The translations under genes and the position numbers were made by a program. The notes under the pieces are model-generated. The model was not told where the DNA came from. It ran no database searches and saw only the letters and a list, made by a program, of their open reading frames with translations. From Tilletiaria anomala UBC 951 (lineage: Eukaryota > Basidiomycota > Exobasidiomycetes > Georgefischeriales > Tilletiariaceae), in assembly GCF_000711695.1 (NCBI RefSeq), contig NW_013546991.1:91450-155449 (forward strand): a stretch of DNA of 64,000 bases. Reading direction: 5' to 3'. Each line of letters opens with the position of its first letter. Position 1 is the first letter of the stretch. Positions 1 through 64,000 of the stretch are shown here, one piece after another.

Positions 1-1113
1 CCTCGCCGAGGGGTGTGTGGGTGCATTACAAGGTGGCCGTGAATGCCGACCGGCACAAAGGACTTTTCTTTCTTCTTCGGATAAACCGAGAGCCGGTGCA
101 GCTGTATCGCCCTTTAACCATTTCTGAGACCTCACTGCTTCGTCTACATGTTCGAGAGAAACGTCGAAATATAAAGGGGTATTATAGACCCTCCGATCCC
201 TATATTACATCACATCTTCCCACATCCTCTGACCGCTGGCACAGTTCATTTTTGGAAAAAAAAACACTCTTGCGTGCTTACCAATAGCACGACCGCCAGC
301 CATATCCCGGTGGCAACTAACCGCATTGAGAACCATCTTAACGCTCTCAAGTCCGCGATTGTCACCATGCACGGTAGCCACCGTCCACTCGTTCTCCACC
401 GCACCGTACTCGCCGCATGGCTTCTTCGTTCCAGGTGACGAGGATACCAGCCGGGTATACCAGCTCAGGCATGTCGTCCGCTCCGCCACTCCCATAAACG
501 CCGAGTCGCTAATGACCACCCCGCCGACTGTCTGCTATGTTGCACAGTGAGTCTGCACGGAGAACGATCTTCCGCATTTCAGATTGATGCTGCACGGTGC
601 TAACACGATGGCGTCCAGATTCTCCTGAGCTTCAGCTAGGGGTGTAGCTTTTGTCCATTTCCATTGCATTAGTTCCTAGTTCAGAAGACCGTCTATCATC
701 GCAGTCAAGCCTTCCAACCCACCTCCAACACCACGCTGGCCGCCAGTCCCTTTGGTCCAACTGCACCACCATCGCCCGCTCAGAACCCGCGCACGTCACC
801 GAACCGTATTGTATTTAATACTTTATGCCTCGCACAATCCGTTTCTGCATCGCTCAATTCCGCCGAAAATTGCCAACAGCCACCCGGTCATGTTTTGGCA
901 TCCTCACAACACTACACTCCACCGCAGAACACAACGGAATGGATGAAATTGTACGGTGGGGATGGGAAAGCTCCGTCGCAAGTGATAAGTAGACGAAGAA
1001 ATAGTGGTGTGCTAAAGCAGGCGGCGTAATTTGGCCGTGCTGGGATGCCGCCATGCCACGACATGACATTCCAGACTGACTGACCGAATGACTGGCTGGC
1101 TGGTCAGCCAGTC
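1..1113. other. Left-edge region with a possible partial exon on the minus strand
   Basis: No complete gene is visible. On the minus strand, about 284-510, two overlapping frames look protein-like. One reads ...DDMPELVYPAGILVTW; the other reads VENEWTVATVHGDNRG followed by LESVKMVLNAVSCHRDMAGG. The second runs into a good donor, GTAAGC, at 283-278. This could be an internal exon of a gene that continues past the left edge, or a decayed one. I do not recognise the family. The rest (about 550-1113) shows nothing I can support beyond serving as the 3' flank of the CRAL-TRIO gene. Confidence 0.25.
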
Positions 1114-3837
1114 TCATACGACTTCCTCCTTCTCATTCTCTCCATGCTGCTGCTGTCCACTCTGGGCGCCGCTTGTATCGATGACGCTCCCGCGCCCATT
1201 CTTTAGGCTAGCCTCGTCTCGCACGATGCGCGACAGGGACCCAGACGTGGATACTGGCTGTTCCATTACCGCACCCGAGGCGTACGCGCCGTTGCTGAGG
1301 AACGGCCCAGGCGGGCTTTCTGTATCTTCGGGGACAGCCGTATCCATTGTCGCTGCCGTTTTGGGCCTCTCGGAGGCGCTAGTGCGCTGGCGCTCACGCT
1401 CCCACTCTCGGCGCCTAGCAGCACTGCTGCTGTTGCTGCCGCCACCGGCCGCAGCCTGGCGCTGCTGTTTGCGGGCTGCCTTCTCGCTCCTGGCATGCGC
1501 CTCGGCCTCCTGCGCGGCGCACTCAGCCTGCTCGATAAGCTCGAGGCCGGCTTTGAGCACGGGCAGACTCGCATTCTTGCCGAGGAGCTGCTCCTCGACG
1601 CTCCCGTCGAGCTTGCGGTACGCCCAGCGGATGGTCCCGTCGCGGCGCATGACCCCCCAGCGGTCGTACTTGCTCGTACCGACAAAGTAGGGCCATAGTT
1701 CGAGGAAGGCGACGCGTAGCTTGGTAGCGAGCACGTCGCGTCGCCCGCGCATCTCCTGCGCGCCCTCCGGCTCGACAAAGTCAGCGGCGTCGTGGTCGTG
1801 CGTGAAGCTCGCGCTGTCCGCGCCGTCGCAGCTGCCAGAGACGTAGCTGTAGGATCCATAGCCGTTGCTGCTAGTGAGCCCGGCTCCGCCTCCGCTGCTG
1901 CTGCTAGCGCCATGACCGTTGACGTGGCTGCTGAATGAGCGTAGACGCGGGGACGTAACCGAGGAGGAAGGAGTCATGCTGCCGAACGCTTGGCGCTGCC
2001 GTGGGGAGCAGGCCTGCACGAAGAGGCGGATGTACTCGCGCGTCGCCTTCTCAAAGCGTGCAGCAGCTTCGAAGAACGCGTCCATTTTCTCGCCGGCGGT
2101 CTTTGTGTCGGCTTGCACGTCGTTCTCGCCTTCTTGCGCGGCTGCGAGGCGAGGTGGGAGTAAAGGAGTAAGGTGCAGTACCGAGAAGCGTGTTAGTGAG
2201 TCAATGGGCAGTGCACGAAAGGTATTCACGGTTACCACTCACCAGGCCACGAATACTCCCAGTCGGCCCCGCCACCGAGGGTGTCCCTAGGGAGGTGGTC
2301 CCAGGGGATGAGGTCCTCGAGCTCCTCCGAGCTACTAGTGAGGCGCACCTTGTCCCGGACGACGGGGTCGAGCAGCGGTTTGAGGATGAACCAAATCGGG
2401 CGGAAGATCCACGGTGGGCAGTGCACAAAGACGCGCGACAGGCTCTCCGGGTAGAAGCGCTCGATGGTCTTGACCATGAAAAAAACGCACCACCAGTCCA
2501 TATTGCGCAGGCCGAACTTACTCATGTTGAAGATAACCACTTTGCGCTCGACCGGCGGCGGCATAAGCAGCGAGAGCCACTCCTGCAGGTAGATTACGCC
2601 GCGCTGCAGCTCCAGCTGCGTCTGATTGGACGAGTAGTGCGAGCCGACCTCGATGACGTAGACCGGCTCGCCGGCGGCTGTCGCACCGTACACGTACGAG
2701 ATCCCGTTGTAGAGGATATTGTAGCCCCCACGTGTCTTGATCATCCCCAATTCGCCGTGTTTGAGCAGGGTATCGACATCGTTTCTGCGGGTGGGCAAGG
2801 GGAGGGTGGGGCGCAAGCGCATCCAGTCATCAGCACGCAGCGGATACGCATGAGACTCGACGCGTTGTTTCCTGTGTTGAGACTCACTCGACTCGGAAGC
2901 GCGCTGTGCTACCAATGACGTTCAGCGCGCGCTCCACATCCCACTTTCTGCTGCGGAGGAAGCGGAGCATGACCGCGTCCGGGTGCTCGCCTTTAACCAA
3001 GCCGCGCCAGAAGACCTCGCGCAGCTTGGCGCCGCCGTAGCGGTCGAGGAAGATGCGCATCTCCTTGGCCTCCTCAATCATGCGCAGCGTATCCTTAGCC
3101 GCGTCGTCGCGTGGTATATGTGCGCCACTCGCCAAGTCTTCGACGCCGCCTGCTTGCTCGTTATTACCCGTGCTCGTGCTCAGAGAGGCTGCCCGTCTCG
3201 CTCCCGCTGCTGCGCCGCCAAGGGAGGATCCTGGGGGCGATATGGTTAGCGCCGCCGCGTTCGCCGGTGTGGCAGAGTCATAGGTGAGAAGCTCGGGTAC
3301 GCTAGCGTTGCAGCTCGAGGTTGCCGGACTGGCGGACCCTGCAGACCCCGGAGCAGATGCATTTCGCTTCCCCGGTGCGCCACTTGAAGATGACTTGACA
3401 ACGGACCCGCGGACCAGCCGCTCTCGCGTGCTCGCAAAGCTGCGGTGGGAGCGGCTCTTGGGTAGCGTCCCACCTGCGCTTGCGCTCGCACTCCCTTTCG
3501 CACTTGCGCTTACGCTCTCATCGCGATGGTCGTTGACGCGCACGACCGGCACGGGTGGGACGGTGCATGCGGCAAAGAAGCGAGACCAGAGTTGAAGCAA
3601 GGCGCGAGACTGTGAGGGTGTGAGGCAGCCTGCAGTATGCAAGTAAGCAGGTGAGGGCAAGGGTTAGCGCACGTCCTAATGGGCAAGGAGGGGCGAGACG
3701 GTGCCCTTGCGTTGACCTGAGCGCTGGTGTCGTTGTCGGACCTGGCCAGCGGCTGTGGGAAGGGTGGGCGAGCTGAGGTTCATAGGCTCACCTCGATAGC
3801 CGGTGCTCAAGTCTTCCAAAGTGGGCGTGGAAGACAT
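1114..3837 (-). CDS. Sec14-like CRAL-TRIO lipid-binding protein
   Basis: Predicted four-exon gene: 3837-3792, 3629-2888, 2784-2243 and 2141-1114, giving 785 aa. The 46-nt first exon encodes MSSTPTLEDLSTGYR and joins in phase to GCLTPSQSRALLQLW; this gives a better N-terminus than the in-frame ATG at 3660, which lies in the intron's 3' end. Residues about 215-262 carry the CRAL-TRIO N-terminal helices (VMLRFLRSRKWDVERAL). Residues about 263-443 form the lipid-binding lobe, with MDWWCVFFMVKTIERFYPE and VHCPPWIFRPIWFILKPLLD. Ser/Gly-rich linkers precede it, and a charged tail of about 340 aa follows. The family transfers or senses phosphatidylinositol and other lipids at Golgi and plasma membranes. 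The exact ligand cannot be read from sequence. Confidence 0.88.
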
Positions 3838-6259
3838 TGTGTCCCACGTACTGTGAACTTGGCTGGAGTCTGCTACCAGGCCGACGCTCCAGCAAACGCG
3901 GCCGACGACAATGAGGAGCTCAGAGCAAGGGGCCCGGAGCCCGGGGGAAAGTGGTCACCTGTGAACAAAGATCGAAAGCACAACGCGTTCAGGCTGAGCC
4001 GTGTGGGCAGAGTGTGCAAGGGGCAATGCGATGATATGTACGGTTGCGACGACGAGGACGATGCACGGGTAAAGGAGCTTTGCCCAGGGTATTTAACCCC
4101 CATCCCCACTGTGCTTTGTGCTCATCATTGCCACGCTTGACTTGCCTCGCCTCACCCACTCACCCACTTTCGGCTAGCTGCTCTTTCCTCGGGGGGTCAC
4201 GTGCTGGGGTGCGACAGGCGGGCGGAATACAGTGGAATGGGGAATGGAAGCAGGAGCGGAACGGAACGGCAGTCTTGCTTCGGGAAAGGTAGGGTTGTGC
4301 ATTCCCCCTCCCCCCCACGGCAATGACGATTATCCGTCGCTGTTGTCAGCCTCGACGCAGTCCATACATACTGACATACACACATCATGGTTCGATGAAG
4401 GACAGTCAACCCTTTGCGTCCATTCGTAGCGCATTCTGCATACGAAACAGACCGACGGGGCGGGCCGGAGGAAGGGAGAGGAGCCTGTGTTCATGCCGTG
4501 CGCCGTCCCCTGCTCGCCTTTTTTTCCAAACGGCGTGCTGTGTATCCCTCGGGGGAATCGCATCGGACGGGTCCATCTTCATCCCCGGGGTCCTACAAAT
4601 AGGGTGCATCAAGGCGCAGCGGTGTGCAATCGTGGGGCAACTCGATCGATCGCCCGGATAACTGCTCTCTTTCTTTTTATCCAACACGCAGAGCCGAGCT
4701 CAGAACAAGGTCAAACATGCCATCCCCCTCAGGGGCAAGTCGCGCGCGCCCCTGCTGCCGCCCATCGCGCGGGCAACCTCGGGCGCGCTCTGCTCAACCA
4801 TGAACAACACGCTCGTTTAACCGCTTGAATTGCTCTCCATGTGCTTTCAGACGCAGCCGCAGTCCAGAAAGCACAAGCTCAAGCAGACGCAGCGCCAGCC
4901 TGTGCCCCCCACCCTCACTTGCCCGCTGCAGGAGATGTAACCGAGAGGTAGCGACAAGGGGTTCTACCAAGGCTGGCAGTGTGGTACACTCAGCAACACG
5001 CTTTCTAAATGTGTCTCCACCTCAGCCGCATATTGGCTTTTTTCTCAACTCTACCTGAGGCCGCAGTGCTGACCATTCCGACGGCCCTCCACTAGCTTCC
5101 ACTTCTTCCGCTTTCGCTCCTTCAGCACGCTTATCCGGTGGTAAATGACCGCGTGAGGAGGCATGCCAGCCAGTAATAGCAGCGGAAATGCCAATCAGCA
5201 GTAGCGGGTCACACTCTCTGCCACCAAAGACGTCAGCGTCGGCATCCTTTCGCGCTTTTTCCCAACGCCGTTCAGCAGCGTCACCGTTCGCAAGCAGACA
5301 AGCGCGTCTGCACTGCCCGAAACCGAGGTGCAATGGGAGAACAGGGTGAGGGCGAAGGCGAATAAGGCTGCTGGCACGAATAAAGGAGGGGGGAGTTCGC
5401 TCGTCCTCGGACGAAAAGACCACTTACAGCAACGACATTGGAGCAGGCATCGTCGATTCCCTCAAGGCGATCACGACGAGAGGAGCGTAAAAGGTCAGCA
5501 GTGCAACCCTCATAATGCACCGTCGTCTCCTTTGCCGAATCGCTCAATCCCAGCGCTGCTCACTGCCTTACAAGGCCTCTGATACGGCTTCGATAAAACG
5601 ATATGCTGTCGGTCGTGCCAACGCTGAAGTTCTACCTGACCAACTTCTTTATGTGGCTGCTGATGCTCGTGCGAGCGCCGCGCCGAGTGCGTCGCAGACC
5701 TTCCTGATGGCCGCCGCGAGCAACGCATCCACCACGCTGCTCGTTTTCTCGCTCATCATATCCTCTGCACGATGCGCCTGCAGTGGAAAAGCCTCCGCAG
5801 CCGGTGCATGTATCGCGATCCCGTCGACCTCTTCATCAAGTCCGGCCGCAAGGCCGGTGACGCAGGCCTATACCATGAGCTCAACAGCCAGCTGGCCAAA
5901 GGTCTCATCGGCCAAGGCGTCACCATCGCGAGCGGGTTCATGACGACTTGTTGCTGCAGAACAAGAGCGAAAGACATACTATAGCCCACCCACCCCCGCG
6001 CACCTCCGCCTCGAAGTTGGTCAAACAGCGGATCGAAAAGCTGTTTGTCATCATTTACCTCCTCGTTCAACCTTGGTAGGTGTTGTCCCTGCGGTCATCG
6101 AAAAACCTGGTTTCATGGTGCATGTCATATATTGCAGCTTCGAGCTTGCAAGCATATACCGCACTTTCGATCTTACCCTTGTCATGAGACAGTCCTGACA
6201 CTACATATAAGGTAGCCCGTGAATGTCAACCCCCCCCCCCTTTGCTTGGCGCGTGACTA
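3838..6259. other. 2.4-kb intergenic region
   Basis: This stretch lies between the 5' end of the CRAL-TRIO gene and the 3' end of the purine permease. Most of it shows no sustained coding signal, and many short frames on both strands have no recognisable similarity. The exception is a possible small two-exon gene at about 5603-5984, listed separately. A run of about a dozen Cs lies near 6229-6241, just past the permease stop. Confidence 0.5.
5603..5984 (+). CDS. Possible small two-exon gene, family not recognised
   Basis: An ATG at 5603 with an in-frame stop just upstream opens a frame that reads MLSVVPTLKFYLTNFFMWLL, a hydrophobic N-terminus. It meets a donor (GTGCGT) at 5687. An acceptor (CTGCAG) at 5783 then leads in phase to WKSLRSRCMYRDPVDLFIKS and HELNSQLAKGLIGQGVTIASGFM, ending at a stop at 5984. 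The 97-bp intron is typical for this window. The second exon has the look of a folded protein, but the product would be only about 95 aa. It could be a real small membrane protein, or the remnant of a longer gene. Confidence 0.35.
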
Positions 6260-8452
6260 TCAAGCACCTTTCTCCGCTGCCACTCCCTCCGCGCTCTTCT
6301 CGAGCGACTCAATGTCCCGTTCGACGTCTGCGACTTGCTCCTGCGCCTGCTCTTGGCCCAGGTGTCCGCGCTCGACGTCCGCCTTCTTGCGCCGCGCTAC
6401 CTCGACCAGGTCCTCGACGTCGTACGGCAGGAGAAAGTTCAGCACCATGCTAACTACCGCCGAGATGAGAAAAGGTGTGCTGAGGACGATGGTGATGCTA
6501 CACAACGCCATGCAAACATGTGTCAGGAAGAAACCATTAGGGAACAGGAGTGAGATGTCGCGAAAAGGCGCACATACCTCGTTAGGAACCCCTCCAGCGC
6601 TTTGTTCGGCCCCGAGTAGCTGAAGAGGTACTCAAAAAAGTCGCTGACGAGCAGCACGCCGAACCCAAATGAAAGCGACGCGGCGAGGATGAATCGATTG
6701 CGGCGGGTGAACTTGACCGTGCTGATGATCTTGAGCCCGCTAACGACTACCGACGCGAACAGAAATGTCGTCACGCCGCCAAGGACACTGTTGGGGATCG
6801 CGAGGATCGCACCACTGAACTTTCCAAGAATGCCAAGCAGGATCAACCAGAAACAGCACCAGTAGCCTGCGCGTCGGTTAGCAATGCGCGTGATGGAAAT
6901 GACGCCGTTGTTCTGCACATGCACGGAAGGGGGGAGGGGGGTCGAAGCGAAATGACGATCAGATGCTGCGTTCTGCCGTCAGTTCGCCATATTCTCCTGC
7001 CACTCACCTGCGCAAAGACCGACTGGGGCGTTGTTGTGAAGAGCGCAGAGAGCAATCCTCCGAGTCCATCGGATAAAACGCCGCCTTGCAAGCGGCGATT
7101 GAAACTCTCCCCGTCGACTGGGAGGCGCGACACTTCGCTTGTAGCGGTGATGTCACCGATGGCCTCCATCATCAGGCAGATGTATACTGCCAGCATAGCT
7201 AAGACGCCTGCAAGATAGCAGCATCAAGGAGTCAGCCGCGAATAAAGCAAAGTGGCACTGTAGCAACAAGCTGGCACTGACCTGGGCCGTACACCTTGAG
7301 CTTGAACGTCGTGGTCCACAGGAAGGTGATGGCAGGCGCCGAGTCGATGGACGCTCTGGACATGTAGCCCGTCGGCCCTGCGACGGCGAGCGGGAGGAGG
7401 AGTCCGATGACGATGGAGGCGTTGCGCATGACGGGGCTTCCAAAGATCTCTACGAGGACGATGGTCATGAACGATAAAAAGCCGAGGCCAATGTACTGAG
7501 GGCTGCCCCACGGCAGCGCGTGCGGGCCGCCAACGGCGGGGCAGACTGTGTACATGCCCGACGTCGGGCGGCCGTGGCAGCTGCTTCCGCCGCCCCAGTT
7601 GACGACACCCGATTCGCCGATGAGGGATGCACCGATCAACATGACTGTCACACCCGTCACGGCGGGAGGAAAGAGGCGGCGCATGATGCGCACGGGCAGA
7701 AAGCTAAGGAAAATCTCCAGCAGTGAGCACACGGCCGCCGTGCCAAGGAGGTAGCCGTACGCCTCGGGGCAGGCGCCCCGCGTCACGGTCCCGTCGGCGC
7801 TGGTCATTGACGGACACGTGCCGTCGGTGTACAGACCCTTGAAGATGCTCATCGCCGTCGTGATCGTCGTGAAGCTCGTCCCGACGACCGAGAGAAGCCC
7901 GGTGCCGAGCTGCCTGCGGATGAATGGCAGCGGGATGCCCGAGATTTGGATGGCGGAGAGGAGGCCGGAAGAAATGAGCGAAGCCGAGATCAAGTAGGAC
8001 TGTATTGCCGACGGGAGGCTCAGTGACGATGCGAGGATGATTGGCGGCGTGATGATACCTGCGAGCATGGCAAGGCAGTGCTGGAAGCCGCAGATGGCCG
8101 CGAGAACAATGGGCAGCTCGTCATCCAGGCCGTAGAACGGCAGCTCGCTCGCCTCGTCCGCCTTTCTGCGTGCTGCCATCTTGTCACAGTGGTGACGACC
8201 AGCAGCAGGAGCAGCATGAAGCTCAACCTGCTCGGCAACGATGCCGTCGGCGAGATCGCGCAATTTGCGCTTGCGAGTCCGGCTCCAAGGCAGGACGCGC
8301 GGCATGAAGAGCGCCCCATAGCCCGCGTCGGCGTCATCTCCGCCGAGCCAGGCCTGACGCGTGCCCAGATGGCGCAGGGTGCGGCGGAGATGCTCCTGCA
8401 CGGACGGGGGGTGGGCGTCTGGCATGTTAGCAGCGTAAGGAACGTTGTTCAT
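6260..8452 (-). CDS. Purine (uric acid/xanthine) permease, NCS2/NAT family
   Basis: Four exons (8452-7282, 7207-7008, 6912-6578, 6497-6260) join in phase to 647 aa, longer than Aspergillus UapA (574 aa) through both tails. The plasma-membrane symporter of this family takes up uric acid and xanthine with protons. The NAT signature is intact across the exon 2/3 join: QNNGVISITR at about residues 457-466 matches the [Q/E/P]NxGxxxxT[R/K/G] consensus. The TM8 motif ExxGDxxAT (EAIGDITATSEVS, E405 and D409) is also present, as is the FGLDDELPIVLA entry motif with its QH pair. About 12-14 membrane segments are evident. The C-terminal tail (KKADVERGHLGQEQAQEQ) is predicted coiled coil. The gene is divergent from the urea permease, with GATA sites between them. 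Xanthine versus uric acid preference cannot be settled. Confidence 0.93.
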
Positions 8453-11129
8453 GGTCGCTGTGTTGCTTGGGGTTTGGTGTTCTCACTCATGTCTCATCGC
8501 TAGCGAGGCTACTGCAACAAGTGAGGCGAAGATGGGATGGTAAGCTAACGAGAAGGTTGAGCGCGCCGAGAGGACGGCGAGCTTTGGCGATGGGGCTTAT
8601 GTACCAACCACGATCCGCGATACATGTCGTGGTGACACGACTCATTCGCATGTGACTGGTACTTATTTCGCGCGTCAGTAAGCCTTTAGTTTCTTCCCGA
8701 GCGAGCAAAGAAGGCTGAGCCAGCGGCAAAAGCACAGCTGCGGGTCTCGCCTCTGCCGCTCGCGGTGAGAAGACCAACTTATCTGCCGAGAACCACCACA
8801 CCTTGCCTGGGTGAAATCCTCACACGAAAGCCAGCGCTGGCAAGTCTCCATCTCGGCTAGATAAGGCGCAGTCTGTTCGTCGGTCGGAAATCCATAAATG
8901 CATGCATGCCGCCAGCGGGCGTCCACGGAGGGAACGGAACACGGGCCGGATAAGATAAAAAAGAATCCGCTCTTGATGGGGAAGTTGGAGACATCCCACC
9001 GCCCGCCGCGGTCAAAGGAGAACACTATAAAGACTCATGCTGTAGAGAAATCAATGCGGGAAACTGGCCATCGAGGACACGGACTCATCATCATCGAAGG
9101 GTAGACATGCAGCAGCGTCGTGTCCCTGGGACTTGTGAATGATTTCCAGAAGCAATCGGCCAAATGACACTCGGTGTAGAAACACCAACAGACTCAAACA
9201 TAGATGGTGCTATCTTCAAATGGAAGATGCCTATGGCCAACTACGCAAAAGTGACTGTGCAGCTCGCCAATGCCCTGCGACCGAACAAGAGCCCATGTCA
9301 GGCCTGTAGCAAGGAGAGGTCAGCCGGGACAACACCCGCCAGCTGCGCTCCAGGTCGCTGAAAGTACAGTTCGCGACATTTCACTGTTTACGGAAAGACG
9401 CAAGGAGACCCAGTAAAGTGGCTAACCCCGTGCGAGGCCAAGCCCGTGCTTGTAGGACTCGGACTCTTATAGTAGTTGATTCGGAATACGCAGCTTCAGA
9501 AGTGGCGTGGCGGAAGTGTACTCCTTCGGATATCATCCAATGACAACTGCGCACACCTCATGGACTGCAGGTGCAAAGCCCAGCCGGACTGGACACTTCG
9601 CACAAAAGGAATATCATCGGTGTGTACTAGATCAGCTGTGTTTTGCCGTCGAGGGTCCGTGTGCGCGCCGTCGAAGACGTTGTCATGACATGGATCGGAC
9701 ATGGCATGTTCTCAGTCCGGACCTGCAGGCAACAGAGTAACCGGAAGAATGACTTTCGTGTGTAGCTGAACATCGTCAGGCACAAAGCGTTAGCCGCACA
9801 GGCGCATACGTGATGTACCGAACGCGAGGATGCGTCCAGGTAGATGAGGAGCACGGAGACCTTGAGAACGTCAAAGTTGTGGCGGAAGCGGTCGCTCAGC
9901 AATCTTTGGAAGGTCGCTGTGTGTGTTGGTCAAGCCAAAGGCCATGACGTGCGTTGTAGGTGCCGCGCAAACCAAGCTTTGTATGTCCAGACCGCTTTGC
10001 AAACCAAGCAAGGTCGCTTTGGATTGCTGAGGAAGCTCTTCTTTGTAAATCCACTCGCTTCGCTTGGCCTGACATCCGTTCCGCTGATTAGATTGTTCCT
10101 TGTTATCTATCTGTCATGTCGCTCGCACGCCATCGCACCATCGCATCGCATCACTATACTCCATGGAGTATCGAAGGCGCGATGTCGTCACGGTGACACT
10201 CTCTGTGCAACGCATATGCAGCATTCCCAGCCGTAGCAAGTGGTTCATGCCAGCTGGGTCCAATACACAACCGGATGGACGAGTGCTGTGCCCGCTAGAC
10301 AAAAAGGCAAGCATTGGAGGCGGGAGGAGCTTACGCGATCAATGGAATTGTCGGTCACCCGCAGGACTAGACCCTTCTCCAGACTGGATTTCGCCATCGT
10401 CTGTTCTTCATATCACATCTTTCATCCGGAGATGTGCCTCGGATGCGCAGCGCGCCATCCCACTGTGTTCTCACTAGCTCGACTGCTCTCACCTTCCAAC
10501 TCATGGCAGCTGGCCTCGAAGGTTTGAAACGCAGTTGAAAAGGCAAGCAGAGACGCTTGCTGGTCGCAACCTTGGAGGCTCGGACATGCACAGGAAAAAC
10601 ATCTGCAGAAACAGCAGCAGCAACCCGCGCGCAATCTTGCTCCCTCGCCCGAAACGTGACTGAGTCTAGGTGACGAGAGCCTATTCAGGAGGGACGTGGG
10701 GAGAGTGAGCTAATTGCTATACACAAGCCCAGGAATTACGCTTTTTGATTTGATCAAGTCCGAGTTGAACAAAATCTTTCTCTCCGTTCGAATGCACATG
10801 AGTCATGCTAGCAGCGGCATAATGATGGGAAATATACAAGCGGCAAAGCCACCATTCCCCCCTTCTGCTACTTAGCTTTATACTTCAACCAGTTCTGAAT
10901 CTAATTTCTCCTCCGATGCTCATTCACGCGAGGTGGAAAGGCAGCGAGGAATACTGGCTGACCTGGAAGCGTGTATATATAGACGGACATCTGATTCAAA
11001 CCCTATCATTCCTCCTCCCTCATCGGGATCGCAGCTGCGCTTTATCCGCGCTGCAATCCGTCCCCCCGTTCGCAAACACCACTGTTAAGCTCCTTTTCCC
11101 CCCCTCCTCAGTATATTCGCATCGGCACC
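8453..11129. promoter_or_regulatory. Shared upstream region of the purine and urea permeases with GATA sites
   Basis: This 2.7-kb divergent intergenic region has no convincing gene. Close to the purine permease start are HGATAR-type sites: AGATAAG on the minus strand at 8784-8778, AGATAAG at 8859-8865, and a double site (GGATAAGATAAA) at 8948-8959. Near 10100-10116 a minus-strand AGATAGATAA lies about 1 kb upstream of the urea permease. Fungal AreA/Nit2-type GATA factors activate purine and urea uptake genes when good nitrogen sources are scarce. The sites are seen; their use is inferred. Confidence 0.5.
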
Positions 11130-13687
11130 ATGTCACAAACCGTCCCGGCGCCACTGCCGCAGGGTGCCGGCTACGCTGTCCTCGTCGCCTTCGGCTTCGC
11201 CTTTGCGGCCGTCATGGTCTACATCACTCACCTGCTCCGGCTGTACAATAATGAGAATAACGCGAGGGTGAGCTATCTTTCTCAGCCAAAGACACTTTGT
11301 CACTCCCGCGATGCTGACATTTATCTTCGCATCTGTTCCGGTTTGATCATGCAAGTTCGAGACGTTCGCGACCGCAGGTCGGAAGATCGGCACCGGCTTG
11401 ACTTGCACGGCAGTTCTCTCATCTTGGCTGTGGTCCACCGCTGTGCTCAGTAGTACAGTGGTGACGTACAACTTTGGCTTGGCTGGAAGCTACTGGTTTG
11501 GAGCTGGCTGCCTTGTGCAGGTGAGTGTGCGATCGGAGTTGGCTCTGTAGTCCTGCAAGCTGCCGAAGCTTATACACCTAATTGGTTCACTTTGCCGTTT
11601 GCCTTAGATTACCTTCTTTGCCGTCGTCGCCATCCAATCGAAACTCAAGACGCCTCATGCCCACACCATCTTGGAGGTCGTCAAGTCGCGCTATGGAACA
11701 ACAGCACACGTGCTGTACACTTTGTGAGTGCTCAGTGTAATAATTTCCGGTAAGGATATTTGAGTAGCTGATGGATTTCGTGCGATGGCTTAAGCCTGTG
11801 CTTGCTCAACAACCTCATCGCATACGTCAACATGGTACTTGGCGCTTCGGCAACCATTGCTTCCGTGACGGGGATGTCAATCATTGCCGCCTTGTGGCTC
11901 CTTCCAATTAGCGTCGTTATATACACTCTGAGCGGTGGCCTGAAGAGCACGTTTTTGGCAGATTACCTGCACACAACGGTCAGTTCATCTGTTCAGTCCT
12001 CCCGCGATGAAAGTTGTCGCTGACGTCTGCGTCAGTGTCACTTCCTCACCCGCTCCCTCGAGTGCAGGCCCTGCTGATCATCGTCTGCTGGCTCTCCTTC
12101 AAGACGCTTTCCAATCCAGAGATCCAGTCGATCCACGGGTTGTACGAGCTTGCCACGGTGGCCGCAGCCAAGACGCCTGTGAAGGGCAACTACGGCGGCT
12201 CGTACCTCACGCTCGCCTCACCTTCTGCGCTGCAATTTGGCGTTCTGCACACGCTGGGAAACTTTGGTCTCGTCCTAATGGATTCATCCTACTGGCAAAA
12301 GGCGTACTCGGCAGACATCGCCGCCGCTGTGCCCGGCTACATTGCCGCCGGCGTTCTCTACTTCTCCGTCCCCGCGCTCCTCGGTGGCGTCGTCGGACTC
12401 GCAGCCGTCGGCCTCTCGAACAACAACTCGCCGATCTGGCCCACCATGGGCCGCGCCCTTACCGACACCGAGCTCAACAACGGTCTCCCGCTCGCATACT
12501 GCGCCCAGGCAGTCGCAGGAAAAGGTGGCGCCGTTGCTGTCCTCATTCTCATATTCATGGCCGTCACAAGCACGACCAGTGCCCAGCTCGTCGCTGTTGG
12601 CTCCACCTTCTCTTCCGATATCTATCACTCGTACATCAACACGAACGCAAGTGAGAAGTGGATCATCCGAATGACACACCTCGGCGTCATCCTCTTTGCT
12701 GTTCTCGCTACAGGTGAGCATGCAAGGTGTACCAACCACCCAGTGCCAGTATCCGCGCGATCTGACGTCATGTACATTGCTTCTGTTGCAGTCCTCGCTG
12801 TCGTCTTCCAAGTCATAGGCCTGAGCCTCATCTGGACGCTGTACTTTTTGGGGATCATCGTGTGCCCAGGTATGGTCACCATCTCCCTTACTGTGCTCTG
12901 GAAGCGGCAAACGTGGGCCGCCGCCGTGATCTCGCCACTCGTCGGCCTGGTCGGTGGCCTGGCAACCTGGCTCGCCACCGCGCACCACTACTACGGCACG
13001 CTGGACGTCACCACCACCGGCGAGATCTTGCCGTGCCTGTGGGGTACGATCGTCTCTGCCGTAGTCCCCACGATCTTGTCGCCTGCAATCAGCTTCACTT
13101 TCCCACGCGACAACTTTGACTGGGAGCGCTTCTCAGACATTAAGCTGATCTCCGACGACACTGCGTCAGAGATCGTCGAAAAGACTGGGGTGACCGCCTC
13201 GCAAAAGACCTTCATGCGCAAACAGTCCTTCATCGCTTCCATCGCATCGCTCGTTCTGTTCCTCGGCGTCTGGGTCATCACCCCCTTCTCCCTGTACGGG
13301 GCGCGATACGTCTTCTCAAGACCTTTCTTCACCGGCTGGGTGGTTGTAATGAGTATATGGGCGCTGTTGACTCTCCTTTTCGGTACGCATAGCTTGTTCG
13401 TGGAGCATGATGGAGTAGATACCAGCAAAACTAATTTTCAGTTAACTTTTACATCTGCAGTCGTGTTCCTGCCACCAATCGAGGGCCGCAACGTGATCAT
13501 GCGCGTCTTCCTTGGGGCGATTGGCAAGGCCCCACCCGTTGCAGACGATGCCAATGTACCCGAGACGCCTGAGGGTGCGCGCAGCAGAAGCCCTGCAGCG
13601 AGCGTCGCGCCGACGCTCGACCCGGCTGCAACGGTCACACCGCCGTCACGATCCTCGCAAGATGCCAAAGTCAGCAAGGCCGCTTGA
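11130..13687 (+). CDS. DUR3: Urea active transporter, SSS family (Dur3-like)
   Basis: Seven exons (11130-11267, 11356-11520, 11608-11723, 11795-11978, 12068-12713, 12792-13382, 13461-13687) join to 688 aa, close to yeast Dur3 (735 aa). Two of the introns (12714-12791 and 13383-13460) are exactly 78 bp and lack stops, so naive translation reads through them. The start sits in CACCATGTC. Family features are NNENNARFETFATAGRKIGTGLT after TM1, WLWSTAVLSSTVVTYNFGLAG, the LVLMDSSYWQKAYSA loop and VTSTTSAQLVAVGSTFSSDIY, together with about 15 membrane segments. Dur3 couples urea (and in yeast polyamine) uptake at the plasma membrane to sodium or proton flux. Its neighbour is a purine permease, so both routes to urea nitrogen are side by side. 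The soluble C-terminal tail is Ala/Pro-rich. Confidence 0.93.
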
Positions 13688-13892
13688 AAGCAAACAGTAG
13701 ACACTTGTAAAAATGCGACTACACTTTCCTCACACACGTGATCAACTTCGGCCGGGTCTACAGGCCAAAAGTGACCTTGTGTATTGGATGTAGCGATGAG
13801 AAACCCGCAAAAAGGAGAAAGTATCCGAAACGCGCCTGTGTATATACTTCGCGCGTGCATACAGTATACGTGCTTGCCGGCTTGTGCCTTCA

Positions 13893-15749
13893 CTATGCGT
13901 CTTCTACCTGCTGCGCCGCTTCGTGGGCATCCAGACCGAATCGCCGCTTGACGAGCCTGCAGTTGGATTAGAATGCACTTAGCAACCGCTTTGATTCCAG
14001 GAACGGGTGTTGATGTCGCGGTAAAAGACGTGAGCATTGCGCGTCTACTCACTTGACTTCCTCTGGATCACCTGTATTCTTGGTGAGCTCGTCGCTGATC
14101 TTGACTGTCGGCTTACCGTTGAGCGAATACATCTTGATGACAATATTCAGCGCCTTGCTCTTCTCCCCTTTTCCTCTGCTGTGCGCGTCCAAGATATCTT
14201 GTGTTGTTGCGATTGACGAGGAAGCCTTGTTGGAAGAACTGTCTCGTATGGCGGACGCGGCAATTTTGTTCGGTGCTGCGGCCACGGGCGAGACGGTGGA
14301 CAACTTGCGAAAATCATTTGTGAGGTTCGTGCCGACGCCGAACCCGGCACCGATGCCGATCTCGTTTGCGTAGGATGCAAGCTCGATGCATCTTTCAACA
14401 TCCAGGCCTGGAAAGCAGCACAGTGAGCGTTCAAGTTGTATAAGATTATAAGAACAGAGGCTTAGGGCTCACCATCGGAGAAGATGATGACTTTACTCTT
14501 CGGATCCACACCAAGACGCTGGTACTCCTGTTTGGCGCGCCTAGCGAATGCCTTGCTATCGCCACTGTCCTGCCTGACGCCTCTCCAGCGCCGCATGATC
14601 TCTTTGCCATTTTGCGCGTCACTGCTCTCGGCTTTGCCGCTATTACCATCCTCATCATCGCGGAGGAGATCCTTCCAGAATACCTCGGTGCTGAACGTAT
14701 CCGTCAACGCGATAGTCAAGTCTTCGCTTGGATTGGTAGGTGTGAACGCTGGGGGGGCATATACTTCATCCCATTTCCGCAGCGACGTGAGATTGATGCG
14801 GTCGTAGCCCTCTAGCGCTGCGAGTGCCATTGTCCACTCATGTGCCACGGTCCCGACGGGAATGATGTCGAACAGCCGCGCAAAGTGGACATTGGATGTG
14901 CCGAGCATTTTCCCAGTACCGATAGATTGCGAAAGTGCCTCGCGCTCGCCGCGAAGGAGTCCTTGCATGACGCTTCGATGGGTCTCATACGATCGTCGCC
15001 GTCGAGAGCCGAATTCGGAAAACTTGATCCCGGCTGCTATCAGCCGATTTGCTTTGCTAGCAGCAAGTTCTTATCCAGCAGCACGCAGTGTATTTAGCGG
15101 TCAAGATTTAGTGGAGGTCAGCAAAATTCATATTTAGCTCACCCTCTTGCCCGTCCATTGTCCAGTCCGTGTCAACCAGCTCGAAATACGCCTGACTGAC
15201 AATGGACATAAGCGGAACCTCGTAAAGGATGACGTCTTTCCATTTACCCTCGACTTTTATCTGCAAATCCACGAGATCATCTGACACATTGACTTCGCTC
15301 ACGATCACCTCCTCTTCAGGCTTGAACCGAAATGCCTGTAGGTAGTCAAGGTAGCGTGGTTGCAAATAAGGGCAGCGTTCAGAAAGCCATGCTCTCTCCA
15401 CTGCGGTGAGCTGTAAGGAAGACAGTGAAAATATGGAGCTGCGAATGGCGTTCACAGCTGCAGGCGTGAACTTCATGTTCATCGAGCGATTTGTGAAGCG
15501 GTCTGTGGAGGATCCGTCGTCGTCGCTCCGTAGTCAGCAGAGAGCAAGGGGCAGCCCTGTGATAAGATTCTGCTGCTCACAAGAGACATCTGCATCAGGA
15601 TAATGCTCCAAGACGGCCTGCTGCATGGTCAGCTTGTACAGATCCGTGTCGATGATCGAGCGCACAGCCGGTGGTCCGCCAGCAGAGGCGGGGACTCCTT
15701 TGGAGGAGGCCGCTCCGTGCTGCGCGCTGGTCATTGTAGTCACTCTCAT
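13893..15749 (-). CDS. NPT1: Nicotinate phosphoribosyltransferase
   Basis: Five exons (15749-15581, 15502-15143, 15051-14473, 14407-14053, 13956-13893) give 508 aa. The enzyme makes nicotinate mononucleotide from nicotinate and PRPP, the salvage entry to NAD. Visible landmarks are IIDTDLYKLTMQQAVLEHYP at the N-terminus, YRFTNRS across the first splice join, IKFSEFGSRRRRSYETH, GTSNVHFARLFDIIPVGTVAHEW (which holds the phosphorylated His of the family), GVRQDSGD and FGVGTNLTNDFRK. The last exon is only 64 nt and adds LVKRRFGLDAHEAAQQVEDA after GDPEEVK. The start at 15749 (MRVTTMTSAQ) could instead be the second ATG at 15734. A Ser/Ala-rich insert near residue 450 is unusual compared with the yeast enzyme. 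Confidence 0.94.
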
Positions 15750-16464
15750 CCCTCGAAGGTTTCAGGGTTCGATAGCGCCAATGTGGGAAAGCAGAGCTGT
15801 GCAAAAACTTGTTGCTTCAACTCGGCGGGTGCCGATCAATGGGGTGAGGCGAAGGGATGCGAATAGCACTGCCTGATGTCTACCTTCGAGTCACCAGCCA
15901 TATCAACAATCTATATCTCAATATGATGTCTTACCTAATGTTATCGTTTCCCCCACGGCGTAGAATATCGGCGAACCCATTTGGGAATGAAAAAAAAAGA
16001 CGCCGATGTTGCAGATTCATCAAGGCTCGTGCAAAAACGAAGATCCCAGGCCCTGGCTGCCAGCTCTGCTAGGTAACTGGCCTACCTGCACCTCGCTGCG
16101 AACGCCTGTTGTGCTTGGTAGGGCACGGTAATTGGCGAGGCACAGTGCGTGGACGGAGAGATCAACACTAGTGGGCAATGCTGAGGTGTGCTTGCGCTGC
16201 AGACTACCTGGTACACAGCTTCTATCGGCGGTAAAATTTTTGGAACGGCGTTACTTGAACAGCGGCAGCCACCTGACTTTATTCTGCTCCCAGCACCGTC
16301 GGCCAACGACCATAGATTGCGATCTCGATCCCCGAATAGAAGGAGGGAAAATACGGAAGCGCCTCGAGCTACCGTAAAGCTTAAACCACGGTTTTGTATT
16401 AGCGCTATAACGAGGGGAAAGGAAGAAACTCAGCCTGTCTGCGCTGTCTTTGACACCCAAGACT
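15750..16464. other. Divergent intergenic region between NPT1 and malic enzyme
   Basis: About 700 bp separates two divergent genes and must hold both promoters. No coding similarity is evident in any frame, and I see no clear TATA box or repeated motif. Confidence 0.5.
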
Positions 16465-18752
16465 ATGCCGACTCATCTGGCTCGCTCACGAGCGCCGTTC
16501 AGCGCCTCAGCTGCTTTTCGGCTGGGATTCAGGCCATTCAGATGCCCTGCTCGATCGCGCCAGTTATTGACTGTGTCTGCTACGCGCGCAACTGAGCGTT
16601 CGGAGCGGACCGCCTCCGCCGTCTCAACCGCCGAGCGCACCGTGCACCCTTCCAACCCGCCGGGCTCGCGTCCGCTCCCACCGTTGTACATCTCCAAGCA
16701 CGGTTTGGAGGTCCTCGAGGACCCCGTGTATAACTACGGCGCAGCACACTCGGCTGAAGAGAGGCGGAAGCTTAAGCTAGGGTCTTACCTGCCCTCGGCC
16801 GTACATGATCTCCGGACTCAGGTCGATCGGGCGTACAAGCAGCTCCAGCAGCGCCAGGAGATTGCCGAGCTGGGAGACGCAGAGGAGCAGGCGAGCTTGA
16901 TGCAGTACACGTTCTTGCGAAGTCTCAAGGATCAGAACCAGGTGCTTTTCTACGCGTTGCTGCAAGAGAGCCTGAAAGAGACGCTCAAAATCATTTACAC
17001 TCCCGTCGTCGGCGACTCGATCATCAATTTCTCGCGCCTCTTTCGCAGGCCAGACGGCATCTTTCTCTCCTACCCTTCCTACGCCGAGGAAGTCCAGAGC
17101 CGAGGAAGGGATGCAGGGAGGCAGTACATCCGCAATGCGTTGACACACTATGGCGAGCTTGGACCCAACGATGTCGACCTGCTCGTTGCTACCGACGGCG
17201 AAGGAATTTTAGGCATTGGCGACTGGGGGGTCGGTGGCATAAACATTTGCATTGGAAAGAGCTCCATCTATACCCTCGGCGCGGGCATAGACCCGAATCG
17301 GACGCTTTCCATTGCTCTAGACGTTGGAACGAACAATATGCAGCTTAGGGAGGACCCACTCTATCTCGGGTGGAGCCACGATCGCATCACAGGCGAAGAG
17401 TGAGTTTGCGAAACGAGGGAATGAACTCAAGCAGCAACACCTAAACATTTCTTCGCCAGGTATGACAACTTTGTCGACGATTATGTACACGTTGCCGCCT
17501 CCATCTTCCCACACTCTTTGCTACACTTTGAAGACTTCGGCAACGCAAACGCTTTGCGACTGCTAAACCGGTACAAGGATCAAGTAGCCTGCTTCAACGA
17601 CGATGTGCAAGGCACGGGCGCTGTGGCACTTGCGGCTGTCATGAGCGTCTGTAAGGTTAAGAATGAGTATCTCAATGATCAGACCTACGTCGTATTCGGT
17701 GCTGGAACGGCTGGGCTTGGTATCACGAATCGTATCCGCGACGCGCTTTGCACCCGCGAAGGGATGACCAAAGAAGAAGCAGTGCGTGTGGGCGGGTGAC
17801 ATACAGTACTGCCTCAGTCTCTGTCACTAATGTGTTGCTTTTGTTCTCATTACCTCAAGAATAAACGCTTTTATTTGATCGACCGTGAAGGTCTGCTAAC
17901 GAAGAGTATGCAAGGCCTACGTGAGGGCCAGGCGGAATTCGCACGCGACGAGTCGGAAGTTTCCTCATGGTCCAAATCGGTGGACACGGAGGGCTTCAGC
18001 CTCTTGGACGTTGTCAAAAATGCAAAGCCTACTATCTTGATCGGCGTATCGGGCCAGCACGGCACCTTCAACGAGCAAGTCGTCAAGGAGATGTGCAAGC
18101 ACTGCAAGCGCCCTGCCATCTTTCCGCTTTCTAACCCCAGTCGCCTATCTGAAGGCGTCCCAGCGCAGATCAGTGAGTGGTCCAACGGCAAGGCACTCAT
18201 GGCCACCGGCAGCCCCTTCGATCCGGTTGATATCCTTGGTAAGGAAAGGAAGTACATCGTCGCAGGTGAGCACTCTTGTTTGCATATGGTGTTTACCACC
18301 CACCCTCATTTAATGGTCACCGCTTGGCTTATTTCCTGTATTCAATTGCAGAGAGCAACAACGCCATGTTCTACCCAGCGCTAGGACTCGGTGTTGTTGT
18401 CGCCAAAGCCAATAGAGTCTCTGACGCACTTATCGTCGCTGGTGTGGAAGCCCTTGCAAGCCTCAGCCCCGCCCTCAAGGATCCAGAAGATGCACTCCTT
18501 CCGGACCTGCACGATGTGCGCAACATCTCGATGAAGGTGAGTGCTAAGCATTCGCATGCTCTCCTTTTGCAAACGACGGAAAATGACACAATTCTTCGGG
18601 CGTGCCAGGTCGCTGCTGCTGTCGTTCGGGCTGCCCAACAAGAAGGAACGGCACAGGCAAAGGGTCTTCCAGAAACGCTAGAAGGTCTGGAAGAGTACAT
18701 TCGGGATCGCGCGTGGGAACCCCTTTACCGCGAACTACGTCCCAAGTCTTGA
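16465..18752 (+). CDS. Malic enzyme, NAD(P)-dependent, probably mitochondrial
   Basis: Five exons (16465-17399, 17460-17781, 17860-18265, 18352-18536, 18609-18752) join to 663 aa. The enzyme decarboxylates malate to pyruvate with reduction of NAD(P). The N-terminus is rich in Arg, Ser and Ala with no acidic residues for about 35 aa (MPTHLARSRAPFSASAAFRL), typical of a mitochondrial presequence. Family motifs are YTPVVGDSIINFSRLF, VATDGEGILGIGDWGVGG, the metal-site region HFEDFGNANALRLL and FNDDVQGTGAVALA, the nucleotide-binding VVFGAGTAGLGI, and FPLSNPSRLSE. The final intron is 72 bp with no stop and would be translated if missed. I chose the ATG at 16465 because the frame upstream has no ATG. 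NAD versus NADP use is not assigned. Pyruvate and lactate metabolism links it to the neighbouring cytochrome b2 gene. Confidence 0.94.
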
Positions 18753-19038
18753 ACTGGCTAGTGCTAGCGCATGCATAGAAGTGTACTCGTCATTTTTAGT
18801 CAATGCATATAGATTACTCCAAGAACAATCTTGTTTGACAGGCCCAATATTTCCAATATCGAAACGAATGGGCTGGCAGGGGCTGGTTCGACGGAGAGCG
18901 GTTGGTCTGCTAGATACATAGCAAATGAAGTTACAAAGCTGCCTGAGTTGATATGGGCCGATCTACAGGTTTTCAGTATTAAGCCATACAAAAGGTGGGT
19001 GCATGCAAGGAAGACAGGCAGGCACAAGTGGCGACAAC

Positions 19039-20905
19039 TTATAGCTTGCTCATCTTATCAGCAATGTCGGCGATCGTAGCCGCATCACCCGCTTTACCGA
19101 TGGCGGTGCTCATCTTTTCATACACCTGCGAGCCGGAGCTTTCCGGTACGGTGTTGGTATGCGTGTAGAGCGCGCGCGTGTCGACCATCTCTGGAACAAC
19201 GTCCTTGAGCGTCGGCGCACCGAGGAGGCGCATGTTCATTTCCTATCGAAACAAAAAAGAAGGAATACGATGTGAGTCCATTGGGTCAACGATGTGATCT
19301 GTGCCGAGCGTTGCGCCACGTACCATCTCCGCCTTGAGCAGCTGAATAGCGTGCTGCACGCCCTGCCAACCGTACGAAGAGTACGCGTACAGGAACGGCC
19401 GACCGATGCCGACGGCAGTGGCCCCCATGGCGACAGCCTTGAGAATGTCCGTTGCGCGCCGGAAGCCTCCGTCAACAAAGATCTGGAACATGGGGTTGGG
19501 GAAGAGGCCACGCTCGCGCAGCTTTGGCACGACCTCGCCGAGCACTTCGATCCCGCTGCGCGCGTAGTCGAGCTGCCGCCCGCCGTGATTGGACAGGACG
19601 ATGCCGTTGAGACCGAGCTCAGCAGCCATCACTGCGTCCTCCCACGTCTGGACGCCCTTGAGAATGATGGGCATGCGTGTGATGCTCCGGAACCAGTTCA
19701 GGTCGTCCCACGACAAGCTCGGGTCAATGAAGCTCGAGATAGCGCGCGCAGCGCCCTGGCTCCGGTCGACATTGTCCTTGTTATCATTCTGCACGCGTGA
19801 GCCGACATCATCGAACTTCATGCGCATATCTTTCTCCCTGCGTCCGAGCTGCGGCGCGTCAACGGTGATGAAGAGTGCCTTGACGCCGCGCTCCTCGGCC
19901 TTGCGCACGATCTTCTCCGTGATAGCGCGGTTCGAGTTGACGTACAGCTGGAAAAACTGGACCTGGTTCTCGTCGATGCGTGCATCGACCAGCTCGTCGA
20001 ATGAACAGCTGGCGAGCGTGGGAATCATTTGGATGATCTTCTCCTTTCCTGCGGCAATGGTCAGATTCTTCTCGCCGTCCGGGTGGCCGAGCTTGCCGAG
20101 GGCGGTGGCGGTGATGTAGAGGGGCATACTGCACTTGTGGCCGAGGATGCTGGTGCTAAAGTCGATCTTGCTCACGTCTCGCAGGATGCGCGGACGGAAC
20201 CAGATCCGGCCGAATGCGCCACTGTTCTCGCGCATGGTCACCTCGTCGTCTGCACCGGAAGAGTAGTATGCCCAGGCGGTAGGCTTCAGCACACGCTTGG
20301 CAACCACTTCAAAGTCGTACAGGTTGAGGCAGAGCTCCATTGGGGGGATCTTATCCTCTTTTATAGAAGGTCCGACCTCCTTCTTGTCACGCTGTAGCTG
20401 TGCGGCGCCATCCTTGAGCGTGTCCGGATCCACCTTGCCTAGGCATCTTTCCTTTGGAAGGTTCTGTTCGAGCGTTCCAGGGGGATGTATCGGGTCGTAT
20501 TCTTCACTGTGGGTTAAAGATGCCGGAGAGAAATGGGTTAGCATGTGGCAAGCAGACTGAAAGACCGAATTCTAGCGCTTTTCGGAACCCACGTTGCGTC
20601 TTTGCCGGCGTATTTCAAGATGATCTTACTTCCGCCAGGGTGGTCGGGCAGAAATTCCTGCAAAACAGCCCATATGAGTTCTAAGATTCGTCAGTGAAAC
20701 GTTGCTCTACTCCATTCCAATACGCGGCACCCACCGTGACGTCGTAGGCTTCACCTGAGGGGCCGAAGTATCAACGCACTGTCAGAACCTCTATCGGCTC
20801 TCGCTGTCGAGGACAGTTGGTCCAGAGATTCAGACACACACCATGAACGATGACCCAGCAGCTATCCCGGGTGTTGTGTTTCGCAACCTCCTCATATTTC
20901 AGCAT
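19039..20905 (-). CDS. CYB2: L-lactate dehydrogenase (cytochrome b2)
   Basis: Five exons (20905-20842, 20754-20735, 20657-20593, 20506-19324, 19242-19039) join to 511 aa. The first three encode a cytochrome b5 domain: KHNTRDSCWVIVHG, then a 20-nt micro-exon for EAYDVT, then EFLPDHPGGSKIILKYAGKDAT. The heme ligands would be H34 (HPGG) and H57 (DPIHPPG). The rest is the FMN-dependent alpha-hydroxy-acid dehydrogenase barrel, with YYSSGADDEVTMREN, the catalytic SNHGGRQLDYARSG and FVDGGFRRATDILKA. The protein oxidises L-lactate to pyruvate. In yeast it hands electrons to cytochrome c in the intermembrane space. No mitochondrial presequence is seen before the b5 domain, so either an upstream exon is missing or the protein is not targeted like yeast Cyb2. 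Confidence 0.92.
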
Positions 20906-23464
20906 CGTGTCTGTCAGCGTGTGGCGAGGGGATCCTGTGCGTTGATTGCTTGCGCGAGGGTGCCTGGTGCTCCGCGACTGGTTGGACTACGACTTTGGCT
21001 CCGGCAGCGACGACGGAAACGCGAGGTGTATCGATGAGTCGAGCGAAGGGAAAGATCTTTGGTACCAGCGGCGGGTACGGCGTATGCGGGGAATGTCGAA
21101 AATGTGCGGAAGAAAGCCCCCATCCAAGTATGTGAACGGTGATGGTGGGCAAATCAGGGATGGTGTAGATAGTATTGGTGCGCGCACTGCGAATCGCCGA
21201 TGGGTCAAAAGACCTCCAAGCTCGAAACACTGCTCTCGTGCCAAGATTTGTGTCCCCCCACTCATCTCCCCCGCCCTCCCCCGCCCACTCGCAAGTTGGA
21301 CTCATTGTTTCGTGGTACGGTGCAACTAGATGACTCGGTGCTCACTCTCGGCCGAGGAATTCATCCTTGCGATTCCGCATCTACCTGTGACCAGCGTCTT
21401 CGCGTGAGCGTCTGTGAACAACCTTTTGTCGGTTGACCCTCCAACTTCAGAAGGATGTCCGCGCGGACGCAGGTCGGGCGGGGTTACATCAGCGCGCTCA
21501 GACGCGTGTCTGAGCTCTTCACAAGCTGCAGCTGCTCGAAGATCATCCAGCCACACATGCATTCGCCCAAATAAAGCTCCTCCCCCAGGTGCGCAACGCC
21601 GACCGCTGCAGCATGCAACATTGGGACAGGTTGTGCCACAGGAAAGGACGCATAAACCTTCGCCTCGCATGTCGTACAGACAACGCGGTTGGTTGATCGG
21701 ACTGCCACGTCTTGCTGTTGTCGGAGGGTATGCAGATCGAAGAGCTCATAGAGCCATACATAAAGCGATTTTCCGCCTAGTGATGGATTCATCCTTTCGT
21801 CTGCCCCACTGAACACACTGGCCGTCGCACAATCTCGGCAGCGACTAAACCATGATAGTACCATGTGTGCGCAAACGCTGGGGTGGAGGAAATAGAGGAC
21901 AATGGAGAAAGTGTTCTCCCTCTCTCGCATTGCGCCTTGTAAACTCAACGATTGCAGTACAGCTTTGTACACGCGTGTTCAGACGATAAGTGCAGGGCAG
22001 AGCGCACCCTTTTGTCGTCTTTTTAGTCGTCTATCGTCACTTGTCATCGCTCATGCGGTGATGATCCTCGTCATACCCTCCGGTGCTAGCCGACTCGCTC
22101 TTTGTTTGCCTCGTTGGAGCCTGGACTCTGCAAGCACTTCTTGTCTGTCGTTGACGTCGTTGTCGGATCTCCAGCGCCTTGTCGCTCTCTCTGCTGGCGG
22201 CTCTCCGCGGCACCTGGCGCGACCCGCCCCGCCCACACGTGACATGTTTCAGCCATCCGGAGTTTCGGCAGACAAGCCAAAATTGCCGGATCGACAGGAA
22301 CATCATTGGATCATGTGGCCTCCGGAGTACTGGTGATTTGTACGCAGTGTGACCTAGCCTAGGGCTGCCAAATAAAAGACCCTTGGCGCCATGATGCCAG
22401 TTCATCGTGAAACAGCAAAGAAACACCTCCGCATGTGTTCGTGCCTCCTAAACTATCGTCGACGCTCGAGAGGATTCCGCATGCGCAGGTACGTACTTGC
22501 TCGACACCGCAAGGAGATCACGCGTACGATGCCTTCAAAGAAACGCGAAGGTGAATTCGCGATGAGAGGATATGTTAAGCGAATTCGGCAAAGCATGGCG
22601 CATTTTGCAACATGTTGGACGATAGGTCGACGGTCTCGTGCGCATGGACACCCGGCCCGATTCGACAGCCTTAGTATGACCAGGCCCAGGCCACAAAGTC
22701 GAGAATAGTCGAGCTTGATGCCAGCTTGGTGCTCATTATTTGGCTCGTTGGTGCAGGTCAGTTCCTGCAGGTGCTGGCCAAGCGTCTGGGTCAGTAAGAG
22801 AAAGGGGGCCGGCGCAAACTTGCACAAGTTTGGACAGGGCAGCCAGGACGGGGCGGCGATGGAAACGAAAACCACATGTGCGAGTTGGGAAATTCAAGCC
22901 AGTCCAGGTACCGCTACGGCCCGCACATAGTTACCGCAAAACTCGGCGAACGGAGCAAGAGACACATCGCTGCTCGCAATGTAAGAGTAGTCAGTGGTTA
23001 GTAAAGTCAATCGTAACCAAGTCACAACAGGCCGCAACCAGCAGGCAATACAGCAACAAGCCTCTCAGCCCCTGCTCCCTCATGTGCCAAAAGGCACATG
23101 TCATAATGTCGCTCATGTACGTCCATCGACCCCGCTCACTCTGCTGCTCCGACTCCCACGGTTGCGGAACTCCGACTGTCAGATGAGCCTCACACAAGAC
23201 GGCGGCGGAAGGATGATCAGGCAGGTCGCTTCTCCGGCAGCTTCTGGATTTCCGAAATGTCTCCCGATGATGTCGTCTGTTGATCTAATGTTGCTCATTG
23301 ATGATGGCCAAGCTGAAGGTAGGAAGGCGCAGAAGCAGGCTGTGGTATAAATGGAGATCACACATTGGATTCGTTCAGCCCCATTTCGTCCATCATAACA
23401 TCATAGGCTCCCCTCCTTTCACCTTATCGGCTCCGCAAGAATCCCTGAAATCTCAGTAATCACC
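20906..23464. other. 2.6-kb intergenic region
   Basis: The longest frames here (for example 162 aa on the minus strand, 21972-21484) show no recognisable motif or splice-supported continuation. The right part leads into the promoter of the secreted-protein gene. Just upstream of its start are a TATA-like TATAAAT at 23346-23352 and a pyrimidine-rich leader. Confidence 0.5.
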
Positions 23465-24202
23465 ATGCATTTCGCTCTCACAGCTGCAATCTCGGCTCTT
23501 CTCGTAGCGAGCGCTTCCGTCGCGGTGCCAACCAAGCGGGATCAGGTGAAGACGTATTCGACTAAATACGAAGCCCCACTGGTGCTCAGATCAACCCAGT
23601 CCGACTACAAGTCGCATTACGCATCATTCAATGGCGACAGGGATGGCTCCGGTCACCAGATTCTCGTGACGATGCACAACGGCAAGCCTGCTCCCGCGGA
23701 GACATTCAAGGTACGCGAAGACCGCAGGCAGCGCTGCCTCGCCGATTCATGCTGACAGGAGCCGCCATAACCTTTGCAGTTCCTGTCTGTCACCTCCAAC
23801 GTGATCGGCTCTTCAGGCTTCCCCAGCGGCTGTTACGGTCTTGGTGACAGCGGCGGAAGTGAGTGCTACGGTATTCTGCAATCGACCAAGAACACAAATT
23901 ACTGCATCGCCGCCAACGTCCTCAAGCAGAGCAACGCGCGCTTCATCGCTGTTCCATGCTCATATGCTGACGACGATAGCCAGCTGGCCCAGACTTGGAG
24001 GTTGACTTCGACCCCTGCCGGGTGGTCAAACAGCCAACCGGTCAACTTCACTACGGTCGTTGCTTTCTATGGGCACAACTTCTACAACAGCCCCAACGAA
24101 TCGTACACCGTCAAGCCGGGCCAGACTCCCAATGTCAAGGTCGAGCTCGACTACACCACCACCGCCTCCGACTATAGCTTGCTCCTCTCAGACAAGCTTT
24201 AA
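23465..24202 (+). CDS. Small secreted protein, function unknown
   Basis: Two exons (23465-23710, 23780-24202; 69-bp intron, phase 0) give 222 aa. The start lies in CACCATGC. The N-terminus is a clear signal peptide (MHFALTAAISALLVASASVA), followed at residues 24-25 by Lys-Arg, a Kex2-type processing site. The mature part carries four cysteines, in GCYGLG, ECYGIL, YCIAAN and PCSY, enough for two disulphides. The phrase LAQTWRL with scattered aromatics recalls a beta-trefoil repeat, but this is weak. It is likely exported and may act in the wall or outside the cell. A candidate effector role is only a guess. Confidence 0.78.
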
Positions 24203-24494
24203 TACCACAGCGAATGTCACTATGACTTAGCTGGCACGCATTCACACGTTGTATGGAACTTTTATTGGTGTTCACTGTAGTCGCATGCTTTCTAGGATTC
24301 CAAGGGCGACGTGCTTTTCTCTCTACCTATCTGTTCGTTTGATTGGAGTCATTTGATTAGTTCGACACGGAAAAACTCGACCGTAGCTGTAGTCCTTCCA
24401 GCCGAGCGCACCATGCTTTTGCTCTGGTTGTAGCACGGAGAAGCGCCACCCGAATATCTCCAGCTCTGTGTCAGTTCAAGTTCGAGATTTCATT

Positions 24495-25615
24495 TCAATG
24501 CTTCCTCGCCAGTACATCATTTCTCTTAGGGATTCCCTCGAGAGCGCCAGCATTCTCCACAGCCATTGTGGCAGCTAGAGCGGCAAATTGGATCGCATCC
24601 CTCGCCCGTTGGGGCCCCAAAGAGCCCTGCCGCAGAGCATCGCTGTCAAGCTGCATGATGGATGCCACAAGGTAGCCAGCGAATGTGTCTCCCGCTCCAG
24701 TCGTGTCTAGCACTTCACGAGGTGTTGCCGCTGGAACCTCGAGGGTTGTGCGGCTCGAGTTGAACTTGATGCTTGCTGCTACGCCCTTCGCTCCGCGGGT
24801 CATCACGAGCCAAGGAATCTTTTGCAGAGATTCGAGTTGGCCCAGCGCCTGTACAACTGCAGTTCCTTCAACATCTGCTCCGTTTCCAAGCGCCTTGAGC
24901 AAATCCCTTCCTTCTCCTTCGTTGACGATGAGCACATCAACGTCTGCCCAAGGAAAACTTTGAAGCTCTCCCCTCCCGAGCATGGGAGATGGATTAAAGA
25001 TGGAAATGCACGAAGGCCGCTTCTGCTTGGCAGCGTGCTCCAAGGTCCGCCGTGTCACTGTCAGCGGAATCTCGTTCTGCAAGACAACGTGAGTCACGTT
25101 CCCCTGTGCTTGTTCGCAGGCTCTAGCGAACAACTTCTCAGGTTCGTCGAGCTGCAAGCCCCTCACTTGATTCGCACCTCCAACAAGAATGATGCTGTTC
25201 TCGCCATCGGCTGCGACCTGGATGTATGCGGTTCCCGTTCTTATGTCCTGCCGTTTGACAAGAAGGGTTGTCTCGACATTGCGATCTTGAAGCTCCTGCT
25301 CCCGAGAGGCGTCCTCATGGCCCATCTGTGCTGCCAGGAAGACAGAGTAATCATCACCATCTTTTCCCAGGCCGATGGCCGCTGAAACGTTGACGCCTTT
25401 GCCGCCGAGCTTGCGTTCTACATTTAAGGAAGAAAGGGTCTCTCCAGGACGGACGATGTGTGGTACTGAAAGATGAAAGGAGTATTCCCACCAATCGTCA
25501 TGTTCACGCATCTATATCGGGTCACATCACCCTCTGCTCAGAGGCGCTCACCTAACAAATACTCGTCGATATTGATGGACGAGCGCACCAAGCAGACAGC
25601 CCTTGAGTTTGGCAT
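24495..25615 (-). CDS. Ribokinase (PfkB family sugar kinase)
   Basis: Two exons (25615-25552, 25465-24495) give 344 aa, normal for fungal ribokinases. The short first exon (MPNSRAVCLVRSSINIDEYL) joins in phase to VPHIVRPGETLSS, restoring the N-terminal substrate-binding strand. PfkB signatures are GGKGVNVSAAIGLGKDG near residue 40 and DTTGAGDTFAGYL near the C-terminus, the latter holding the catalytic Asp and the anion hole. The enzyme phosphorylates D-ribose to ribose 5-phosphate in the cytosol. The alternative, another PfkB sugar or nucleoside kinase, is less likely given the GGKG motif. Confidence 0.88.
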
Positions 25616-26094
25616 GGTGGCCTTCTGCCTGCAGCTAGAAGTAAAGATATATATCTGTTTTTCGGGACCACCTCAGGTTTGGTCGGGTAAATCCCGCTCA
25701 TCCATACAATGGTTCTTTCGAAAGATGGAATGCCATCCCATAACATAACCAGTTTTGATGACGCGACGATGCGATGACCTCAATGATTGTATCACCCCAT
25801 ATGAGATTCGGAGAATCCGACAATTTGTGTTTTGTTCTCTGACTGCAGACCTTTGCTAGAAGATTGAAGTCTCGTTATTTTCTGAAGAGGAGAGAGTATT
25901 TGTTCACAGAAGCATCTACGAACTACTAGCTGGCTTCGAACCGACCTCACTCGGACCGAGCCGTCTGTGGGCAAAATATATTCTGGATTTCTTGTTGATA
26001 ACACGAGAACGTGAGCTTCGTTGGGCCCGCCTTATGCCTCTTACGCGGATGACTGACCCTTCGCGCGCGGTCGCCTTTCACGTGTGTGCATAGA
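25616..26094. other. Intergenic region between ribokinase and LHS1
   Basis: About 480 bp lies upstream of the ribokinase start and downstream of the LHS1 stop. A TATA-like ATATATAT sits at about 25649-25656. No gene is visible. Confidence 0.45.
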
Positions 26095-28922
26095 TTACAA
26101 TTCCTCGTGAAGGGGTGGAGAGTGCTTCGCTTGTGTTTGTTCAGTAGGCGGAGCAGAGCCAGCCTCTTCAGGGGGTGGCGGTACTTCGGGTTCCTTTGTG
26201 CCTGATGGCCCTTTGCTGCCCTCTGCCTCTCCTTCCTGCGTTGGTGATGCTTTCTTTGGCGGTCGGGTCTTTGCGATCTTTCGCTTCTTCAGCTTGCGGA
26301 TTGTATCCGAGAACTTGCGCTGCCGTTTTTGCAGTTCCTCCACAAGAAAAACTGGATCCTCGTCTATGCGTTTCTTCTTCTGCAGAGCTGCACTGGTCTC
26401 AAACCATTTTTTGTCTTTTGCTAGCGTATTTGCCAGGGTATCGAGTTCGGCCTTGCCGTATTTGCTCGAGATGCCTTCATTCAGGGCCTGTGTCAGATTC
26501 GCTTGGGCCCCCTGGACGAATGCATCTGCATCCCCAAGTACACGCAAGAATGACTCAGATGCTTGATCTCGAAGCGAGGCTTCGGAAATGCGCGTTTCAA
26601 TGGGCCGGACATGCCTCTCAAGATCGGCCCGCTTCAGCTTAAGTACGCTAATCTCTGCCTTGTCTCCCTCACTGGCGAGGTAGATCGAGATATCGTCGAC
26701 CCGCTGCTTGATCTTCTCACGCTCATCCTTCTTGCTCGCCGAGAGAACGCTCTTATCCTCGAGCAAGTCACGGACCCGGTAGATGTACCCTTCGAGCAAG
26801 TTGCGAGCTTCATCGCGCTGCGCGCGCCGCTCATTGTCCTTGTCGAGAAGGTAGAGAAGATCCTTTGACGTTTTAAGTTGCCGTGACTCCATGGGCTTGT
26901 ATCCGCCTTGAGGAATTGTCTCAACTGTCAATTTGATCAGCTTGTCCTTTGCCTCCGTAAGCTTCTTGGCTGCAGTCGCCGTCGAGTTATTTCCCTCTGT
27001 GGTTTCGACTTCTGAATCGTCCGAGCCTCCTCCAGCACCGAAGAAGCTCTTCAGTGCCGCAGATAGGCCGGTCTTGACTTTTGGCTTGACGTTGAGAACG
27101 GCATTCTGAACTGCATAAGTGCCGAGGGGCTTGCTGACAAATGTCACGTTCAGCTCTGTCTTCACGCCACTGATGTCGCCGTTTGCTGTGAGATGAGCGA
27201 GAGCAGAGGAGATGCCGCTAATATTGAATAGTGCGACATCCTGGCTAAAGCCGTCGACAAGACATTCAGCGTCATTCGCATACCCGACCTGCATGACAAA
27301 GTCCTCGTGCACATTCGTTCCAGTGTAGCTCTTGAGGACCAAGTCGTTCTTGAAGCTCTGGATGCCAAACAGGACTTCCTCCTTGCCCCCATTGAGCGGG
27401 TCTCGTAGTAAAACGGGATATGGATTCGCGTCGTAGCCGCGGATGTCCTTCATGCGGAATTGGGGATTGTACGATGCGCCATAGAAGGCGGCGCCCATCG
27501 CGGCTGCCTCGTCGGCATTGACATTTTGGGCAAACTTGCTTTCAGGGACACCTGCCTCTCTCAGGGCAGCTTGGACAAGGGGCACACGCGTGCTGCCACC
27601 GACCAGAATGACTGAGTCGAGATCGTGAATAGAAAGATCAGCGCGCTGGAGCGCATCGCTGATCGGTTGTGTGAACCCTTTTCCGAGACCAGAGCGACGA
27701 ACAGCATCCTCGAATTCTTCTCGATCGACTTTCCCACGCCAGTCCATATCCTCCGCCAGGCCTTCGACGCTAGAAGACGCCACCGCGTTGGCGCTGAGAA
27801 TCTGCTTGACTCGATTACCCTCCTTGAGCAGCTTGGCCATTGCCCGGTCGTTCTGCCTCAAAGGTGTGGAGAGCGATTGACCAGCCGCCGTCTTCTCGAA
27901 TTTGTCTGCTAGAATGTCTCGCACGATTAGGTCGAGCGCAAGCCCGCCTGCTTGTCTATCCCAACCGATGGAGAGGACATCAACGATGGTGGCTTCCTTT
28001 TGCGTCGAGCCAATTAAAAGCACGCTGTCGGCTTTCACCTGCTGGGTAGAGAACTCGACGATCGTTGCACGCGTAGATCCGGCACCGGCATCGTAGAACA
28101 TATGTTTTTCCGGCTTTGGGAACGTTCGACTTAGCGCATACGAAGTTGCAGCTGCATGGAAATTGCGAAAGCGTTAGCGAAGAAGCATAAAGAGCGCAGG
28201 CGGGACAGCTACAACGCACCTGCAGCACCATCGCTGACCAATCGAGGTTTCATGCCTGCTAGCTGAGCCGCATCAAAGATGGCCTGCCTCTCGGCAGCGG
28301 TAAAGTAACCTGGCACAGTAAGGACGACGTCAAGTCCGCCGAACGTGCCAATGTTGCCTGGGTAGGTCACTTTGACATCCTCTCCTGCAGTTGCTTCAGC
28401 GAGCTGCTTCATGTGTGCTAACTGCATACCGACAAGTTCTTCGATGGAGTAAACGATATCTTGATTGTCCGCTGTCTTGAGTGTACGCAGGGCGCCGATT
28501 GCCTCGGGGCGATTGTCCGCGGCGACCAAGTCTGTGTGGTAGAGCTGTGCTTGCCGCTGCTTGACTTGTTCATTGGACAGCTCTCTTCCCAATAGTAGCT
28601 TCATCGCCGCATAAGTGTCTTTTGGGAAGCGACCGGCGGCGTTCTCTGCATCGCTGCCGAAGAGGCGCTCATGCTGCTTCCATGCGACAACAGAGGGTAC
28701 CTTGCGCTTACTGTCGCTGGACAACACGACATCGAATGGCATGCCCGGTTTAACCAAGGCCGCCTTCATGAACGCTGTACCATAGTCTATGGATACGACG
28801 CCCATGCCTGCAGCCATTGGCGCTATGAGGGCCGGGAGCATGAAAAGAGCGAGAAGCAGCGGTGCAAGGCGGGTCATACCTCTACTTTGCGTTCTTGGCG
28901 TCATGATGGACATGACGGCCAT
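26095..28922 (-). CDS. LHS1: ER-lumenal Hsp70-like chaperone (Lhs1/Grp170 type)
   Basis: Two exons (28922-28220, 28151-26095) join to 919 aa. A hydrophobic signal peptide (LAPLLLALFMLPALIAPMAAG) precedes the ATPase domain: VVSIDYGTAFMKAALVKPG, then FYDAGAGSTRATIVEF and the Hsp70 phrase VILVGGSTRVPLVQ. A divergent substrate domain and a Lys-rich C-terminus follow. The protein ends HEEL, an HDEL-like retrieval signal, which supports ER residence. Lhs1 acts as a nucleotide exchange factor for BiP/Kar2 and as a holdase in translocation and folding. Several in-frame ATGs lie in the first 16 codons, so the start could be 28922, 28913, 28904 or 28877. Confidence 0.92.
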
Positions 28923-29379
28923 CTCGGCAAAGGTCTGAAAGCCGCGCAGATGCTGCTACAGATGTGATGCCAAGTAGCCCCTCTCAGATACCCTTTTCTG
29001 GAATGTTAGGAGGTGTTGCATGTCGAAGCAAGAAGTACCAGGCACCAAGGTTCGAGTCTAAGGTGCGACAAGGTATGATGCCTGTCATGTTCCAGTCGGC
29101 TTGGGAGCTCCACGGTGGCACACTTCTCGAATCTTGCGGAACGCCACCAACCCTAGTTCACCCAAAGTATCACATAAGCAAATTAGCCCCTCTCAAGTTT
29201 TGTCTATCTTCTGTGCCCTCTCTGCCAGATATAGCCAAAATCCTTTAAACTCCGTGGGATGAGTGTGCAAATATGATATGTACACTGTGAATATGAAACG
29301 TGAGGATTGACGTCGCCAAGCCCAAATCACGGGATGTACAATCTACACACGGAGGAGGCTACACAGGTTTGCGGAGTAT
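28923..29379. other. Intergenic region upstream of LHS1
   Basis: About 460 bp lies between the LHS1 start and the stop of the Efg1-like gene. No coding potential or clear unfolded-protein-response element was recognised. Confidence 0.4.
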
Positions 29380-30900
29380 TCAAATATCAAAAAAGTCATC
29401 CTGTAGGACTTTTTCTGATGCCTTCGCACGCTCCTTCGTAGTCCCCCGCCGTCGTCGCTTCTTGCCATCTGATACGGAGTCACTGACGGTGTGTTCCGCA
29501 TTTTGCACCGTTGCTTTTTTGTCCGTACGCATATCTCCTTTTTCGACTCCACCGCCCGTGATTGCACTGCGCTTTCTCTGTCGTCTAGGCTTTGATGTCC
29601 TTAGGCCGTCGCCTTGAACTGTGGCGGCAGATTCCGAATTCGGCTCAACCTCTGGGATGCTTGCTCCAGATGCTTGATCAGAGCTGCCTCGCTGACGTTG
29701 CCTCTTCCGAGGGGGCTTGGCTCCGCTTGCAGCGACGACACTCTCAACCTGCTTCGAAGACACATTCCGCTGTCTATCATCATCTGCGATGCCGGACTCC
29801 GAGTTCGAGGAGTCGTGTTCGTCGCTCTCGCCTCCGACCATGGGAATGACATCGTCCTCATTCAAATCAGCATCAGAGACGGTTGTATTTGATGCAGCGT
29901 CTGCGAGAGATTGACCATGAGGGCCTTTGGCCAGTGATTTGCCCTTTATGGCATTGACTCGCTTTGCGCTGTGGTTGGATTCAGGTTCCGCGGCACGCAG
30001 TCTCTTCTCCTTGTAGCGCTCGGAAAGCGCTACCTCGGGCTGATCGGGGAGTTCTCCTGCTTCCATACGTTTCTCGACCTCCTCTTTGAATGCCAACGCG
30101 GCTGCAAGTGCCCTGCTTTGCGCCTGGGATGTACCAGCTGCACCTTTGCTATCGCTTTGCTCTCCCGCCGCTTCAACTTGTTCGGCGGCGGATAGGAGTA
30201 GTGATACGTATTTTTGTGAGGTCGGAAAATTCTGAAATGAAGAAGTTTCTAATGTTCAACGGGTCCATCCAGTGCACGTGTCAGTCGAGGTATTGTCACT
30301 CACGAGCACGTAATTTAGCAAAACGCGATCGTTGTATAGGTTCACTTCCGCTGCCTCCTTTGCATGCGTGTCACTCGCGAGAGTCAAAGCCTTCTTGCTC
30401 TTGCCAATTCGTCTCTCCAATTTCCGGCGCTCAAAAAATTTCACCTTGTGGTACCTTTCAGCATTCTTCTTCTCCAGCTGTACCCCTTGTGCCTTCTCCA
30501 AGTCGTTTTCCAGTGCCGCCAGGCGCCGCTCGGCCTCCAGCTTCACATTCTCGGCGAGATTCGATTTTGCAAGCAGCCTTTTTGTCTGCCGCAAGGAGGA
30601 TTTGACTTGGTTGATTGATAAATGCGGCTTTGCTGCACTGCTAGCCGCAGCCGTCATCCGACCATTTTGCCCTTCGTTATATCGCCCATGATGCCGAGCG
30701 CGTTGTCCTCCACTCGGAGCAGCCTTCCAATCCCGCTTCGTACGATTTCCCCTGAATCCTGTCGATAGATGTCTGTTTGACGTTGACTTATTTGCGAGCT
30801 GGCCCTCATCTCCCTTGCCTGGATTGGAGCGGGTCACCCCAGCGCTACTGTTCACTCCTCTCTTGCGCTTTTTGCTGCTATCATCGCCCCTTTCTGTCAT
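29380..30900 (-). CDS. EFG1: rRNA-processing protein Efg1-like
   Basis: Two exons (30900-30304, 30231-29380) give 482 aa. The N-terminus is basic and disordered. Residues about 95-190 form the Efg1 coiled-coil core: INQVKSSLRQTKRLLAKSNL, LEAERRLAALENDLEKAQ and KKNAERYHKVKFFERRKLERR. After the 72-bp intron comes NFPTSQKYVSLL and a helix rich in Glu and Arg. Then follows a long Ser/acidic tail ending in a basic cluster (KKRRRRGTTKERAKASEK). Yeast Efg1 is a nucleolar factor of the 90S pre-ribosome needed for 18S rRNA maturation. The tail is much longer than in yeast (233 aa). Confidence 0.85.
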
Positions 30901-31548
30901 TGGACCTATTGATCTTTAGTGCACACAGCTACTGTCGGTCTCTTTTTCAGGTGTGATGAAGAGGGGGCACTGAAATCTGAAAGGTGGACACTGAGCATTG
31001 AGCCTCATGGAAGTGCTCATCAAGTGGCAAGCTTGCCGTGTGTACGATCGCGGTGGAACTTGACAAAATTTTGGATTCGGAGACGAGAGAGCAATGGGAA
31101 CTGTGGTTTCGGTGCAATTCATATCACTAGCCATCACCACCCTTTCATTCTTTTGGCGCATCTCAGTTACTCTTTGGGGCAATGGGGGCGGCATTGGCTT
31201 ACCATCATTTGAAACACCTCCATGGGGATCGTCACACCGCTAAGTGCGAGCCAGCACACATGACTGATACCGATGTTGCTTCTGTCTTCTCGGGGCTACC
31301 ATCGGAAAATTGCAAGGAAGTAAATGAAAAGGCCGTCGCGTATTGCACAAGTGGCCTGTGTCGGGCTCCAAGGGTGACTGTACGCACTTGCTATCGTCTC
31401 ACTAAAATACTACACATCAAAAGCGCGCCACGTGCGGTACGAGCGGCGATTATAACAGACCCATTACATATACATTGGAACAACCAACTGGTCGGCAGGG
31501 TGGCCCGCAGTCAAGTAGTTTAGGAGGCGAGGGACTCGTGGTGATTGA
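30901..31548. other. Intergenic region upstream of the EFG1-like gene
   Basis: This 650-bp stretch lies between the EFG1-like start and the SPA2 stop. No gene, repeat or RNA feature was recognised. Confidence 0.4.
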
Positions 31549-34500
31549 TTACGCTCGAATGTTTTCCACATCTTCGTCGTCTTCCGCATCGTTGAGGAGC
31601 CCTTCCAGAGCCTTGAGGCCCTTTGCGACACCATAGCTTGCGCTCGCCATGTGCGTCTTGGTTGTCTTGTCAAACACTGTCAAGCTTTGCATCTCGCCGA
31701 GCTTATCGCAATTCTCCGTCAAGTTAGCAAGGATGCGCATGCCCTCCTTGTGCGTGGATGCTGGCAAGTTGTCGTTTGAGATCGCGACGATGGACGACAC
31801 GATTGTGACAATCTGCGTCAAGTTTTCTCGCAGCTGGACGCCCTGCGCGCCTTCCCGGATGGCCGATAGCAGGGCCGAGATGGAGTTGAAAATTTCTTTG
31901 GTCTGAGTCTCGATGTACCCCTGAAACGAGAGAGTACCCAAGTCAGCGTTGGTAGACTGAACGGAGTTCGCGCAAATACTCACTCTTAGCTCGGCCCAAT
32001 TCTCCTCCCCCGAGTCACCAGCTATAAGTGCAGACCCGGGTGAGGCATTACTCAGCCGTCCCTTGTCACTACCAATGGTGACATTGTCAGGAGTGGTTCT
32101 CCCGCTCCCGCCATGCGCGCCGTTCGTGCCTAGCAGGCCAGGGTTTATTGGTGGTACAGCTGGAACGTTGCCAGGCGTGCTCGATGCGGACGAAACGCTA
32201 TTCGCTCGCGACTTGGAGGTCCCGTTCTTCCAAGAGCCCTCACCGACGCTGTCCTTTCGTGTGACATCGGCCCTGTATCCAACGGGAGAGTATCGGCCAA
32301 AAGTGGATGGCTGGCGCGTTCGCGGCGAGAAGCGATCATCAGCTATAGCACCAGATCCAAACTTTTCATTGGCTCGCCCGATCGTCCCACGCCGTTCACT
32401 GGTACTCGGCGAAGGTGGTTCCATTCCTGTTCGCGCAGATGCGAGTGCAGAAGTACCCGTGTGCAGAGGCTTCAGCCCGTTTTGCAGCGTCTTGGTGCCG
32501 TCCTGCGTGAATGTTGCCTCCAGCTGCGCTGCCTCGACCTTGCTGGCCTTGCGCACCTTGAGCAATTTGACCAGGTCGACAATGGTTGTCGAGACGTGGC
32601 TAGCAGCAGCGTCAAGAAGGCTGACGGGGGACATACCATGCGAGGAGGCATGATTTCGGCAGGCAGTCATGAGGTTGTTCAGCGTTGCAGATGCCTTTGA
32701 CTTGAGCGACTGCAACTGCTCGTTGTCATCATCCGAGAGCTCGGCAAGCCCACTCTGCTCCGACTTGGCGACATCATCGGTGACGAGCGTCGTCGCGAGG
32801 ACCACCGACTTCATCGCCAGTAAGACGTTGGACGGAGTCTTTGACCGCGCAGCAGCGAGAAGCTCGTCAATCGAGCTTTGGAAAGCTGTAAGGTGCACAT
32901 CTGCGATGGCCCCCTTGTCCGAGGCAGGGATAAAGTCATCAGCCTTGGGAGGCTTGACGTACAACTGTGACGTCGCTTTCAGCGTCCGCAGCTCTGTCTT
33001 GGCGTTCTCGTATTTGCGTTTGTATGATTGAACTTGCTGGTTCAAGTCACGGATCACCACATTGCTCGAATCGTTTTCGGCCATCATTTCGTCGTTGCGA
33101 GTGGACAGCTCCTTAAGCTCCTCCATTAAAGAACCTACTTGCCCTTGAAGTTCCTGAACCATTTCCTCCTGTTGCGCGTACTCTTGCTGCAGAGCATCGC
33201 GCTCTTGCCGCAGCTGCTCGATTTGCGGGTCATCCGCATTCCTTCGCTCCGCTGGCTGGCGCTGCAAATTGGTATGCTCTTCTCGTAATTTGTCGAGCAG
33301 CTCGAGCGTGTCCTCCAATTCGCGATTCTTTGCTTGATATCGCTCGTCATTTTCATCACGAAGCTCCTTCGCTGAGCGGGCATGTGACTGCAGGCGTTGC
33401 ATGGAAATTTCATCAACAGCAGCTCGTCGTACCATTAAACAGAGTCATGTGCTCACCTCTCGCAATTCTCCGATGATGGAGTCCTTCGCCCTCGCGTTGG
33501 CCTTGGCATCGTCCAGAGATTCTCTAAGCTCAGAGTTCTGTGATTCTAGCGTAGTGATGCGCTGCTGCAATGTGGCTATCCGAAATTCGTAGTCTGATCG
33601 CAGCCTGTCTACGCCGAGTGAAGATGGGGGTCCCTGTGAGCAATACAATACTTTTCGTCAGCAGACAGCGCATAACGTTTGTGGAGCACTTCGTCGCATA
33701 CCTCGAATTGACCTCCGCGATTCACCACGGGGCTAGCTCCGCTGGCGACAGTGCTTGCCGCATAGCCGTTCAAGAAGCCGGTACCAACCGAGCTGGTGGT
33801 GCTCATCCGGTTCCCTCTCTCGTCAGCCGGATCCTTTGAAATTTTTCGCGTGAGGGCTCCAAGCCCGCTCAACCCTCCGATTTTGCCATTGATCCCTGTA
33901 GCAGAGTCAAGCGAATCTCTCAGGCTTGCTGCATCACCATCGTCCACAAACGATGCGCGTGGAGCGCTGTCCTGGGAGCCCGAGCGACCCAGTCCCGCCC
34001 CGATCGACTTGACATCTGCGGATTTCTCGTTTGCATAGGGAACGGCAATCTTTTCTTCGACCATCGTCGACTTGGCAGGGATGATCTCTTCTTGTTTGCT
34101 GAGCGTGGGTTGCGCCTTGACAACGTTCGAAGAGCTCCCGCTGCCCTGTGCTTGTGCCGCTGCTGCAGCGGCGGCTGCTTGAGCCTGCGCCTGCTGCTGT
34201 GCGGCTCTTTCCCGCTCTGCTTCTGCACGTTGTTGATCTCGCACAACAGCCTCGGGCCTGAACTCTTCCTTGAGCTCTGGGAAGCGTCGCTCCAGCTCAA
34301 AGAAGACATCGCTGCCGAGGTCTTTGAACCGAGTCTTTGGAAGCGTCGCTAGCTTTTGCCTTGCTTGGTTGCGCTTCGGATGGAACTCATCCCTCACTGC
34401 CAGATGTGGTTGGTGCGTGGCTGGATCCGCATTTGGATTACGCGCATTCGCTTGCCGTCGCATCAACTCATCGTACACGTCTGTAGAAAGCTCCGCGAAT

Positions 34501-35629
34501 TGCTGCTTTGAAAGACGGGTCAGTTTGTCGCGCGCATTTGACCGAGGGCCGCCCAGTTCGGCTGTTTGGAGGGATGATTATAAGTATTTGCTAAGCTGTG
34601 GCCACGTCTGTGATGCCGACTATGCTCACCTTTGGCGAGATGACTTCGCAAGAATCGAAGAAGCTCTTCATAATGAAGCCTGCCAGTCCTCTTGATTTCC
34701 TCTGTGTCCGGCCTGGGCCTTCTTCGCTGAGTATTCGGGGCGTTTAGCCTGACCGCGTCGCTGGAGGAGGATACATTGCGTCCGAGCGCATTCCCGTCTG
34801 GGGCAAACGGCCCGGATGGGCCGGGACCTGCTGTTGGCATAGGCTCGGTCATGTTGGTTACACGAAAGGTGCCAGTCGCCGGCGAGCGCGGCTGAGAGGA
34901 CTGAGAATGATCACCGGCAGACGACGAAGTTCCGCTGCGGGCAAGGCTTCCGTATGAGCGCGAAGAGTTGTGCGAGCCGCCTCTCTGCACTTGCACAGCG
35001 GAGTTCTGTGCTTGCGCTGACTGATCCTGTCCGAATGAGGCCACAGGCCGTCCGCCAGGCGAATTCGGGGCAGCTGGAGCGGGTGGGTAAGGTGAAATGC
35101 GCCCTCCTTGCTGCTCTCTAAGCTTTCGTAGGGTGGTATTCCGCGAGAGTGGTGGCGAATGCCCCGGCCCTGGAGCAGCCGAAGATGGTGAAAGAGGCGA
35201 GACGGGAGAGGTCGGAGCGACAAGCCTATCTCCAGTCGAAGAGGTATTGGAGGCAACAGACGAGTTCGTCGGCACGCGATAAAGGTTTGACTGCTGCTGC
35301 TGTTGTTGTTGTTGTGGTAGCGACGAGAGGGCTTGTGGTGGATGGTTGCGTTGCGAAGGCCCGTATGGGAATGGGGTCACAGCAGAGGCGAGCTTGTTGC
35401 TATCTGCACCTTTAGCAGCTAGCGAAGTGGTGGGCCCAAACGGAGGACTGGCGCCCAACCTAGGAAAGCTGCCGGCGCCGACGCCTGCAGCGCTGTCCGT
35501 GGCGGAGGATGAGATAAGCTGGCCAGGGGTAAAGGGGGGCACGAAGGAGGATGCTTGAAGATGCGAGTGAGGTGATGGAGCGAGAGCACCGACAGAGAAG
35601 CCTGGGTTGTTTGGATAGGTGGACGTCAT
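31549..35629 (-). CDS. SPA2: Cell-polarity scaffold Spa2-like (GIT/SHD domain)
   Basis: Five exons (35629-34630, 34561-33702, 33633-33457, 33387-31984, 31920-31549) join to 1270 aa. The N-terminal third is low complexity, with a polyglutamine run near 35290-35310. Two Spa2-homology repeats follow: NARDKLTRLSKQQFAELSTD at about residue 342-361 and NQARQKLATLPKTRFKDLGS at about 398-417, each ending in an acidic helix. A long coiled coil spans about 625-790 (LEDTLELLDKLREEHTNLQ). The C-terminus (YIETQTKEIFNSISALLSAI) is the conserved Spa2 tail. Spa2 organises formins and MAPK components at growing tips. The last intron (63 bp) lacks stops and keeps frame. Confidence 0.92.
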
Positions 35630-38518
35630 TTAGCCGGCGAGCACGTCGCTGGCGGATGGGTCGCTCACTGAGCGAGCACACCAGCTGAATCCCTTTGAGA
35701 GCGCGAGCCCCAGTCAAAGTCGGGATAGACGGTGCACAGCACCGAAAGAAGCTATACGAGTGGGGGCTTGGATGTTTGAGGAAGGGGCACTGGTAGACTG
35801 GTGGAAGGATGAGCCGGTCGCCACCGCGCGGGATGCAGCTTGAAACGGGGTTTACCGTAACGCGCGGCTCGATGGCAAACCAGCAGGAGGTTCTCTGATG
35901 AGAGGAGATCGCAGGGATGGAGTCGAGCGTGACAAGCTTTAGATGCTGGATGGCGATCAAAGCACCAGTAGGCACGAGGAACAGCGGTCAGGGCGAGGGA
36001 AAGAAACAGCGCCGCGACGTGGCGGGCTACGATGCCATCTTTGGCTCCCCCAGCAAGCGGCAAGCTGTTTGCTGTGCAAGGTGACAGCGATGCTGATCAG
36101 GTCTGGATGCAGTTGCGGCTGCTAAGGATGGCCCCCTTTCCTATATGGCCTGCTCTCTCCAAAGCAAGCAAACACCACATGGTCGGAGCTACAGTGTCGT
36201 TGTAGTCAGCGTGTTGATGGCCCAAATGGCCACTCTTCACGGACTGTTGCTTTGGGAGGAGGGATCCTTGACTCGCTAGGCACTGCACCCGTCTTGGCAA
36301 GTCCATGTATCCAATGCCACCAGGGCAGTGTCTAGCACGCGCGTTGGCATGGCCGCAGCCAAGCTTGTGTGCATATTGTCTGTTTGCAGCAACAAAAGCA
36401 CTGCACCAGGCAAGTGGGTCTCATTGCCCCCAGGCGGGACAAAAAAAGAAAACAAACCAAGAGGAGAGCTGCGATGCAGTGTCTCAAACTCTCAGCTCCT
36501 CAGCAACTCACTTTGGACACTGATCCACCACTGCTAGCCGCCAGGGGTTACGACGACCAGGCGGGTCAAGGATTCTTCGTCTTTTCTCGGTATTCGCAGC
36601 GCCTATTTGGTGAGTCTTCCGGTAATTTGGTCATGAGACCCTTGTTTGTTGGAGATCTGCTGCAAAAATCCGGGAAATCTGCATAATTACTACCTACGTG
36701 TCTTCCAAGTTCACCGAATCCCAGACGTTGGCTGCACCTGGACAGATTAGCACCAAGCCCCACGAAGGGGGTGACGTCAAGGGTTGCGTGGATAGGCTGT
36801 TTGATACTTCATTTGCTCAGCGCGCCCCCTCATAAGCATCGGACGAGCGTCGAAACATCTCGCTCGGTTCGGTTTCGTTCTTTTACAAACTCCGGCACCC
36901 AGGCTGAATATTTGATGGACGTCTCAAAAGTTCCTGCAGCAGAACAAGATGGCGATCAACGCAAACACCTCCAGAATGCGCTCATTTGACGTATCTTACT
37001 GTGGCCTGATTGTATGACTGGCTCCGTTTTTGCTAGCCTTGGGAAGCCCATGGAGCTCATGAGATCGACAGGAAGAAACCTGTGGGTCCTCGACTGCTAA
37101 TTCTAGAGGCTCAAGCTGGGATGCAATGGTACGTTGCAGCCAAGCAAAAGGGCATGTGTCGCACGGCTTCCAAGTATAAGTCTTCCGCAAAGATTTTCAA
37201 GTACCCCGATGCGAAGCGCCAGCGGCCTTTCTCTGGTTTGGGGATACGTGCAAGGCGTCGCGAAATTATGGCCATCCTGCTTGCGCGAGCTCGAGGAAAC
37301 TATTAGAAATCCGAAAGCCTTCCATCTTTGATCAATTTCCAGACGAGTCTGCACACGACCCTTACAATGATCTGTAGATCAGAACGACAGATCGCTCAGG
37401 AGTAACTAAGCAACATTGAGCATCTTCTCTAGCCAGGACCGACGAAGGTCCCACTTTCGGACAAACCTTTGGTCATCGTCATTAATGCTCTGATCGTGCC
37501 GAGCAACGTCCCATTCGGCTGTTGGTCCCAAGTCATTGCAGTCGGTTCTTTATGCGCATTCCACATATCGTCTTCTTATATATTGAGACCACAATGAGCA
37601 ATGCTTGTCTGCCTTCCTTTTCCCACCAGGGCGCGCACGCAGAGAGCATCTCTCGCTGCTTCCCGGTTCGAACTTCGATTCCAGTCACTTTTCGAAGTTT
37701 AAGCCTTCATCTCGGGCCTCCTCAAGGACAAGGTCCACACGTGCGCAAAACGGAGGAAGGTTTCTTTTGCAGGCATCACCAGGTAAAATGCTGGTAAAAA
37801 TCCAAAAGACTCACTCATCATTTTGCCGGCGCTATGGAAAAGACTACACTCGAAAGAGCCGTAATCTTAGCCTGTGGCCCTTCGAGCTTCAACACGAGCG
37901 TCCGGAGCACTTCGCGGCTATTCCATTTTAAATACTCCGAGTTCAAGCGAACGGACTGTGAGGAGTTGTTCTGCTTGCTGAAGGCCTTAGGGTAGGTGAG
38001 TATTGAAATGCTTGTGTAGAATAGATAGACATGGTCTGCGACAAAAACCACATCTCCATGATCAATTTCCTCGTTTCGTCCTATTCACAAGTGCCTTCCC
38101 ACGAGATTTGAATATTTTGTAAGGACTTCATGAAGCACTCGGAAACACGGTTTGCATGATCTAGATCCACAAGCATCTATGGAAGAGAAGCTGTTTCTGC
38201 GACTATCGTGTTCAGGTAAGCTGGACAAAGTGTCGTTGCTGCATTTGAGCGGAGCCGCGCACTATCCAATCCATCCTGGCTCACGTAAGCCAACCCGACT
38301 TCTACGAGCTCCTTGCTGAACATTTTACATCTTGGTCCTTGCCTGGGCTTTGTTCACCTGCACCTGCACCAGCACCGTCAGCTTCAGTTTGACAAGATCG
38401 GGCCTTGTTGACAATCGTCGAAAAGCACAAAGTGGATCTGAAACATGATTAAAGGGAGTGGAGAGGAACATGATTAGGAGAGCAAAGTACATTCGAGATG
38501 ATAGGCCAGATTCTCTGA
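35630..38518. other. 2.9-kb intergenic region
   Basis: This stretch lies between the SPA2 start and the stop of the Atg22-like gene. Many short frames occur on both strands, but none shows family motifs or a splice-supported extension. It probably includes a long SPA2 leader and promoter. A copy of an 11-bp motif shared with the cluster to the right lies at 38249-38259. Confidence 0.45.
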
Positions 38519-40488
38519 TCAATTTTTTAGCTTTGGCCCTCGCGTGAGCAGAGGTTCAGGACCCCTTGCCCGCTGCTCCTCATCTTGGTGACGTTCACTC
38601 TCCACCAGGGCAGCGCCCCGCACATCGTCGGTCCACCATGCGAGGGCAATGCAGATCAGGAAGGCGGGCAAACACACCGCTGCCAGAAACGCGAAGGGGT
38701 GAGTAGTCGGTTCGCAATAAGCACGAGAAGATGTCTCACCTGCCGGAAGTCGGATATTATTGGTTGCGTTGACGATAGGACCGTTGATGACCTGAGGAAT
38801 CCAGGTCGTAGAGCACGAGAGAACGAGCTGGAAACCAAAGAATCGAATTTCGGATCCTTTGGGAAAGAGTTCAGAGAAGAGGACGCGGAAGAGAGGCGAA
38901 ACGATAGCGCCGGCAGCGTTCTGCAGGACCGCCATCAGGTAGAACTCCCAGCGTTGCTTGAAACCAATTGCAATGTGGGGTGACATGCCGAGGATTGCCC
39001 AAAAGGCAATGAATGCGACGATGGAGTAGCTGATGATCGCCCAATGGCGTAGAGTTAGGGAGGTGCGAGGGAAGATGTAGCGCCAAGCAGTGCCAACAAT
39101 GATAGATACGCCAGGCCCAACCATCGAGTAGCCAGTGAACTCCAGCAGGCTGGGTCGGAAGGTGAGGTTGAAAAGCGTGCCGGTCACAGTGCCAAAGGCG
39201 AAAAGAGTGTCGTTATAGATGGTGTAAGCTAAAAGGAAGCGGAAGGCGTCCGGGTAGCGATAGACAGCCTGAAACATCTGTGCAACTAGGTCGGTTGCAT
39301 AGTGTGCAGGGAAATGAACAGTGTATAGAGCATTGTATATCAGTTACGGGACACTGTTCCAATGATCCAAACCACTTACACGTCGTGAAAGGAAGCATGA
39401 ACCAAGACTTTCCTTCAGGAAGTGGCCGTCCGGATGGGCTTGGAAGGAACGGCCAGGCAACAAGCGCCAAAAAAAGGCAGACTGCACCAGCCACAGTTGT
39501 CATGGTGAGGCCCGCCGCAGTCGTAGCGGAAGCGACGATGAGGCATATGACGACCACATAGAATATTAGGATACTCAGGTTGAGAGAGTTGCTACCCCAG
39601 ATACTCATGCGCACGCCTCGGATCTCGCGATCCATGCGTGTGCTAACTGTAGCGTGCATCTGCTCTGCAACGACCAGATTCCCTTCGGTGCTCGCCTCAA
39701 CTTCAACATTCTTGCTCTCGGACGCTTCTTCGTGCATCTCACGCATGCAGTAAGGGATGAAGATATTGCCCCATACCTGGACAAGGAAGCCGATGATGTT
39801 GAAGACAACGTAGAGGCCAGCTAAGGTGTTATAGATGCTCGTTGAGTAGCCGGTGAGGGCCGTGATTGGAAGGCAGAGCGCGCCGTAGACGATGATGAAG
39901 AAGATGTACTGCTCCCGCTTGTAATCTGAACAATGCGGGGATGTGCGTCAAGCTTGGCTTTCAACAGTGATGGTGGTGTGAAAGAACGGCACCTTTCACT
40001 CACCTGTGTAATCACCGATGCCAGCAACAATAAAAACCAAAGCCCCAGAAACGGCATAGGAGATTGCGTTGAGGTAAAGGATGAAAGAAGTGAGGTTGAT
40101 GTCGCCCGCGCCGGCCATCGGCACAAGACAGGTAGTGGCAAAAAAATCGCAGCCGCTACCGGGAGCGTTACCGGGCTCGTGCCCGATGAGGTAGCCAATG
40201 TTTTGTATTTGAAAGCTAACATAAGAAGCGTAGCCTCCAAAGGCGGGTCCCGTCTGATAGAAAGCCACACCATGTCTCAGTATTCTTCTATGCGTATGCC
40301 AGATAAACGAGTTTGATCTGACCGAGTTGGCCGACCTGGGAGATAGAGGTACGCACCGCGAAACTGGATGCTCCATACGCCAGCTGGTAGCGACGCATAC
40401 GTTGCTCGAGGGGGAGATCGTTACTTCTTGGCCACTTCCATGGACAGAAGCGTGCCCACGACATCGGCAGTGACGGGATTCTGATCAT
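38519..40488 (-). CDS. Atg22-like vacuolar-type permease (MFS superfamily)
   Basis: Five exons (40488-40357, 40253-40004, 39925-39380, 39285-38740, 38679-38519) join to 544 aa. The exon 3/4 join gives PFTTFAQMFQAVYRYPDAFR, a hallmark of the Atg22 family. Other landmarks are RRYQLAYGASSFA at the start, NIGYLIG, VWGNIFIPYCMREMH, PLPEGKSW and SELFPKGSEIRFFGFQLVLS, with about 12 membrane segments. Yeast Atg22 exports leucine and other amino acids from the vacuole after autophagy. The last intron is 60 bp and keeps frame; retaining it would insert 20 residues before the final helix. The gene lies head to head with the isocyanide synthase, 615 bp away, so it may serve that cluster (substrate or product movement). 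This is inference. Confidence 0.86.
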
Positions 40489-40518
40489 CCCGGATGCCAG
40501 TCCTGAAGTCTGTTCTGG

Positions 40519-40562
40519 TGTGGAGCTTAGGTGGAGCTCATGTGGAGCTTATGTGGAGCTTG
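40519..40562 (+). repeat. 4 x 11-bp tandem repeat in a divergent promoter
   Basis: Four back-to-back units of consensus TGTGGAGCTTA occupy 44 bp. Units 1 and 3 are identical; unit 2 differs at two bases and unit 4 at one. They begin about 30 bp upstream of the Atg22-like start. Confidence 0.85.
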
Positions 40563-40723
40563 TGATGAGTTAGGGAAATCAATTCTGCCTCCGGTAGGTG
40601 AGCACATGCAAGGGTCTTGCTTTAAAGACAATTGAGATGAGTTTCCATTGGAGTCATGCAAGGTTGTCAATGGTAGCTCATCGCGTGACTGGGCCTGTCA
40701 AAGTCGGCTCGAAGAAATTTCAT

Positions 40724-40770
40724 AACGCTCCGAACAACGCTCCGATGAATGCAAAGAACGCTCCGAAGTT
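40724..40770 (+). repeat. Three copies of AACGCTCCGA
   Basis: The decamer AACGCTCCGA occurs three times within about 47 bp, with unequal spacing. It lies midway between the divergent Atg22-like and isocyanide synthase genes. Confidence 0.75.
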
Positions 40771-41103
40771 TCGTCGGTTGATACTGGAGAGTGGCAACGC
40801 TGCGTTATTGCGTGGACGTGCCTCATTTTTGCCCAACTGCCATTTCGCACTCCTCGGCTCAATTTGGTTTATGTGATCGTAGCCAGTGCCGGTCTGGGGG
40901 AGGTGGCAGTTCTGCTAACGGCAGTTTGATACAACGTAGATATTCACGAAGGTGAGGTCCCCGTGATGCAATGCAGAGAAGGTGCCGAGTTATGCTCTTA
41001 AGGCGGCGGAGGAAGAGTACAAAGAGTGTGAGGGTCATCGAGTCCTTCGGACCGCTCCTGATTTTGTCCACCACCGTCACAATCACCACGCCCCGATCAA
41101 AGC

Positions 41104-43362
41104 ATGACATCCCTCAATAGACTTACCAGCGCGGCGTTGCTAGAGACTCCCGTCAAAGTCTTGAGGACAGTGAGTGTATGACCTTGGGAGCGTTTTGCTT
41201 TAACTTGGAGATTGTCCTGAGAAGAGAGCAAAGGAAGCAAGGTGGATTCGCAAGTCTCTGATCGCCTTCATTATCCCTTTTCGCTTGCTAGGCCTCAGCA
41301 CCTCACCATGAAGTGCTAGGAACCTATATCTGTGATCACAATGGCCATGTACAGGAGTCTTTCGGCCGCTTGGCACCCACGGCCGCTGCCCAAATCTGCC
41401 TCAATCGAGGTGTCCGTTTGTCGTTTGAGCCACATTCCCTTCCATCGTACGCCAACATTCTGACCAACTGGGGCTTCAATGCCTACTTCGATAAGTTTGA
41501 CGACGGCAACATCGCGGAGCTGTTGACTCTTTTTCCGTGTTCCAATGTGGTTTTCCTGCCTCTTGGACCCACTCAACCCGCTATGCAGTCGGTGTGCCTG
41601 CTAGAGATGAGCGTCGGCGATCGCATCATTGGCGTTGCCATTACTCAGGCTGACTACCTCGGAGAAGCCCTCAGCATAAGCACCAATCACGTGCCATGGC
41701 GCTGTCTCCATCCTCGGGCTGACGTGCGTCTATGTGCCTTATTCACCCTACAAGGAGCGACCAAATCTCTCAGCAACGGGCCGCCGCTTCTCAGATCGGC
41801 GATCGACGTCGACAGTATAGTGGAGCAGGTTGTAGTCAACTTCGAACAATCCTTGAAGCACACCCCTGCCGTTGATCACTGGGACGACTTCTCGGACAGT
41901 CATGATACTGCCGGCGTGGGCGCTCTCCAAGGCAGGCGCAGATTCGCAGCAACAGTCCGCAATTTCGTCGTGAAGGGACAGCCCATCCCCTTCGTACTTC
42001 CTGCTTTCCCTTGTAAGAGCAGCAACAAGGTCGGTGACGTCGACGCAGCGAAGATCGGGGGCTGTCAAACATGTCCTATCCACTGACAGATTCTCCCACC
42101 AACCAGGACAAGATTAGCGGCCATCTGCCCGACAAAGGCGAAGATCTTGCTGCACAGACGCTTTGCCTCTTCGCTCGAGGTGTGCAGGACGTCTATCTAC
42201 CAGGCGCCATTATCCATATCGTCAGCGATGGTCACACTTTCTCGGACTTAAGTGAGCATCATGCCATGCGATTTAGTGCGCTTGAGATATTCTTACTACT
42301 CCCCCTTTTAGTCGGTGTCGACGACGCAGTGGTTGACGAATACACTGCAGCTCTGAAGCTCATCTTTAAGCGGCACGACCCGACTGGCTCCATCTTTCGC
42401 TTTCACGGTTTGGATGATCTGCTTTACACTTCGCCATTTGGGATAGAGACACGCCATGGATTTCAGGGCACCGCCTTGCCCGATCTCATGCGCCTTGCAC
42501 TCAGCGCTTTGTGGGGTCCGGAGAACATGTCCCAAATGGACGCTTCCATATTGAAGCAGTGTCAAGGGCGAGTGTCTGATGAATTGGCCTCAAATGCATG
42601 CTCCGCATTGATTTCATATCTCTCCCTTGCAATCGAGAAGGCTCTCCCGTTTCCTTCTCAAAGACCTGGAGCAAGTGGACAGCCTTCAGCATCTCAGCAA
42701 GTCTCAGCGCAAAAGGCACGCCATGGAAGCCGCTAAAGTCATGGTTGCAGTACGTGGAGGAGATATAATCAGCCACTGCGCTGGTCGCTGACCAGGTGCT
42801 TTTTTTGTGTGAATCAGCGCAACGAGGCTTACTCGAAGTAAGTGGACGCAGACATTGAAAGGGGATAAATGATTGACATGTACCTACCCTTGCGTTCCAC
42901 CCCCTGATAGGCTTGTCGAAATATCCTTTCCTGCGGCAGTCCGGCTCAGCATTCACCCGTGAGCTTGTAACACATTCAAATGCTCCGTTTTAGTGGCTGA
43001 CCTTCCGTAATCTGCCTAAAATGCATGGCCTCAGCCACAACAACAGCGGACCCAAGTACGGCGTTACGCTCATCCATCCTAATTTTCGCAGCTCTTCCCT
43101 TTTCGGAAAAGGCGGAGATCTTATCTCGGACCAGTCTATGGGTCACACACCTACGCCATGGCACAATGTGACCCTCCTGGTAGAGGTGGAGGAAAAGGGA
43201 AGCCCACGCTTTGCTTTCATGCATCGCACCAAGCTCATGGACCATCAGCCAAGTCCTGCTCATCACCTCGTCTGGGTCCCCATGCGCTGGGACGAGTCTG
43301 AAGAAGGAGCAACCGGGCTGAGCGATGGAGGGTACTTTTGCTTCCAGCGAGCAGAGGTCTGA
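41104..43362 (+). CDS. Dit1/PvcA-type isocyanide synthase
   Basis: Eight exons are proposed: 41104-41169, 41292-42029, 42107-42251, 42312-42573, 42638-42749, 42818-42837, 42911-42958 and 43035-43362, for about 572 aa (yeast Dit1 is 536). All joins keep phase. The 42573/42638 join rests on a weak donor and could be wrong. The C-terminal two-thirds match the Dit1/PvcA family: VLPAFPCKSSN, then DKISGHLPDKGEDLA, IVSDGHTFSDLIGVDDAVV, FLLKDLEQVDSLQHLSKSQR, NEAYSKLVEISFPAAVRLSI and TPWHN. Bacterial members convert the alpha-amine of Tyr or Trp to an isocyanide using ribulose 5-phosphate. Yeast Dit1 makes N-formyl-tyrosine for the spore wall. About 180 N-terminal residues are not recognised. Exon 6 is only 20 nt. 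The gene anchors the cluster. Confidence 0.85.
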
Positions 43363-44218
43363 GGCTGAGTTTGGGGCAAGAGCCGCAGGAGGTGAGGGAT
43401 GCCAATTAGTCGGATCTCCTCCACTTTTCGCTAAGCCGCGGCTTTCATTTTCTTATCTCATATCGTTCAATAGCGCAGGAATCGTGGGCAAAACGGCGCC
43501 GCTGACGGGACCAAAGCGTGGTCAGACTTTAGAGTTGTCGGCAGCAGTCTTCCTTTCTTGGGAGCAGCAAGGCAGAGAGTGGGAGCAACAGACCTTAATA
43601 TCATTTTTATCATCATACGTAAATGCTTTGAGCCATGACGGATACACTACCCGCAAGTAATATTTCCGATTTTAGAATGCAATTCCCGCCAGTGTCATAG
43701 GTGTCATGTCCTTGGACCACTCACCCTACTTTGACGGTCCAAGAACGCGACGCGCAGCTGATATTGGCAAAGGTACACCTGGATCAACTCGCAGATGAAT
43801 CTGGATGGTCAGGGTATTTGTCTTCGATGTATAGGGCGGAATTTGGTTGCGTTTTTGCTAGCGATGGGTGTGCATGGATGAGCGAGATGATGGCGTTTAG
43901 GAGGTGAGTGGATATGGCGATTGAACCGATGATCACAGGAAGGAGGTGTGGTACCAAGAATAAATGAAAGCTCCGAGTGGCGTTAATTTAGGAGAGCCGA
44001 AGGGCGAAGTTGAGCGGAGCTGTCGGCCGAGACTGCGCCGCGTAGCTTGTCGCGGCTCCGCGGATCCACCTCCAGAGGGAGCTGACTCTGCTGCTGGGTC
44101 AGAAAAGCCTCCGAGATCATGTTGACACAGTGGGAAAGCTCCGATATATATAGTACTGGAATCTTCTAACATCTACCGTGGGGAAAGGATAGTGAGTAAA
44201 TCATTCATCCCTTCCACT
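43363..44218. other. Intergenic region inside the cluster
   Basis: About 850 bp lies between the synthase stop and the glycosyltransferase start. No gene was recognised. It contains a reverse copy of the shared GCGGAGCCGCG motif at 44051-44061 and a TATA-like ATATATAT at about 44144-44151, roughly 70 bp before the glycosyltransferase ATG. Confidence 0.5.
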
Positions 44219-45964
44219 ATGGTTCATTTGAGTGAGTACTGTATCAGATAGACGATTTCTCCGATCTTGCCGGCGTGGACTATCAGGATCTCATGCTAAA
44301 AGTCTTCTTCAACTCACCAGTCTTCATCGCTTCACCCTCTCCAAGTCATGTGCTCCCTCTTTACGGCATGGCACAGCGCTTCGCTGCGGAGCCTGGCGTC
44401 ACGGTCACGTTCCTCGCCTCAGATGTCACCGTGGGTAAGTCGCTGGACCAGTGACATGGATGTCGATGGTATACTTGCTAACAAAGAGAACATCTTTGGC
44501 TACAATAGCTGAGCTCCGCCGCCTGGGCGCCATCCCGGAAGTAGAGGCGGGTGCAGCTGCCTCTATTCGTTGCATTGGTCTTCCCTCAAGTGGGGCAATC
44601 ACCTACAGCGATTTGAAGAATGGTCCTGCTAGCCTTATGAAGCTTTACCAGGATCTCATCGATCCGGCTACGGTGGCACTGAAGGCATTGGCTGCGGGTG
44701 AGGAAGTGGTGGACGCCTGGGGGCACCGGTTTAGCAGTATTAGCCCTGCAGTGGCGGTCGTCGCCTCTCCGTTCATCTTCTTTGGCCCGCCGGTGGCCAA
44801 GGAATTTGGTCTTCATTGGGCCACTTTTCTCCATACTTCTCCTCCAGGTAGTGCCGTCACGCTGTGCCTTGCCGAAGCGGCTGCCAAAGCAGATGCTCCA
44901 GATACTGTGCTGCTTGCCGAGGGCATCGAATTGGCCGGTGTGGGCCACTTCGACTCCTCCGAGTTCATCAACGTCTTCGGCGAGGACAGGCTCGTGAAGA
45001 GCAGCCCTACGGTGAGAAACTTATCATTATTGTGGAGTTTGAATGGTGACGAGCTGACAATCACTGACCTTTCAGATCTGGCTAGCAACCGGCTTTAGAA
45101 CACTGCTCGAGCAGTCCGACAGCTTGCTATTGAACAGCACGCTATCCTTGGATGCAGTAGTTCTTCCTCACCTTCAACCTCATTCCCGTGCTCAGCCAAT
45201 CCCAATCTTCGGCGTTGGACCGGTCGATATCATTTCTACCAGTAAATCTTTTGAAGAAGAGAAGGGTTTCCTGGACTTTCTCTCGGAGCAAGAGAAGAAG
45301 GGTCGACCCTGCATCCTAGCTTCGTTTGGAGCCTTGGGATCACTCCTTGAGGCGGAGAAAAACGAGCTCATTGCTGCTGCCGCCGCTGAGACAGAGCTTG
45401 CATTCATCATCGCCGACAAGACAGCGCCTGCTCTTGAAGTCTCCTCTCGAGCACATGAGAACATCTTGCTTGCTCCTTGGATACCGCAGGGACAACTATT
45501 GGAGCAAAACAGTGTTCAGCTCTTCATCGGCCATGCTGGCTGGAATGGTGCCCTCGAAGCACTTCGTGCAGGCGGTGAGAAGGTTGTCGATCTCCATCTA
45601 GCTTTTTCTTTGCTGATTCGCATCAACCTTCACAACTTTGTTTGCAGTCCCCCAGCTTGTTCGCCCGTTCAAGGCTGCAGAGCTAGTTGTAAACGCCCGT
45701 TACCTGTCTGACGTGCATAAGGTTGCTCGCTACGTGTCGAGTTCGGAGTCCAGTGGCTCTCACGCGATGAGCTACGCTGATGCCTTCGCCGCCTTCCGCA
45801 ACGGCTCGCTCGCCACGCTTGCTAGCAACGCTCGTCAAATCGGAATTCAATTGTCGGCAGATCTCGCTCCTGGAGCGTCTCGTGACCAGGAGGTTCGCAG
45901 GTGGCTGGAGTCTCTAGGGACGAGAGACGTACGCTTGGGGCAGGAACAAAATCAAATCATGTAA
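44219..45964 (+). CDS. UDP-glycosyltransferase (GT1 family)
   Basis: Five exons (44219-44231, 44321-44433, 44514-45011, 45076-45574, 45648-45964) join to 479 aa. The first exon is just 13 nt (MVHL plus one base) and joins to IFIASPSPSHVLPLYGMAQR, placing the acceptor-binding His of GT1 enzymes near residue 13. The C-terminal donor-binding motif is clear: LLAPWIPQGQLLEQNSVQLF, then GHAGWNGALEALRAGVPQLV, followed across the last splice by RPFKAAELVVNARYL. Such enzymes move sugar from UDP-sugar to a small acceptor in the cytosol. Its place between the synthase and the P450 suggests it decorates the cluster product. The acceptor is unknown. It ends 6 bp from the convergent P450 gene. Confidence 0.88.
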
Positions 45965-45970
45965 TTTGAA

Positions 45971-47944
45971 CTAGATGCAGGTCAAGATGAGATACAGATT
46001 GTGCACAGACAAAAGCCCTCCAGGTGTAAGGGAAGGCGCTGGACCTGGAGGCATGTTGAGCTGAAAGCTATGCAGAATGTGGACGAGAGCCGTGACGATT
46101 TCAGCCATGGCGAGCTTCCGTCCTGCGCCTGCAATGGTGCGAGGAAGCGGCGAGTGTAAGTGGTTTTCCGTACAGGCATTCAATTCAATAACCGGTGCTT
46201 ACAAAGGCGGACGCCTGCAGCAAAAGGGATATACTCTCCGGAGGTTTCGGCACGTCGAGCAAGAGCCTCGATCTCACGAGTAGTGCTTCCCCATCGTTCA
46301 GGTCGGAAGCTGGTCGGGTCAGGTGCCCACAGGGAAGACCTAGAGCTCCGATGAAGTCCATACGCGTGCCAGCCGACATAGGTGCCTGCAGCGACGGTGA
46401 TCGCGTGCGAACTGTTCTGCTCAGGATTAAAAAGGTGGATGATCGTGTCAGAGGAAGCTCGTCGATTGAGTAGCATCGGGATCGGAGGGTAGAGCCTCAT
46501 CGTCTCGTATATGAAAGCCATGAGCTGTGGCAGTCGTTCTAGATGATCCTTTCCCACGATAGGCGCATCAAACGCGCCTCCTTCGAAGACTGACCGCACT
46601 TCTGCACGGAGTCTCCTCTGTAGGTTCTGAGACAAGAAGCAATTGATTCAACAATCAAGCTGGTGCGTAGATTGTAAGGCAGGTTTGAGCTTACTGGGTG
46701 GGTGGCGAGGACCATCAAAAGAGAGTTTAGAGCATTTTGCGTGTTCTCGTGTCCTGCAATGAACAGAACTGCAGAGGCATCCGATCAGCAAAACTAGCGA
46801 TCACAGAAAGCAAAGTCAACCGCACTTTTAGTGTTATCCATGACTTCCTGTGCAGTCCAACATCCCTCTTCGAATTCTGCTTGCATGTCACAAGGAATTT
46901 TGCTGCGACAAACAATAGCAGTAATACTTAGTGGTAAACTTTCAAAAAAAAGGATGGGACCCGATGGCATGGACGCACCCCATCCTGCTGTCACTTCCTT
47001 GGGCGATTAGAACCTTCTCAACCTCAGCTTCCATCGCTTCGACCGCTGTTCTAGCCTCGGTCCGGCCTGGGAATATGTACGACCACCGTGGATGGTCGAA
47101 CTTGGGAAAAGCGAGGGCGAAAGGCTGGAAGATGTGGAATTTGACTCGTGAATGGATGGAGTGGAGTAAAGGAGGGGGATCCTTGAGAAACTGAGGAGAA
47201 CGAAGGTGGTGGCCTTGTTCAGCATCCAAAGGCTCTCTTAAAAGACTTGTCCTCACTTCTATACGCTCATCACGAACCTCGAGATCGACACCGAATATAT
47301 TTCGACACACGATATCCATGGTGAAGCGCTGAAGAATTGCGTTAATACCGATTGGTTTGTCCGAAGCACGAAGGGCCAGCACTTTGACCAAACGTTGCGA
47401 TGAGTCATTGAGAGAAATATAATCAACCTCCATGCGCAATGGTGGCCCAAGCAATTTGCGATACCGCTTGTACGGCTGGCGCAAAAGTAGTTCAGATCAG
47501 CGTCGCCGAACGAAAAGCCTCCCCGCGATCATTTTTATTCACCTCGCCGTGCTCAGATATTATATTTGAGCCGGTCAACTGGCTGATAACAGCGCCAGGT
47601 ATCTTCCGATGGTTTCCGGACTTGGCGAACAGGTCATCGTCGCCACCGTTGCCTCGGAAGAGTTGACGAATCGCCGCTGGATGGCAGCACAGCAAATTCC
47701 AGCGTCCTCCGAAAAAGAGGACAACCATGCCTGTACATCGAAGACGAGGCTCAATGTATCGAGCGAATATCACGTCTTGTCCGAGCGGCGGTAACCCGAC
47801 CTTGTGGCGAAGAAAAGGCAGCCAAGAAACCCATATTGGCACTACGGGCACAGATCGATCAAAGGAAGCAGGTGGGGATGATATCGTGCGAACCACCCAG
47901 TAGATTGTGGCTGCAACAGCGACAGCTGCGAGTACGAAAGACAT
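45971..47944 (-). CDS. Cytochrome P450 monooxygenase
   Basis: Seven exons (47944-47543, 47475-47257, 47190-46979, 46902-46826, 46768-46695, 46626-46203, 46128-45971) join to 521 aa, the usual P450 length. An N-terminal anchor (MSFVLAAVAVAATIYWVV) is followed by all the key motifs: I-helix AGHENTQN (formed after the 46825-46769 splice), ExxR in FIYETMRLYPP, the PERF-like DPTSFRPERW, and the heme loop PFAAGVRLCAGRKLAMAE with its Cys ligand at a splice join. The yeast Dit1 partner Dit2 is also a P450 (CYP56), and fungal isocyanide synthases commonly pair with P450s. It probably oxidises the isocyanide or formamide intermediate at the ER. One intron (66 bp) is stop-free and keeps frame. Confidence 0.93.
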
Positions 47945-48439
47945 GTTCGACCTTGAAACGAACCGTGAGCGCCACCAACGTTGCCGATTTGTAGAGGTAA
48001 CTGGTGATGATCATGGAGGGGTGTTCGAATTCATATCGGTCGCGAGCCATGGGTGTACTCCTGAATGTGATCTGCTTGGAATCAATAACACAGCGCGACT
48101 GAAACACCCAACCTGGCCGCGTGGGCGGAGGGATCTCGGAGACTTTCTACGCCACCTTCAGCAGCCGAATTTTGATGTTCAGTCTTGAAGTGACTACACT
48201 TTCCAAACTGGATTACTGCGTCCTCTTCGAGGCAGATCACTGTGCGGTGTTAACTTCCATTTTGCAACATCATTAGGCTACATGCTGAACTTCGAGAAGC
48301 ATGAAAAACATGGCCTAAGGTCACAAGCTTTCGGAGAAAAGAAGCGCTGCGTGACTCATGTGTCAAGGCGGGCGGACATGTGGTGCTAGTGGGCGGGTGG
48401 GCGGAGCCGCGCATTATCTGGTTATTTGGGCTTCATGGC
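47945..48439. other. Intergenic region between P450 and methyltransferase
   Basis: About 495 bp lies upstream of the P450 start and downstream of the methyltransferase stop. It carries one copy of the shared motif GCGGAGCCGCG at 48401-48411. No gene was recognised. Confidence 0.5.
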
Positions 48440-49699
48440 TCACGTAGATTGCTTCTCGCTTTTGCGAGCCACGGCACATACAAAATTGTGGAAGGCTTGG
48501 TGCTCACTGCACTTGTGCACAATGCGCTTGCCCCAATTTACCATCTCATCGGCCGTGATACCCCAGCTAGGACCGAGAATGGGCGCCAAAGTTTGCACCA
48601 AGGCGAGGTAGTCGTGTTCCATCAGAGCGCCAAGCGGGCCAGCCTTAGCGTCGACGGGTACTGAAGCAATATCAACCCTGATCGTACTGCTATCGAAGCC
48701 GGCTTCCGCCATGAATTTGTCAAGGCGGGTGCCAGCAAGAGGGTCGCCGCCACGCTTGAGCAGCGAACCACGCATGCCTGGGACGCAAATTTGAAGGAAG
48801 CTGCCTGATCAGTGCGAAACCAGAGTCGAGAGCTGTGTCAACGTTTGCGCGATTTGCGAATTCACCTCTTGTGTTCCAGTCCGTGATGTCTGCGCTCTCC
48901 CCGTTGCGGCAGCGCAGCTCACCATCGGGTTCGATAAGCTGCACCCAGCCTCCAGGCTTGACAACGCGATACACCTCTTTCACAGCGGGCACCCACTCGT
49001 GAGCCTGTAGAGAAAATAAGAGCGGTGGCAGCTTGTGTCAACACGGCGAAGGGCAGCAGTCTTGGGCCCAGATCCTTGTCACCTTGAGAGCTCCAGTGAA
49101 AAAGCGCATCTGGACAAAGTCAAATGATCCATCATTATACGGAAGTGACTTGAGGACATCTCCGACCTGGAATTCGACCTTAGCAGCATCGCCCACTTGA
49201 ACGGGGGAATATGTAGGCGCAAAATCGGTCGCAAACGCTTTGCACTTGGGATAAAGATTCGCGACTTGCTGCTCGGTAGGTGGGTAGAGAGTTAAGAATG
49301 TCAATGCAAATTGGTATTTTCTAGGTATCCCCCTCAGTCGGTCCTCGCTGTGGAGGTAGCCTCGACACTGACCTTGATCCAACTTCCGGGACCGCAGCCC
49401 ACATCTAATACCTTGCCGCCTTGTTCAAGAACCTTGAGTGCCTCGGGAGCGCCGATGGGTCCACCGAACAAGTGGAGCATCAAGCGGTGCTGCTTCTCCA
49501 GCCGGTCGTTCTCTTCGGCATCAGCAGGAAGAGCATAGATGCTCTGTCAGCAGAGCCGAGATAGTGAGCATCGCTTTGTCACCAAGTGTAGTTTTGATGC
49601 CAGGCAACGACTTACCTCTTTGACGTTATGGTAGAAGCGCGAGTTGGTCCCTTCCGCGTTGCTAAGACCTTGAACGATGGTGGATTGGTCGACAGTCAT
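48440..49699 (-). CDS. Class I SAM-dependent methyltransferase
   Basis: Five exons (49699-49616, 49543-49373, 49268-49083, 49004-48866, 48777-48440) join to 305 aa. The SAM-binding motif I is VLDVGCGPGSWIK, at the end of exon 2. Then come the acidic loop AFATDFAPTYSP, the post-I segment YNDGSFDFVQMRFFTGALK and motif III VVKPGGWVQLIEPDGE. The last join (RG to MRGSLLKRGGDP) requires a donor at 48865; reading straight through would put the C-terminus out of frame. The fold is that of small-molecule O- or N-methyltransferases common in fungal metabolite clusters. It lies divergent from the ABC exporter and in tandem with the P450. The substrate is unknown. Confidence 0.88.
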
Positions 49700-50316
49700 G
49701 TTGCCGAGTGCAGGGAGAAAGGGAGAGATGGAAGAAGCGGCGCACCGAAGCGGGGGAATTGCTTTCGATCAGGCTGCGTACCAGCCATTTGTATAAAGCA
49801 CACTTGAGAAAAACGTCACCTCATATCCACCCATTGGCTTCGAATGCACCTGCGGTAGGGAGAGGTAGCTGGCTTTGCACAGGCAGAGGGCTGTGGAAAA
49901 GGCTCCGCGATCGCGCACATGCACCTCCACTTGGTCCCAAGAAAGGCTCCGAGCGTGCAGCGAATGCCAAGCCAAATGCATGCATCATTCCTGTTCCGCA
50001 TGTGAGGTCATGCATGTCTCGCCAACAGGCAACTCGGAGCTTTATGATGCGTCCATTCCACAGACCTGGGTAGAAGTAGCCCAGCCGTCGGTGCAACCAA
50101 ATTACATTGATTGAGATCAAGTCGCGTTACATGCTGAAGCTCATATGGTTTTTCACGGAGGGTTACGTATCGCGTAATTGCGAAATCGAGTCCCATCCTG
50201 TCTTTCTCTTCGTCGGGCATCCTTCTCTTCTCTTCTCTTTATCGAGCATCCTCTTCCATCCTGCTCTTGTCCTTTTTCGTGCTCTACTTGTACCAGCCGA
50301 CTCGTCCCTTGCGACG
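49700..50316. promoter_or_regulatory. Divergent promoter of the methyltransferase and ABC exporter
   Basis: This 617-bp region separates two divergent cluster genes. A pyrimidine-rich TCTTCTC tract at about 50215-50240 lies shortly before the exporter start. No long frame or clear motif was found. Confidence 0.45.
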
Positions 50317-53300
50317 ATGGTCACCAAATATCCATCCCCGCGCCCGGGAAGAATGGGCTGGCTGGGGCCAATGGCTTGGGCCACGGGCCCAGAGCAGCTC
50401 ATGAACTTGGTAGGGCTCATCGCTGCCATCATGGCTGGCGCCACGCAACCTCTTATGAACATCCCCTTCGGCCAGGTGAGTGTGTCGCTCGCTGGATTTG
50501 CTTTGAAGTCGACCGCGCACATGTGAATGACTGACTTATGGCGTTGCACCGATCTGGCAGATCACCGATCGCTTCGTCACTGTCGATGTGAACGACCTGA
50601 ACCGACTTCGCGACCGCACGGATCAACAAGTCGTCTACTTTCTCTATCTTGGTCTCGCGACATTTTTCGGCACCTACATTTACGTAGCGCTTTGGGTACG
50701 ATCTTGCATTAGTACCGGCCGATCGATGCTGTCGCTTGCAGCGTCTGAACTGGTGTACACTAACCTTCCTCCTCTCATTCTCATGGCTTAACAGGCGTAT
50801 ACTGGAGAAAAGACTACCTCGCGTCTGCGCTTAGAATACTTCCGATCGTTGCTTCGGCTTGTCAGTGGCTCTTGGATAGTTTCGGCCCAAGGGGCTCAAT
50901 CTGACCCTTCCTCCGAGTCTGTCGATGCAGGATCTGGAATTCCATGAGACCGAGGGTGCAGGTGCTCTTACCTCTCGCCTGGAGACTGACTTACGGAATG
51001 TGCAGTCCGGCATCAGCGAGAAGTTGCCGCTTAACGCAATGTATCTGTCCTGCGGTGTCACGGGCTTCACAGGCGAGTGCGAGCTGAGGCTCTGATTGTC
51101 AGCTGTCAGCCGTCTCATCTTGCTAAGTGCTATTACTGACCGCGACCATCTTTCCTATGCAGTGGCTCTGGTCAAGGACTGGAGGCTTGGTCTTGCCCTG
51201 CTGGCAATGCTCCCCTGCTTGGTTGGCATAAGCTTGATTTTTGCCCGAACCGCCATCGGCTTCACGATTCAGATTATGTCGATGAGTAACCAGGCTAACA
51301 CCCTGGCGGAAGAGGCCCTGGGTTCAGTTCGGACTGTACAGAGCCTGTGCGCTGAGAAGGACCTCAGTCATAAATACAACGACGGGATCGCTCGCTCTCT
51401 TCGCCTTGGCCGCAAGAGAGCTATAGCAATTGCCGGGTGCATGGCAGGCTTCACCCTGGTCATCTACTGTGGCTACTCGCTCGCCTTCTATTTGGGGGCA
51501 ATTCTTGTTCGCTCTGGTCGTACTAGTCCGGGCAACGTCATCACTGTTTTCCTCAGCGTCATGATGGGCTCCTTTGCGCTGGCGCAAATTCCGTCTAACA
51601 TTCAAGGTGGGCAAACTTCTTCGCGTACTACTGAGTAGTGCTGAAGGACGCCGCAGCTTTTGCCTTGGTCAAGCCACTCATTGCTTCCTTGCCTCTCACT
51701 TTTGCAGGCTTCGTCTCTGCTAGAGCCTCATTTGCATCCCTGACTCGCATCATTGAGCGCACGCCGACGATCCACAACCCGGTCGAATCGCGCTTGACGC
51801 TGCCGTGTGGCCCAGTTCACATCGCTTTTAACAATGTGACCTTTGCGTACCCTAGCCGACCAGATCGACGTCTGCTGGAAAAATTTTCCCTCAACTTTCC
51901 TGCAGGCTCTTCGACGGCTGTTATCGGACCCAGCGGGGCCGGTAAGTCGACAATTCTCGCCCTATTGGAGCGTTTTTACGATCCTCAGGATGGCACCGTG
52001 CTCGTTGGCGGTCACGACGTGCGCGACTTCGAGCTGAAGTATCTGCGCGGCAGCGTCCTTGCCTATGTGCCGCAAGAGCCGTCTCTCTTCCAGGCAAGTA
52101 TTTTGGAAAATGTCGGCTACGGCATCTCTCCGACGTTGAACGAATCAACTGAACAACGCCGTTATCGAATTGAGTCGGCTTGCCGACTCGCCAACGCACA
52201 CGACTTCATCATGGCGCTTCCGGACAGATACAATACGCAGGTGGGGCAAGGGGGGCTGGAATTGTCAGGAGGACAGCGCGCGCGCATCGCTATAGCTCGT
52301 GCTGTAGTTGCGGACCCACGAGTCCTGCTGCTTGACGAGATTACCAGCAACCTTGACGCGCTGTCTGAGCAGGCCGTTAATCGTGGCCTTGAAGGCGCCT
52401 CGAAAGGTCGCACTACTGTGAGCTCCAGAAACCTTGACGACCTTGACTTCAGGTCTTGATTATTCACCGTCCTCTTTTCCTTTGTGCTATTAGATTCTCG
52501 TTACTCATCGGCAATCATCGCTCCCTGCTACCCAACGTGTTGTGGTCATCAACCACGGTCGCAAGGTGGCAGAAGGAACCTTAGCGGACGTGCGAAAGGA
52601 CGAGTCGATCGCAGGTCTGCAGCTTTTTGGGTGCGGTATGGCAAAAGAGAGTGATGTAGAGCAGTTAGGCACGTCAAAGGAGGTTTCCAGCCCGGACGGT
52701 GAGAGCATATTGAATCTGCTGGAGATTCAAATATTGAACCTGACGCCGACTGAACATTCTTTTGTTGCCTTCTCTTGCCTCAGACCAATTGCTTCCGATC
52801 AACCCTTACAGTAAAGACGTGGACGATGCTGAGAAAGGCAATACCAATGCGTCTATCGGCGGAGTTACCAATGGCCGTTTGAGGATGTTGTGGAGGCTCA
52901 GCGCTGGCAGTCGCACGCTCATTGCTGGCGGCATTGTTGGTTGCGGTGGTAAGTAGCCTGTGTGACAGCTTCATCATAATGTGCTTATTCTTGCTCTCGC
53001 ATCTTTCAGTGGCTGGTATGATCTATCCGGTCTTTGCGTGAGGGCATATTCAAGTGGTGTACGCCACACGTGCCGTGATTCATTCTTCTTTTTACCTTCT
53101 TCAGGATCCTCTATGCGAATGCATACATTGACCTCGACATTGGAGCTGCATCAGCGACCGATCAGAACCGCAATGCACTTTGGTTCTTTGTGGCCGCTCT
53201 GGTGGGCGGCGGCGGTGTTTTTCTTCAGAACGTCTGTTTGTCCATTGCATCAGAGCACCTGGCAGCAAATCTCCAGACGACGGTCTTCGCAACTCTTCTC

Positions 53301-55317
53301 CAGAAGCCGATCTCCTTCATTGATTCACAGTCACCTGGTGGGCTGCTCTCGACCCTCAACTCGAGCACGGAAGCAATCCAAAACGTCACTGGGAGCTCAG
53401 TTGGGAACGTAATCTCATCTTTTCTGACGCTCATTTGTGGTGCAATCGTTGCCATCTCGTACAACTGGAAATTTGCTCTCGTCAACTTGGTGAGTCGGTT
53501 CGAGGCGCTTTCCGGTAATTATGACGATCCGCAAGCTTATCGATGACGGTTCCCTGCTCGCTTGTTCAAGTGCCTCACTCCCATCACATTGCTCACAGGC
53601 TACTGCCGTTTGAAGACGATCGACGCCAAAGAGGGCCGACTTGCCAAAGCGCATGAACCTGCTGTTCGTCTTGCGTGCGAGGCGACCACAAGCATCCGGA
53701 CCGTTGCGCTCCTGGCACGCGAGGAAAGCGTCCACAAGGAATTTGCAGCTCACCTCGCCATCCCTCATCGCTACGTCAAGCGCATGGCCCTTTTGGACAG
53801 CGGGCTCTTTGCGCTCTCCCAAACCAACATGTTTCTCGTTATCGCGATGGGCTTCTGGTACGGTAGTGTCCTCATCTCGCAAGGCCAGCTGAACGCCCAT
53901 GACTTCTTCGTCGGTTTTGTGAGCGCTTCGGAGGGCCCTGAGGTGCGTTCATTGACCTGATGACTGACCTTTTTTGTTTGTGATTCGAACAGATGGCGAT
54001 CGTGTATGTGAATGACAATGTAGTCACGGGTGGACGAGTCCTTATTCCTTTATTATCTTTCCCAACCCTTCCGCTCTAACCTCCTCAACTTCAGGTCTGG
54101 CTCATTCCAGTGCGTCAATCTCTTTTCTCAGACACCGCAGCTGTCACAGGCCAAGGAAGGGGCCGGTAAGATTGTCGAGATGCTGGCTGATTCTGGTGCG
54201 GACCCCTTCACCGCGCCATCAGGGGTGAGCCCAGCTTTCGATTCGGCCTTGACTCTTTCAGACGTACGATTCGGCTACCCGTCGCGCAGGGGCAACGCCC
54301 TGGAAGGGGTGGGCCTTGAGGTCGCTCCGGGGTCATACACAGCGCTGTGTGGTCCATCAGGCAGCGGCAAGAGCACCATTCTGGCTCTTATCGAGCGCTT
54401 TTATTCGCCGCACAGCGGCCAGATCACTCTAGGCAAACATACCATAGGGTCGTCACCAGTGACGCAATACCGCAGCCGCATCGCACTAGTCACACAGGAA
54501 CCAGTCCTCTACAGCGCCTCGATCCGTGATAACCTCGTCCTCGGCCTTCCGAAAGACTTGATGCTATCACAGACCCAGGGAGAGCTTGAGAAGGCTATCC
54601 ATGTGGCGATGCGCGAGGCCAACATCCATCAAACAATCGAGGGACTTCCTGAGGGTTCGCAGAAGCTCTGATCCGAGTTGGAAGACGCTCTCAATTTGAC
54701 TTTCTCCACTTGCGAACATGTTTTCACACAGGTCTCGAAACACACATCGGCTCCCGAGGCGTGCAACTCTCGTGAGTCGTATCGGATGCTTGTTTTCAGG
54801 CGATTCTGAGCCTAGGAGGACGCTTTGACTTCATGAATTAACGTTCCTGTTCACTGTCTTGCAGGGGTGGCCAACGTCAGCGCCTGGTACTTGCACGATC
54901 GTACGTAGAGCATAAGTAGCTTGGAAGAGAGATCCGATATATGCTGATGGTCAACCAATACCCACGCTCTTTCCTTTCCCTCCGACTCTTTCCGCCAACA
55001 GGCTCCTGCGCCGTCCCGCTCTCCTCCTGCTCGATGAGGCCACTTCTTCCCTCGATGCTCGCAGCGAGCGTCTGATTCAGACGGCGCTAGATAGCGGCGC
55101 GACAACATCTCAACGTACGACCATCTGCGTGGCCCATCGACTCGCTACGATTCGCCAAGCCAACAACATCTTCGTCCTGGCGGATGGGAGAGTCGTCGAT
55201 TCGGGGACCTTCGAGGAACTCGCGAATCGGGATGGCCTTTTCCGCGAGATGCTCCAGCAACAGAATGCTGAGGCGGTTCAAGAAATCTCTTCCAACCAGT
55301 CCAAGCTTCAAATGTAG
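50317..55317 (+). CDS. ABCB (MDR/Ste6-type) full-length ABC exporter
   Basis: Sixteen exons are proposed, at 50317-50475, 50561-50695, 50795-50860, 50931-51072, 51163-51606, 51708-52417, 52494-52698, 52784-52948, 53010-53037, 53105-53489, 53571-53918, 53993-54007, 54111-54654, 54732-54771, 54865-54900 and 55002-55317. They give about 1245 aa in TMD-NBD-TMD-NBD order. NBD1 has Walker A GPSGAGKST (about 389-397), LSGGQ and VLLLDEITSNLD. NBD2 has GPSGSGKST, LSGGQRQRL (split by introns) and LLLLDEATSSLD, then the H-loop CVAHRLATI. Intron 4 (51073-51162) is a GC-AG intron. Exons of 28 and 15 nt are predicted; the 15-nt one is the least certain. ABCB exporters expel lipophilic compounds, so it probably exports the cluster product or protects the host. 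Confidence 0.88.
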
Positions 55318-58300
55318 CGATTACTACAAATATGTTCTCTTTTTCGTCGTACGCGGCGTCGACCATCCTAGGAGTAGGGTGGTGAATGCTGGGAGTTGCC
55401 TAATATGATGGGTTTGTGAAGTGGAGCGTAAACCGGCGAAAGATGGGCAGAGCTCGTGCAAGGCAATCAAAAAGGCTGTCAGAAGCGGATGACTGATAGA
55501 GTCATGATCCATGATAGGCGTGCTTACCTGTTGATCGGATACGTTTTCTTGCGTGTGCACTCAGCTCACTTGCGCAGTGTTGTATGTACAATACCATGAC
55601 GCCAAGCCACACCCGCCATTTTCGTCGGGTTATCCGAACCTTTGGCATATGCCACGTATAAACCGGCTAAGCGGAAGCGCGTGCATAAAAGTTTGAATAA
55701 GCACCCTCAAAAAAGGATTGACAGATGCCATTGCGCGTGCCTGGTTGGCGCATTGTTGGCGCCAGACCAGCTGAGGCCTCAGCGGACACTTGCGGGCTAC
55801 GAAGCGTAGTCCCTTCATCCAGCGTTGCGCTAGAAAGACTGTTCCCGCGTTCGATTCGAAAATACCAGCTCTTCAATCTCAACGGTCCGAACTCAGGTCG
55901 CCACTTCTATTTGAATCTCGAGGACTTGGCCGCGCTGACTTGGAGGCAGGTTTGCGAACGGAAAACGAGTCTACATGAAAGGACTGGCGCCTCCGATGCT
56001 GGAGTGGGCTTCAGGCTTCGCATCCTTGATCTGATCCTCGTATCATTTAAGGTTTGTAGCTGACAACCGAACAGATCCTTTGCTGACCCTGTCCAGAGAC
56101 CCAAACGATATTTGTGAGATGCGAAGGCGAAGGTTTAAAATAGGAAATACGGCGCTCCTCGTCATAGGCGCATTGCCAAGCAGCTGTCACCTTCGTCCGA
56201 AGTTCGAAAGGCCCAAAATCAGTGTCGGAAGCAGTTTGGGTTTAGGTAGCTTCCCCCATCAAAATATGCATCAACGGAATTCTGACCCCATGTATTGAAC
56301 TGTTTGCCGGTGGTGTGTCCGTATTCATTGAGCCTAATGAAACCCGAGCCGACAAGGCACATATTCATCACCTCGGCACCGGCCAACCCAGTGTTCGGGT
56401 CCAGCAAGTTGTTACGTCAAGTAGGGAGGCCGGAGAGAAGCTCAGGTAAGAGATAAGTGAAGAAAATTTAACCCCAACCAGAACCTTGCTAACAAGCAGA
56501 AAGTGGGATGTTTCGTCTTGATCTCAAAGTCGCCATCAAAGTGCTTGTTGAAACTGGAGCTTCCATGTCAAACTAATATCTATGATGCTTGCTTGGTTCT
56601 CCCCTTGCAGCCAGGAAACATGTGGCATGAAAGCAGTGTAAGGCTGTCGTCAAATGGTAAGAACACATTTCAGACAGCGCAGAAACGCTTGACATCTGTT
56701 CAGGTGACTTGAATTGATATTCATCTGGGATCTATGTGACGGTATGAAGAGGGTCTGCGCTTACCACAGCAATTTGACTTTGAATGGTGCGGGGAAACGG
56801 TGTTTTCTAGGGTGTAAGGCTAGCAGACCGCCGACCAACCCAAAGACTTTGTTTGCGAACGCATCTATATCAGTAGAGTTGGGGTTGCCTAGGAGCATTG
56901 TTGCAAGGACTTCGGCGTATTACGACCAACGCGTCCCGACGCTGCCTTGTCGAGAGTAATTTTTAATTGACCCCCCGATCCGACAATGGAAGCTAATTAT
57001 GGTGCAAACCCTCGCCCCCCCGCTAATGATCAAGATGCGGCTCGCAAAGTATGGCAATGCACCTGCTTGGGCCGCAGCTGCACTAACACCGTCGACTTTG
57101 ACATCCGCTGATGCCATTCGAGCGACAAGGAGTTGAGTCCTTAGTACGCTATCAGGGCTGCCTGATGGGCGGAGTGGGCCGACCAGGCTTGCAAGCCTCT
57201 ATACAATTTGTTCCACGTGTCGGGGTATACGCTTAAGCCTCAAGCTTATGATTCTAGTACGAGCTTTTTCGGTATCGGAGTCAATACCGATATTTCAGCC
57301 GGTCGAGCGCTTGTCTACATCCGCTCCGCGGATGCAGATGTGCTGCCGTGGATCAAGAATCCGTACCGCAAAACGGGTCTACAAGTTCAAGTGATGTCCA
57401 TGGGCTAGAAAGACCTCCGCAGGCTCACTCGCAGGACCAAAGACGTCAGCGGCGAACGAATCGCGCTGATGCCTAAGTTCCGTGACTGCAGAAGGAATGC
57501 GGTTGCGCCCTACACAGTAGATAACCGCACTTTCGATATTCCTGAGCAGCTTCATGAAGCTGAGGTCGAGGAGATGATTGTCGTCCTCGTGAAGACCATC
57601 AGAGGCAAGGCTCGGCATCAATCCTGCATGTTCCCTCAGAGCTGTCTTAAAACAGGGTAGCTACTTTGGCCCGCGTCTCAATAACTATGACATCAAGGGG
57701 TTTAAGATTACAGGCATGCGGCGGGTATGAGGAGGTAATATATACAGCGTCACACTGCTGATAGGAAACAGGGCGGTCAATTGTATCATTGGTGATCCTG
57801 GCCTTTACATGTGATTTGTTGCCATATTGCTATTTATGATCACACACTGGCGCTATCTGGACACTTCCGTCATTGGATGCGTCGCCTTGCAAGGAGGTGA
57901 GTGAGCAGCAAAGGTGAATGGGGGAGGGAGGATATTGGCTCTATGTGATGACTTAATCGAACGCCAATCCACCGCGCAATAGATTCATTCAACTCATCTT
58001 TGATCAGCAGATTTCCCATATCCTCCTCCGGAACCATAACACCACTCTAATTTATTTTTACCTCTAGTGAAGCGTATATGCACTATGCTGTGGCCATCTT
58101 GTACCGGCCTTTGCGGACGAGTTTTATTTATAGGAAGGAAATACCTAGTTCGTCCGCGGAGTCCCACCTTTGAGCAACGCCTGAGGGCTTGCTCCATGCC
58201 ATAGATATCGTAAGTTTGATTTCTGGAAGCGATCCCTCGGCAAGCCGCCTTTCAGCACTGCAAGAGCTCCAAAAGAGTCATGACGCGGCGTGGAAGACCT

Positions 58301-58920
58301 CTACGCGGCGATCATTTCCATAACGTGAAGCAATGGTGGATACCATACCAAACAGTCGACGGCGCGCTCGGCGCTACAAGGTACGGCACGGAAGGCAGCA
58401 AAGTGAGCTAGGGGAACGATGGTTTCGAGGGCGCCAAGTCCCACAGCGCATTGAAGCAACCGGAGTAGTATTCGTCTCGCGGGCCGTGAAGGTTGAGTAC
58501 TATCCGCATATCCTGCTTCCAGCACGGGAGGGTTTGAATGAGATACAAATGCCGCACTTGATACCGACAATGAACTGACTTCTAAACCCGGGCCGCGGAA
58601 GGGCATTACCCATCCCCCCCTCGTTGTTGGCAGCAAACCTCTTAGGGTTAGGCTTAGAAGCAAAAAAAATCACACAATGGAGCATTGGGCTCCCAGTTGA
58701 GCATATTTCTTCAAGTATTCAACATGCCAGAATCCCCAATTATGGGGTGGTTGTTTTAATGTTTACATTCAGAATGGTTACTGCGCTTTCACTCAAGGAC
58801 GACTCTCATCAAATTGACTTCTATTTGATTTTGCCAAACACAATAGTCGGTAGACACTCGCCATCCAATCATCCAATCAGAAAAAAGGACTTGCTAAGTT
58901 CTCCTCACTGATTTCCATTT
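55318..58920. other. Subtelomeric 3.6-kb region with possible coding relics
   Basis: No intact gene was recognised. Short fragments look protein-like but are isolated. On the minus strand 56407-56219 reads LDPNTGLAGAEVMNMCLVGS and continues for about 40 residues. Also on the minus strand, 57117-56920 reads VDGVSAAAAQAGALPYFASR. On the plus strand 57208-57405 reads FGIGVNTDISAGRALVYIRS, followed 60 bp later by 57469-57657. They do not join into one frame by obvious splices. They may be decayed genes or mobile-element remains. From about 58.6 kb the sequence turns clearly more AT-rich. Confidence 0.4.
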
Positions 58921-60697
58921 TCAAGCGGCGAGAGCGGCCACAGGGACCGACAAGATTCCACCTTCTTCAGCAACTTTGCGTTGATAGGCGGCAATCTCTT
59001 TTTGCTTGGCTTCGGGATCAGTGACGTCTGCATCGGGCTGCCATGAAAGGAAGCTGTTCGTCGCATTGGGCTCAAAGTCCGGCGCGACAATACCAAGTCG
59101 CTTTGAGTACTTCGTCACCTTGGCCCAGTCGCGAGGAACTGTGCGCCAGATCAAATGTGGAAGGGGTGAAACGGGAAAGGATGCTCCAGCAGACTCCCGA
59201 GAACCCGGGAAACTTGTTCCAAATGCCACTCACCATTTGCACAATCCTTACTCATATAGGCAAAGGATCGCTCAAAAATCTTGGCATTCACGGGCGTGTC
59301 CATGATTTTTTTGTAAGCCTTGAATTCTTCCCAAGCCTGTCTGGGGTTGACATGCAAGAAGTCGGAAGCTTTTTTGACGGCACGCATAAATGCGCGAACC
59401 TTGGCTGGCTCTCGTTGGATGAATTCATCATTTCCGATAAAGAGGATCGTGCAAAAACAGCAGCAGCCCAGCTCGGCGAGCTCATCGATACGCAACATCT
59501 TGACATCCGTAGTGGGTCGTCCCTGTGTCTTGCACCACTCTTCCAACTCGACCTTGAAGTGAGGATGGGAGGGGGTTAAAATGAAGTAGATGTGAGCAAA
59601 CATGTGACATGCCTTAAAAATGAAATGGAATGACGCACCATCTGCACATTCTCAAGACCAATGGCTGCATGAACACGACCGGTTTGAATAGCCTCGGTGG
59701 CAGACATGCCAACACGAACCGCCTCATAGTCATTTGGCGTCATGCCAAAGTGACGAGTGAGCCTGCGAAAAAAGAGGTGCTGAGTCATTCACTTTTGCTC
59801 AGCAGGGAAGTGTGGAAATAAAAAAGGAAACCACATCATGGCCCATGCCAAGCCACTGGTCAAAGCTCACTCATCAATCTGAATCTTGCCAAATTCTCCA
59901 ACATATCCAATTCGCTTGCCCTTAAGACTGCGGAAATCGGACGTGATGCCAGAGCCTTCCAAGTAAATGACACCAGTGAAGCTGCAGGGGAGCTCACCCG
60001 GAGGGATTGGTCATTTCGGAGTTGGTGCCAAGAGGTCAAAAAACTTGACATCTTTTGGCGGCACTCACGGCTCATCCATCAAGGTGCCGATGCTGGTCAC
60101 TGGGAACCCGCGAGCTTTGGCAGCGATGGTATGGATCATCTTTTTTTTTTCAGGGAAAACGGCAACTCCACCCGTCATTTAAATGGTCCAACTCTCTGTA
60201 AGAAGCTGCACTCACAGCTTTGAGGCCCATGTCAGCTTTGCCGCTGCCAATGATTTCCGTCTGCTCGAGGCAACGAGGCAAGAGAAAAGTTCAATCAAGG
60301 AAGTTTGATTCGTGGTATCGCATCGAGAAGACGCGGGGTACTACGCACCACGTCGGATGGGTCATTGGGCTCGAGAAGAGCGACCTTGATGCCTTCTTCG
60401 GCAAAGAAGCCCTGATTTCATCATAAGAACATACAAGAATGAAAATAAATAACCAAAAAATTAGAGACAAGTTTCATGCAGCGGTGGCGTCAACGGTAGC
60501 AAATGCTCTTAAACATACGCACCTTTGACTGAGCAAGAAAAACTGGTGCATGGTAGCTGGAGCAAATCGCGTCAGATGTTTTACATTATATCATTAAAAA
60601 ATGGTCGGAGTAGGAGCAATGCTGCTCTGACAAGAAGACGGCTGACTCACGGAATGGCATGCCAGTTGAAAAGGAAGGTAATCTTATCAGAAGCCAT
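58921..60697 (-). CDS. THI5: 4-amino-5-hydroxymethyl-2-methylpyrimidine phosphate synthase (Thi5/NMT1)
   Basis: Nine exons (60697-60651, 60556-60523, 60411-60349, 60260-60216, 60139-60069, 59981-59871, 59762-59639, 59552-59234, 59138-58921) join to 343 aa, against 340 in yeast. The protein builds the thiamine pyrimidine from PLP and an active-site His in a single-turnover, iron-dependent reaction. The residues used in yeast fall at the same numbers here: K62 and H66 (GLKAMIH) and C195-C199 (GCCCFC). Other motifs are [40 protein letters not shown] and [12 protein letters not shown]. It lies 1.2 kb from THI4 in divergent orientation, so the two precursor branches are neighbours. No TPP riboswitch core was seen in the introns or flanks. 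High intron number for a 1-kb gene. Confidence 0.95.
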
Positions 60698-63223
<2,526 letters not shown>

Positions 63224-63906
63224 AAAAGAATTAACGGCTAACGCGCTGTAGTGTCGCTAGTATTCCAAATGGAAATAAAAGTAGAAAATAATTAGTGCGC
63301 TTCTGCACTTGCCAAGGCCCGCGAAAAGGCGGTGATCCCAAAGTAGAGGGGTCGTCCTTTCCTTATCGCAGGTTTGCTCTCGACAAGTCTCAAAGCTAGA
63401 AGCTATCCTCATCACTTTTAAGGCGGGTTGGCAACATGGACTTTTAAGGCGGGTTGGCAACATGAACTTGATAGGCGGGTTGGCAACATGAACTTGATAG
63501 GCGGGTTAGCAACTTGAACGTGATAGTCAACGGACTGTCAAGATGGCCTCCCGAAACCTGAATTAACATTGAGGCTTGGGGAGAAGCAGATAGACGATGG
63601 TTACGAGCCCAAATCATAGCATTGGTTCCACATGTCCGACAGGCGCCAAATCGTGATGGGTAAATCATCTGTCGATCAGCGGTTCGTTACGTGAATTGTT
63701 GTCTTTCGAAGCCGTAAGCAAAATAAACATTTTTGGCAGAATACAGAATATTTCCAAATCTAGAACCAGGAAGATGAAGCGGGTTTGCTCGTGATTTCTC
63801 TTTTGACGTGACACAGCCACGGTATTTTTATTTCAAGGGTTACAATCCAGAACATTGGCAACTTCGTCTTTATTATAGAGACACGCAGAACGAATGAGTT
63901 TGAAAA
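63224..63906. other. Subtelomeric spacer between THI4 and the telomere
   Basis: About 680 bp without a gene. It holds a 4 x 26-bp tandem repeat at 63421-63524, listed separately, and otherwise AT-rich unique sequence. Confidence 0.6.
63421..63524 (+). repeat. 4 x 26-bp subtelomeric tandem repeat
   Basis: Four adjacent 26-bp units share the core AGGCGGGTTGGCAACATGAA. Units 2 and 3 are identical. Unit 1 differs in its last bases, and unit 4 differs in a few positions (GGTTAGCAACTTGAACG). The array starts about 200 bp after THI4 and ends about 380 bp before the telomere. Confidence 0.9.
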
Positions 63907-64000
63907 GGGTTAGGGTTAGGGTTAGGGTTAGGGTTAGGGTTAGGGTTAGGGTTAGGGTTAGGGTTAGGGTTAGGGTTAGGGTTAGGGTTAGGGTTAGGGT
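63907..64000 (+). repeat. Telomere, TTAGGG array
   Basis: Nearly 16 perfect TTAGGG units run to the last base of the window, G-rich strand 5' to 3' toward the end. This marks a right chromosome end. The repeat is the canonical vertebrate/filamentous-fungal type. The true length is unknown because the window stops inside it. Confidence 0.99.

Follow-up and report, generated by a model that had tools for sequence, protein, structure and literature searches.

A candidate isonitrile biosynthetic gene cluster with a glycosyltransferase and an ABCB transporter near a telomere

Five intact, intron-rich genes lie side by side at positions 41,104-55,317 of the window (the whole 64,000-nucleotide stretch of DNA analyzed here) and encode an isocyanide synthase (ICS), a GT1 glycosyltransferase, a cytochrome P450, a methyltransferase and an ABCB pump. 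We give roughly even odds (a probability of about 0.5) that this region is a subtelomeric fungal biosynthetic cluster, with a plausible and unusual gene set, whose five products form a pathway that makes, decorates and exports an isonitrile-type compound. The product would be tyrosine isonitrile or an N-formyl derivative, which would be oxidized, methylated, exported and probably glycosylated; the product, the sugar step and co-expression of the genes are what we infer. ICS clusters represent a large and little-characterized class of fungal pathways, with 3,800 clusters counted in 3,300 genomes (PMC10153163).

Gene content and layout of the locus

The following features were located in and around the cluster:

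38519..40484, minus strand: ATG22-like vacuolar effluxer, with PF11700 in three reading-frame pieces (E=2.4e-31, 3.8e-8 and 1.4e-12), unspliced
40519..40561, no strand: 11-bp repeat TGTGGAGCTTA, 3.9 copies, between the ATG22-like gene and the ICS gene
41104..43362, plus strand: ICS of the Dit1/PvcA type, one domain; 8 exons, 567 aa, PF05141 at aa 244-510
44219..45964, plus strand: divergent GT1 (UGT-type) glycosyltransferase; 5 exons, 487 aa
45971..47944, minus strand: cytochrome P450; 6 exons, 543 aa
48440..49699, minus strand: SAM-dependent methyltransferase; 5 exons, 314 aa
50317..55317, plus strand: full-length ABCB (MDR/P-glycoprotein type) transporter; 16 exons, 1251 aa
63,906-64,000, no strand: telomere repeat array (AGGGTT)n / TTAGGG, 15.8 copies, 100% match

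The five genes run +, +, -, -, +, and the first two are separated by 856 bp. Splice sites were predicted from consensus sequences and protein anchors, and 35 short introns (mean 78 nt, range 50-122; 3.7 per kb of coding sequence) were taken out of the five models, after which every reading frame is complete from start to stop. Eight splicing models of the ICS gene match the protein anchors equally well, its introns 4 and 5 having ambiguous splice sites; the transporter model includes one GC-AG intron, and several of its junctions have alternatives. A sequence-only reading had placed five intact genes here, close to a telomere, and both points are borne out, the former by the complete frames, Pfam domains and motifs and the latter by the TTAGGG array that starts at 63,906. 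An origin of the five genes as pseudogenes or by chance was dismissed, since the models are open throughout and the key motifs are there. The intron density and the TTAGGG telomere point, as general genome traits, to a fungal host, which may be a basidiomycete or, conceivably, an early-diverging fungus.

The ATG22-like gene is divergent from the ICS gene and is a possible sixth member of the cluster. NMT1/THI5 was the sole family met in the scanned flanks; no TauD domain was found in unspliced scans of 35,640-38,521 or 55,319-61,902, nor did these scans of the flanks reveal a hydratase or regulator family; genes broken by introns can escape such scans.

The encoded proteins

The assignment of the synthase to the Dit1/PvcA type, made in the same reading, is upheld by a PF05141 (DIT1_PvcA) match of 224.9 bits (curated cut-off, 26.4; E=1.8e-66) and by the retention of 32 of the 40 columns that are invariant in six bacterial ICSs, or 45 of 68 once a divergent fused bacterial ICS is left out and five remain. 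The start Met accounts for one of the columns not retained, since the alignment was restricted to the core of the window protein. The protein matches the PvcA structure 3e59 (E=2.2e-23), and each of its three PDB matches up to E=1 is PvcA or an isonitrile synthase; its best matches are PvcA and tyrosine or tryptophan isonitrile synthases. The NCBIfam model for L-tyrosine isonitrile synthase (NF045653) gives 100.4 bits, which is below the equivalog cut-off of 600. PF05141 is the sole domain at E<=0.01, TauD being absent, and the N-terminal 244 aa match nothing in Pfam or the PDB up to E=10. The C-terminal end, GGYFCF, resembles the yeast Dit1 end GGHFVI, the latter obtained by translating a primer printed in PMC7345447. 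A pattern search of viral contigs for ICS relatives gave three matches, none of them related, and a search of genome contigs with a bacterial protein as the query returned one locus, in the query's own species.

The glycosyltransferase is divergent. Its PF00201 (UDPGT) match (46 bits, cut-off 19.5; E=4.5e-12) covers aa 296-403 only, and its best match to a UGT structure has E=1.6e-15. The motifs SHVLP, with the catalytic His, and HAGWN, corresponding to the HxGWN donor motif, are present, the His being aligned in a low-scoring segment. The Asp of the plant UGT His-Asp dyad has a catalytic role; in an alignment with 2c1x, this position is Ser in the window protein, so that the dyad is incomplete. 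Nor does the donor motif have its usual D/E-Q pair; AAEL stands there, in an ambiguous register. Sugar transfer by this protein is uncertain because the UDPGT match is short, the Asp is replaced by Ser and the D/E-Q pair is missing.

The P450 (PF00067, 164.6 bits, E=4.5e-48) has a complete set of motifs, comprising the heme motif, EXXR, AGHENT and PERW. We take it to be Dit2-like, as a lead rather than a test, from a comparison with a single approximate Dit2 sequence, to which it aligns over its full length with 28% identity (147 of 530 aligned positions, 195 bits). Membership of CYP56 is set at >=40% identity to CYP56 members (PMC6723986). The three places in the available text of a paper on basidiomycete plant pathogens that appeared to mention CYP56 refer to other families with numbers beginning with 56 (PMC4633277), CYP56 as a whole word is absent from the available text of a Tremellomycetes paper (PMC6627453), and DIT1/DIT2 occur in that of a Volvariella paper in the reference list only (PMC3602538).

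The methyltransferase carries Methyltransf_25 (PF13649, 59.8 bits, E=4.4e-16) and a complete LDVGCGPG motif, with nine weak matches to structures (best E=2e-8). The transporter has the TMD-NBD-TMD-NBD architecture of a full ABCB transporter, with ABC_membrane (343.9 bits) and ABC_tran (201.3 bits) in two stretches apiece and two copies each of Walker A, LSGGQ, Walker B and the H-loop, such that both nucleotide-binding sites are motif-complete; its best match to an ABCB-type structure has E=1.7e-208.

A shared word in the control regions

Four control regions were compared, namely those 5' of the ICS, GT1 and P450 genes and the one shared by the methyltransferase and ABC genes. CTCCGA occurs in all four and GCTCCGA in three, and these are the top 6-mer and 7-mer, respectively, relative to a background of the first 38 kb. 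The occurrences are as follows:

40727..40766, plus strand: GCTCCGA three times (starts 40727, 40739 and 40760), 5' of the ICS gene
43970..44144, plus strand: GCTCCGA at 43970 and 44138, CTCCGA at 44109, 5' of the GT1 gene
48136..48336, minus strand: CTCCGA at 48136 and 48331, no full GCTCCGA, 5' of the P450 gene
49946..50040, no strand: GCTCCGA at 49946 (+) and 50034 (-), in the common control region of the methyltransferase and ABC genes

Any 7-mer equally frequent in at least three regions arose in 1 of 1000 dinucleotide shuffles, and the same 7-mer count was matched in 59 of 1000 draws of real non-coding DNA from the window, a control after which the word was downgraded from strong proof of co-regulation. 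The top 8-mers are confined to single control regions. Because of these last two results, the word is suggestive only, and may lend moderate support to co-regulation.

Proposed pathway, known systems and rival readings

In the pathway that we favor, the ICS, as judged from its family, would condense an amino acid, most likely L-tyrosine, with ribulose-5-phosphate to yield an isonitrile; the P450, Dit2-like by the approximate comparison, would oxidize or couple the phenol-bearing product; the methyltransferase would methylate the phenol or carboxylate; GT1, in the weakest step, might add a sugar, probably to the phenol or acid; and the ABCB pump would export the product, which could be the isonitrile itself or its hydrolyzed N-formyl form. 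Whether enzymes of the Dit1 type release an isonitrile or N-formyl tyrosine only is disputed in print (PMC7345447, PMC13005658). It has been argued that Dit1 is not an isocyanide synthase (PMC7345447); Phycomyces, which encodes a Dit1-like protein, releases free tyrosine isonitrile, the link to Dit1 being the inference of the authors, and no isonitrile signal was obtained from Aspergillus nidulans, in which a Dit1-like protein is likewise encoded (PMC13005658).

The earlier suggestion that this is not a described pathway holds in part. No fungal ICS cluster with GT1, or with GT1 and an ABCB pump, was found among the matches listed in open-licence PMC papers; however, the combination of ICS, P450 and methyltransferase is the xanthocillin recipe, and a glycosylated isocyanide is known in bacterial rhabduscin (PMC5974471, PMC6386379). 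The xan cluster of Aspergillus fumigatus resembles the five-gene locus in its ICS, its Dit2-homologous P450 XanG and its methyltransferase XanE, but XanB is an ICS-dioxygenase, whereas the window ICS has one domain without a TauD fusion, and xan includes the hydratase homologue XanA and the transcription factor XanC, with no predicted transporter (PMC5974471). The five-gene locus has GT1 and the ABCB pump in addition, and the unspliced scans of its flanks revealed none of the hydratase, TauD and regulator families. The dit1/dit2 family shares with this locus a one-domain ICS and a P450, and its ICSs are reported to lie nearer to those of bacteria than to the remaining fungal ones (PMC10153163); in Saccharomycotina, dit1 and dit2 are divergent neighbors (PMC10153163, PMC6723986), whereas the window ICS and P450 genes are convergent with GT1 between them. 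In the crm fumicicolins, a fungal N-formyl or isocyano acid is joined to mannitol or a hexose by an ester, thought to come from an unknown acyltransferase after an ICS-NRPS, whereas the window has GT1 (PMC9381783). A plasmid locus of Burkholderia stagnalis (NZ_CP156687.1) brings together an ICS, an efflux transporter, a GT1-like protein (EryCIII-like_C, 36.7 bits) and an annotated SAM methyltransferase, but it contains a fused ICS-TauD and its pump is of the MFS type; homology of the two glycosyltransferases was rejected, BLASTP giving no significant similarity.

A more specific form of the proposal, which we put forward tentatively and hold to be doubtful, is a fungal counterpart of rhabduscin, in which a Dit1-type ICS would make tyrosine isonitrile, a Dit2-like P450 would replace the dioxygenase, GT1 and the methyltransferase would cap the product, and the P-glycoprotein-type pump would export the glycosylated isonitrile. 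In rhabduscin synthesis, IsnB is an Fe/2OG dioxygenase that makes the vinyl group; no IsnB-like dioxygenase was apparent, in that the ICS and the flanks covered by unspliced partial scans have no TauD. The isnA-isnB-GT cluster of Xenorhabdus likewise couples an ICS with a glycosyltransferase to give a glycosylated isocyanide, but is bacterial and has three genes, without a P450, methyltransferase or ABC pump (PMC6386379).

The genes may instead belong to two neighboring units, the ICS gene (perhaps with the ATG22-like gene) standing beside a cluster of GT1, P450, methyltransferase and ABC genes that has nothing to do with it and would serve, for example, the synthesis of a glycolipid or some other glycoside. 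This division would fit the 856-bp gap between the ICS and GT1 genes and the P450 control region, which carries the shorter word CTCCGA only, but is at odds with the occurrence of GCTCCGA 5' of the ICS, GT1 and methyltransferase/ABC genes alike and, as a lead only, with the lengthwise alignment of the P450 to the approximate Dit2 sequence; we consider it unlikely. The combination of GT1, P450 and a pump is a common one in glycolipid pathways, for example that of sophorolipid, and also favors two units.

The Dit1-like end of the ICS and the approximate likeness of the P450 to Dit2 are what would be expected of a dit-type locus for a wall precursor, in which these two enzymes would make N-formyl tyrosine and a bisformyl-dityrosine-like monomer, the pump would export it, and GT1 and the methyltransferase would be bystanders. 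Yeast Dit1 and Dit2 do make a wall precursor (PMC7345447), but in yeasts with both genes the two share a promoter (PMC6723986, PMC10153163), whereas the window genes are neither adjacent nor divergent, GT1 sits between them and none of the five genes is disrupted, so that we judge this reading improbable. Use of another amino acid by the ICS, such as valine or tryptophan, would lead to a different isonitrile and seems to us quite improbable: the score far under the curated tyrosine-synthase cut-off (100.4 vs 600 bits) and the use of valine by fungal CrmA (PMC9381783) point that way, and are countered by the best matches of the ICS, which are PvcA and tyrosine or tryptophan isonitrile synthases, and by a neighboring P450 that resembles, in the approximate comparison, a tyrosine-coupling enzyme.

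If the rhabduscin-like proposal is true and the host is a basidiomycete, the locus would place a dit-like pair in a phylum for which no dit cluster was recorded in a published survey. A Dit1-type ICS accompanied by a glycosyltransferase, a methyltransferase and a pump of its own would make it possible to ask directly whether capped isonitriles are made and exported by fungi; metal binding or antibiosis are possible roles of such compounds.

The five-gene locus near the telomere

Five adjacent, intact genes near a telomere had been proposed in the sequence-only reading, and this observation was right: when introns were removed using consensus splice sites and protein anchors, five complete gene models were obtained in 41,104–55,317, the family of each is confirmed by Pfam, and a perfect telomere array runs from 63,906 to the end of the window.

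Spliced, Pfam-supported models of the five cluster genes, and thiamine genes between cluster and telomere
Isocyanide synthase (ICS), 567 aa, + strand
GT1 glycosyltransferase, 487 aa, + strand
Cytochrome P450, 543 aa, - strand
SAM methyltransferase, 314 aa, - strand
ABC transporter, 1,251 aa, + strand
NMT1/THI5-like gene, about 59,150–60,415, - strand
THI4-like gene, about 61,880–63,150, + strand

The cluster genes contain 35 introns (mean 78 nt); GT1 and the P450 lie tail to tail with 6 bp between their ends, and the divergent methyltransferase and ABC genes have a common 617-bp control region. The terminal 26 kb (38,400–64,000) holds zero stop-to-stop ORFs of at least 300 codons because many introns break the genes; 10 such ORFs, covering 37%, occur in 1–36,000. 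G+C drops toward the telomere, and a 26-bp tandem repeat (4.1 copies; 63,421–63,526) lies just inside the array.

Six-frame unspliced Pfam scans of the flanks (35,640–38,521 and 55,319–61,902), which intron-broken genes can escape, found no hydratase, TauD or regulator, and NMT1/THI5 was the sole family detected. The THI4-like gene retains an SCMDP stretch, the context of the sulphur-donating Cys in yeast Thi4. An ATG22-like effluxer is divergent from the ICS, and one control region serves both; ATG22 proteins are MFS members. Since an MFS gene occurs in about 60% of the ICS clusters surveyed in PMC10153163, the effluxer may be a sixth member.

The encoded proteins

The ICS core (residues 244–510) matched PF05141 with E = 1.8e-66, and the only three PDB hits with E ≤ 1 were PvcA/isonitrile synthases (bacterial PvcA 3e59, 2.2e-23; isonitrile synthase sequences 9dhm, 1.4e-22, and 9dh4, 1.6e-22); no match to residues 1–244 was found in Pfam or PDB at E ≤ 10. 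When the core was aligned with six bacterial ICSs from 5 of 13 matching plasmid records, it retained 32 of the 40 invariant columns, or 45 of 68 when a divergent ICS-TauD fusion was omitted, one of the lost columns being the start Met, trimmed before alignment. The protein scores below the curated cut-off for tyrosine isonitrile synthases. Its C-terminus (RWD...GGYFCF) is similar to that of yeast Dit1, for which the sequence RFDIGEGGHFVI was obtained by translating a primer given in PMC7345447; the similarity is short and no more than suggestive.

The P450 carries the heme motif, EXXR, an I-helix AGHENT and PERW; its likeness to an approximate yeast Dit2 sequence (147/530 identities, 28%, 195 bits) is a lead, not a test. 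GT1 contains HAGWN and a His within SHVLP; Ser aligns to the catalytic Asp position of plant enzymes, and the donor motif, in an ambiguous register, ends AAEL without a D/E-Q pair. In plant enzymes the His and Asp positions are catalytic; because of the Ser and the missing pair, the GT1 reaction is the least certain among the cluster enzymes. The SAM motif of the methyltransferase is intact, but the enzyme's structural relatives are all weak; the pump has complete motifs at both sites and ABCB-type structure matches.

A word common to the control regions

GCTCCGA was first spotted by eye, and every 6-, 7- and 8-mer in the four control regions (upstream of ICS, GT1 and P450, and between methyltransferase and ABC) was then ranked against the first 38 kb of the window. 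The top 6-mer was CTCCGA (10 copies, all four regions) and the top 7-mer GCTCCGA (7 copies, three regions, the P450 region having the short form only); the top 8-mers were each confined to one region. The window has 15 GCTCCGA sites in all: besides these 7, the cluster contains 2 others, and the remaining 6 lie within the first 38 kb. Among 1000 dinucleotide shuffles, 6 contained any 6-mer with at least 10 copies and 1 any 7-mer with at least 7 copies in at least three regions; in overlapping draws from the window's own non-coding DNA (nine stretches totalling 11,252 bases), the 7-mer count was reached in 59/1000. The word is taken as moderate evidence of co-regulation. Shared promoter motifs also served to delimit clusters in the ICS survey (PMC10153163). 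An 11-bp tandem repeat (3.9 copies; 40,519–40,561) lies in the ATG22-like/ICS control region.

Known systems and a proposed pathway

An ICS, a Dit2-like P450 and a methyltransferase are already known together for xanthocillin, and an ICS and a glycosyltransferase for rhabduscin (PMC5974471 and PMC6386379, respectively); the former, by Lim et al., also places ICS proteins in four Basidiomycota species. The yeast dit1/dit2 genes are divergent, whereas the ICS and P450 described here are not, and the ICS of the Aspergillus fumigatus xan cluster is fused to a dioxygenase, whereas the present one is unfused. Genes for an ICS, an MFS pump, a fused ICS-TauD, a GT1-like protein and an annotated SAM methyltransferase occur together on Burkholderia stagnalis plasmid NZ_CP156687.1 (L002:7824-16651). 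On a Streptomyces plasmid (L004:2523-6792), an annotated P450 adjoins an ICS, beside asparagine synthase.

Isonitrile release by Dit1-type enzymes is disputed: PMC7345447 argues that the Dit1 product is N-formyl tyrosine and that Dit1 is not an isocyanide synthase, whereas a 2026 study (PMC13005658) detected tyrosine isonitrile in Phycomyces, ascribed to Dit1, and reports no such signal in Aspergillus nidulans.

The earlier interpretation of the locus as an isocyanide cluster is partly supported: the genes and families are as claimed, and an isocyanide-type product is predicted. Judged by family, the ICS would convert an amino acid, likely tyrosine, to an isonitrile, the P450 would oxidise or couple this product, methyl and sugar caps would be added, and the pump would export the final compound.
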